Shown: piece by piece, positions 1 through 34,865 of the stretch
How positions within the stretch are numbered: the first letter of the stretch is position 1
How the letters are laid out: each line of letters opens with the position of its first letter
NCBI GenBank assembly: GCA_903858685.1
Contig: CAIOJR010000102.1
Coordinates: 1 to 34,865 of the forward strand
Source of the DNA: an uncultured Caulobacterales bacterium
Lineage (GTDB): Bacteria > Pseudomonadota > Alphaproteobacteria > Caulobacterales > Caulobacteraceae
Direction of reading: 5' to 3'
Length of the DNA: 34,865 nucleotides
Program-made: the position numbers and the translations under genes
The notes under the pieces: generated by a model
The model's input: only the letters and a program-made list of their open reading frames with translations
What the model was told of the DNA's origin: nothing
Databases searched by the model: none

Positions 1-1
1 C

Positions 2-1177
2 GGTGCGGCGGCGGGCGACTATGTGCTCTCCTCCACCATGATCAACTCCGATGGACCGGGCTCCAGCGCCGCGGCGTCCATTACGCAGCGGAGCGTGAGC
101 GTGGTGCTGGGCGGAACGGCGACCAGGGCCTATGACGGCCTGACCCTCGCACCCCTGTCCGGGCTGAGCTTCACCGTCGCCAACCCCACCGGCGACGGGG
201 TCGTGCTGGGGGTCAGCGCCAGCACGGCGAGCGCGACCTATGACACCGGAAATGTCGGCACAGGCAAGCCGGTCACCGTGTCCGGCTTGACCCTGACCGG
301 AGACGCAGCGGGCAATTTCGCCCTGAACCCCGCAGCGACCGCGGCCGTTGGCGTCATTGATCCGGCGCCCCTGACCGTCACCGCGCAGAACGCCTCGAAG
401 GTCTACGGCGCGGCCGACCCGGCCCTGACCTATTCCGTCTCGTCTGGCCGGTTGTTTGGCGCGGACCTGATCAGCGGGGAGATCGCGCGAGCGCCGGGCG
501 AGGCGGCGGGAACCTATCTGATCGGCCAGGGCAGCCTGTCGGTGAGCGCCAATTACAGTCTGACCTTCGTCAACGGCGCCTTTCAGATCGTCGGCAGTTC
601 AGTGCCTGCGCCGGTTCCGTCGAATCTGCCGCTCAACATCTATGTTCCGGCAACCGTCGCCACCTTCACCAAGGCTGTTTCCATCTTCCAGAGTCCCGTC
701 ACGGCGGCGAGTTTCGACGCGATCTCGGCCGTGACGAGCGCATCGGCGGCAAGTGATGCGGCGTTCGACGTGTCCACGATCACGACCGGCAGCGTGGCGC
801 CAACAGGCACGACGTCCGGAAATTCGGCGGCGTCGAATGCGACTTCCGCTGTGACCGGTGCAGCCGCGTCGCTGGCGCCATCGACCTCGTTCGGCGATGC
901 ATCCTCCCCATCAGGGTCGGGTGGCGCGAGCTTCGGCCTATTCCCCTTGGGCGCCGCCATCTCGGGTCCTGGCGCCAGCGGCGTTGCGCGGTCTCGGGGC
1001 TCCACCGGCGTCACATCGACCACTTTGGTGAACGCTACGGCGGCGATTGATCGCTTGTCGACGCCGTCGACGGCGACCGATGACGCGCCACAGGCGCTCT
1101 GTGCGGACGCTTGCGCACCGCCTCCGAAACAGAACCGTCAATACGGCCCTTTGATCCGCTTCATAACGACACGATAA
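2..1177 (+). CDS. Two-partner-secretion exoprotein (FhaB/hemagglutinin-like), C-terminal fragment with YDG and MBG domains
   Basis: This is the 3' end of a large secreted adhesin-type protein; the reading frame is open from base 2, so the true start lies upstream. Residues counted from base 23 show a YDG-type repeat at about 25-110 (AYDGLTL, then LTGDAAGNFAL) and an MBG-type repeat at about 113-190 (PLTVTAQNASKVYGAADPAL, ending NGAFQIV). Both are beta-rich surface repeats found near the C-termini of filamentous-hemagglutinin-like proteins. After residue 195 the protein is a low-complexity Ala/Ser/Thr/Gly stretch ending in a short basic tail. The next gene, 19 nt away, encodes a TpsB transporter, which supports export by two-partner secretion. 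The N-terminal TPS domain is outside the window, so the ligand and function cannot be told. Confidence 0.8.
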   Translation, partial: GAAAGDYVLSSTMINSDGPGSSAAASITQRSVSVVLGGTATRAYDGLTLAPLSGLSFTVANPTGDGVVLGVSASTASATYDTGNVGTGKPVTVSGLTLTGDAAGNFALNPAATAAVGVIDPAPLTVTAQNASKVYGAADPALTYSVSSGRLFGADLISGEIARAPGEAAGTYLIGQGSLSVSANYSLTFVNGAFQIVGSSVPAPVPSNLPLNIYVPATVATFTKAVSIFQSPVTAASFDAISAVTSASAASDAAFDVSTITTGSVAPTGTTSGNSAASNATSAVTGAAASLAPSTSFGDASSPSGSGGASFGLFPLGAAISGPGASGVARSRGSTGVTSTTLVNATAAIDRLSTPSTATDDAPQALCADACAPPPKQNRQYGPLIRFITTR

Positions 1178-1196
1178 GCCGAGAAGGTCCTCGCAG

Positions 1197-2969
1197 TTGA
1201 AGAATAGATTCTACGGTACCGCTTCGGCGTCCCTGGTGTTTTTTGGAGCTGCACTTCTAACGTGTGGCGACGTTCGGGGGCAGGCGATTGAGTTGCACCA
1301 GGCGCCCGGTTTGCGCTCCGAGGGCGCGCCCCTGTTGATCGGTCCGCAGCTGGAGCTGAATGACGATCCCACGCCGTTGGGTTTCGCCGTGGTGAATCAC
1401 CTCATTTTGTTGGGCGAGCAGGATGCTCTGGCGGCGCCCGATCGCGCCCTCGTTGTTGACTTGGCGCGTATCAAGGCGCCTCAACTGGCGGCGCTGACCC
1501 GTCGGCTGAAGCGCCTGGTCGGCAAACCCGTGAGCCGAAAACTTCTGTCCCAGATCGAAGCGGTCATAGCATCGCATTACCGGCGGATCGGGCAGCCCTT
1601 TGTCTCCGTGACCCTGCCGCCTCAGGAAATCACGCAGGGCGTGGTCCAGTTGCGCGTCACCCCGTTTCGACTGTCGAAGATCAGCATCTCGGGCGCGCGC
1701 AAAGATGAAGCCATGATCGCCAAGGATATCAGCGCTGCGATTGGCGAACCGATCAAGGCCCCGCGGCTGGCGCAGGATCTGAACTGGCTCAACCATAGTC
1801 CGTTCCGCGATTCCACAGCGGTTTTCACGCAGGGGGCTAATCTTGGCGACACGGAGCTGACCGTGGAGAGCCATGAGTCGAAACGCTGGCAGGTGGCGAG
1901 CGGCTATTCCAATTCCGGCTCTCAAAGCAGCGGCTATGACCGGTACATGCTGAGCGGGGAGATTGGCGACCTGCTGATCCCCGACTCCCTGTTGTCATTT
2001 TCCGTGACCGCCAGCGACGATGTGTGGGGCAAGCAGGGGTACGATCCGCTGAATGACAAGGCGCCGAACCGCTATCTGAGCCACAGCCTTGTCATGTCGG
2101 CCCCATTGGGCGTGCGGCAGGATCTGACGGTCATGGTGAACGCCGTCCACTCTTATTCTTCGTCCTATGTATTTGATGTGAAGAGTGAAACCGACGAATA
2201 TAGCGGCGTCTATCGCACCGCCCTGTCCAATATATCCAGCTTGCCGGGCGATCTGTCATTGGGGGTTGAGGCCCGCATCCAGATCCGAAACACCCTCTAT
2301 GGTTCGATCTCGGTGCTAAAACAGCCGATCGGCGTGTTCCAGGAACTGATCGGCTGGAGCGACAACTGGTATGATGGGGCTAACCACCATTCCCTTTCGG
2401 CGACCCTGCGATTCAGTCCGCGCGGGCTGGGCGGACGTTTTGGCGACGCAGCCTATGCCCGCTTCACGCAGGGGCGGGTCAATTCCGCCGGCTACGCCTA
2501 TCTGCAGGCCAATTATGGCGGGGAGTACGCCCTGCCTCGGGGGATGCAGTATGTGACGCAGGTCCAGGCCCAGTATTCAAACGCGCCTCTGATGGCCACG
2601 GAGCAGATTGCACTGGGGGGCGGGTCATCTGTTCGCGGCTATTCGTATGACGACCAGAGTTTTGACAAGGGATTGGTCTGGCGAAATGAATTGCGTGTCT
2701 CGCCGATGATCATCAACACCCCGTTTCTGGCGCAAAATGTCCCCCGAATTACAAACGTTCTGGCGCCTTATGCATTTGTCGATGGCGGTTATGTGCAGAA
2801 CTATCGCGCGGGACGCCAGTACGCCGCCTATTCATCGGGCGTCGGCGCGGACGCCAGGCTGGGCGCCCATGTCACCGCAGGCGTTACGGCGGCATGGGCG
2901 CTGCGCGCCGCCAGCTATACAAGATCAGGATCTTGCCTGGTGCTGGCTCATATCAACCTTGCCTACTAG
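1197..2969 (+). CDS. ShlB/FhaC/HecB-family outer-membrane transporter (TpsB)
   Basis: The 590-residue protein is the usual size for a two-partner-secretion transporter. It threads the TpsA exoprotein through the outer membrane without ATP. Residues 1-30 look like a signal peptide ending near GQA. Residues about 85-230 match a POTRA region (periplasmic substrate recognition), including the motif SVTLPPQEITQGVVQLRV. The remainder is a predicted beta-barrel with many alternating aromatic residues and the family motif GGGSSVRGY near residues 473-481. The start is a TTG with GAGAAGG ten bases upstream; no ATG precedes the signal peptide. It follows the adhesin gene by 19 nt, the normal exoprotein-transporter order, and ends 7 nt from a convergent gene. 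Confidence 0.9.
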   Translation: MKNRFYGTASASLVFFGAALLTCGDVRGQAIELHQAPGLRSEGAPLLIGPQLELNDDPTPLGFAVVNHLILLGEQDALAAPDRALVVDLARIKAPQLAALTRRLKRLVGKPVSRKLLSQIEAVIASHYRRIGQPFVSVTLPPQEITQGVVQLRVTPFRLSKISISGARKDEAMIAKDISAAIGEPIKAPRLAQDLNWLNHSPFRDSTAVFTQGANLGDTELTVESHESKRWQVASGYSNSGSQSSGYDRYMLSGEIGDLLIPDSLLSFSVTASDDVWGKQGYDPLNDKAPNRYLSHSLVMSAPLGVRQDLTVMVNAVHSYSSSYVFDVKSETDEYSGVYRTALSNISSLPGDLSLGVEARIQIRNTLYGSISVLKQPIGVFQELIGWSDNWYDGANHHSLSATLRFSPRGLGGRFGDAAYARFTQGRVNSAGYAYLQANYGGEYALPRGMQYVTQVQAQYSNAPLMATEQIALGGGSSVRGYSYDDQSFDKGLVWRNELRVSPMIINTPFLAQNVPRITNVLAPYAFVDGGYVQNYRAGRQYAAYSSGVGADARLGAHVTAGVTAAWALRAASYTRSGSCLVLAHINLAY

Positions 2970-2976
2970 CCGACAG

Positions 2977-3954
2977 CTAAAGATTAGCCCGGAAGAACGC
3001 GACGACGGCGGCGTCGAAGTCGACATGAAAAGCGGTGCGGTCGAACCCGGGCGCGCTTTTGCAGATGAAGCCGGCCATGCGGACCAGGGTGGGGGAGCAG
3101 GGCGCGAGAAAATCGAAATGATCCGCCTTGTCCACGACCCGATAGTCCGGCCTGCGCGGCAGATTATCCGCTACGGCCTGGGCGTAATCCGGATGCGGCA
3201 GGATGTGATCATCGGCTGCGCGCCAAAGCTGGACCGGCGCCGCCACGCCGGTCAGACCGGGGCGGCCAAAGCTGAAGCCCAGGGCCGGCGCGGCGGCCAC
3301 GATGGCCTTCAAACGCGCATCGTGGGTCCAGTGGTTTTGCAAGACCGGCGGGGCTGCGCTGTGCGCCACCAGCTTGCAGTCATAATAGTCGGGATGCGCG
3401 CGGCAGTGGGGGCCGATCAGGGTCAGGTCCGGTACCGCTCCGCCTGCGACAAGCACGGTGAAACCGCCGGATGAAAACCCGAAGGCGCCGACCCGGGCCG
3501 GGTCGATCCGGTCGTGATTGCGCCATGTGTTGAGCATGTAGTCGACCAGCAGTTTGAGCTGGCGGGGCCGGTTGGCGACATCCACGGCGAGGCTCTGGTC
3601 GCGATAATTGTCGCCGGTGTGGGTGAGGGCGGCGACGACAAAGCCCGCGCTCGCCAGAGCATAGCCGGTGTCGGCATGGCTGGCCCAGCCCCCGCCATTG
3701 CCGTGAGACACGACCACCAGAGGCAGGCCTCGCCCATCCGGCGCAGCATCCCTGGCGACGCTCTGGGTGAAGGTTTCGACGGCGGTTGGCTGGACGCCGG
3801 CCCGTGTCGGATACCAGACGCCGACCTCCACCGGCGGACCTTGCGGGTCGTTGATGGAAAAGGTTTGAAAGCCCACATTCAGGTCAGCCGCGCAGACGGA
3901 CAGTGCCGATCCAGCGAATATGAGCAGGGTGCAGATCAGGGGGATAAGGCGCAT
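2977..3954 (-). CDS. Exported alpha/beta hydrolase (dienelactone hydrolase / PAF-acetylhydrolase-like)
   Basis: The protein has 325 residues when begun at the ATG at 3954, which has AAGGA upstream and opens a clear signal peptide (MRLIPLICTLLIFAGSALSV, cleaved near CAA). A longer in-frame start exists 20 codons upstream but would bury the signal. The fold is alpha/beta hydrolase: VVVSHGNGGG (oxyanion-side loop), a nucleophile elbow GFSSGG, an acid candidate in LWRAADDHILP and a late His in VDKADHFDF. The opening VGFQTFSINDPQGPPVEVGV with WYPT resembles periplasmic esterases annotated as dienelactone hydrolase or platelet-activating-factor acetylhydrolase-like. The substrate is unknown. It is transcribed divergently from the LytTR regulator, which could control it. 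Confidence 0.82.
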   Translation of the reverse strand: MRLIPLICTLLIFAGSALSVCAADLNVGFQTFSINDPQGPPVEVGVWYPTRAGVQPTAVETFTQSVARDAAPDGRGLPLVVVSHGNGGGWASHADTGYALASAGFVVAALTHTGDNYRDQSLAVDVANRPRQLKLLVDYMLNTWRNHDRIDPARVGAFGFSSGGFTVLVAGGAVPDLTLIGPHCRAHPDYYDCKLVAHSAAPPVLQNHWTHDARLKAIVAAAPALGFSFGRPGLTGVAAPVQLWRAADDHILPHPDYAQAVADNLPRRPDYRVVDKADHFDFLAPCSPTLVRMAGFICKSAPGFDRTAFHVDFDAAVVAFFRANL

Positions 3955-4047
3955 AGCGGTTTCCTTCGTGATGAAAGTCACGCTAGGCTTTGACGTGCGC
4001 CGGGTCCTGGGCAATCGGGCTTTCGCGAACGGGCCAACGGGTTCGCC

Positions 4048-4076
4048 AATGGGCGAATGGGCGAATGGGCGAATGG
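4048..4076. repeat. Short tandem repeat, 8-bp unit GGGCGAAT
   Basis: Three perfect head-to-tail copies of GGGCGAAT occupy 4051-4074, preceded by a degenerate copy (CGCCAAT) and followed by GGGA. The array sits 16-40 nt upstream of the LytTR regulator ATG at 4090, and its last bases run into the presumed ribosome binding site GGGAGA (4075-4080). It lies in the 135-nt region shared with the divergent hydrolase gene. A change in copy number would alter the spacing between any promoter or operator and the regulator gene without changing the protein. Confidence 0.85.
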
Positions 4077-4089
4077 GAGATGATCAGGC

Positions 4090-4854
4090 ATGCCAAGCTG
4101 GCTGGGCCGATGGAGCGAATGGCGGACTGACATTGCCGCCGCCGTCGTGCTGGGCCTTTTTCTGGGCGTGCTGGGGCCGTTCGGCTCGTTCCTCAACGGC
4201 GGCATAGCGCTGCGCATGGCGTATTGGAGCGCGATGCTGGTCTTGGGGCTGTTCATCTACAGCCTGGGCATTCGCTATGCCCTGCATCTCGGCGCACGCT
4301 GGCGACAGCCCGACTGGTTCGTCATCCCGCTGGCGCTGATCCTGCTGGCCCTGCCGATGAGCCTGATCGTGGCCCAGGTGTGTTACGCGATCTGGCCCGT
4401 CGTGCGGCGCTATATGCATCCCTTCGATTGGTACGGGCAGAGTCTGGTCTTGAGCCTTCCCTTCAGCGCAATCTGGCTTTGGGCTCATCGTTCCGGTGTC
4501 AGGGGCGCAGAGCTGAGCGTCCCCCAGGCTCAGGCCGTGGCTTCACAGGCCCTTTTGACCCAATCGCTGGGTCGCCGGCTCATCTGCCTGCAGATGGAGG
4601 ATCACTATGTGCGGATCCATACCGACGCCGGGTCTGAACTGGTCCTGTCGCCGCTGAAAGACGCTATAGACGCCGTCAGCAGCGTGGACGGCCTGCAGGT
4701 GCATCGCAGCTGGTGGGTGGCGCGAAACGCGGTAGTGCGCGCCGTCAGACAGGGCCGCAACTGGGAGCTTGAGCTGGACAACGGTCTTCGCGCCCCGGTC
4801 AGCCGTCCATCCATCGTCAAGCTGAAAGCGGCGGGCTGGCTGCCGGATCAGTGA
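4090..4854 (+). CDS. Membrane-anchored LytTR-family transcriptional regulator
   Basis: The 254-residue protein joins an N-terminal membrane domain to a C-terminal LytTR DNA-binding domain. Hydrophobic segments lie at about 15-35, 42-65, 75-100 and 115-135. Residues about 155-250 carry LytTR hallmarks: LICLQMEDHYVRIHT, a central LKDAIDAV helix, VHRSWWVARNAV and the closing LRAPVSRPSIVKLKAAGW. There is no receiver domain or histidine kinase domain, so it is a one-component membrane regulator rather than part of a classical LytS/LytR pair. ATG at 4090 has GGGAGA nine bases upstream. The 3' end overlaps the convergent peptidase gene by 7 nt. Targets are unknown; the divergent hydrolase is the nearest candidate. 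Confidence 0.87.
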   Translation: MPSWLGRWSEWRTDIAAAVVLGLFLGVLGPFGSFLNGGIALRMAYWSAMLVLGLFIYSLGIRYALHLGARWRQPDWFVIPLALILLALPMSLIVAQVCYAIWPVVRRYMHPFDWYGQSLVLSLPFSAIWLWAHRSGVRGAELSVPQAQAVASQALLTQSLGRRLICLQMEDHYVRIHTDAGSELVLSPLKDAIDAVSSVDGLQVHRSWWVARNAVVRAVRQGRNWELELDNGLRAPVSRPSIVKLKAAGWLPDQ

Positions 4855-6212
4855 GCAGCAGGCGTGGGCGGTGGACTGATGAAGTCCCCTGCGGGACCTG
4901 GGAAAACCACAGGGCTGGCATAGCCGTCGGTCGATACGGACTGGACGCCAAAGAACCAGTCGTCGATCACCACCTTTTCCAGCTTGAGCGTCGTCGCAGA
5001 TCCAGCCTCGCGGCTATATTGCCAGCGCGGCGACAAGGTGTCGCGCCACCAGACCCGATAGGCCGCGGCGTCCTTGGCGCCAGTCCAGCTGAGCGTTGTG
5101 TCGGGACTGACGGCGCCTTCGATCCTGACAGCGGTCGGCGGCGCAGGCGCGCGGGCCAAGGCGGCCAGGGTGACGATATCGACGCGGGTGACATTGGCCA
5201 GATACGCGAAGTCCACCCCGTCAATCGTGTCGCCATAGACGACGTCGCCCTCGGTGCGCAGGTCCTGGTGTTGGTGGTGATAGTTTTCGGCGGCTTCGGT
5301 CACGCGGACGGCGGGAAAGCCGGCCTCCAGCATGGGCGTCTGGTCGCCGCCCCGGCCATAGCGGTCGGTCCGATAGACCATGCGCACCCGAAAGGGCGCG
5401 ACATATTGCTCGGCAAGTTCGGCCATGAAGCGGTCGATATTGCGGGCGGGACTGTCCAGTTCGCCGCCATTATAGCGTCGCTTGGCGGCGTCCGCCTGAG
5501 TCTCCACCGCCTTGGTGCCTTCAGAGAAGACGCGCACATAGCCGCGCTCGACCTCGCCGCCCAGGCCGTGCGTATTGCCCACAATGTCATTGTTCAGGTC
5601 AGCCTCCACGCGCCAGCCGCGTTCGCGCGCGACCTTGGCCAGCAGCTTTCCGCCGTAGAGACCCTGCTCCTCGCCTGAAAGCACGGCATAGACGATGGTG
5701 GCCGGGAAATGTTCGTGCGACAGAACCCGCGCCGCCTCCAGCACCGCCGCCGTGCCAGATCCGTCGTCATTGGCGCCAGGCGCGTCAGATGTCGCGTTCA
5801 TCGGGTCGGACACGCGGCTGTCTATGTGGCCTGCGATGATCACCACCCGGTCCGGGTCGGATGTACCGCGTTGAATCGCCATCACGTTCTGGATCACGCT
5901 TGGCGTGGGCACGCGCGCGCCGGTCACCGTATCTTCCGGCGTGATGATCTCCAGACAGCCGCCGCAATCCTTGCTCAGCGTGTCAAAGCGGGCCTGGACC
6001 CAGCGCCGCGCGGCCCCGATGCCCCGGCTTGACGACCGTGTGTCGGACAGGGTGTGGCGGGTGCCAAAGGCGACCAGATGCTCGATGGTCGACTTCAATT
6101 CGTCAGGGCTGACCTTGGCCGCCATCTGCATCAGTTCGGGGTGGTCTGCGCCTGTGGCGGCGGGCGCCGAGGCCGCGAGGGACAAGGCGAGCAGGGAAGC
6201 GGACAACCACAT
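4848..6212 (-). CDS. Secreted M28-family zinc metallopeptidase with C-terminal fibronectin-III-like domain
   Basis: The 454-residue protein begins with a signal peptide (residues 1-22) and carries the M28 co-catalytic zinc set: His129 in AGHIDSR, Asp149 in GANDDGSG, general-base Glu181 and ligand Glu182 in LSGEEQGLYG, Asp209 in LNNDIVGN, and a His near 313 in NYHHQHQD. M28 enzymes are aminopeptidases or related exopeptidases. After about residue 350 there is a Pro-linked beta domain (PPTAVRIEG, then TLSWTGAKDAAAYRVWW) typical of a fibronectin type III module. It probably acts in the periplasm or outside the cell on peptides. The ribosome binding site is weak. It is separated from the divergent COQ4-like gene by 170 nt. 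Confidence 0.9.
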   Translation of the reverse strand: MWLSASLLALSLAASAPAATGADHPELMQMAAKVSPDELKSTIEHLVAFGTRHTLSDTRSSSRGIGAARRWVQARFDTLSKDCGGCLEIITPEDTVTGARVPTPSVIQNVMAIQRGTSDPDRVVIIAGHIDSRVSDPMNATSDAPGANDDGSGTAAVLEAARVLSHEHFPATIVYAVLSGEEQGLYGGKLLAKVARERGWRVEADLNNDIVGNTHGLGGEVERGYVRVFSEGTKAVETQADAAKRRYNGGELDSPARNIDRFMAELAEQYVAPFRVRMVYRTDRYGRGGDQTPMLEAGFPAVRVTEAAENYHHQHQDLRTEGDVVYGDTIDGVDFAYLANVTRVDIVTLAALARAPAPPTAVRIEGAVSPDTTLSWTGAKDAAAYRVWWRDTLSPRWQYSREAGSATTLKLEKVVIDDWFFGVQSVSTDGYASPVVFPGPAGDFISPPPTPAAH

Positions 6213-6331
6213 GGCGACAAACTCTTAAATGTAGGGATGACTCTGACCAGACTGCATGTCGCCGGATCGCTTCACAAGGGGGCGGTCAGGCGGTCGGGCT
6301 TGGCTGATCGATGAAAATGCGCCTAATCTGG

Positions 6332-6357
6332 ACGCCAAGCCGCCAAAGGGCTGGCGT
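6332..6357. repeat. Imperfect inverted repeat upstream of the COQ4-like gene
   Basis: ACGCC-A-AGCC (6332-6341) pairs with GGCTGGCGT (6349-6357) around a 7-nt loop, with a single bulged A. It ends 25 nt before the ATG at 6383, so it would lie in the leader or operator of that gene. There is no T-run, so it is not an intrinsic terminator. Function unknown. Confidence 0.45.
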
Positions 6358-6382
6358 TCGACGCAGATGACAGGGACGGATC

Positions 6383-7357
6383 ATGGTGGATGCAGTTTGG
6401 CGTCGGGCCTTTGAGCAGGCGGTGAGCGAAGCGGTTTCTCCGGACCGTCTGTCGGCTCTGGCCGCGTCGGTCCGAGCTGGCGGCGAGGGGGCGGACCTGT
6501 TGGCCCCGGCCTTTTTCCGCGCCGCCTTCATCGATCCACTGACCCTTGCGCGCACCTATGACGCCGCAGCGGCGGGCTGGCTGGGCGAGCCGGTGGGCGG
6601 ACCAGACATCGCCGTCCCCGCCATGAACGCCGAAGCGCCGAAGCTGGCGGCGTCTGCAGAGCTTTGGGACGTGTTCTGGCGTCTGTCGGAGGACTCCGCC
6701 GGCGGATTGAGCGCGTTGGAAATTACACCCCGGACCGCCGCCCTGGCGGGATATTTGTCGCCCGACTTCGCTGTCCGTCAGGGGGAGGCCTATTACGCCT
6801 ATCCCGAAGTGAGGAAGGCCGCAGCGCGCGGGCTGCCGAGACGCTTCAAGCTCGACGATCTGGCCGCCTGCCCGGAAGGGTCGCTGGGCTACGCCTTCCA
6901 TCGGCAGATCATTGACAACCAGTTTGATCTGGAGGTGCTGGACCGCGACGCCATGTCCCTGTCTAGCCTGCCTCCGCCGCATGACTTCATCAATACGCGG
7001 ATGCTCCAGTCCCACGACCTGATCCATATTCTGGCGGGCTATGAGCTGACCACCTTGCATGAGATCGGCATTTCAGCCTTTCAGATGGCGCAATGCGGTC
7101 ACAGCTATTCGGCCATGTTCCTGGCGCTTGTGGCGGCCACGTCCGCGACGTCGCCCCAGCCGGGCGCCTTCGCCTTCCTGATGGATACGGTGCTGGGCGC
7201 CTGGATTCATGGGCGCCGTTCGCCCTCGATCATGGATCTGGACTGGGAGTCGGTGTGGGACCAGCCGTTGGAGACCCTGCGGAGCCAGCTTGGCATCCGC
7301 CGGTTCGAGAGCATCTATCCACCGGACATTATAGAACAGCTGGTCAGGGCGGCGTGA
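6383..7357 (+). CDS. COQ4-family protein (ubiquinone biosynthesis-related)
   Basis: The 324-residue protein shows the COQ4 metal-binding signature HDxxH-x11-E: His211, Asp212, His215 and Glu227 in SHDLIHILAGYELTTLHEIG. COQ4 proteins act in coenzyme Q biosynthesis and have been linked to oxidative decarboxylation of the ring C1 position. The protein is longer than typical COQ4 (about 230-265 residues); the extra length is mainly N-terminal (residues 1-100) with no domain I recognise. ATG at 6383 has AGGGACGG upstream. It stands alone, with no other ubi gene in the window, and its 3' end overlaps the convergent transporter gene by 14 nt. The family call is firm at the motif; the role in quinone synthesis is inferred. 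Confidence 0.75.
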   Translation: MVDAVWRRAFEQAVSEAVSPDRLSALAASVRAGGEGADLLAPAFFRAAFIDPLTLARTYDAAAAGWLGEPVGGPDIAVPAMNAEAPKLAASAELWDVFWRLSEDSAGGLSALEITPRTAALAGYLSPDFAVRQGEAYYAYPEVRKAAARGLPRRFKLDDLAACPEGSLGYAFHRQIIDNQFDLEVLDRDAMSLSSLPPPHDFINTRMLQSHDLIHILAGYELTTLHEIGISAFQMAQCGHSYSAMFLALVAATSATSPQPGAFAFLMDTVLGAWIHGRRSPSIMDLDWESVWDQPLETLRSQLGIRRFESIYPPDIIEQLVRAA

Positions 7358-8798
7358 CCGTGTCCATCCTGCGCGCCGCCAGCGCCGCCAGATTCTGCTC
7401 ATGCCGCTTTCGGCTGATGCCGTAAAAGGACAGAGACGTCACCGCCGTGGCGGTCAGAACCACCACGAACGGCAGATAGATCAGCATCAGATGGACCAGG
7501 GTCGATTGCGGCACTGAACCGGGCGTGGCGTTTTCGGGGAAGCGCGCCAGGCTCAGGATCATGCTGGAAGCGAAAATTCCTATGCCGGTCACGGCCTTGG
7601 CAATGATGCTGGCGGCGGAGAACAACAGGCCTTCTGAGCGCGCCCCGCTGCGCAACTCGATATCTTCCGCCAGATCAGCGATCATCGAGGTGTTGAGAAT
7701 ATTGGCCGAGACCGAAATGGTCAGGGTCACCACCGTGTTGAGAAACAGCAGCGGAACCACAAGGCCCGATCCGTTTGGTGGAAACACCCCCAGAAGTCGC
7801 AGGACGATCGGCAGGGGGCCGATGACGCCGCTCAGCACGTAGAGCACCATGGTGGCGGGCTTCTTGTCGAAACGGCGTGAGAGGCGTGGACTGACGATCA
7901 GGGCGAACAGGGTCGCCAGATAGGCAGAACCCAGAACAATCGAATATTGCGCGCTGCTCAATCGCCAGAAATAGGTGACGAAATAGGAGTTCAGCGCCAG
8001 GGCCAGTCCACCGGACATGGAGGTGGCCAGCCCCGCAAACAGGATGGCCCCGAATGATCTGTTGCCAAACGTGTCCTTGACGGTTTGCCAGGTCGCCGCA
8101 GCGTCAAAGGGTTTCCGGTCCGGTGGTGGTTTCAGAAAAGGCGTGAAACGGTGCGTTCCGGCCGCCGAAATCAGAATGGCTGAGGCCATCACCACGGCCG
8201 ACACCACGCCATAGAGCGCATAGCCGGCGGGATTGAGCTGACCGACCGGGTGGGTGGCGTCGGGTCGCAGCATGACCGCCAGTGCGGCCACCGTCATGCT
8301 CAGCCCGCCCCACCATCCAAAGAAGAAGCGAAAGCCGAACAGCGACGTACGCTGATCATAATTCTCGCTCAGCTCAGCGCCCAGGGCGGTCGAAGGAATC
8401 TCGTAGAGCGTGATCAGGCTGCGCACGACAATCGAAACGACCAGCAGATAGACAAAAAGCTGCGGTTTGGTCATGCCCGCCGGCGGAGCCCACAGGACCA
8501 GAAACGACAGGGCGGCGGGGATCGAGGCGAAGTACATCAGCGGATGTCGACGTCCCCAGCGTGAGCGCCAGTGGTCTGAAATATAGCCGACAACAGGGTC
8601 CAGAACGGAATCCACCACGAGGGCTATGGCGATGGCTGCGCCGACCCATGCGGCCGGAACCCCCAGAACCTGATTGTAGAACAACAGCAAAAGCGAACTG
8701 AAGCCGTTGTCCTTCACGCCATAGGCCACCGATCCCACGCCATAGAACAGCTTGGTCACGAAACCGGTCCGGGGGCGTTCGCCCTTATGTGCGGCCAT
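7344..8798 (-). CDS. MFS transporter of the glycoside-pentoside-hexuronide (GPH/MelB-like) family
   Basis: The 484-residue polytopic membrane protein has about twelve hydrophobic segments. Its N-terminus (KLFYGVGSVAYGVKDNGFSS, then LLLLFYNQVLG) and the loop DPVVGYISDHWRSRWGRRHP are hallmarks of the GPH cation-symporter family. The substrate is not evident. It is the last gene of a minus-strand operon with two acyl-CoA dehydrogenases and an acyl-CoA ligase, so uptake of the compound activated by that ligase is a reasonable inference. It follows the ligase stop by 69 nt, and that gap contains a strong hairpin. Its 3' end overlaps the COQ4-like gene, which runs the other way. Confidence 0.88.
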   Translation of the reverse strand: MAAHKGERPRTGFVTKLFYGVGSVAYGVKDNGFSSLLLLFYNQVLGVPAAWVGAAIAIALVVDSVLDPVVGYISDHWRSRWGRRHPLMYFASIPAALSFLVLWAPPAGMTKPQLFVYLLVVSIVVRSLITLYEIPSTALGAELSENYDQRTSLFGFRFFFGWWGGLSMTVAALAVMLRPDATHPVGQLNPAGYALYGVVSAVVMASAILISAAGTHRFTPFLKPPPDRKPFDAAATWQTVKDTFGNRSFGAILFAGLATSMSGGLALALNSYFVTYFWRLSSAQYSIVLGSAYLATLFALIVSPRLSRRFDKKPATMVLYVLSGVIGPLPIVLRLLGVFPPNGSGLVVPLLFLNTVVTLTISVSANILNTSMIADLAEDIELRSGARSEGLLFSAASIIAKAVTGIGIFASSMILSLARFPENATPGSVPQSTLVHLMLIYLPFVVVLTATAVTSLSFYGISRKRHEQNLAALAARRMDTVTPP

Positions 8799-8832
8799 CT
8801 GAGTCTGTCTGCCCTTCAGGTCGGTTCTGCAC

Positions 8833-8855
8833 GGCCGGGCGCTGTGCGCCCGGCC
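8833..8855 (-). repeat. Intercistronic hairpin between the acyl-CoA ligase and transporter genes
   Basis: GGCCGGGCGC (8833-8842) and GCGCCCGGCC (8846-8855) form a perfect 10-bp GC-rich stem with a 3-nt loop. Neither side carries a T-run, so a classical Rho-independent terminator is unlikely. Lying inside an apparent operon, it may stabilise the upstream transcript or reduce expression of the distal transporter gene. Confidence 0.75.
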
Positions 8856-8867
8856 AGATGAAGCGGA

Positions 8868-10469
8868 TCAGCCGCCGAGCACGCTTTGCGCAAAACTGGT
8901 GGCGGACTTGTAGTCCGCCTTGCCATTGGGTGCGCGCAGGTTCACGTCGCCCGCCACGATACGCTTGGGCGACTTGTAGGGCGCCAGGTGCTGGCGCACA
9001 TGGTGGATAAGCCCGCTCTCGTCCAATGACTTGCCGGGATAGAGCCGCACCACGCCCGTCACCGACTGGCCCCATTTGGGATCGGGCAGGCCCACGACCA
9101 GGGCGTCTTCCACATCCGGATGGGTTTTCAGCGCTTCTTCCACCTCTTCGGGAAAGACCTTTTCGCCGGCCGTATTGATGCAGGCATTGCCCCGGCCCAG
9201 CAGGGTCAGGGTTCCGTCCGCTTCGACCACGCACCAGTCGCCGGGGATGGAATAGCGGTGGCCGTCGATCACGCGGAAGGTCCGGGCGGTCTTTTCCGGG
9301 TCCTTGTAATAGCCGACGGGGTTGGGCTGGCCCACCGCCACCAGTCCGCGCAAGCCGGAGCCGGGAAGAACCGGCTGGTCGTTTTCATCAAAGACCCTGG
9401 CTCGGTCGCCGAGCGCAAATTTGGCGGTCTGAATCTCACCGGCCGCCGTCATTAGCGAGGTTCCAAGACCCAGCGCTTCGGACGATGAAAATGCGTCGCC
9501 CAGTATGGCCTGAGGCATGTGCTTCAAAAGGGTGCGCTTGACCTCGATACTCCACATGACGCCAGAGGAGGTGACGCGCTGGACGCTGGACAGATCATAT
9601 TTGCCCGGCTCCCGTTCCAGGGCCTCGGCAATGGGGCGGGCGAAGGGGTCGCCGACAATGGTCAGGCTGGTCGCCTTCCAGCGATGGATGGCCTCCAGCA
9701 TCTCCACAGGATTGAAGTGAAGCTGCTCCAGAGTGATCACGGCCCCGCCGGACAACATGGCCGCGACGGCGGTCAGGAGGCCGGTGCCGTGCATCAGGGG
9801 CGGCGCAATGACCGAAAGGCCGCCAGGGCCGATCTCCTTGGTTGTTGTGATCAGTTCATCAAGGGTTTCCGGCACGGGTCCCAGAGCGCGCGCGGCGGAT
9901 AGGGTGATCTGGCGCAGATCGTTCTGGGTCCACATGACCCCCTTGGGCATCCCCGTCGTGCCGCCCGTATAGATGAACAGCATGTCGTCGGGGCTGCGGT
10001 CTATGCCCAGAGGCGAGCCGTCGCCTGTTTCGCACAGGGTCTCGAAGCTTTCTGAAAAAGGCGCGCCTTCGCCTACCTCGACAAAGGTCTTCACCTTGGT
10101 CAGGCGGTCGCGGATCTGGTTGATATTGTCGCGGAACTCGCGGCCATAGACGACGGTCTGGGCGTCGGAATTGTCGAAGATGTAGAACACCTCGTCAGGT
10201 GTGTAGCGATAATTGACGTTCACATGGACCAGCCGTCCCTTGAAACAGGCCGCCAGGGTTTCGCAATATTCGGGACGGTTGTGCATGTAGAAGGCGACCT
10301 TGTCGCCGGGCTGGGCGCCGCGTTTGATGAGGGCGCGCGCCAGATTATTGGATCGGCGGTCGGCCTGTCCCTGAGTGATCACCCGATCGCCATGGATATA
10401 GGCGGGCGCGTCTTGCGGGAGGACGGTGGCGAGACCGTCCATGATGTCGCCGAAGTTCCACTGGAACAT
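8868..10469 (-). CDS. Acyl-CoA synthetase, FadD19-like (AMP-forming)
   Basis: The 533-residue ANL-superfamily ligase activates a carboxylic acid to its CoA thioester via an acyl-adenylate. It has the P-loop YTGGTTGMPKG at residues 167-177, a hinge/adenylate region GRGNACINTAGEKVFPEEVE in the C-terminal third, and a C-terminal Lys-containing segment RAPNGKADYK. The N-terminus (FGDIMDGLATVLPQDAPAYI) and the INTAGEKVFPEEVE signature resemble the FadD19 subgroup that activates branched steroid side chains in actinobacteria. I chose the ATG at 10469 because GGAGGA lies 11 nt upstream; the alternative TTG at 10478 is only 2 nt from it. The gene sits in an operon with a paired acyl-CoA dehydrogenase, which fits a beta-oxidation role. 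Confidence 0.88.
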   Translation of the reverse strand: MFQWNFGDIMDGLATVLPQDAPAYIHGDRVITQGQADRRSNNLARALIKRGAQPGDKVAFYMHNRPEYCETLAACFKGRLVHVNVNYRYTPDEVFYIFDNSDAQTVVYGREFRDNINQIRDRLTKVKTFVEVGEGAPFSESFETLCETGDGSPLGIDRSPDDMLFIYTGGTTGMPKGVMWTQNDLRQITLSAARALGPVPETLDELITTTKEIGPGGLSVIAPPLMHGTGLLTAVAAMLSGGAVITLEQLHFNPVEMLEAIHRWKATSLTIVGDPFARPIAEALEREPGKYDLSSVQRVTSSGVMWSIEVKRTLLKHMPQAILGDAFSSSEALGLGTSLMTAAGEIQTAKFALGDRARVFDENDQPVLPGSGLRGLVAVGQPNPVGYYKDPEKTARTFRVIDGHRYSIPGDWCVVEADGTLTLLGRGNACINTAGEKVFPEEVEEALKTHPDVEDALVVGLPDPKWGQSVTGVVRLYPGKSLDESGLIHHVRQHLAPYKSPKRIVAGDVNLRAPNGKADYKSATSFAQSVLGG

Positions 10470-10560
10470 GATGGTCAATTTCCTCCAGACCGAAGTTCTG
10501 CCCCAACGTCGCGCATCGAGGTCGTTTGTTCTTGTTCTTCAGGCGCAGACTAACGCGTCT

Positions 10561-11652
10561 TTATGCATCGATGAAACCCTGCATGACCGCCGCTTCGCGC
10601 CTTAAACGCTCCGGTGCGCCCAGCAATTGCCGGTTCAGTCCGATCCGCTTGAACAGATAGTGCAGGCCCAGCAGGTCCGTGATGCCAATGCCGCCGAACA
10701 CTTCTGTCGATGTGCGCGCGACAAAGCGGCCAATTTCCGACAAATGCGCCTTGGCGTGGGCGGCGGTGAGCGAGGCCTCGTCCGGCAGGGCGTCCTGTGC
10801 ATAGCCCGCATACCAGATCAGGGCGCGGCAGGGCTCAAGCTCCGCCGCCATTTCGGCGCACATGTGTTTCACCGCCTGATAGGAGCCGATGACCCGGCCA
10901 AATTGCTGGCGTTCCTTGGCATAGGCGACCGCGCGATCGATCATGCGTTGCGCAGCGCCCAAAGTGTCCGCCGCCAGCAGAACACGACCTGCATCGCGCA
11001 TCCGGATCAATGTGTTGGCGACATCGCCCTGATCGACCGGCTCGGACGGCGTGTCCTTGAAGGTCAGTTCAGCGATGGAGCGCGTCCGGTCGATACTGGT
11101 CAGGGCGGTTTGGGTCAGACCTGTGGCATTGGCCGTCACCAGGTGCAGGCCGCCGGCGCGGTCGGCCACGATGAAGGCGTCCGCCGTGGCGGCGTCCAGC
11201 GCAAACAGCGCCTTGCCGTTCAGCATACCCTGGGATGCGGACACGCCGGCGTCCATCCGCGCGCCGCTGGCGAACTCGGACAGGGCGAGGCCCAGCACCG
11301 TCTTTCCGGATGCAATCCCCGGCAGCCAGGCGAGCTTTTGCGACTCGCTTCCGGACAGGCTGAGCGCAAGACCCGCCAGAACCGGACCAATATAGGGAAC
11401 AGGGGCTGCGTGGCGGCCCAGCACCTCGGCCAGAAGGGCGGCGTCCAGTACGCCAAGGCCAAGTCCGCCATAGGCTTCAGGAACCAGCACGGCGGGCGCG
11501 CCAAGCTCGGCCACTGCGGCGGCGATGTCAGGCGCGAGCGGGGTCGGCTGATCAGCGACGGCCCGGATGCGGTCGAGCGGCGCGACGCGTTCCAGCGTGC
11601 GATCCAGACTTTCCTGCATCTGGATCTGATCATGGGTGAGGGCGAATTCCAT
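10561..11652 (-). CDS. Acyl-CoA dehydrogenase, small/partner subunit
   Basis: The 363-residue flavoprotein-family protein keeps the acyl-CoA dehydrogenase C-terminal helical domain (KERQQFGRVIGSYQAVKHMC, then VFGGIGITDLLGLHYLFKRI). Its middle domain is short and eroded (GLALSEFASGARMDAGVSAS), and the usual GGT-type FAD motif near the end is missing. Such divergent partners occur in heterotetrameric dehydrogenases, for example the paired FadE enzymes of steroid side-chain oxidation, where only one subunit type supplies the catalytic residue. It starts 14 nt after the stop of the other acyl-CoA dehydrogenase gene, with GAGGGAG upstream of ATG at 11652, so paired assembly is likely but inferred. 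Confidence 0.87.
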   Translation of the reverse strand: MEFALTHDQIQMQESLDRTLERVAPLDRIRAVADQPTPLAPDIAAAVAELGAPAVLVPEAYGGLGLGVLDAALLAEVLGRHAAPVPYIGPVLAGLALSLSGSESQKLAWLPGIASGKTVLGLALSEFASGARMDAGVSASQGMLNGKALFALDAATADAFIVADRAGGLHLVTANATGLTQTALTSIDRTRSIAELTFKDTPSEPVDQGDVANTLIRMRDAGRVLLAADTLGAAQRMIDRAVAYAKERQQFGRVIGSYQAVKHMCAEMAAELEPCRALIWYAGYAQDALPDEASLTAAHAKAHLSEIGRFVARTSTEVFGGIGITDLLGLHYLFKRIGLNRQLLGAPERLRREAAVMQGFIDA

Positions 11653-11666
11653 GCTGATGTGCTCCC

Positions 11667-12869
11667 TCAGGCTCTGGCCGACACGGGGGCGAGTTTCGGT
11701 TCGCGGGGCATGTCGAGGCCGCGCTCGGAGATAATGTTCTTTTGAATCTGGGCCGTGCCGCCGCCAATGATCAGTCCCAGATCGAACATGTAGCGATGTT
11801 GCCAGACCCCGCCGTCGCGCTCATGCGGGCTGCCGTGGTAGAGCACGCCCAGTTCGCCCATCACATCAATGGCCAGGGCCGCAAGCTGGTGGTTCAGTTC
11901 GCAGCCCTGAAGCTTGACGATCAGGCCCGCCATGCCGGGTGCTTCGCCTTTCAGCGCCGAGGTCAGGATGCGCATCCCGTTGAACTGCATGGACATGACC
12001 CGCGCCTGAAGCTGCATCAGACGGTCGAGATAGAGCGGATTGTCCATCACCCGGTGTCCGTCCAGTTGCTCGGTCTTCATCAGGTCAATGATGGCTTTCA
12101 GCCGGGACAGGGCCGCATTCGGATCGCCCAGCATGCCGCGTTCATGCTTCAGGGTGGCGTTGGCGACAAACCAGCCCTGACCGCGCGCGCCCACAATCTG
12201 GGTTTTGGGAACCTTGACATCGGTGAAGAAGACCTCGTTGAACTCCGCCCCGCCCGTCATGGTTTTCAGGGGGCGGACCTCGATGCCGGGGCTCTTCATG
12301 GAGAAGGTCAGATAGCTGATGCCCTGATGTTTGGGCGCATCGGGCTCGGTCCGCACCAGACAGAAGATCATGTCGGCGGCGTGGGCGGTCGAGGTCCAGA
12401 TCTTCTGGCCATTGATGATGAAGTTCTCGCCGTCATCATCGGCGCGCGTCTTCAGCGAGGCCAGGTCCGATCCGGCGCCGGGCTCTGAATAGCCCTGACA
12501 CCAGACCATTTCGCCTTGCAGGGTGGGGGCGATGAAGGCCTGCTTCTGCTCCTCGGTCCCCAGTTCCAGAAGGGTTGGGACGAGCATGGATATGCCCTGA
12601 TTGGCCAGCCCGCCGGGCAGGCTGTATTCGGCGAACACCTCAGCGATGATGCGGGACTTCAGAATGTCTGGCGCAGCGCCGAACCCGCCATAGGCGGCGG
12701 GGATGGTTCGCGCAGCATAGCCGTGGGCGATGAGCAGCTTTTGCCAGACGATCTGTTCTGACGTCGGTCGGTGGCCGGTGCGCTTGGGCGCCAGATGACG
12801 ATGGGCTTCGGCAAAGGCGCGAACCTCTTCACGAAACGCCGCATACTGGGCGTCATACGCCAGATCCAT
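11667..12869 (-). CDS. Acyl-CoA dehydrogenase, large subunit
   Basis: The 400-residue protein has a full acyl-CoA dehydrogenase layout: N-terminal helical domain, middle beta-domain with QGYSEPGAGSDLASLKTRA (acyl-CoA/FAD contacts) and INGQKIWTSTAHAADMIFCL, and a C-terminal domain ending GLIIGGGTAQIQKNIISERG (FAD-binding loop). It introduces a C2-C3 double bond into an acyl-CoA and passes electrons to ETF. The ATG at 12869 is preferred over a longer start because AGGGAGAG lies 7 nt upstream. It is the first gene of the operon (dehydrogenase, partner dehydrogenase, ligase, transporter) and faces the SDR gene across 156 nt. Confidence 0.9.
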   Translation of the reverse strand: MDLAYDAQYAAFREEVRAFAEAHRHLAPKRTGHRPTSEQIVWQKLLIAHGYAARTIPAAYGGFGAAPDILKSRIIAEVFAEYSLPGGLANQGISMLVPTLLELGTEEQKQAFIAPTLQGEMVWCQGYSEPGAGSDLASLKTRADDDGENFIINGQKIWTSTAHAADMIFCLVRTEPDAPKHQGISYLTFSMKSPGIEVRPLKTMTGGAEFNEVFFTDVKVPKTQIVGARGQGWFVANATLKHERGMLGDPNAALSRLKAIIDLMKTEQLDGHRVMDNPLYLDRLMQLQARVMSMQFNGMRILTSALKGEAPGMAGLIVKLQGCELNHQLAALAIDVMGELGVLYHGSPHERDGGVWQHRYMFDLGLIIGGGTAQIQKNIISERGLDMPREPKLAPVSARA

Positions 12870-13025
12870 ACCGCTTCTCTCCCTTATCATTGATCCAAGA
12901 GTAGCTCAGAGATTGGCCACGTCTAATGCAATCTTGCCATTGCCGTTGCGGCAGGCGCGCATTTCGTTGACAAGTCCGGGGTCGGGGCGCGAGCCTCCCC
13001 CGGCGCATTGGAGGCCAGAGACCGG

Positions 13026-13835
13026 ATGCCAAGCCCTGCGGGTGAACGTCCATTGGCGCTGATCACCGGCGCTTCGTCGGGCATGGGGGCGGTGTTTGCG
13101 CGCCGGTTGGCGGCGCGCGGCCTCGACGTGGCGCTGGTCGCCAGGCGACGGGACCGGCTGGAAGCTCTGGCCGGCGAGTTGACGAACAGCTTCGGCGTGA
13201 GCGCCATCGTGATCGTCGCCGACCTGTCCTTGTCCGATGCCCATCTTCCGGTGATGGCGGCGCTGGAGGGGCGCGGCGTGGACGTGCTGGTCAATAATGC
13301 GGGCTATAGTCTTGCGGCCAACTATGCCGATCTGGACTGGGCGGCGCAGCGCGACTGCGTGATGACGCTGGTGGTGGCGGTCTGCGGCCTCACTCACGCG
13401 GTCCTGCCGCATATGCTGGGGCGCGGGGCGGGGCGGATCATCACGGTGAGCTCTCTATTGGCGCTCAGCCAGGGCGGGGCGGGCCACACCGTCTATCCGG
13501 CGGCCAAGAGCTTTGTGCTGAAGTTCATGCTGTCGCTGGATGCGGAGTTGCGCGCGCGCGGCGTGCGTGTGACCTGCATCCTGCCCGGCTCCACCGATAG
13601 CGAGTTTCAGAGCGCGAACGGGACGAAGGACGCCATGTCGGGCATGCCCAAGCCCTTCATCGCCTCGCCGGAACAGGTGGTGGATGCGGCCTTGGCCGCC
13701 AGCGACGCCGGGCGCTTGGTGGTCATTCCGGGCTGGTATAATCGTCTGGCGGCGCTGGCCTTCAAACTGGCGCCCGATGGCTTCATTCGCTGGATTTCCG
13801 CCAGCGCGTCTGCGCGTTTCGCCAAGGGAGAATAG
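13026..13835 (+). CDS. Short-chain dehydrogenase/reductase (SDR)
   Basis: The 269-residue classical SDR has the cofactor motif TGASSGMG near the N-terminus, an Arg-rich segment after beta-2 (ARRRDRLEAL) suggesting NADP preference, NNAG, and the catalytic Ser/YxxxK set (VSSLLALSQ, then YPAAK). The C-terminal variable region (IRWISASASARFAKGE) resembles DltE-like or steroid-active SDRs of unknown substrate. The ATG at 13026 has GGAGG 11 nt upstream; an earlier TTG at 13008 would overlap that site. It is followed after 3 nt by the GMC oxidoreductase gene and diverges from the acyl-CoA dehydrogenase operon, so all may serve one catabolic route. Confidence 0.9.
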   Translation: MPSPAGERPLALITGASSGMGAVFARRLAARGLDVALVARRRDRLEALAGELTNSFGVSAIVIVADLSLSDAHLPVMAALEGRGVDVLVNNAGYSLAANYADLDWAAQRDCVMTLVVAVCGLTHAVLPHMLGRGAGRIITVSSLLALSQGGAGHTVYPAAKSFVLKFMLSLDAELRARGVRVTCILPGSTDSEFQSANGTKDAMSGMPKPFIASPEQVVDAALAASDAGRLVVIPGWYNRLAALAFKLAPDGFIRWISASASARFAKGE

Positions 13836-13838
13836 GGT

Positions 13839-15404
13839 TTGGCCTCTCATTATGATGTGGTGATCATCGGATCTGGCGCCGGCGGCGCGACCCTGGCCCA
13901 TTCCCTGGCTCAGTCGGGCAAATCTATCCTTATCCTTGAGCGCGGGGAAATCTTGCCCGTCGAAGCGGACAACTGGTCCTCCAAGGCCGTCTTTGTCGAG
14001 CGCAAGTACCGCACACGCGAACAGTGGCTGGACAAGTCGGGCAAACCCTTCATCCCCAACACCCATTACTGGGCGGGGGGCAACACTACCTTCTACGGCG
14101 CTGCCCTGATGCGCATGAAGAAGCGCGATTTTGAAGTGGTGCAGCACAAGGGCGGGGTGTCGCCTGCCTGGGCGCTCGACTATGCGGCCATGGCGCCCTG
14201 GTACCAGAAGGCCGAACTGTTGTGGGAGGTGCATGGCCAGCGCGGCGTCGATCCCAATGACCAGCCGAGCGATCCGCCGTTTCCCTTTCCGCCGCTGGTC
14301 AATGATCCGGGCGTGGCGCAATTGGAGGCCCATTTTCAGAAGATCGGCTGGACGCCCTCGCCCCTGCCCTTGGGCATCCGGCGAAACGATTTCGATCCGG
14401 CTCTGGCGCCGTGCATCCGGTGCAAGACCTGCGGCGGCTATCCCTGCCAGGTGCTGGCTAAGGTCGATGCACGCACCGCCGTGCTGAATCCGGCCTGTGC
14501 TCAGGCCAATGTCACGCTCCTGACGGGTCGTCTCGCAACGCGGATTGAGACCGACGCCTCCGGTCGCACCGCCACGGCGGTGATCACGACGGGCGTGCAG
14601 GGTGAGGAGCGGTTCAGCGGCGACATCATCGTCACCGCCGCCGGCGCCGCCAATTCCGCCGCCCTGTGGCTGAAGTCCGCCAACGCCGCTCACCCGACGG
14701 GGCTGGCCAATGGGTCAGATCAGGTCGGGCGCAACTACATGTTCCACATCACCTCAGCCGTCATTGCCCTGGCGCTGGAGCCGTTCGATGCAAGCTTCCC
14801 CAAGACGCTCTGCGTCAACGACTTCTATTTCGGCGAGCCGGACGGCTCCTACGGCTATCCGATGGGCCAGATTCAGATGCTGGAATACATGTCCGGCCAG
14901 ACGATCGAGGGCCAGGTGGCGGATATGGTCTCCCCCGCACTGATCCCTGATGTCTTCTCCGACGCGCTGGCGCACCACATGGTGGCGTTTCTCGCCATGT
15001 CTGAGGATCTGCCCAGTCCGGACAACCGGGTCACGGTCGAACCGGACGGCCAGATCCGCTTAAGCTACACCTTCGGCGATCTGGAGGCGCATAACCGACT
15101 GGTGAAGCGGCTGCGTCAGGGGCTGGACGGGTTTGTCTCCAACCACCACGTCCTGTCGGGTCATCATTTCGAAGTGGATGAACTTCTGCCGCTCTATGGC
15201 ACGGCCCACCAGTCGGGAACGCTGCGTTATGGCGTTGATCCGGCCAGTTCGGTGCTCGACGCGAACTGCAGGGCGCATGAGGTCGATAATCTCTATGCGG
15301 TGGATTCCAGCTTCTTCTGCTCTTCTTCCGCCGTGAATCCCACCCTGACCATCGTGGCCAATGCGCTTCGCGTGGCTGAGCATTTGAAGGAGAGGCTGGG
15401 CTAG
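13839..15404 (+). CDS. GMC-family FAD oxidoreductase
   Basis: The 521-residue glucose-methanol-choline oxidoreductase oxidises an alcohol with FAD. It starts at TTG 13839, with AAGGGAG eight bases upstream inside the SDR gene's end. The N-terminal Rossmann motif is VVIIGSGAGGATLAHSLAQSG, followed by the WAGGNTTFYGAALMR segment. The C-terminus has AVDSSFFCSSSAVNPTLTIV, where the family active site normally carries His/Asn. A cysteine group CIRCKTCGGYPC lies around residues 190-201. It could bind a metal or form disulfides, and similar motifs occur in a bacterial GMC subgroup. It is adjacent to the SDR gene, and its stop overlaps the convergent DMT transporter gene by 4 nt. The substrate is unknown; a hydroxylated lipid would fit its neighbours. 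Confidence 0.9.
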   Translation: MASHYDVVIIGSGAGGATLAHSLAQSGKSILILERGEILPVEADNWSSKAVFVERKYRTREQWLDKSGKPFIPNTHYWAGGNTTFYGAALMRMKKRDFEVVQHKGGVSPAWALDYAAMAPWYQKAELLWEVHGQRGVDPNDQPSDPPFPFPPLVNDPGVAQLEAHFQKIGWTPSPLPLGIRRNDFDPALAPCIRCKTCGGYPCQVLAKVDARTAVLNPACAQANVTLLTGRLATRIETDASGRTATAVITTGVQGEERFSGDIIVTAAGAANSAALWLKSANAAHPTGLANGSDQVGRNYMFHITSAVIALALEPFDASFPKTLCVNDFYFGEPDGSYGYPMGQIQMLEYMSGQTIEGQVADMVSPALIPDVFSDALAHHMVAFLAMSEDLPSPDNRVTVEPDGQIRLSYTFGDLEAHNRLVKRLRQGLDGFVSNHHVLSGHHFEVDELLPLYGTAHQSGTLRYGVDPASSVLDANCRAHEVDNLYAVDSSFFCSSSAVNPTLTIVANALRVAEHLKERLG

Positions 15405-16300
15405 ACACCCACCTCTGCGCTGGGCTGATGGTTGCGCTCATGCCAGGCCGAGGTGATGCAGCCCAGAACGATCAGGGCTGCGCCGCCAAGGGTGGAGAGG
15501 GTGACCGGTTCCCGGAACATCACAAAACCAAACAGCGCGGCCCAGATGAAGGCGGTGTATTCCAGCACCACCAGCACCTTGGCCTCCGCCCGCGCATAGG
15601 CCCAGGACAGGGTGATAAAGGCGGCGGACGCAAAGACGGCGCTGGCGAGGATCTGCGGGGCGGCGGCCAGCGTGGGCAGGCGGCCGAACATGGGCGCGAA
15701 CAGGCTGAGGCACAGGGCCATGACCAGGGATCCGAAAAAGGCGCTTTCCTCCGGCTCTGCCAACTGCGCCTGCTGGCGCTGAAGGATCAGATTATAACCA
15801 TAGGCCACCGCCGAGAACAGAATGGCCACGACGCCCCGGATCGAGTCCGGACTATGCGGCGCGCCGAGGCGACCGGCCATGATCACCACTACGCCCAATA
15901 ATCCGATGACAGACGATATGACGGCCCAGCGGGTGACGCGTTCGCCTAAAAGGACAGCGGCCAGATAGAGGGTGATCAGTGGCGCGATGAAGGACAGAGC
16001 GATGCCCTCGGCCAGAGGCACCCGCGCCACGCCCCAGAAAAAGCTCACCACCAGCAGGGCCGCCACCGCGCCGCGCAGACCATGCACCTTCAGTACGGCG
16101 ACGCCCGGCCAGCGCGGTCGACGGAAGATCAGCAGGGCGCCGGTCATGACCGCCCCCGCCCAGGCCCGCCAGAGCGCGGCGTTATAGGCGCCGATCTGGA
16201 TGGACAGGCCCTTCATCAGGGCGTCCATCACCGAATAGAGCGCAATGCCCAGTCCGGCGATGGCGAAGGCAGTGGCGTGGGACGTGGGGCGGGCGCTCAT
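15401..16300 (-). CDS. EamA/DMT-superfamily transporter
   Basis: The 299-residue protein has about ten hydrophobic segments in two EamA repeats, for example FAIAGLGIALYSVMDALMKG at the N-terminus and the second-repeat segment VLEYTAFIWAALFGFVMFRE. DMT proteins of this class export or exchange metabolites at the inner membrane; the substrate cannot be told from sequence. The gene begins 31 nt after the stop of fdsD on the same strand, close enough for read-through from the formate dehydrogenase operon. Its end overlaps the GMC gene by 4 nt. Confidence 0.88.
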   Translation of the reverse strand: MSARPTSHATAFAIAGLGIALYSVMDALMKGLSIQIGAYNAALWRAWAGAVMTGALLIFRRPRWPGVAVLKVHGLRGAVAALLVVSFFWGVARVPLAEGIALSFIAPLITLYLAAVLLGERVTRWAVISSVIGLLGVVVIMAGRLGAPHSPDSIRGVVAILFSAVAYGYNLILQRQQAQLAEPEESAFFGSLVMALCLSLFAPMFGRLPTLAAAPQILASAVFASAAFITLSWAYARAEAKVLVVLEYTAFIWAALFGFVMFREPVTLSTLGGAALIVLGCITSAWHERNHQPSAEVGV

Positions 16301-16331
16301 GCCCGACCTATAGGATGTTGCAGCGCGCGGG

Positions 16332-16550
16332 TCACTTCAGACGATGCATCGCGTCCGAGGCAATCGGGCTGAGCCTTTGCGCCTCGCCCGCCGCGATCAT
16401 GTCCAACAGGTCGCGGCGCATGCGCGGGGCCCAGAAGTCCTTGATGTGCTGCGCTGTGTCTCGCGCGGCCAGATCGGGCGCGCCCTGAGACTGGAAAAAC
16501 GTCGCGATCTGGTTGGCCATGGTGATCAGGGTCTCGCGGGTCTGGCTCAT
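16332..16550 (-). CDS. fdsD: Formate dehydrogenase delta subunit
   Basis: The 72-residue protein matches the small FdsD subunit that helps assembly or stability of NAD-dependent Mo/W formate dehydrogenases. The core is TMANQIATFFQ, then QHIKDFWAPRMRRDLLDMIA. Its ATG overlaps the fdsA stop by 4 nt (ATGA), so the two are translationally coupled. Its position as the last fds gene is the usual order fdsG-fdsB-fdsA-(fdhD)-fdsD; here fdhD lies elsewhere, divergent from fdsG. Confidence 0.92.
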   Translation of the reverse strand: MSQTRETLITMANQIATFFQSQGAPDLAARDTAQHIKDFWAPRMRRDLLDMIAAGEAQRLSPIASDAMHRLK

Positions 16551-19381
16551 GAGGTCGCCTCGATCCGGCGGCTGCGACTGGCCTTTTCGGCATAGCTGAT
16601 CTGCCAGTCCACAGGACCATTGCCGCGCGACACCTGGACCGCCGTGACCTTGTATTCCGGACAGTTGGTGGCCCAGTCGGAGAAGTCCGTGGTGATCACA
16701 TTGGCCTGGGTCAGGGGGTGGTGGAAGGTGGTGTAGACCACGCCCGGCGCCACGCGATCGGTGATCTTCGCCCGTAGCGCCGTTTCACCCGCGCGGCTGG
16801 CCAGCTTCACCCAGTCGCCCGATTTGACGCCGCGCTCTTCGGCGTCGTGGGGGTGGATCTCCAGCAGGTCTTCCTCATGCCAGGCGGCGTTTTCAGTCCG
16901 GCGCGTCTGGGCTCCGACATTGTATTGCGACAGGATCCGTCCGGTGGTCAGAAGCAGTGGAAAGCGCGGCCCGACCTTTTCGTCGGTCGGCACATATTCG
17001 GTGACGACGAACCGACCCAGTCCGCGCACAAATCGCTCCATGTGCATCAGGGGCGTGCCCTCCGGCGCCGTCTCGTTGCACGGCCATTGGATCGATCCCA
17101 AAGCGTCGAGCCGGTCATAGCTGACGCCCGCGAAGGACGGCGTCAGGCGGGCGATCTCATCCATGATCTGCGAGGGATGCTGATAGTCCATGGGATAGCC
17201 CAGGGCGCGGGCCAGCATCTGGGTCACTTCCCAGTCGGCATAACCGTTTCTAGGGCTCATCACCCGGCGCACCCGCTGGATGCGGCGCTCGGCGTTGGTG
17301 AAGGTGCCGTCCTTCTCCAGGAAGGTCGAGCCGGGCAGGAAGACGTGCGCCAGATTGGCCGTCTCGTTCAGGAACAGGTCCTGCACCACCACGCATTCCA
17401 TGGCCGCCAGACCCGCCGCCACATGCTTGGTGTTGGGGTCGGACTGGAGGATGTCCTCGCCCTGAATATAGATCCCCTTGAACTCGCCCTCGATGGCGGC
17501 GTCCAGCATGTTGGGGATGCGAAGGCCGGGATCTGCGTCCAGGGTCACGCCCCAGTCGGCGCCGAACAGGTTGCGCGCGCCCTCGTCGGAGATGTGGCGA
17601 TAGCCGGACAGTTCGTGCGGGAAGCTGCCCATGTCGCACGCGCCCTGCACATTGTTCTGGCCGCGCAACGGGTTCACGCCCACGCCGGGTCTGCCGATAT
17701 TGCCCGTCGCCATGGCGAGGTTGGCGATGGCCATGACGGTGGTGGAGCCCTGGCTGTGCTCGGTCACGCCCAGACCGTAATAGATGGCGGCGTTGCCGCC
17801 TGTGGCGTAGAGGCGCGCCGCCGCGCGGACAGACTGCGCCGCCACGCCGGTGACCGCTTCAAGCGCTTCAGGACTGTTTTCCGGGCGCGCGACAAAGGCG
17901 GCCCAGTGCTGGAAGTCTTCCAGATCGCAGCGCTCGCGCACATAGGTCTCGTTCACCAGCCCCTCGGTCACGATCACATGGGCGATGGCGTCGAGCATGG
18001 CGACATTTGTGCCGGGCTTCAGGGCCAGATGATGGTCGGCGCGGATATGGGCCGACCTGACCAGATCAATCCGGCGCGGATCGATGACGATCAGCTTTGC
18101 ACCCTGCCTCAGTCGCTTCTTCATGCGCGATGCAAAGACGGGGTGGGCATCGGTCGGGTTGGCGCCCATGACCAGCATCACGTCGCAATGTTCCACAGAA
18201 TCGAAGTCCTGCGTGCCCGCCGAGGCGCCAAACGTGGTTTTCAGGCCATAACCGGTGGGCGAGTGACAGACCCGCGCGCAGGTGTCGACATTGTTGTTGT
18301 GGAACGCCGCGCGGATCAGCTTCTGCACCAGAAAGGTCTCTTCATTGGTGCAGCGGGACGAGGTGATGCCGCCGACCGAATCCTTGCCGTACTTGGCCTG
18401 GATTCGCCTGAACTCCGACGCCGTGTGGGATATGGCCTCGTCCCAGCTGACCACGGTCCAGGGATCGTCAGTCGAGGCGCGGATCATCGGCTCCAGCACC
18501 CGCTCGCGATGGGTGGCGTAGCCCCAGGCGAAGCGACCCTTGACGCAGGAATGCCCGCGATTGGCCTTGCCGTCCTTGTAGGGGACCATGCGGACCAGTT
18601 CCTCGCCGCGCATCTCGGCCTTGAAGGTGCAGCCGACCCCGCAATAGGCGCAGGTGGTGATGGCCGAATGCTCCGGTTGGCCGATCTCGATGACCTTGGT
18701 CTCGGTCAGGGTGGCGGTCGGGCAGGCCTGCACGCAGGCGCCGCAGGAGACACATTCGGAGCCCAGAAACAGTTCTGACTGGCCCGGTGACACGCGGGAG
18801 CCAAAACCGCGGCCGGCAATGGTCAGGGCGAAGGTCCCCTGTACGTCTTCGCACGCGCGAACGCAGCGCGAACAGACGATGCACTTGGCCGGGTCATAGG
18901 TGAAATAGGGGTTGGAGGCGTCAGTCGCCGCGTTCAGATGGTTGTGGCCCTGATAGCCGTAGCGCACCTCGCGCAGACCCACAGCGCCGGCCATATCCTG
19001 CAATTCGCAATCGCCATTGGCCGCGCAGGTCAGGCAATCGAGCGGGTGGTCGGAGATATAGAGCTCCATCACCCCCTTTCGCAGCTTGGCCAGCTTTGGC
19101 GTCTGGGTCGCGACGACCATGCCGTTGGCGACCGGCGTGGTGCACGAGGCCGGCGTTCCGGCCCGCCCCTCGATCTCCACCAGACACAGCCGGCACGAGC
19201 CGAACGCGTCCAGCATGTCGGTCGCGCACAGCTTGGGGATCTGCGTCCCCATCTGACCGGCCGCGCGCATGATGGAGGCGCCAGCGGGGACCGTGACCGC
19301 TTGCCCGTCAATTGTCAGGGTGACCGTCTCGGTCGCCACAGAGGCGGGCGTGCCAAAATCCTTTTCCGTGATCAGCGACAT
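16547..19381 (-). CDS. fdsA: NAD-dependent formate dehydrogenase, molybdopterin (alpha) subunit
   Basis: The 944-residue catalytic subunit oxidises formate to CO2 at a bis-MGD Mo or W centre. The N-terminal [2Fe-2S] domain has Cys52, Cys63, Cys66 and Cys80. A His/Cys [4Fe-4S] site follows (His112, Cys116, Cys119, Cys125), then two ferredoxin clusters (Cys167/170/173/177 and Cys210/213/216/220) and the Mo-domain cluster (Cys244/247/251/279). The active-site pair is Cys372-His373 in CARVCHSPTGYG, i.e. a Cys-ligated, not selenocysteine, enzyme. The C-terminal molybdopterin dinucleotide domain is complete (LLLTTGRILSQYNVGAQTRR). It starts 8 nt after fdsB. The electron route through FdsB/FdsG to NAD is established for this family. 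Confidence 0.96.
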   Translation of the reverse strand: MSLITEKDFGTPASVATETVTLTIDGQAVTVPAGASIMRAAGQMGTQIPKLCATDMLDAFGSCRLCLVEIEGRAGTPASCTTPVANGMVVATQTPKLAKLRKGVMELYISDHPLDCLTCAANGDCELQDMAGAVGLREVRYGYQGHNHLNAATDASNPYFTYDPAKCIVCSRCVRACEDVQGTFALTIAGRGFGSRVSPGQSELFLGSECVSCGACVQACPTATLTETKVIEIGQPEHSAITTCAYCGVGCTFKAEMRGEELVRMVPYKDGKANRGHSCVKGRFAWGYATHRERVLEPMIRASTDDPWTVVSWDEAISHTASEFRRIQAKYGKDSVGGITSSRCTNEETFLVQKLIRAAFHNNNVDTCARVCHSPTGYGLKTTFGASAGTQDFDSVEHCDVMLVMGANPTDAHPVFASRMKKRLRQGAKLIVIDPRRIDLVRSAHIRADHHLALKPGTNVAMLDAIAHVIVTEGLVNETYVRERCDLEDFQHWAAFVARPENSPEALEAVTGVAAQSVRAAARLYATGGNAAIYYGLGVTEHSQGSTTVMAIANLAMATGNIGRPGVGVNPLRGQNNVQGACDMGSFPHELSGYRHISDEGARNLFGADWGVTLDADPGLRIPNMLDAAIEGEFKGIYIQGEDILQSDPNTKHVAAGLAAMECVVVQDLFLNETANLAHVFLPGSTFLEKDGTFTNAERRIQRVRRVMSPRNGYADWEVTQMLARALGYPMDYQHPSQIMDEIARLTPSFAGVSYDRLDALGSIQWPCNETAPEGTPLMHMERFVRGLGRFVVTEYVPTDEKVGPRFPLLLTTGRILSQYNVGAQTRRTENAAWHEEDLLEIHPHDAEERGVKSGDWVKLASRAGETALRAKITDRVAPGVVYTTFHHPLTQANVITTDFSDWATNCPEYKVTAVQVSRGNGPVDWQISYAEKASRSRRIEATS

Positions 19382-19389
19382 GATGATGC

Positions 19390-20946
19390 CTACTCCGCCG
19401 CCTTAATGGAGGCTTGCGCCCCGAAATCTTCAGGGAAATGGGTGAGCGCGCTCATCACGGGATAGGGCGTGAATCCGCCCAGCGCGCACAGCGAACCGAA
19501 TTTCATCGTTTCGCACAGGTCCTCCAGCACCGCCAGATTAGCGGCGCGATCCTGGCCCGCGATGATACGGTCCAGCGTCTCCACGCCTCGGGTCGAGCCG
19601 ATCCGGCAGGGCGTGCACTTGCCGCAGCTTTCGATGGCGCAGAATTCCATGGCGAAACGGGCCTGACGGGCCATGTCGACCCTGTCATTGAAGACCACCA
19701 CGCCGCCATGGCCGATCAGGCCGCCGCGCTCAGTGAAGGCCTCGTAGTCAAAGGGCGTGTCGAACAGTTCGCGCGGGAAATAGGCGCCCAGCGGCCCGCC
19801 CACCTGCACAGCGCGCACGGCGCGGCCGGACAGGGTTCCCCCGCCAATATCGTCCACAAGATCGCCCAGGGTCACGCCGAACGGGGTCTCGAACAGCCCG
19901 CCATTGGCGATATCGCCCGCCAGCTGGATCGGCATGGTCCCGCGAGACCGGCCGACGCCAAAGTCGCGATAGGCGTCCGCCCCATTGGCCAGAATATAGG
20001 GCGCCGCCGCCAGGGACAGCACGTTGTTGATCACGGTCGGCTGGCCGAACAGGCCCTTGTGAGCGGGCAGGGGCGGCTTGGCGCGCACCTGACCGCGCTT
20101 GCCCTCGAGGCTTTCCAGAAGCGCCGTCTCCTCGCCGCAGACATAGGCGCCCGCGCCGACCCGCACCTCGATGTCAAAAGCGAAGCGCGTTCCCGCCACG
20201 GATGCGCCCAGAAGGCCGCCGCTCCGGGCGATTTCCAGCGCGCGGTTCAACATGCGGATGGCGAAGGGATATTCCGACCTGACATAGATGAACCCCAGGC
20301 TGGCCCCGACAGCATAGCCGCAGATCGCCATGCCCTCGATCAGGGTGAAGGGGTCCGCCTCCATCAACAGCCGGTCGGCGAAGGTGCCGGAATCGCCTTC
20401 ATCGGCATTGCAGACGACGTATTTCTGAGGCGCGGCGGCCTTGGCCACGGTGTCCCATTTCAGGCCGGTGGGAAAGCCGGCGCCGCCGCGGCCGCGCAGA
20501 CCGGACTGCTTTATCAGGTCGACCACCTGAGTGGGCGTGAGGGTAGTGGCCGCTTCTATCCCCGCCAGTCCGCCATGAGCGCGATAGTCGGCAAGGCTGA
20601 GAGGGTCGATCAGCCCCGCCCGGGCAAAGGTCAGCCGGGTCTGGCGCCGGAAGAAGGGCAGGGCGTCGGGCGAACCCAGTCGCAGCCGGTGCTCCGCGCC
20701 ATCAAGCAGCCCGGCGGCGACCAGACCGGCCACGTCTGACGGATCAACCGGGCCATAGCCGATGCGTCCCTGTGGCGTGTCCACCTCCACCAGGGTTTCC
20801 AGCTCGAACGCCCCGCGAGAGCCGTTGCGCACAATCTCGATGTCGCGGCCAAGACCGTGAGCAGCGAGCGTGATGGCGCTGGCGACTTGATCTGCGCCGA
20901 CCGCGACGGCAGCCATGTCGCAGGGGATATAGACCCGCTGGCTCAT
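19390..20946 (-). CDS. fdsB: NAD-dependent formate dehydrogenase, beta subunit (NuoF-like)
   Basis: The 518-residue diaphorase subunit carries FMN and the NAD site. Residues about 1-100 are an N-terminal thioredoxin-like extension characteristic of FdsB, followed by a NuoF-type core: NADH loop GLRGRGGAGFPTGLKWD (149-165), FMN region VCNADEGDSGTFADR (178-192), and [4Fe-4S] ligands Cys441, Cys444, Cys447 and Cys487 (ESCGKCTPCRIGSTRG). It receives electrons from FdsA and reduces NAD+. ATG at 20946 overlaps the fdsG stop by 4 nt (ATGA), so the fds genes form one operon. Confidence 0.95.
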   Translation of the reverse strand: MSQRVYIPCDMAAVAVGADQVASAITLAAHGLGRDIEIVRNGSRGAFELETLVEVDTPQGRIGYGPVDPSDVAGLVAAGLLDGAEHRLRLGSPDALPFFRRQTRLTFARAGLIDPLSLADYRAHGGLAGIEAATTLTPTQVVDLIKQSGLRGRGGAGFPTGLKWDTVAKAAAPQKYVVCNADEGDSGTFADRLLMEADPFTLIEGMAICGYAVGASLGFIYVRSEYPFAIRMLNRALEIARSGGLLGASVAGTRFAFDIEVRVGAGAYVCGEETALLESLEGKRGQVRAKPPLPAHKGLFGQPTVINNVLSLAAAPYILANGADAYRDFGVGRSRGTMPIQLAGDIANGGLFETPFGVTLGDLVDDIGGGTLSGRAVRAVQVGGPLGAYFPRELFDTPFDYEAFTERGGLIGHGGVVVFNDRVDMARQARFAMEFCAIESCGKCTPCRIGSTRGVETLDRIIAGQDRAANLAVLEDLCETMKFGSLCALGGFTPYPVMSALTHFPEDFGAQASIKAAE

Positions 20947-21407
20947 GCGAGCGCCTCCGCAATCAGACGCTCAAGCCGTTCGCCGGTGAGCCGCGCCACC
21001 GGCGTCTCATTGACCAGCGCGGCGGGGCCGGAGGCGCACAGGCCAAGACAATAGATTGGCTCCAGAGCCAGCGACCCGTCCGCGCTCGCGGCGCCCAGCG
21101 TCACGCCCAGTCCCTGTTCAAGCCGCGCGGCCGTGGCGTCTGAATCCCGCGCCTGGCAGGCCTCGGCCCGGCACAGCTTGATCACCTTGCGGGCGGGCGG
21201 GGTCTGGCGGAAGTCGGCATAGAAGGTGACCACGCCGTGCACCTCGGCGCGCGTCAGGTTGAGCGCCAGCGCGATCTGCGGCACGGCGTCCTTGGGGATA
21301 AAGCCGAAAGCATGCTGAACCTGATGTAAAATGGGCAGGAGCGCACCAGGGCGGGCCGCCTGGTCGGCCAAAATCGCCTGAAGCGTCGCTATCTCTTCGT
21401 CCCGCAA
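20943..21407 (-). CDS. fdsG: NAD-dependent formate dehydrogenase, gamma subunit (NuoE-like)
   Basis: The 154-residue subunit holds one [2Fe-2S] cluster through Cys79, Cys84, Cys120 and Cys124 (CRAEAC, then CLGLC), as in NuoE. The conserved LPILHQVQHAFGFIP and AEVHGVVTFYADF segments are intact. I place the start at a TTG (21407) because GGGAG lies 6 nt upstream and residues from RDEEIATLQ onward match the family. A longer TTG start at 21458 would add 17 unconserved, Arg/Trp-rich residues and would begin inside an inverted repeat. First gene of the fds operon, divergent from fdhD. Confidence 0.9.
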   Translation of the reverse strand: MRDEEIATLQAILADQAARPGALLPILHQVQHAFGFIPKDAVPQIALALNLTRAEVHGVVTFYADFRQTPPARKVIKLCRAEACQARDSDATAARLEQGLGVTLGAASADGSLALEPIYCLGLCASGPAALVNETPVARLTGERLERLIAEALA

Positions 21408-21424
21408 ACCAATCTCCCAAAGAC

Positions 21425-21460
21425 AGTTGCGCCGCCAGCGCCGAAATTCACGGCGCAACT
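21425..21460. promoter_or_regulatory. Inverted repeat between fdsG and fdhD, candidate operator
   Basis: AGTTGCGCCG (21425-21434) and CGGCGCAACT (21451-21460) form a perfect 10-bp dyad with a 16-nt spacer. It lies in the 114-nt region between the divergent fdsG (TTG 21407) and fdhD (ATG 21522) genes, and so could bind a regulator controlling both. It also argues against the longer fdsG start. No T-run follows either arm, so a terminator is unlikely. Confidence 0.6.
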
Positions 21461-21521
21461 CTACGCTGGAGATCGACTGTCATCAAATGCTGAGGCAAGG
21501 TCAGGCTTCGGGAGATACGCC

Positions 21522-22379
21522 ATGGCGACCGCGCCGGATGAAGCCGTCTACAATCCGGTGCTGAGACTTGCGTCCGACGCATGGCGCGACGGTGAATGGC
21601 GCAGGGTCGAACGGACAACGGCTGAAGAAGCGCCGGTGGCGCTGGTCTATGACGGCGCGACCGAGGCCGTCATGATGGCGACCCCGGCCGATCTGGAAGA
21701 CTTCGCCCTGGGCTTCAGTCTGAATGAGGGTCTGATCGCGACCCATGCGGATGTTCGGGCCATGCAGATCGCGCCGGGAGTTGACGGGATTGAAGCCCGT
21801 ATCTGGCTGACCCAGCCGCGCGGCGCGGATCTGTCGGCGCGACGCCGCACGCGCGCCGGGCCCACGGGCTGCGGCCTGTGCGGGGTGGACAGTCTGGCCG
21901 AAGCCAACCGCATGCGCTCGCGCATCGATTCGTCCATCGATTTCAAACTGACGGCGGGCGAGGTGCAGGCGGCCATGGCCAGTCTGGACGCAGCTCAGCC
22001 GCTGGGCGAGGCGACCCGCGCCGTCCATGCCGCCGGGTTCTGGACGCCTGCCCTGGGACTGGTCGCCGTGCGGGAGGATGTCGGGCGCCACAATGCCCTG
22101 GACAAGCTGGCGGGCGCATTGGCGCGACAGGGCGTTGCGCCCGCGCAGGGCGTGGTGCTTCTGACCAGCCGCGTGTCGGTGGAGATGGTGCAGAAGGTCG
22201 CGGCCATGGGCGCAACCGTGCTGATCGCCATATCCGCCCCAACCGCCCTGGCGATCCGCACAGCGAGCGCAGCAGGCCTGACCCTGATCGCCGTGGCGCG
22301 ACGAGACGGGTTCGAGGTCTTCACCGTGCCTCGGCGCATATTGGCGGAACCCATTCCGCACCCTAAGCTTCACACATGA
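21522..22379 (+). CDS. fdhD: Formate dehydrogenase accessory sulfurtransferase
   Basis: The 285-residue protein has the FdhD signature: Cys117 and Cys120 in TGCGLCGVDSL, plus the conserved RVHAAGFW-like AVHAAGFW, VREDVGRHNALDKLAG and LTSRVSVEMVQKVAAMGA. FdhD transfers sulfur from a cysteine desulfurase to the Mo/W-bis-MGD cofactor before insertion into formate dehydrogenase, so it is needed for FdsA activity. ATG at 21522 has CGGGAGA nearby. It runs opposite to fdsGBA-D from a shared intergenic region and overlaps the next gene by 4 nt. Confidence 0.95.
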   Translation: MATAPDEAVYNPVLRLASDAWRDGEWRRVERTTAEEAPVALVYDGATEAVMMATPADLEDFALGFSLNEGLIATHADVRAMQIAPGVDGIEARIWLTQPRGADLSARRRTRAGPTGCGLCGVDSLAEANRMRSRIDSSIDFKLTAGEVQAAMASLDAAQPLGEATRAVHAAGFWTPALGLVAVREDVGRHNALDKLAGALARQGVAPAQGVVLLTSRVSVEMVQKVAAMGATVLIAISAPTALAIRTASAAGLTLIAVARRDGFEVFTVPRRILAEPIPHPKLHT

Positions 22380-22858
22380 GTCAGACGCCCGATATCAAAA
22401 TCCGCCTGTTCCAGCCTGACGACGGCGAAGCCTTTCGGACGCTGAACGAAGCCTGGATCACCCGGCTGTTTGCCTTGGAGGACAGCGACCGCAAGGTGCT
22501 CGGAGATCCGCAAGGCATGATCATCGCGCGGGGCGGCCAGATCCTGATGGCGATTGCGGGCGACGAAGCGGTGGGCGCCGTGGCCTTGCAACGTGTCGAT
22601 GAGACCACGCTGGAGCTGGCCAAGATGACAGTCAGCGAGGCGCTGCGCGGAACAGGGCTGGGACGCAGACTGATGGAGGCCGCCATTGCTCAGGCGCGAG
22701 AAATGCGCGCGCAAAAACTCTATCTGGAAAGCAACACCAGCCTGAAGCCCGCGATCAGCCTCTATCAGGCGGTCGGATTTCGCACGCTTGTACCGGGGGA
22801 GGGCGGCGCCTCGCCCTATGCGCGGTGTGATATCCGCATGGAGCTGTCGCTCAACTGA
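22376..22858 (+). CDS. GNAT-family N-acetyltransferase
   Basis: The 160-residue protein has the acetyl-CoA-binding motif A (LAKMTVSEALRGTGLGRRLM, residues 81-100, with RGTGLG at 91-96) and motif B (LYLESNTSLKPAISLYQAVG). The acceptor is unknown; the fold family acetylates amines on small molecules or proteins. Its ATG overlaps the fdhD stop (ATGA), so it is co-translated with fdhD, although no role in formate metabolism is known to me. Confidence 0.87.
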   Translation: MSQTPDIKIRLFQPDDGEAFRTLNEAWITRLFALEDSDRKVLGDPQGMIIARGGQILMAIAGDEAVGAVALQRVDETTLELAKMTVSEALRGTGLGRRLMEAAIAQAREMRAQKLYLESNTSLKPAISLYQAVGFRTLVPGEGGASPYARCDIRMELSLN

Positions 22859-22860
22859 GG

Positions 22861-22905
22861 TGAAGCCTCGCCGCCACGCTCTGGCGAACGCAGCGGCGGC
22901 CTTCA
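22861..22905. terminator. Possible bidirectional hairpin between convergent genes
   Basis: TGAAG (22861-22865) and GCCGCC (22870-22875) pair with GGCGGC (22895-22900) and CTTCA (22901-22905). The result is an 11-bp interrupted stem exactly between the convergent ends of the GNAT and RcnB-like genes. No U-run follows in either direction, so any terminator function would not be canonical. Confidence 0.35.
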
Positions 22906-22913
22906 GATCCGGT

Positions 22914-23354
22914 TTAGTGCAGCAGGTCGCGCACGATGCGATCCACCAGACCGTCGCGGTCACGCACCAGGACGAAGCGGTCGGCGTAACGCACCCAGTG
23001 ATAGCCGCGACGCGGCGCCGTCAGGTGATAGTGGCGGTAATCGTCGATGATATAGCGGCGGTCAGACCAGTAGCCGTCGGGCATGTGATCGCCGCGACGC
23101 CATTGATGATCCCAGTCCACGCCGCGCTGCGACCATTCGTGGTTGAAGCCGTCGCGGTCGCCCCATTGGTTGGGCGCGCCGCGATTGTCGCGGTGATCAT
23201 CGCGGTTGTCGCGGTGATCGTCACGGCGGTCGCGATGGTCGTCGCGGTGGTCTCCCGGCTGTCCATAGTCCCGTGGGTCCGGATAGGACTGGGCTGACAC
23301 TGCGGCCGTACCCAGGAGGGAGAGGCCGACGGCAAAGATGGCTAAGCGCTTCAT
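22914..23354 (-). CDS. RcnB-like periplasmic protein
   Basis: The 146-residue protein has a cleavable signal peptide (1-21, ending VSAQS), a His/Asp/Arg-rich repeat region (35-60) and a C-terminal RcnB domain (about 92-146: RRYIIDDYRHYHLTAPRRGY, then HWVRYADRFVLV). RcnB in enterobacteria tunes nickel/cobalt efflux in the periplasm; many alphaproteobacterial relatives lack an assigned metal. The central heptads (DDHRDNR-like, three copies) could bind divalent metal, which is inference. ATG at 23354 has GGGAAGA upstream and a 12-bp palindrome a little further. It lies 141 nt downstream of fghA on the same strand. Confidence 0.82.
   Translation of the reverse strand: MKRLAIFAVGLSLLGTAAVSAQSYPDPRDYGQPGDHRDDHRDRRDDHRDNRDDHRDNRGAPNQWGDRDGFNHEWSQRGVDWDHQWRRGDHMPDGYWSDRRYIIDDYRHYHLTAPRRGYHWVRYADRFVLVRDRDGLVDRIVRDLLH
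23188..23250. repeat. Three 21-bp tandem repeats inside the RcnB-like gene
   Basis: Three consecutive 21-bp units (23188-23208, 23209-23229, 23230-23250), each of the form TCGCGgTGaTCg followed by a TCgCGGtgG-like half, encode heptads rich in His, Arg and Asp on the minus strand. The copies are imperfect, and the unit length keeps the reading frame, so copy-number change would lengthen or shorten the metal-binding-like region without breaking the gene. Confidence 0.75.
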
Positions 23355-23380
23355 AGATGTCTTCCCGCAAATTTGTTTGT

Positions 23381-23392
23381 TATAGCGCTATA
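23381..23392. promoter_or_regulatory. Palindrome TATAGCGCTATA upstream of the RcnB-like gene
   Basis: A perfect 12-bp palindrome lies 27-38 nt upstream of the ATG at 23354. Its core ATAGCGCTAT recurs at 30746-30755 upstream of the Rieske oxygenase gene. The CG-centred symmetric form resembles operators of LacI-type repressors, an analogy only. A second dyad GACAT-N4-ATGTC follows at 23410-23423. Confidence 0.5.
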
Positions 23393-23495
23393 GTTACGCT
23401 GGACGTTGCGACATTGCGATGTCCGAGGGTCAGACGCAAACAAACCGTTAGGGATGATCCTCAAATTTTCTTGAGCCGGGCGGAAGGTTAGCTGA

Positions 23496-24344
23496 TCACG
23501 CGCCCAGAATTGTGGCGTGATGGCCGATGTGATCATCGATGAAGGTCTGGATGAAGTAATAGCCGTGGTCGTAACCGGCATGGCGGCGGACAATGACCGG
23601 ACGTCCAGAGGCGGCGGATGCGGCCTCAAGGGCTTCAGGCTTGAGTTGCTCCGCCAGGAACGGGTCGGACAGGCCCTGATCGACAAGAATGGCGGGCCCG
23701 GCAGGGGCTTTCGCCAGAAGGGCGGATGCGTCGTGAGCCGCCCAGCTTGCCGCGTCCCCGCCCAGATAGCGCGTAAACGCCTTCTGCCCCCAGGGGCAGT
23801 CCACCGGATTGGAGATGGGCGCAAAGGCGGACAGGCTCTTGTACAGGTCCGGGCGCTTCAGGCCGAGGGTGATGGCGCCATGCCCGCCCATGGAATGCCC
23901 GAACAGGCCCTGACGCGCCAGATCGACGGGGAAGTTGGCCGCGACGGCGGCCTGCAGGTCGGTGGTAATGTAGGTCTGCATCTGGAAATGCTGCGACCAA
24001 GGCGCCTGAGTGGCGTCGATATAGAAGCCCGCGCTCTGACCAAAGTCCCATTCGTCCGGCGTGTCCGGCACGCCTTCACCGCGCGGGCTGGTGTCGGGCG
24101 CGATCAGGATGACCCCGGCTTCGGCGGCGGCGCGAAAGGCGCCTGCCTTGGTCATGAATGTGTCCGGCGTGCAGGTCAGGCCCGCCAGATAGGTCAGCAC
24201 GGGGCGGGGGCCGGATTTTGCAGCTTCAGGGATAAACGTCCCGAAGGTCATGGTGGTTCCGGTCGCGGCGGAGGCGTGTTTCCAAAATCCCGCGACGCCG
24301 CCGAAACAGCCGTGCTCTGACACGCGTTGAATAGAAGCGGTCAT
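23496..24344 (-). CDS. fghA: S-formylglutathione hydrolase
   Basis: The 282-residue esterase hydrolyses S-formylglutathione to formate and glutathione. The catalytic triad is visible: Ser151 in GHSMGGHGA, Asp227 in DQGLSDPFL and His260 in GYDHGYYFIQTFIDDHIGHH. Length and the opening SEHGCFGGVAGFWKHAS match FghA/FrmB/esterase D. Its ATG shares one base with the stop of the formaldehyde dehydrogenase gene (TGATG), so the two are coupled. It completes formaldehyde oxidation to formate, which the FDS complex encoded nearby can oxidise further. Confidence 0.95.
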   Translation of the reverse strand: MTASIQRVSEHGCFGGVAGFWKHASAATGTTMTFGTFIPEAAKSGPRPVLTYLAGLTCTPDTFMTKAGAFRAAAEAGVILIAPDTSPRGEGVPDTPDEWDFGQSAGFYIDATQAPWSQHFQMQTYITTDLQAAVAANFPVDLARQGLFGHSMGGHGAITLGLKRPDLYKSLSAFAPISNPVDCPWGQKAFTRYLGGDAASWAAHDASALLAKAPAGPAILVDQGLSDPFLAEQLKPEALEAASAASGRPVIVRRHAGYDHGYYFIQTFIDDHIGHHATILGA

Positions 24345-25450
24345 CAGTAGGTCACCACGGTGCGGATGCTTTCGCCGTGATGCATGAGGTCGAAAGCCTT
24401 GTTGATGTCGCTATGGGGCAGGATGTGGGTGACCAGATCGTCGATATTGATCTTGCCGTCCATGTACCAGTCTACAATTCTGGGCACGTCGGTGCGGCCC
24501 TTGGCGCCGCCGAAGGCTGAGCCCTTCCAGACGCGGCCGGTGACCAGCTGGAACGGGCGGGTGGCGATTTCCTTGCCGGCGCCGGCGACGCCGATGATGA
24601 CGCTTTCGCCCCAGCCCCGGTGGCAGCACTCCAGCGCCTGCCGCATCACATCCACATTGCCGATGCATTCAAAGCTGTAGTCCACGCCCCATTCGGTCAG
24701 GGCCTGAATGGCGCCGACCACGTCGGGCGTGTCCTTGGGGTTGATGAAGTGGGTCATGCCGAACTGGCGGCCCAGAGCCTCACGGGCGGGGTTCAGGTCC
24801 ACGCCGATGATCATGTCTGCGCCCACCAGTCGCGCGCCCTGCACGACATTGAGGCCGATGCCGCCCAGTCCGAAGACCGCCACGGTCGAGCCGGGCCGCA
24901 CCTTGGCCGTATTGATCACCGCGCCCACGCCCGTGGTCACGCCGCAGCCGATATAGCAGATCTTGTCGAACGGCGCGTCCTTGCGCACCTTGGCGACCGC
25001 GATCTCGGGCAGGACCGTATAGTTGGAGAAGGTCGAGCAGCCCATATAGTGAAACACCGGCTTGCCCTTGTAGGAGAAGCGGCTGGTCCCGTCCGGCATG
25101 ACCCCCTTGCCCTGGGTGCCGCGAATGGCCACGCACAGATTGGTGCGGCCCGACAGACAGAACTTACAATTGCGGCATTCGGGGGTGTAGAGCGGGATGA
25201 CGTGGTCGCCGACCGCGACAGATGTCACGCCGGGCCCGACCTCGACCACCACGCCTGCGCCCTCATGGCCCAGGACCGACGGGAACAGGCCTTCCGGATC
25301 GCCGCCCGACAGGGTGAAGGCGTCAGTGTGACAAACACCGGTGGCCTTGATCTCGACCAGCACCTCGCCCGCCTTGGGGCCTTCAAGGTCGAGGGTTTCC
25401 AGAACAAGCGGCTGGCCAGCTTCAAACGCAACAGCGGCAACGGTCTTCAT
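24344..25450 (-). CDS. frmA: S-(hydroxymethyl)glutathione dehydrogenase / class III alcohol dehydrogenase
   Basis: The 368-residue zinc enzyme oxidises S-hydroxymethylglutathione, formed from formaldehyde and glutathione, to S-formylglutathione with NAD+. Catalytic zinc ligands are Cys40, His62 and Cys169; structural zinc ligands are Cys92, Cys95, Cys98 and Cys106; the NAD motif is GLGGIG at 194-199. The ATG at 25450 (AGGGAAA upstream) gives the normal family length; a longer open frame adds 41 unconserved residues. It lies 68 nt downstream of the flavin oxidase gene on the same strand, with no terminator-like hairpin seen in the gap, so it probably belongs to the Rieske operon. Confidence 0.95.
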
Positions 25451-25518
25451 GGGCGTTTCCCTGAGGGGGGTTGGATGGGCGGCGCGCAATGTCGCCGTGT
25501 TGATATGAGGGCGCGGGC

Positions 25519-26700
25519 TTAGCCGGACAGCGCCTGATCCGACGGCGCTTGCCAGCCCTTCTGGCGACGCCAATCCGGATCAAGTCCGTCGAATCTTGAC
25601 AGTTTGAGCTTGTCGATGTCGGCAAAGCTGCATTTGCCGTCCACGATCAGGTCACGCAGGGCATGGCCGGACGCAGGCGACAGGCCAAAGCCGACGCCGC
25701 TCATACTGGCCAGGGTGACATTGCCCGGGTCGTCCAGCCGGTCAAGGATCGGTCGACCATCCGGCGTGGTCTCAATGACGCCCGCCCAGCTTCTGATGAC
25801 CCGAAGGTGGGCGGCTTTCGGGAACAGGGCCGCAAGCCGCGCCGCCAGATTTCGCGCAATGGGTGTCGTCGGCCGCACCTTGGGCCCTGACAGATCAATG
25901 TTGATCCACTCATGCGGGCCGCCGCCATAGGCCAGGTTTCCTCGCGCGGTCTGGCGTCCATAGAGGCCATTGCCGTCAACGCCGCGCAGGTCCATGAGCG
26001 GGCAGGGCTCGGTGACGATCATCTCGGCGCGGGCGGGCGCCATGGGCATGGCGATGTTCAGCATCGCCGCCAGCTTGTCGCTTTGCGGGCCTGCAGCGAT
26101 CAAGACCTGATCGCAGCCCAAGGCGCCGCGCGAGGTGATGACTTCGGTGACCTTGCCGTCCACCCCGCATTTGAAGCCTGTGACCAAAGTGTTTTGAAGG
26201 ATGCGCCCTCCATGGTCCTGCAAGGCCCACGCATAGGCCTGCGCCGTTCTCTGCGGATTAGCCTGGCCGCCGGAATGGACCTTGATGCCGCCCACAGCAT
26301 TGTCGCCGGCCAGCGGGACCATGCGGCGCACATCATCGCCACTGATGTCGTCCACCCTGACGCCGTGGCGGCGAATGACGGAAGCGATATATTGGTAATA
26401 TCGATGTTGGGCTTCGTTGATGGCGAAAATGATCTTGCCAGACTGATGCTCCGTCTCATAGCCCAGCAGGTCGCGCATTTGCGGCCAGAGGCGCTGCTCC
26501 TCGGCGAACAAGGGGCTTTGGTAGTGTGAGCATCCGCCGCCATTTCGGCCTGACGCCTCCATGCCCACCACGCCCTTGTCCAGCACGAGCACGTCAACGC
26601 CGTCTCTTGCCAGCCACCATGCGGTTGAGAGGCCGGTGACGCCCGCGCCGATCACGATGACGCTGGCGCCGCGCGGTGTTTCTGTTTCCACGATCGTCAT
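25519..26700 (-). CDS. FAD-dependent oxidoreductase of the DAO family (HcnC/OoxB/sarcosine oxidase beta-like)
   Basis: The 393-residue flavoprotein has the N-terminal FAD motif [20 protein letters not shown] (Gly18, Gly20, Gly23) and the DAO segments [12 protein letters not shown] and [18 protein letters not shown] near the C-terminus, then a typical [18 protein letters not shown]. Family members oxidise glycine, sarcosine, D-amino acids, proline or opines at the C-N bond. The ATG at 26700 is one base after the stop of the upstream HcnB/OoxA-like gene. That pairing is typical of two-subunit membrane-linked oxidases (HcnBC, OoxAB, D-hydroxyproline dehydrogenase). In this operon the likely substrate is a secondary amine left by Rieske demethylation, which is inference. 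Confidence 0.85.
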
Positions 26701-26701
26701 C

Positions 26702-28186
26702 TCACCAGACCTTTGCGCCGCTGATGTAGTCCACGTGAATCGCGGCCTCGTCGGTATCGATGGTGTCGTAGGGAATCCACTGCTCCGGGATGCCGAACCA
26801 GACATCCCAGTTGGCCTTGGTCTGCGCGGTTTCCGCGGTCTCCGCCAGGACCTTGAGCGGCAGGGGGCGAACCGGCGCGCGATAACCGGCCAGAGCTATG
26901 GCGTCCAGGGGCGTCTCCGTTCCAATCGCCATGGCCATCGCCGTCTGCTCTCGGCAGCGCCGGGCTTGGCAGGGCCCCATGCAGGCGCGGGTCAGGCGTT
27001 TGATCTGGTCTTGATTGAGCGGCCCATCCTTGCGCAACCGGGTCAGGCTCTGTGCGCGCTGGGAGCTTGACGGCGCGCCAAGATATCTTGGCGGTCGGAG
27101 GTCGAGAAGGTCGCCGCGCGTGACGTCTTCGCACTGACAAAGCATGGTGTCGGACGGGGTCTGGTCCATGATCGTGCGCATCCAGTGCATTGCGCGGTCG
27201 AGGTCGGCGGCCACGCCGGTCACCTCTCCAACGGCGCGGACGCCGGGGATGGAGGTGGCGCCCGAGGCGTCGACCTGGGGCACGAAGCCTCCAAGCTGGG
27301 GCGCGCGCAGAATAGCGGCATGGGCGGCGTCCAGGAGTTCGATCTGGGGGACGAGGCCGATGGCCAGGGCGACCGTATCGCAGTCGAATGTGGTTTTTTC
27401 GCCCCCGTTCGTGCTCTGAACGACCAGGCGGGCAATCCCGTCGACCCCGCCTGTCGCTTCCACCGGGATCGTCGAGGTGAGCACCGGACAGCCGATCGCG
27501 GAGGCGCGACCTGGATCGCCTTCAATCTGGTCATGAGCCTCAATCAGCGCCACGATCCTGACGCCTCTGGACAAGGCCAGTTCAGCCAGATCAAGGGCGA
27601 GGTCGCCAGAGCCGAGGATGACGACATTGCGCCCGGCGAAGGCGTCGTAGAGGCTGAGGAGCGCGGACATTGCACGAGCGCCGACGACGCCTGGCTGGTC
27701 CCAGCCGGGGAATCCGAGCACCAGATCGCGCGCGCCCGTGGCGATAACCGCCTTGTCGAACGCCACCATCCAGGCCTTTTCCCGGTCCGCAAGGCCGATC
27801 ATGGAGGCGGGCAGGGTCTGGAGATGGGCGCCATTTGCGTAGAGGCCCCAGCAGGACACGCCCAGTTCAAGCTCTATGCCAGCCTCGATGGCGGCTTCCA
27901 GATCCGGTCGTGCGGCAAGCACCTGCTCCATCAGGCGTGCGGGATTCTGGACCGCCGCCGTGGCGCGCCCGCCGAACAAATAGGGCACGTCCAGTCCGAT
28001 CAGGCCTGGATCGAGCGGGTGTTCGTCCACCAGCAGCACAGTTGATCCGGCCTGCGCAGCTCGCATCGCCTCTGCGACACCGGCGGCGCCAGCGCCGACG
28101 ACCACCAGATCATACTTCCGCTCGGGCGTGATGTGTCGTCCGACCTGCGACCATTTGTCGAACTCATTCGGCGCTGTTGTGCTCAT
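26702..28186 (-). CDS. NAD(P)/FAD-dependent oxidoreductase with C-terminal [2Fe-2S] domain (HcnB/OoxA-like)
   Basis: The 494-residue protein has an N-terminal Rossmann FAD motif VVVGAGAAGVAEA (Gly31, Gly33, Gly36), a second dinucleotide motif VVILGSGDLALDLAELA near 188-204, and a BFD-like [2Fe-2S] region with Cys350 and Cys352 (CQCEDVT) and CMGPCQARRC (Cys402, Cys406, Cys411). This is the architecture of HcnB, OoxA and the alpha subunit of D-hydroxyproline dehydrogenase. After the usual family end near YRAPVRPLPLKVLA it carries about 45 further residues ending HVDYISGAKVW, which I do not recognise. Its ATG overlaps the PLP-enzyme stop by one base (TGATG). It most likely pairs with the DAO-type subunit encoded next. 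Confidence 0.83.
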   Translation of the reverse strand: MSTTAPNEFDKWSQVGRHITPERKYDLVVVGAGAAGVAEAMRAAQAGSTVLLVDEHPLDPGLIGLDVPYLFGGRATAAVQNPARLMEQVLAARPDLEAAIEAGIELELGVSCWGLYANGAHLQTLPASMIGLADREKAWMVAFDKAVIATGARDLVLGFPGWDQPGVVGARAMSALLSLYDAFAGRNVVILGSGDLALDLAELALSRGVRIVALIEAHDQIEGDPGRASAIGCPVLTSTIPVEATGGVDGIARLVVQSTNGGEKTTFDCDTVALAIGLVPQIELLDAAHAAILRAPQLGGFVPQVDASGATSIPGVRAVGEVTGVAADLDRAMHWMRTIMDQTPSDTMLCQCEDVTRGDLLDLRPPRYLGAPSSSQRAQSLTRLRKDGPLNQDQIKRLTRACMGPCQARRCREQTAMAMAIGTETPLDAIALAGYRAPVRPLPLKVLAETAETAQTKANWDVWFGIPEQWIPYDTIDTDEAAIHVDYISGAKVW

Positions 28187-29448
28187 CAGATGGCTTCCAG
28201 GGCCTGGGCGAAATCGTCCATCAGATCATCCGGGTGCTCGAGTCCGATCGACAGTCGCAATGTGGAGTCGTCTATGCCCACAGCTTCGCGGCGCGCCTTG
28301 TCGATCTGGTAGTGGGTGGTGGAGGCCGGGTGGCAGATCAGGCTCTCCGCCCCGCCCAGACTGACCGCCAGCTTCACAATGCGGAATCGGTCGAGCATTC
28401 GGAACGCCTCCGCCTCGCCGCCCTTGATCTTGAAGGAAAAGGTGGAGCCTGCCCCCCTGCATTGGCGGTCATAGACCGACCGCTCGCGCGATCCCTCTTC
28501 GAGAAAGCCGAAAAAGGTCACGGACTTGATTTTCGGGTGGTCTCGCAACCAGGTCGCCAGGGTGAGCGCGTTGGCGCAGGCGCGTTCGGTGCGGATATGC
28601 AGCGTCTCGAATGATCTTAGCAGCAGCCAGCAGGTATGCGGGTCGGAGTGGTTTCCCAGCATGGTCCGCAGGGTTTTCAGGGGGGCGATCAGGTCTTTGC
28701 GTCCGCTGACGCCGCCCGCCAGCAGGTCTGAATGCCCGCCGCAATATTTGGTCAGGGCGGTCATGCACAGATCCGCGCCCTGCGACAGGGGGGATTGAAG
28801 GAACGGGCCAAGGAAGGTGTTGTCGACCACCACCAATGGGCGACGGCCTTGCTTGGCGCCGACCTCCTCGGCGATCCGGACGGCGAGCCCTATGTCCGAA
28901 ATGACAGATGTGGGATTTGCCGGGGTCTCGACCAGTATGACGCCCAAGGTCCCTGCCGCCATGGCCTGCGCCGCGACCGAGCGGACATGGTCGGGGTCCG
29001 CGCCGTCTGTGTAACCGAAGCTCTGCACGCCAAATTGCGCGAAGTGGCTATTCAGGAACCAGTCGACCCCGCCATAGAGCGGCCGGCCATAGATCACCGT
29101 ATCCCCGGGCTTCAGGTTCGCCTGCAACAGGGTGGTCATGGCCGCCATGCCGGATGAAAAGACCGCAGAATCCTCGCCGCCGTCCAGCGCGGCCAGACGG
29201 GCCTCCACCATGTCCAGATTTGGGTGGCTCAACCGTGCGTAAATATATCCCGGCGTCTCGCCGCCGGGCATTTCCACGCCTTCGAAGAAGTTGGCGTGAG
29301 TGTCCTTGGCGAATTGGGCGTTGGGATAGACAAAGGTGGAGGACAGATAGAGCGGCGGCTTCGCCGCTCCAGACGCCGTGGCGGGATCGTAACCCGTGCC
29401 GATGGTGATCGTGTCCAGGCGGGCGGTCTTGGGAGGTGTCGCGGCCAT
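28186..29448 (-). CDS. Cystathionine gamma-synthase-family PLP enzyme
   Basis: The 420-residue fold-type I PLP enzyme belongs to the Cys/Met-metabolism family (gamma-synthases, gamma- and beta-lyases). Visible features are Tyr70 and Arg72 (YARLSHPN, phosphate contact from the neighbouring subunit), SSGMAA at 98-103, Tyr125 stacking on PLP, Asp209 (VVVDNTF) and the Schiff-base Lys234 in ALTKYCGGHSD. The exact reaction (gamma-replacement, gamma-elimination or other) cannot be read from sequence. The ATG at 29448 shares a base with the Rieske gene stop, and its own stop shares a base with the next ATG, so the gene is embedded in the demethylation operon rather than a methionine operon. Confidence 0.85.
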   Translation of the reverse strand: MAATPPKTARLDTITIGTGYDPATASGAAKPPLYLSSTFVYPNAQFAKDTHANFFEGVEMPGGETPGYIYARLSHPNLDMVEARLAALDGGEDSAVFSSGMAAMTTLLQANLKPGDTVIYGRPLYGGVDWFLNSHFAQFGVQSFGYTDGADPDHVRSVAAQAMAAGTLGVILVETPANPTSVISDIGLAVRIAEEVGAKQGRRPLVVVDNTFLGPFLQSPLSQGADLCMTALTKYCGGHSDLLAGGVSGRKDLIAPLKTLRTMLGNHSDPHTCWLLLRSFETLHIRTERACANALTLATWLRDHPKIKSVTFFGFLEEGSRERSVYDRQCRGAGSTFSFKIKGGEAEAFRMLDRFRIVKLAVSLGGAESLICHPASTTHYQIDKARREAVGIDDSTLRLSIGLEHPDDLMDDFAQALEAI

Positions 29449-30680
29449 CAGTTCGCCGCCTCGACGACGGATCCAGCGCATTTGTCCAGAAACTCGCGCG
29501 CCTTGTCACAGTACCAATCAATGAAGCGGATCACCAAGACTTCAGCCTCTTCACTATAGGGCCCCGGACGGTAGCCCGCGCCATTAACGCCGCGTTGGTT
29601 GTTCTCGACCAGATCACGGTCTTGCAGGTTTGTTGTGTTCCACAGCTCGGTCAGTGCGTCTATGTGATAGTCTACGCCCTCTACGGCGTCACCGTGGACC
29701 AGCCATTTGGCGGTGACGATCGTCTCTGACGGGCTGATCGGCTCTGCGGTGAAGATCAGGACATAGTCGCCCACGGCATGGCAAAAATTGTTGGGTTCAA
29801 GCGCCCAGCGGAGCGAGCCGATATCGAGGTCCCCCGTGTCCGTCATCGGCCTGTTCACGAGCGGCGCGCCATCCATCGACATGGACTGGAAGCCTTCGTT
29901 CAGGGGGAAGCGTATCGCCTGCCACCAGTCGCCGTCGGAAGGGCCGATCGGAAGGCCCAGTTTCGCCATCCGAGCCTCATATTGGGCCTGGTGCGGATCT
30001 TCGCCATAGTCGAAATAGGCTTTGGCGGCGACCGGGAAGCTGCGGGCGAGTTCAGGATGGCCGGTCGAGCAGTGGTAGCATTCCCGCGCGTTTTCCATGA
30101 CCAGCTTCCAGTTGCCCTTCTCAACAAGGGTCGCCTCCGCCGCCAGTTTCGCGCTCGCCAGGTTGTGAGGGCCAAGCAGGGGTTCGATCGCCTGGCGAAA
30201 GGGCGTGAAGTCGGGCGCGTCCTGCGACAGGCACACATAGACGACGCCCGCGGCTGTTTCGCATTTCACTGGATTGAGGGCGTAATTCGTCGCGTCAAAG
30301 TCGTCGCCCATCCGGGTGGCGCTCACCAGTTGGCCGGAGAGGTCGTAGGTCCAGCGGTGGTAAGGACAGACCAGCCGATTGGTCTTTCCCTTTCCTTCGG
30401 GGCAGATCTGCGCGCCGCGATGGCGACAGCTATTGTGAAAGGCGCGGATGTCGCCATTGCGGTCGCGCACGATGATCAGCGGGCAGCCGCCAATGGTGAC
30501 AGATACATAACTGCCTGAGCGGGGCAATTCCGCTTCTGTCGTGGCAAGCAGCCACGACCGGCCGAATATCGCCTGCAGGTCAAAGGCGAATATCTGCGGG
30601 TCGTTGTAAAGCGCCTGCGGCAGGCTGAACCCGGGCTTGCGAGCCTCAAACAAAGTTCGCACCGTATCCAGATTGTACAT
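29448..30680 (-). CDS. Rieske non-heme iron oxygenase, GbcA/CntA-like N-demethylase type
   Basis: The 410-residue oxygenase subunit has a [2Fe-2S] Rieske site (Cys85-x-His87 and Cys105-x2-His108 in CRHRGAQIC and CPYHRW). The mononuclear iron site has His203 and His208 (ECYHCSTGH), with a third acidic ligand likely around Asp354-Asp356. The bridging residue before the His pair is Glu200 rather than the Asp usual in ring dioxygenases. Glu here is characteristic of the quaternary-amine monooxygenases acting on carnitine, glycine betaine and similar compounds. The tail ENNQRGVNGAGYRPGPYS also fits that group. ATG at 30680 has AAGGAG six bases upstream. It is first in the operon and divergent from a LysR gene. 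No reductase gene is adjacent. Confidence 0.85.
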   Translation of the reverse strand: MYNLDTVRTLFEARKPGFSLPQALYNDPQIFAFDLQAIFGRSWLLATTEAELPRSGSYVSVTIGGCPLIIVRDRNGDIRAFHNSCRHRGAQICPEGKGKTNRLVCPYHRWTYDLSGQLVSATRMGDDFDATNYALNPVKCETAAGVVYVCLSQDAPDFTPFRQAIEPLLGPHNLASAKLAAEATLVEKGNWKLVMENARECYHCSTGHPELARSFPVAAKAYFDYGEDPHQAQYEARMAKLGLPIGPSDGDWWQAIRFPLNEGFQSMSMDGAPLVNRPMTDTGDLDIGSLRWALEPNNFCHAVGDYVLIFTAEPISPSETIVTAKWLVHGDAVEGVDYHIDALTELWNTTNLQDRDLVENNQRGVNGAGYRPGPYSEEAEVLVIRFIDWYCDKAREFLDKCAGSVVEAAN

Positions 30681-30745
30681 CGTCACTCCTTGCGTCGTCG
30701 CAAAAGATGGCACGCCATTCGGCTCCGGTCGCAATCGTATTTCTG

Positions 30746-30755
30746 CATAGCGCTA
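30746..30755. promoter_or_regulatory. Palindrome ATAGCGCTAT upstream of the Rieske gene
   Basis: A perfect 10-bp palindrome lies 66-75 nt upstream of the Rieske ATG. The same core occurs in the 12-bp palindrome before the RcnB-like gene at 23381-23392. It may be an operator for a repressor shared by the two units, or a chance match. Confidence 0.45.
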
Positions 30756-30800
30756 TCGCGTTTTGAAGATTCGGCGACGAGGGCTGCGACGGTGCGACGA

Positions 30801-30856
30801 TTGCGCAAGGGACCGTTGCAGCGCAAGTTCGGCTCCGCAACGTGCGTGCAACGCAC
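30801..30856. promoter_or_regulatory. Cluster of dyads including a LysR-type T-N11-A box
   Basis: Between the divergent Rieske and LysR genes there are three symmetric motifs: TTGCGCAA (30801-30808), TTGC-AGC-GCAA (30816-30826) and GTGCGT-GCA-ACGCAC (30842-30856). The last contains T-N11-A (T30843 to A30855) with inverted arms, the classical LysR-type box. The clustering next to a LysR gene suggests binding and autoregulation by that protein. Confidence 0.6.
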
Positions 30857-30876
30857 ATTTTTTTGAGAACGCATTG

Positions 30877-31827
30877 ATGAACATCAATCGGCGCTGGCTA
30901 CCGCTCAACGCCCTGCGCGCTTTTGAAGCCGTGGGACAGAACCTCAGCTTCACGGCGGCGGCGCAAGCCTTGCACGTCAGCCAGAGCGCGCTGAGCCGCC
31001 ACGTGATCAGCCTGGAGGAGTTGTTGGGCCGCCAGTTGCTGGAGCGTCGCTCAAACGGTCTGGTGCTGACCCATGCCGGCGCGTCGCTGCTGCCGGTCGT
31101 CCACAAGTCGTTTGATCGCCTCGAACAGTCCCTCAACGGCATCAGGGCCGGAGGGAAGGGGGTTCGCACGCTTCGGGTTCACCTGCCGCCCTCGCTCCTT
31201 CAACAGATGGCCTTGCCGATTTTGCAGGACTTTCGCCAGGAGTTTCCTGACATCTTGATCGATGTGTCGTCCTCCAGCGTCACCGGCCTGCCGTCGCAGG
31301 ATCTGGACGTGGCGGTGGTTTATGATCGGCCCAACTCCGACGACCGGGTCACAGATCTGTTGTGGATGGTGAGGGTGACGCCAGTCTGTTCCCCTCAGGT
31401 TCGGGAACGCAATCAGGGTAAATCATTGTCGGAGTTCATCGCCGGCAATGAACTCCTGCATGTGAAGCTTGACGGAGAGCCGCGCGGACTTTTGTGGTCG
31501 AATTACGTGAAGCAATGTGGGATCGCCGCGGACACCGATCGCGGCCTGGCCTTCGATACAGCAATTTCAGCGGTGCAATATGCTATTGCCGGGGGGGGCG
31601 TGGCGTTGGCCGATGTAGACATGTTCGCGCCGGAACTTGAAAATGAGAAACTGGTCCAGCCCTATAGCGAGGTCTTCGCGGATGGTTTTGGGTACTATTT
31701 GAAATTCCACGCCGAAGATCTGTCGGATCCGGTGATCGCATTGTTCCGCAGGTGGATGATCTCACGTTTTTCGCAACAAATGCCCGTTCGCGCGGCAACG
31801 CTGCTCGGCGCCGCCACCCAGCCCTAG
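30877..31827 (+). CDS. LysR-family transcriptional regulator (GcvA-like)
   Basis: The 316-residue protein has an N-terminal winged helix-turn-helix (LNALRAFEAVGQNLSFTAAA, then LHVSQSALSRHVISLEELLG, about residues 8-50) and a LysR substrate-binding domain (about 90-300). The WLPLNALRAFEAVGQNLSFT opening is GcvA-like. The ATG at 30877 aligns with the family start; an open frame continues 38 codons upstream but is Arg/Cys-rich and unlikely. It is divergent from the Rieske operon across 196 nt containing LysR-type dyads, so it probably controls that operon in response to its substrate or an intermediate. Confidence 0.92.
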   Translation: MNINRRWLPLNALRAFEAVGQNLSFTAAAQALHVSQSALSRHVISLEELLGRQLLERRSNGLVLTHAGASLLPVVHKSFDRLEQSLNGIRAGGKGVRTLRVHLPPSLLQQMALPILQDFRQEFPDILIDVSSSSVTGLPSQDLDVAVVYDRPNSDDRVTDLLWMVRVTPVCSPQVRERNQGKSLSEFIAGNELLHVKLDGEPRGLLWSNYVKQCGIAADTDRGLAFDTAISAVQYAIAGGGVALADVDMFAPELENEKLVQPYSEVFADGFGYYLKFHAEDLSDPVIALFRRWMISRFSQQMPVRAATLLGAATQP

Positions 31828-32227
31828 GTCGGCGATCCCAAATACAGATGCGGCCATCGGAAAATGGCATGGGGCGGCGCCCGCGGCCGATATTTTCTGA
31901 TCTTGCGACATGTCAAATTTCCAACGGCAGAAAGCGACATGCAGTCGCAAATGCGATTCAGGATTTTACAAAAAGCTTTTAAAACAACATTTTGAAGGAA
32001 ATGTTTCAGCGCGGGGCAGGCGCTTTGGGCGCGCATTTGCGCCAAATATTTCATCGAATTTGGTTAGAAATTTTTACCAACCATCTAAAATTGGTCAATA
32101 GAGGGCCGTATTGCCGAACCCAGCCCTTTGACCTCTCATCGCAAATGCAATGGCGCCAGACGTGCGACCGCGCCGACCGTTAGGTGGCGGAGGAACGCAC
32201 GCTGGTAGCCGACTTTGGGGGATCGGC
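31828..32227. other. 400-nt intergenic region before the TonB-dependent receptor
   Basis: I see no convincing gene here. The middle and right part is clearly more AT-rich than its surroundings. It contains several dyads: GACATGTC (31907-31914), GCGAC-N5-GTCGC (31934-31948), the run AAAAGCTTTT (31971-31980), AACATTT-N6-AAATGTT (31986-32005) and TTGGT-N11-ACCAA (32060-32080), followed by another TTGGT at 32091. A weak hairpin with a short T-run (CGGCC at 31851 pairing with GGCCG at 31885, then TATTTT) could end the LysR transcript. The rest is probably the receptor promoter and its operators. Confidence 0.55.
32060..32080. promoter_or_regulatory. Dyad TTGGT-N11-ACCAA upstream of the TonB-dependent receptor
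   Basis: Five-base inverted arms flank an AT-rich 11-nt spacer, so the inner T and A form a T-N11-A pattern typical of LysR-type boxes. It lies 148-168 nt upstream of the receptor ATG. The half-site differs from the dyad beside the LysR gene, so shared control is only a possibility. Confidence 0.4.
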
Positions 32228-34699
32228 ATGACGAAACATAATCTCAGTTTATCCACGGCCGTCGTGGCCTTGGCGATTTTCGGTGCAGGCGCGACGGGGG
32301 TCAGCGCGGCGGATGTGTCCGCCAAACCTGCCGATACATCAGCGACAACGGTTCAGGATCTCATCGTGACGGCTTCGCGTCGCGACGAAAAGCTTCAGGA
32401 CGTGCCGATCGCGCTTGACGCCTTTGGCGGCAAGGCGCTCCAGCAACTGGGCATCACCAATTTCGAGCAGCTCTTGCTCAGCTTGCCGGACGTGCACGCC
32501 GCTGGCCGCGGTCCGGGGCAGAACAGCGTCTATATTCGTGGCCTGTCGACCGACACCGCCTCCATTCTGATCGGCGGCGCAGCCGGCACCAATCCCAATG
32601 TCGCCATCTATTTGGACGACATCGCTGTATCCATGCCCGTGCGCAACCTGGACATCTACGCGGTGGATCTTGACCGGGTTGAAGTGCTGAAGGGGCCGCA
32701 GGGAACCACATTCGGCGCCAGTTCGATGGGCGGCGCGGTGCGCTACATCACCGCCAAGCCGAACCTCTCCGACTTCCATTATGGTTTCTCGACCAGCTAT
32801 TCCGAAAACGCCAAGGGCGGCGACAGCTCGTCGGCCAATGGTTATGTCAACCTGCCGATCATAAAGGACAAATTCGCCGTTCGCCTGGTGGCCTATTCCG
32901 ACAACCAGGGCGGATATATCGACAATGTCGCGGGCACTTACCAGATGCCCGTCACCAGCCCCGGTTTCGGCGGCAATTCATGGGCGGCGTCGATCTCCCG
33001 CCCCATCGTCGACAATTCAACCCTGGTCAAAAAGAACTTCAACACCGCTGACTACAAGGGCTTCCGGGTCGCGGCCAAATACCAGATCAATGAAAACTGG
33101 AGCGTCGAAGTTCAGGATCTGACCCAGTCGCTGAACACCGAAGGGGTCTTCGACTATGATCCTACGCTGGGCGATTTGAAGGCGAAGCGGTTCAACCCGG
33201 ACAATCTGGCCGATAAGGGCAATGTTCTGGAGTGGAATGTGAACGGCCGGTTGGGGCAACTCGATCTGGTCTATACAGGCGGCTATGTCGAGCGCCGCGC
33301 GGTCCAGAACACCGACTATACCGCCTATTCCAATTCCGGCGGCTATGCAGTGTACTACAATTGTAATTACGCAGTTTATCACGCTGTGGCCTACAAGCAG
33401 GCGCCTGCGGCCGGGGCGGCTTGTTTCTCGCCCAAGAACCACGTGCACAATGACACCCGCAACACCCGCTTGACCGAGGAGCTTCGCATTTCAACGCCCA
33501 GCGACTGGCGTTTGCGCGGCAGCGCCGGGGTCTATTACGACACTGACCACGTCTATGATCAGGACGAGTTCGCCTATGAAGGGTCGAGCGCCGGCGCGGG
33601 TTTCCCAGGGGCCAATGAACCCTTCTCCACCGCCACGGCGATCAACCGCTACATCACGGATCCGAGCGTCCAGTTCGTCAATGATGTGACCCGCAGGGAT
33701 CGCCAATATGCGGTCTATGGCGAAGCCGCCTATGACATCATACCCAAGAAGCTGACGGCCAGCATCGGCCTGCGCTACTACGACCAACAGGTTGGAATTG
33801 CAGGCTCCGCCAGCTATGGCAGCCGTTTCAGCCAGAGCGCAGATCACGGGATTTCGTTGCAAAACTACGCTCCGGTCACCGAAACCGGCGTGATTCCGAA
33901 GCTTAACCTGACCTATCACGCCACAGACGACGTGATGATCTATGGCACCTATTCTGAAGGCTTCCGTCCCGGCGGGTTCAATCGTGGCGGCGGGAACGTC
34001 AACTCCAAGACCGGGTTTGTCGTGCCTGTGGGTTACGGGACGGACTCGGTGAAGAACTATGAACTGGGCTGGAAAACCCAGTGGCTTGACCGCACCCTGA
34101 CCCTGAACGGCGCAGCCTATTTCATCCAGTGGGACAAGTTGCAGTCACAGATCTACCGTCCGGCGGACAGCTTCCTGACCTTTGTGCAAAACGCCGCCAA
34201 TGCCGAGATCAAGGGACTGGAAACGGATGCGATCTGGCGGCCCGTTCACGGGCTGAGCCTCAGCGCAAATGTGGCCTATACGCACAGCGAGCTGACCTCG
34301 ATCCTGCCCGGCATCAGCAATCTGCGCCCGGTGGGCAGCCAGCTGGCCTTGACGCCGGAACTGCAGGGAACCTTCGTGGCCCGTTACGAGCATGAGTTCG
34401 TTCCGGAATATACGAGCTTCTTCCAGGGCACGGCGACAGCGGCGGGCCGTATGCTCTCCACCATTGACCGGGGCGCGGACACGACCGGTACGCCCTTGCA
34501 TAACGATATCGAGCTTCATCCCTACACGACGGGCGCAATCTCGGCGGGTGTGATGAAGGACGGCTGGACGGTGGAACTGTTCGTCAACAATGTAACGGAT
34601 GCGCGTCCGGAACTTTACGCCAATGCCTCGGACCGGACCCTTCGGTACACCACCACGCCGCCGCGCACGGTGGGCGTCCGGTTCTCCGCCAAGTACTAG
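32228..34699 (+). CDS. TonB-dependent outer-membrane receptor
   Basis: The 823-residue protein begins with a signal peptide (MTKHNLSLSTAVVALAIFGA, cleaved near VSAAD) and a TonB-box/plug entry TVQDLIVTASRRDEKLQDVP. The plug includes NSVYIRGLS and VEVLKGPQGTTFGASSMGGA, and the beta-barrel has the receptor motifs TYSEGFRPGGFNRGG and VKNYELGWKTQ before the C-terminal strand RTVGVRFSAKY. It imports a ligand too large or scarce for porins, using TonB energy. The ATG at 32228 (GGGGGAT upstream) opens the signal peptide; a longer frame adds 26 unlikely residues. Given the LysR gene and Rieske operon next door, it may import their substrate. A strong terminator follows. Confidence 0.93.
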   Translation: MTKHNLSLSTAVVALAIFGAGATGVSAADVSAKPADTSATTVQDLIVTASRRDEKLQDVPIALDAFGGKALQQLGITNFEQLLLSLPDVHAAGRGPGQNSVYIRGLSTDTASILIGGAAGTNPNVAIYLDDIAVSMPVRNLDIYAVDLDRVEVLKGPQGTTFGASSMGGAVRYITAKPNLSDFHYGFSTSYSENAKGGDSSSANGYVNLPIIKDKFAVRLVAYSDNQGGYIDNVAGTYQMPVTSPGFGGNSWAASISRPIVDNSTLVKKNFNTADYKGFRVAAKYQINENWSVEVQDLTQSLNTEGVFDYDPTLGDLKAKRFNPDNLADKGNVLEWNVNGRLGQLDLVYTGGYVERRAVQNTDYTAYSNSGGYAVYYNCNYAVYHAVAYKQAPAAGAACFSPKNHVHNDTRNTRLTEELRISTPSDWRLRGSAGVYYDTDHVYDQDEFAYEGSSAGAGFPGANEPFSTATAINRYITDPSVQFVNDVTRRDRQYAVYGEAAYDIIPKKLTASIGLRYYDQQVGIAGSASYGSRFSQSADHGISLQNYAPVTETGVIPKLNLTYHATDDVMIYGTYSEGFRPGGFNRGGGNVNSKTGFVVPVGYGTDSVKNYELGWKTQWLDRTLTLNGAAYFIQWDKLQSQIYRPADSFLTFVQNAANAEIKGLETDAIWRPVHGLSLSANVAYTHSELTSILPGISNLRPVGSQLALTPELQGTFVARYEHEFVPEYTSFFQGTATAAGRMLSTIDRGADTTGTPLHNDIELHPYTTGAISAGVMKDGWTVELFVNNVTDARPELYANASDRTLRYTTTPPRTVGVRFSAKY

Positions 34700-34714
34700 T
34701 CTGGAATGATTGAC

Positions 34715-34765
34715 CTGCGGACAGGGGGGGCTGCACAGTCACCCCCTCTGTCCGCAGCATTTTTT
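34715..34765 (+). terminator. Rho-independent terminator after the TonB-dependent receptor
   Basis: CTGCGGACAG (34715-34724) pairs perfectly with CTGTCCGCAG (34748-34757). The stem extends through a G-T wobble and five G-C pairs around an 11-nt loop, and is followed by six T residues at 34760-34765. This is a textbook intrinsic terminator 15 nt after the receptor stop. Confidence 0.95.
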
Positions 34766-34784
34766 CCGACTCCCGGAGGTCCCA

Positions 34785-34865
34785 TTGGGTTCGAATAGCA
34801 CCGTTACGGCGAACCAGGACGTCACCTTTTCGAGCGAGGCCGCCAGGGCGCGTTTGCAGTCGGGC
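34785..34865 (+). CDS. Start of an unidentified gene, truncated by the window edge
   Basis: After the terminator, GGAGGT (34775-34780) precedes a TTG at 34785 that opens a frame with no stop to the end of the window (27 codons, ending SSEAARARLQSG). The ribosome binding site is strong but only 4 nt from the TTG. The visible end resembles the first helix of a tetratricopeptide-type repeat, but the fragment is too short for a function call. It could be a separate unit or a partner of the receptor. Confidence 0.45.
   Translation, partial: MGSNSTVTANQDVTFSSEAARARLQSG

Follow-up and report, generated by a model that had tools for sequence, protein, structure and literature searches.

A conserved four-gene cassette, encoding a Rieske oxygenase, a PLP enzyme and two flavoprotein subunits (HcnB and HcnC), lies at the core of what had been described as a six-gene operon in an uncultured Caulobacterales bacterium (contig CAIOJR010000102.1; the window, i.e., the whole stretch of DNA analyzed, is 34,865 nucleotides long). 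On the evidence of gene families and gene order, we propose, with about even confidence, that the substrate degraded by the cassette is an N,N,N-trimethyl α-amino acid whose γ carbon carries a leaving group. The likeliest candidate is O-glyceryl-N,N,N-trimethylhomoserine, which is the DGTS betaine-lipid head group freed of its fatty acids. Three demethylases together with a γ-lyase point to a substrate of this type, and O-glyceryl-N,N,N-trimethylhomoserine is the abundant natural compound that fits.

All six open reading frames named in the first-pass annotation are open on the minus strand (Table 1), and inspection of the sequence confirmed the junctions it had described: at 29448, 28186, and 24344, neighboring genes overlap by one base (TGATG); at 26701, a single base separates the HcnB-like and HcnC-like genes; and 68 nucleotides (25451 to 25518) lie between the HcnC-like gene and frmA. 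The FDS formate dehydrogenase that it placed near the operon is also present, with genes approximately 2 to 7 kb downstream; its alpha subunit (TIGR01591, 939 bits) and gamma subunit (NF004638, 210.7 bits) score over their cut-offs, and the beta subunit matches a NuoF-type model at 414 bits, under that model's cut-off. TonB-dependent receptors related to the one adjoining the LysR gene are found near the cassette at other loci too, for example, L043 and L159.

Table 1. Features of the operon and its surroundings in the window
Feature	Position	Strand	Basis
Rieske-type non-haem iron oxygenase, predicted to carry out the first N-demethylation (at a quaternary N)	29448..30680	-	PF00848/PF00355, PDB, GbcA model, residues, tree
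Cys/Met-type PLP enzyme, predicted gamma-lyase removing gamma substituent	28186..29448	-	PF01053 327.7 bits; NF005455
HcnB/OoxA-like FAD + [2Fe-2S] subunit, predicted to form the second demethylase together with HcnC	26702..28186	-	Pyr_redox_2, SO_alpha_A3; CxC at 350, CxxxC at 402
HcnC/DAO-like FAD subunit, predicted second demethylase	25519..26700	-	PF01266 209.7 bits; closest PDB chain 1y56_B (annotated as sarcosine oxidase)
frmA, S-(hydroxymethyl)glutathione dehydrogenase	24344..25450	-	TIGR02818 633.7 bits, cut-off 543.95
fghA, S-formylglutathione hydrolase	23496..24344	-	TIGR02821 410.5 bits, cut-off 281.7
Divergent LysR regulator (GcvA-like)	30877..31827	+	HTH_1 + LysR_substrate; ORF opens 30763, likely ATG 30877
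Partly conserved stretch in LysR/Rieske intergenic region, candidate regulator site	30732..30759	-	Alignment of six same-genus intergenic regions
TonB-dependent receptor adjoining LysR, candidate substrate uptake	32150..34699	+	PF00593/PF07715
FDS formate dehydrogenase fdsG-fdsB-fdsA, predicted to finish the pathway by oxidizing formate to CO2	16547..21407	-	Profile matches
fdhD, formate dehydrogenase accessory protein	21522..22379	+	PF02634 246.9 bits

Rieske, PLP, HcnB, and HcnC genes are all present, in the same order and on the same strand within 7.5 kb, in 60 of 80 related alphaproteobacterial loci, so the arrangement is more than chance; in every one of the 60, the PLP gene is flanked by Rieske and HcnB, and a LysR homologue is present in 58 of the 80. 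These neighbor counts were made by tblastn, and 23 further Sphingomonadaceae loci, several of them on the same contigs as the 80, were kept out of the pooled counts. Cassette-bearing strains occur among Novosphingobium, Sphingomonas, Ancylobacter, and Acidisoma; culturable ones include Novosphingobium sp. Fuku2-ISO-50, N. capsulatum, and Sphingomonas sp. QA11. The conserved unit is thus four genes rather than six: the first four of the proposed six-gene unit hold together, but frmA-fghA were seen directly behind them in this genus only. Partial arrangements, which count against the proposal, also exist. Seven of the 80 loci (L051, L053, L059, L061, L063, L077, and L101) have a Rieske gene with no close PLP neighbor despite sufficient room, HcnBC and Sox genes occur without Rieske or PLP at L164 and L165, and a genome of the same genus (G005) has the Rieske-PLP pair with no HcnBC beside it.

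The Rieske protein scores over the Pfam cut-offs for PF00355 and PF00848, with a [2Fe-2S] motif of C85-x-H87 and C105-x2-H108 and predicted iron ligands H203, H208, and D354. The bridging Glu assumed in the first-pass annotation is found as E200, Glu instead of Asp, and the alignment with PDB entries 3vca/4qup has the same bridging Glu. These entries and 3n0q are its best PDB matches (383 to 385 bits). The 3vca/4qup protein, listed as 'Ring-hydroxylating dioxygenase' and 'Monoxygenase; demethylase', is presumably the stachydrine demethylase Stc2, to which the cassette protein is similar over its full length (383 bits), including the bridging Glu motif; the cassette protein is also 46% identical to a Rieske protein from S. 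meliloti whose gene neighbors one annotated stc4. However, the S. meliloti protein clusters with GbcA-like paralogues in a tree, apart from the PLP-linked group (a 330-residue filter removed none of the 80 sequences), and no PLP enzyme adjoins its gene. The best NCBIfam model is GbcA, but the score of 438.9 bits (NF058607) falls short of the cut-off of 670. The enzyme is predicted from its sequence to be the first demethylase, acting on a quaternary nitrogen. The operon itself contains no electron donor gene; the sole strong GbcB-like match in the genome lies on another contig (364 bits, under the cut-off of 500). A GbcB-type reductase gene lies between Rieske and PLP in 5 of the 60 complete loci, and the reductases from two of these score 213 and 234 bits (cut-off, 500).

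The first-pass annotation had left the PLP enzyme unexplained. Its score on NF005455/PRK07049 (510.7 bits) passes the cut-off of 504 marginally; three cassette PLP enzymes score 504, 511, and 527 on this model, compared with 682 and 815 for two plasmid members from outside cassettes. On TIGR01328 (methionine γ-lyase) it reaches 331.5 bits, below the cut-off of 549.7. Residues Y70, R72, Y125, G127, D209, K234, V362, and S363 are invariant in aligned cassette enzymes, and the active-site Tyr, Arg, Lys, and Ser are shared with the PRK07049/methionine γ-lyase family in the alignment. G127 occupies the place of the active-site Cys that follows Tyr-Gly in P. putida methionine γ-lyase, which we take to be Cys116; position 127 is Gly in 70 of 71 alignment rows, with a gap in the remaining one. 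The conserved Ser is preceded by Val, likewise in P. putida methionine γ-lyase in the alignment; CGS and CGL have Glu at this position. Among plasmid records (40 of 170 listed), the best match, at 59%, itself belongs to a cassette, with identity falling to 48.7% for the next one. Canavanine γ-lyase was considered as the family of the enzyme and set aside: an annotated B3/4 editing gene was present in none of six opened surroundings of non-cassette relatives, and shared membership is therefore not established. The canavanine γ-lyase route to homoserine and hydroxyguanidine does provide, in the account cited, a chemical precedent (PMC10018355).

HcnB and HcnC resemble the heterotetrameric sarcosine oxidase-type dehydrogenases in having FAD subunits and an SO_alpha_A3 domain but differ in that the genes of the operon abut, without a separate small ferredoxin-like gene between them. 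A plasmid locus of Paracoccus denitrificans (Rieske, reductase, HcnB, HcnC) is also comparable, with HcnC 60% and Rieske 43% identical to those of the cassette and with genes for a betaine-type ABC transporter and for sarcosine oxidase alpha/gamma in the vicinity; that stretch has no PLP enzyme, however, which is a further point against the proposal, and carries MmgE/PrpD, CoA ligase, and acyl-CoA dehydrogenase genes instead.

The N-demethylation part of the earlier operon account is supported, but a further demethylase had been missed. A third N-demethylase gene, encoding either a divergent SoxBDAG' or an MTOX-like N-methyl-amino-acid oxidase, lies beside 51 of 56 cassettes, 37 with Sox' and 16 with the MTOX-like type, 2 of the latter having both. 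Only those complete loci (56 of 60) were counted in which 1.3 kb or more could be seen beyond HcnC, and the names Sox' and MTOX-like rest on single members tested. The SoxBDAG' of this genome is located on a contig other than that of the operon. To judge from their sequences, these genes would supply the three N-demethylases and the γ-lyase that the proposed DGTS pathway needs.

FrmA and FghA both score over the cut-offs of their profile models and their genes are adjacent, as is characteristic of glutathione-dependent formaldehyde oxidation. Comparative gene order supports the earlier reading in which an N-methylated compound would be demethylated, the formaldehyde oxidized on the spot, and the formate carried to CO2 by FDS. 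In G004, a single block runs LysR, Rieske, PLP, HcnB, HcnC, frmA, fghA, SoxGADB', FdsB, FdsA, and G001 (L212) shows the HcnB-to-FdsB part of it, including HcnB-HcnC-frmA-fghA. It is quite improbable, in our estimation, that the adjacency is incidental, with housekeeping formaldehyde genes lying by chance behind the cassette or joined to it in assembly. The frmA gene is a two-copy repeat in the draft genome, with two other contigs ending inside a second copy that is 99% identical over the comparable 119 and 190 bases, and it is conceivable that the joining of HcnC to frmA-fghA reflects a choice made during assembly at this repeat; moreover, frmA is within reach in just 6 of 60 complete loci (upstream in 4 of these) and lies elsewhere in G005, the member of this genus from which the frmA-fghA arrangement is absent. 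Yet the HcnC-frmA-fghA order is repeated in G004 and G003 (loci L037 and L039) as well as in G001, and Sphingorhabdus-like genomes show a separate placement, with frmA and formate dehydrogenase genes (fdsB/fdsA) upstream of the same cassette.

We infer the substrate, the order of steps, and the identity of the products from the gene families, the synteny, the third demethylase gene, and the gene neighborhoods, which include frmA/FDS and, at two loci, glpK/glpD. The Rieske oxygenase, with a GbcB-type reductase encoded elsewhere, would remove the first methyl of the quaternary nitrogen as formaldehyde; HcnB/HcnC would dehydrogenate the tertiary amine, releasing a second formaldehyde; and the dedicated SoxBDAG', or the MTOX-like oxidase in other lineages, would remove the third methyl. 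Since the amine would be primary after three demethylations, the PLP enzyme could then form an aldimine with it and eliminate the γ substituent, with glycerol, ammonia, and 2-oxobutyrate as products. The formaldehyde would be oxidized to CO2 by FrmA/FghA and FDS, by way of S-formylglutathione and formate. Overall, demethylation would unmask the amine so that a PLP γ-lyase could cut an otherwise inert glyceryl ether, with a yield of three one-carbon units.

Genes for glycerol kinase and glycerol-3-phosphate dehydrogenase (glpK and glpD) lie beside the cassette in only 2 of 60 loci; a rough calculation by hand puts the chance expectation near 0.2 (Poisson tail, 0.018). The order in Novosphingobium Fuku2-ISO-50 (L050) is glpR-like, glpD, glpK, one ORF, and then LysR; at L110/L205, LysR-E1-glpK-glpD are contiguous on one strand. 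The cassette-side glycerol kinase is the sole match in genome G538 and the sole full-length, stop-free match in G655. An AceE-like E1, a candidate 2-oxobutyrate dehydrogenase for which we take P. putida mdeB to be the precedent, is encoded near 12 of 80 loci; a literature search for P. putida mdeB by name did not find it among the matches listed. As a cassette-specific marker the E1 was rejected: 18 of 24 genomes with the cassette encode it, but so do 112 of 373 genomes of the sampled family that lack one (Fisher p 1.5e-5, a value that ignores kinship; the two draws of 397 genomes were taken as the same set, their handles agreeing).

Against the proposal, no lipase family is universal among the cassette loci, a PETase/PAF-AH-like hydrolase being found in 14 of 60. 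An alpha/beta-hydrolase-like ORF at 2977-4014 was dismissed as the missing lipase, with no Pfam match at 1e-6 and none above 60 bits to a PETase-like query. PF11899, which we take to be BtaA, is present in 7 of 47 cassette genomes, on a contig whose length differs from that of the cassette contig in five and more than a million bases from the cassette on its own contig in two; in none of these is BtaA near the cassette, and recycling of the cell's own DGTS is thus not indicated. Separately, beta-oxidation-like genes, named by eye, were observed further upstream at L050.

The cassette might instead serve generic glycine betaine catabolism, with the Rieske enzyme as GbcA, HcnBC as dimethylglycine dehydrogenase, SoxBDAG as sarcosine oxidase, and the PLP enzyme performing an unrelated sulfur-amino-acid step. 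Both schemes would start with N-demethylation by a Rieske enzyme and continue with flavoprotein demethylases, GbcB-type reductase genes occur in five cassette loci, GbcA is the best model for the Rieske protein (439 bits), sarcosine-oxidase-type genes lie behind the cassette in 37 of 56 loci, and betA/betB-type and ProVW-type transporter genes are near it in Acidiphilium (L074/L081). Glycine betaine as the substrate of the cassette is made less likely, however, by a choline/betaine locus that the genome carries separately on contig C40. That locus encodes a choline-type ABC transporter scoring over the cut-off, a second Rieske protein, a GbcB-like reductase, a DAO + GCV_T protein of dimethylglycine dehydrogenase build, in place of which the cassette has HcnB/HcnC, and a SoxA of 1489 bits, over the TIGR01372 cut-off of 1164. 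The cassette-linked SoxA' of L115 scores 1003 bits on this model and those of this genus (G000, G001, and G004) 1060 to 1084 (1060 for G000, on contig C40), all below the cut-off. The Rieske protein of the cassette is under the GbcA cut-off; the second Rieske on C40 is under it as well (424 bits), and its glycine betaine role is suggested by its neighbors. Glycine betaine also leaves unexplained both the adjacency of glpK/glpD and the γ-lyase-type PLP enzyme within the operon, with its constant place between Rieske and HcnB. With a separate betaine locus present and the PLP enzyme unaccounted for, we rank this explanation as less likely than the DGTS head group and consider it improbable.

Another trimethylated amino acid with a γ (or β) leaving group, such as a methionine betaine or a homoserine betaine with some other O- or S-substituent, would follow the same enzyme logic, and the PLP enzyme is nearest the PRK07049 and methionine γ-lyase models. 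The replacement by G127 of the Cys of P. putida methionine γ-lyase and the glpK/glpD adjacency in two loci speak against such compounds, which seem to us unlikely, and apart from the DGTS head group, we are aware of none that is abundant in nature.

Many algae, lichens, and mosses, as well as bacteria starved of phosphate, use betaine lipids in place of phospholipids. Our literature search found no account of bacterial DGTS head-group catabolism among the matches listed. Passages of a 2023 review describe head-group removal of the phosphatidylcholine type as 'highly improbable' for DGTS, owing to its structure, and cite very little turnover of the backbone and head group compared to the fatty acids (PMC9892843). 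The cassette described here offers a concrete chemical answer with named genes, demethylation first and ether γ-elimination second, and makes the question of DGTS head-group breakdown testable in named cassette-bearing strains. If the proposal is correct, bacteria would dismantle the DGTS head group and oxidize the resulting formaldehyde and formate by means of genes from one and the same block, and the cassette would provide a marker gene set for the flux of DGTS head-group carbon and nitrogen in the environment.

The window (contig C102) is part of a draft genome of 3.87 Mb. The first-pass annotation described a six-gene operon that degrades an N-methylated compound and oxidizes the resulting formaldehyde, with FDS formate dehydrogenase completing the oxidation to CO2. 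Re-reading of the sequence gave the same six-gene junction positions, and family searches assigned the genes to a Rieske oxygenase, a Cys/Met-type PLP enzyme, an HcnB-like FAD/[2Fe-2S] protein, a DAO-type HcnC-like protein, FrmA, and FghA, which confirms the described gene arrangement; the broad reading is also supported. About 1-7 kb downstream of the six genes are those for FDS formate dehydrogenase, together with fdhD. No reductase gene is present in the operon. The single strong GbcB-like match in the genome (364 bits; cut-off, 500) is on another contig, C40, adjoining a second Rieske gene, and in 5 of 60 complete related loci the Rieske and PLP genes flank a GbcB-type reductase gene (family tested in two). 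Further features of the window are listed in the table.

Additional features of the window
Feature	Position	Strand	Remarks
LysR gene	30877 (likely start)		Divergent from the operon
Partly conserved 28-base stretch	30759-30732		Intergenic region; kept in part across six genomes of the genus
Two ORFs	23-2969	+	Resemble, by eye, the end of a large secreted protein with repeats and an outer-membrane transporter of TpsB/ShlB type, as in two-partner secretion
MFS_2 transporter, AMP-dependent ligase, two acyl-CoA dehydrogenase-like ORFs	7344-12890	-	Dehydrogenase-like ORFs named by eye, transporter and ligase by family search; a separate-looking acyl degradation operon

The first four genes form a cassette, which we followed in the best 80 of 574 related loci confirmed in the genome collection. 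Rieske, PLP, HcnB, and HcnC genes occur on one strand, in the same order and within 7.5 kb, in 60 of the 80; seven of the other 20 (L051, L053, L059, L061, L063, L077, and L101) have no close PLP neighbor despite sufficient room, and the remaining 13, as read from their positions and the lengths of the contigs, are truncated by contig ends. In a tree of Rieske enzymes, 71 PLP-linked sequences, including that of the window, cluster with 11 more to make a group of 82 (support 0.69). GbcA-like paralogues, an Stc-type enzyme from S. meliloti, and the enzymes of Paracoccus and Ancylobacter polymorphus stand apart in a group with support of 0.97. The cassette is uncommon among the sampled genomes: a sample of 398 genomes from the phylum, which included the window's genome, gave HcnC matches at an E value of 1e-100 in 6, and a sample of 397 from a single other family, taken to be Sphingomonadaceae, gave them in 24.

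Within the genus, frmA-fghA lie immediately behind the cassette in two loci (L037 in genome G004 and L039 in G003), and a third genome, G001, has the order HcnB-HcnC-frmA-fghA. In G004, fghA is followed by SoxGADB', a divergent sarcosine-oxidase-type set, and then FdsB-FdsA; in G005, HcnB/HcnC are not behind the PLP gene and frmA is located elsewhere. Sphingorhabdus-like genomes carry frmA with fdsB/fdsA, or fdsB/fdsA alone, upstream of the LysR gene, a placement seen among the 60 complete loci for frmA in 4 and for fdsA in 6. The occurrence of the same formaldehyde functions in two arrangements supports a functional link with the cassette. Two other contigs of the window's genome, C40 and C200 (right ends; L154 and L155), break off within a further copy of frmA that shares 99% identity with the window's copy across the 119 and 190 bases available for comparison, so it is the relatives that support the exact HcnC-frmA join in the window. 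On C40, the frmA fragment is oriented toward SoxG of a SoxBDAG' set, and no fghA comes after it.

Where at least 1.3 kb of sequence can be read beyond HcnC (56 cassettes), a third demethylase gene is present in 51: a sarcosine-oxidase-type set in 37, named from single members (SoxA and SoxB of L115), and an N-methyl-amino-acid-oxidase-like gene in 16, named from L094 and L058 (162 and 191 bits against an N-methyl-tryptophan oxidase cut-off of 257), with both types in 2 loci. None was counted for L037, whose genome carries SoxGADB' a few kilobases beyond, for L039 of the same genus (only 1.75 kb visible), or for L054 (only 1.4 kb visible); L045 and L048 have none within 4.7-6 kb behind the cassette. 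Cassette-linked SoxA scored below the curated cut-off of 1164 (1003 bits in L115; 1060-1084 in G001, G004, and the window's genome, G000), whereas SoxA of a choline/betaine-type locus on C40 reached 1489 bits. Judged by sequence, the cassette-linked enzyme, SoxA', is a divergent subgroup; its folate-binding domain is retained. In the window's genome, SoxBDAG' is on C40, after the choline/betaine locus and outside the window. Together with the Rieske enzyme and HcnBC, the third enzyme therefore gives three predicted N-demethylating types, sufficient for a trimethylated nitrogen.

The window PLP enzyme belongs to the Cys/Met family and barely passed the PRK07049 model (510.7 bits versus 504), for which other cassette enzymes gave 504 and 527 bits and two non-cassette plasmid enzymes gave 815 and 682 bits. 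Y70, R72, Y125, G127, D209, K234, V362, and S363 are invariant in the aligned cassette enzymes (68-70 of 71 rows, the others being gaps). In an alignment with methionine gamma-lyase of P. putida, the Val and Ser are common to both, whereas the Cys of that enzyme is Gly in the cassette enzyme; cystathionine gamma-synthases and gamma-lyases have Glu at the Val position. Cys/Met-family PLP enzymes require a primary amine, so the cassette enzyme would be expected to follow the demethylation steps.

Few alpha-amino acids, to our knowledge, combine an N-trimethyl group with a leaving group at the gamma position, and the abundant natural case is the head group of the betaine lipid DGTS, O-glyceryl-N,N,N-trimethylhomoserine, which we propose as the substrate. 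The expected products of gamma-elimination of a compound derived from it would be 2-oxobutyrate and glycerol. In Novosphingobium sp. Fuku2-ISO-50 (L050), genes for a glpR-like regulator, glpD, and glpK are placed ahead of LysR, with a single ORF without a Pfam match separating glpK from LysR; farther upstream are genes that by eye resemble those of beta-oxidation. In L110/L205, LysR, an AceE-like E1, glpK, and glpD are contiguous on one strand. A census of 55 cassette genomes showed glpK of L050 to be the only glycerol-kinase match of its genome and that of L205 the only full-length, stop-free one; a partial glpK in L188, separated from LysR by ~7 kb that holds other genes, was left out of the count. 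The AceE-like E1, found near 12 of the 80 loci and with low-score resemblance to homodimeric pyruvate dehydrogenase E1, could take 2-oxobutyrate, a role with a precedent in P. putida mdeB. It also occurs in 112 of 373 cassette-free genomes of the sampled family, and so counts as supporting evidence only. A PETase/PAF-AH-like hydrolase gene stands beside 14 of the 60 cassettes, and TonB receptors, MFS proteins, and ProVW-type or Dpp-type transporters flank them, varying by lineage. Sample sources include Peltigera lichen (L057, cut by a contig end) and bog (L048), which are weakly compatible with a supply of betaine lipid.

Glycine betaine is a rival candidate for the substrate. The first steps of the cassette are predicted to work as in its catabolism, and genes for choline dehydrogenase and betaine aldehyde dehydrogenase lie close to the cassette in two Acidiphilium loci. 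The cassette Rieske enzyme, however, is not GbcA by the curated model (439 versus 670 bits), SoxA' scores under the cut-off of its model, and there is a PLP enzyme in addition. Glycine betaine is further argued against by the choline/betaine-type locus that the genome already holds on C40 (L153/L154). That locus encodes a choline-type ABC transporter over cut-offs (binding protein, 436 bits against 379; permease, 396 against 363; one fused ORF), the second Rieske enzyme with its GbcB-like reductase, SoxBDAG with SoxA over cut-off, and a protein that combines DAO, FAO_M, and GCV_T domains in the manner of dimethylglycine dehydrogenase. Its Rieske enzyme, at 424 bits, is under the GbcA cut-off, so the glycine betaine role of the locus is read from its neighbors.

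As for the DGTS head group, a passage of one paper calls its removal in the manner of phosphatidylcholine "highly improbable" (PMC9892843). No paper on bacterial DGTS head-group catabolism was among the matches listed for Rieske/gamma-lyase clusters and betaine-lipid degradation, a search whose scope took in neither preprints nor most subscription papers. What is likely to be new here is the gamma-lyase step, together with which substrate is degraded; we put the odds at about even.

Related loci combine these genes differently. HcnB/HcnC occur with Sox genes and ABC transporters in L164 and L165, with Rieske and PLP genes absent from the stretch. Plasmid 1 of Paracoccus denitrificans PD1222 (L173) and plasmid pB of Ancylobacter polymorphus (L174) each carry Rieske, reductase, HcnB, and HcnC genes, with the PLP gene absent from the stretch; both have MmgE/PrpD and a betaine ABC transporter as neighbors, joined in L173 by CoA ligase, acyl-CoA dehydrogenase, and folD/purU. 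These two loci apparently encode a further betaine pathway, one whose back end differs from that of the cassette. That the Paracoccus locus has other genes in place of the PLP gene suggests that a demethylation front end is combined with various carbon-skeleton back ends.

Follow-up and report, generated by a model that had tools for sequence, protein, structure and literature searches.

A clade of cystathionine gamma-synthase-family enzymes in a probable betaine-type demethylation operon of Alphaproteobacteria

Why should a gene of the cystathionine gamma-synthase (CGS) family be embedded between the genes of a demethylation operon? The question is raised by a contig of an uncultured Caulobacterales bacterium (CAIOJR010000102.1, assembly GCA_903858685.1), which we analyzed as a single window of 34,865 nucleotides. 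One of its open reading frames encodes a pyridoxal phosphate (PLP) enzyme of 420 amino acids. According to the original prediction, this gene shares one base with each of its neighbors and is therefore coupled to Rieske and flavin-oxidase genes. The overlaps are confirmed by the raw sequence. Both junctions read TGATG: base 29448 belongs to the stop codon TGA of the Rieske gene and to the ATG of the PLP gene, and base 28186 belongs to the TGA of the PLP gene and to the ATG of the next gene.

The core operon has the order LysR (divergent), Rieske, PLP, SoxA-like, DAO (Table 1). The "flavin oxidase" of the original prediction corresponds to two genes, for a SoxA-like alpha subunit and a DAO-family beta subunit. 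The operon further contains genes for formaldehyde dehydrogenase and S-formylglutathione hydrolase. These two genes follow DAO on the minus strand and precede a cluster for an NAD-dependent formate dehydrogenase (21458-16547). Together, these genes describe how formaldehyde is released and then oxidized to CO2. The TonB-dependent receptor possibly takes up the substrate. The Rieske reading frame opens at 30734, and its start was placed near 30680 using codon bias and homologues; the DAO frame opens at 26805, with the start placed near 26700. The formaldehyde genes are split from the formate dehydrogenase cluster by an RcnB-like gene (22914-23354, minus strand) and two plus-strand frames (21522-22858). 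Relatives of one of these frames (21522-22379) accompany formate dehydrogenase genes in loci L119 and L121.

Table 1. Features annotated in the window
Feature	Coordinates	Strand	Evidence
PLP enzyme, Cys/Met-metabolism (cystathionine gamma-synthase) family, PRK07049 subgroup, operon-specific clade	28186..29448	-	PF01053, NF005455, 24-member clade
Rieske oxygenase alpha subunit, glycine-betaine/stachydrine demethylase type	29448..30680	-	PF00848, PF00355; GbcA model 439 bits
SoxA-like alpha subunit of two-subunit FAD amine dehydrogenase (Pyr_redox_2 + C-terminal Cys-rich 2Fe-2S-type region)	26702..28186	-	PF07992, PF17806
DAO-family beta subunit of the same amine dehydrogenase	25519..26700	-	PF01266 209 bits; nearest solved structure 1y56_B
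S-(hydroxymethyl)glutathione dehydrogenase (formaldehyde oxidation)	24344..25450	-	TIGR02818 633 bits, over cut-off; also in loci L009, L010
S-formylglutathione hydrolase	23496..24344	-	TIGR02821 410 bits, over cut-off
NuoE-like (2Fe-2S thioredoxin-like) subunit of NAD formate dehydrogenase	20943..21458	-	PF01257
NuoF-like subunit of formate dehydrogenase	19390..20946	-	PF01512, PF10589
Formate dehydrogenase alpha subunit (molybdopterin)	16547..19381	-	TIGR01591 939 bits, over cut-off; relatives adjoin operon in L119, L121
Divergent LysR-type regulator (ORF from 30763)	30877..31827	+	PF00126, PF03466; in 21/24 loci compared
TonB-dependent receptor, beyond LysR	32150..34699	+	PF00593, PF07715; relative also adjoins operon in L011

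Homologues of the PLP protein were searched for in genomes of the class (289), the order (398), the phylum (398) and two families (200 and 250), in a plasmid collection and in GTDB contigs. The protein of the window and 23 others, 54-84% identical to it, form a clade of 24. Its hosts are lake and soil bacteria of Caulobacterales, Sphingomonadaceae, Rhizobiaceae and one further alphaproteobacterial family; the order of G040 is represented by one genome only. Novosphingobium capsulatum HAMBI_0103 has the operon on a plasmid. The Gammaproteobacteria sampled gave no match to the PLP protein at 1e-125.

A phylogeny combined with an analysis of genome neighborhoods had been proposed as a check of the original prediction, and its outcome does not refute the prediction: all 24 close homologues lie in Rieske operons; in the DNA fetched, no more distant homologue does. 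The adjoining Rieske genes are 50-70% identical, and in G040 a reductase gene lies between Rieske and PLP. The SoxA-like and DAO genes are present in 22 of the 24 loci; locus L012 stops at a contig edge, and L011 lacks both. At the Rieske-PLP and PLP-SoxA-like junctions, the genes of most loci overlap by 1-14 bases, and the predicted coupling is conserved in the clade. About 66 relatives with at most 53% identity are standalone, with no operon-type Rieske gene beside them in the fetched DNA (mostly 1.5 kb flanks). Ten relatives with wider flanks also had no operon; there were one remote Rieske match (28%) and one remote DAO match (27%).

In a tree of 63 proteins, the clade is split from the outside group with bootstrap 100 and SH-aLRT 100, and linkage to the operon is a trait that changes once. 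A quick tree of 93 PLP proteins was also made. A Fisher test on loci assumes independence, which the loci violate, so the single clean split is the better statement. Judging from these sequences, the linkage of Rieske and PLP genes is not a matter of chance. Seven residues (Y41, A47, H51, L73, L243, T311, and Y380) are invariant in the clade and absent from the outside group. Since the split has full support and the clade has invariant residues of its own, the clade looks specialized.

The PLP protein belongs to the Cys/Met metabolism family of PLP enzymes (PF01053, 327.7 bits against a cut-off of 27). It also passes the cut-off of NCBIfam NF005455 (PRK07049, "cystathionine gamma-synthase family protein"; 510.7 against 504), and its PLP-site residues are the same as in that family, to which structures 5ijg and 7swh belong. 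In contrast to the rest of PRK07049, it falls into a separate clade that has its own invariants and is 43-56% identical to the outside relatives. Its scores are below the cut-offs of the CGS equivalogs (TIGR02080, 254.9 against 504.55; PRK07811, 271.8 against 513) and far below those of the sulfhydrylase models of NCBIfam. The claim that the catalytic lysine and the PLP contacts are intact proved right: Lys234 is aligned with Lys211 of methionine gamma-lyase (MGL), and Tyr70, Arg72, Asp209, Ser363 and Arg398 correspond to its Tyr59, Arg61, Asp186, Ser340 and Arg375. Thus both Lys234 and the alpha-carboxylate-binding Arg398 are kept. An AlphaFold model of the protein (shallow alignment, mean pLDDT 62) was set aside.

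The nearest solved structures for the Rieske protein are 3n0q, 4qup and 3vca (about 1e-113), the last of which is stachydrine demethylase; carnitine monooxygenase follows at about 1e-35. C85, H87, C105, H108, H203 and H208 are invariant, and the Rieske Cys/His ligands and the His/Asp region of the mononuclear iron are kept. These structures and ligands make the protein a betaine-type Rieske demethylase in the broad sense. The SoxA-like model (pLDDT 72) matches the alpha subunits of sarcosine oxidase (1vrq/2gag) and of L-proline dehydrogenase (1y56_A), and C350, C352, C406 and C411 are invariant. The full SoxA of heterotetrameric sarcosine oxidase has about 960 amino acids with a C-terminal GcvT-like half and is accompanied by SoxD and SoxG. 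The SoxA-like protein does not belong to this type: it has 494 amino acids and scores 100 bits with TIGR01372 against a cut-off of 1164.

Many operon loci add a third amine oxidase or genes of formaldehyde and formate oxidation. Most Sphingomonadaceae operons continue into heterotetrameric soxBDAG. In the Rhizobiaceae operons and in G040, a gene for a monomeric N-methyltryptophan-oxidase-like enzyme takes the soxBDAG position, which hints at an N-methyl amino acid with a side chain rather than at sarcosine. On a simple reading, three N-demethylating enzymes would serve three methyl groups. G040 additionally has a GbcB-like reductase gene inside the operon and an adjoining ABC importer of the choline/glycine-betaine type.

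From the operon, the clade, the enzyme families and the catalytic residues, all read from sequence, we infer the order of steps, the type of reaction and the substrate of a putative pathway. The substrate would be an alpha-amino-acid betaine with a leaving group on the gamma carbon. Acting on the trimethylammonium group, the Rieske enzyme would release a first N-methyl as formaldehyde, the SoxA-like/DAO dehydrogenase would take the second, and a sarcosine-oxidase-type enzyme encoded in the operon or elsewhere would remove the third. CGS-family enzymes require a free alpha-amino group to form the external aldimine, and the lyase is therefore expected to follow the last demethylation. The primary amino acid obtained in this way would then form a Schiff base with PLP, and its gamma substituent would be eliminated or replaced in a last step that yields 2-oxobutyrate and ammonia, or homoserine. 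The nearest named families of the PLP enzyme are of the gamma-elimination and gamma-replacement types. Formaldehyde would be oxidized through the glutathione route and formate dehydrogenase. We assign a probability of roughly 0.6 to this logic, i.e., to an alpha-betaine being demethylated and then cleaved at its side chain by the CGS-family enzyme. Locus L011, with Rieske and PLP and without SoxA-like and DAO, counts against it.

All of the enzyme families are already known. The operon resembles glycine betaine demethylation (GbcAB, dimethylglycine dehydrogenase, SoxBDAG) in the sequence of a Rieske enzyme, an FAD enzyme and a sarcosine-oxidase-type enzyme, and in the oxidation of formaldehyde. 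It differs in the Rieske protein, which is under the cut-off of the GbcA model NF058607 (439 against 670 bits), in a second step by the SoxA-like/DAO pair instead of an enzyme of DgcA or DMGDH type, and in the added CGS-family lyase. Stachydrine demethylation by Stc2 (3vca) provides a homologous Rieske enzyme that acts on an alpha-amino-acid betaine. To our knowledge, the stachydrine pathway has no PLP lyase, and proline needs none. None of the open-licence papers searched describes the combination of a betaine demethylation operon with a CGS-family clade of its own. Even with some other substrate, a CGS-family clade fixed in such an operon in four alphaproteobacterial families would define a new and directly assayable pathway, and the operon clade gives a lead to the function of a part of PRK07049.

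Which betaine could it be? The betaine lipid DGTS contains no phosphorus and occurs in the membranes of algae, fungi and phosphate-starved bacteria. Its deacylated head group, glyceryl-N,N,N-trimethylhomoserine, is the one abundant natural compound known to us that has both an alpha-trimethylammonium group and a gamma leaving group. It is the leading candidate for the substrate, and we tentatively suggest, as a possibility rather than a probability, that the operon degrades this head group by three N-demethylations and a PLP-dependent cut of the glycerol-homoserine ether. The operon would then reverse the synthesis of the head group, first undoing the methylation by BtaB and then the ether link made by BtaA. 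Some results speak against this proposal. Of 22 genomes searched, 21 of which carry the operon, only two have BtaA; therefore, there is no link to turnover of the cells' own DGTS. The neighborhood of the operon also has no conserved gene for glycerol kinase, a specific lipase or 2-oxobutyrate, and the hydrolases that do occur there differ from lineage to lineage. If the DGTS proposal is true, it closes a gap in the recycling of carbon and nitrogen in lakes and oceans and supplies marker genes. The open-licence papers searched gave no description of a bacterial route that uses the DGTS head group.

A canavanine gamma-lyase was reportedly described by Hauth and co-authors in 2022. Both the synthesis and the cleavage of O-substituted homoserines are known among CGS-fold enzymes, and by analogy this would be a precedent for an O-linked substrate. 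According to PMC10018355, canavanine gamma-lyase converts canavanine into hydroxyguanidine and homoserine; it is thus a PLP lyase acting on an O-substituted homoserine and setting its O-substituent free. The likeness lies in the reaction described, and canavanine is not N-methylated. Another case is RtxA, whose C-terminal part synthesizes dihydrorhizobitoxine, a serinol ether (PMC3222319). This dihydrorhizobitoxine synthase domain has the CGS fold and handles a homoserine ether of a three-carbon alcohol close to glycerol, but it is biosynthetic and O-acetylhomoserine-sulfhydrylase-like, unlike the role proposed here. Free glyceryltrimethylhomoserine does exist as a metabolite, since algal ABHD1 releases it from lyso-DGTS (PMC11711679).

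The original prediction emphasized sulfur: the demethylated amino acid was expected to have a sulfur or other gamma-leaving group. The same pathway could act on methionine betaine or on an N-methylated methionine- or homocysteine-like acid, with the PLP enzyme freeing a thiol and the reaction chemistry unchanged. Apart from PRK07049 itself, no named family is closer than the MGLs, both by score and in the PDB ranking, but the score (TIGR01328, 331.5 bits) is below the cut-off of 549.7, and the MGL-specific Cys116, Lys240 and Asp241 are replaced with Gly127, Arg261 and Thr262. The score and the missing residues rule out that the protein is itself an MGL. There are no sulfur-handling genes in the operon neighborhoods examined. 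As far as we know, methionine betaine is rare. We therefore regard a sulfur substrate as possible and rather unlikely; an oxygen-linked one, for instance the glycerol ether in the DGTS head group, fits at least as well. The demethylation pathway and the likely action on a demethylated amino acid are thus supported, and the emphasis on sulfur, also in view of the O-substituted homoserine precedents, is not.

The host genome has a second betaine-type cluster on contig C40 (L136 2582-19900, continuing into L137). It contains a second GbcA-like gene, a GbcB-like reductase gene, a choline-type ABC importer whose binding protein and permease are fused, a DMGDH/GcvT-like fusion and two soxBDAG sets. 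One set is canonical; SoxB of the second is 75-77% identical to the operon-linked type. Since the host has this separate cluster of choline/glycine-betaine type, the operon of the window is a parallel pathway rather than one for plain glycine betaine. The window operon has neither a third amine oxidase nor a reductase, which counts against the proposed pathway; both would have to be supplied from contig C40, possibly by its reductase and its second sarcosine oxidase.

Plasmids of Paracoccus and Ancylobacter carry a Rieske-reductase-SoxA-DAO module without PLP (L139 5005-11221, L140 6004-13621, L141 5004-11206). Its DAO and SoxA-like proteins are 59-61% and 38-40% identical to those of the operon. 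The region includes betaine-type ABC importers and, in place of PLP, a nitrilase-type hydrolase and a GlxA-type regulator. This is probably a further uncharacterized betaine pathway. The module occurs without PLP, so demethylation would be the general part and the PLP enzyme the substrate-specific one.

The same comparison bears on a role of the PLP protein apart from substrate cleavage, as a generic methionine/cysteine enzyme of PRK07049 that supplies homocysteine or salvages amino acids and so balances one-carbon or methionine metabolism during demethylation. Most members of the broad NF005455 family, which is common across Alphaproteobacteria, are standalone, and the family names are inferred only. 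Nevertheless, such a role seems quite improbable, given a deep and fully supported clade that has invariants of its own and is always tied to a demethylase, three further full-length CGS-family genes outside the operon in the host genome, and a demethylation module without PLP in Paracoccus. Even less probable is a beta-elimination by the PLP enzyme, with a substrate that is either an alpha-betaine whose leaving group sits on the beta carbon or another N-substituted, opine-like amino acid handled by SoxA-like/DAO: opine oxidases share the architecture of this pair, which resembles amine dehydrogenases of sarcosine-oxidase and L-proline-dehydrogenase type, and CGS-fold enzymes include beta-lyases, but the betaine-type Rieske enzyme and the G040 importer indicate a quaternary amine, and the nearest named families are gamma-enzymes.

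Several loci differ in the surroundings of the operon. L011 (6933-11846), from a genome of the same genus, keeps LysR, Rieske and PLP and has aspartyl-protease/PDZ and acyl-CoA dehydrogenase genes in place of SoxA-like and DAO. Just past LysR, L009 and L010 (6434-7582 in both) have a gene for a gamma-butyrobetaine/TmpA-like 2-oxoglutarate dioxygenase, another type of enzyme acting on trimethylammonium substrates. In Rhizobiaceae and one sphingomonad, genes for a PhnD-like binding protein and an FA_desaturase-family protein are paired near the operon (L088 3002-4807, L112-L115, L120). An RtxC-like desaturase was considered for this pair; the pair is also found away from the operon, in L143 and, with the genes further apart, in L144.
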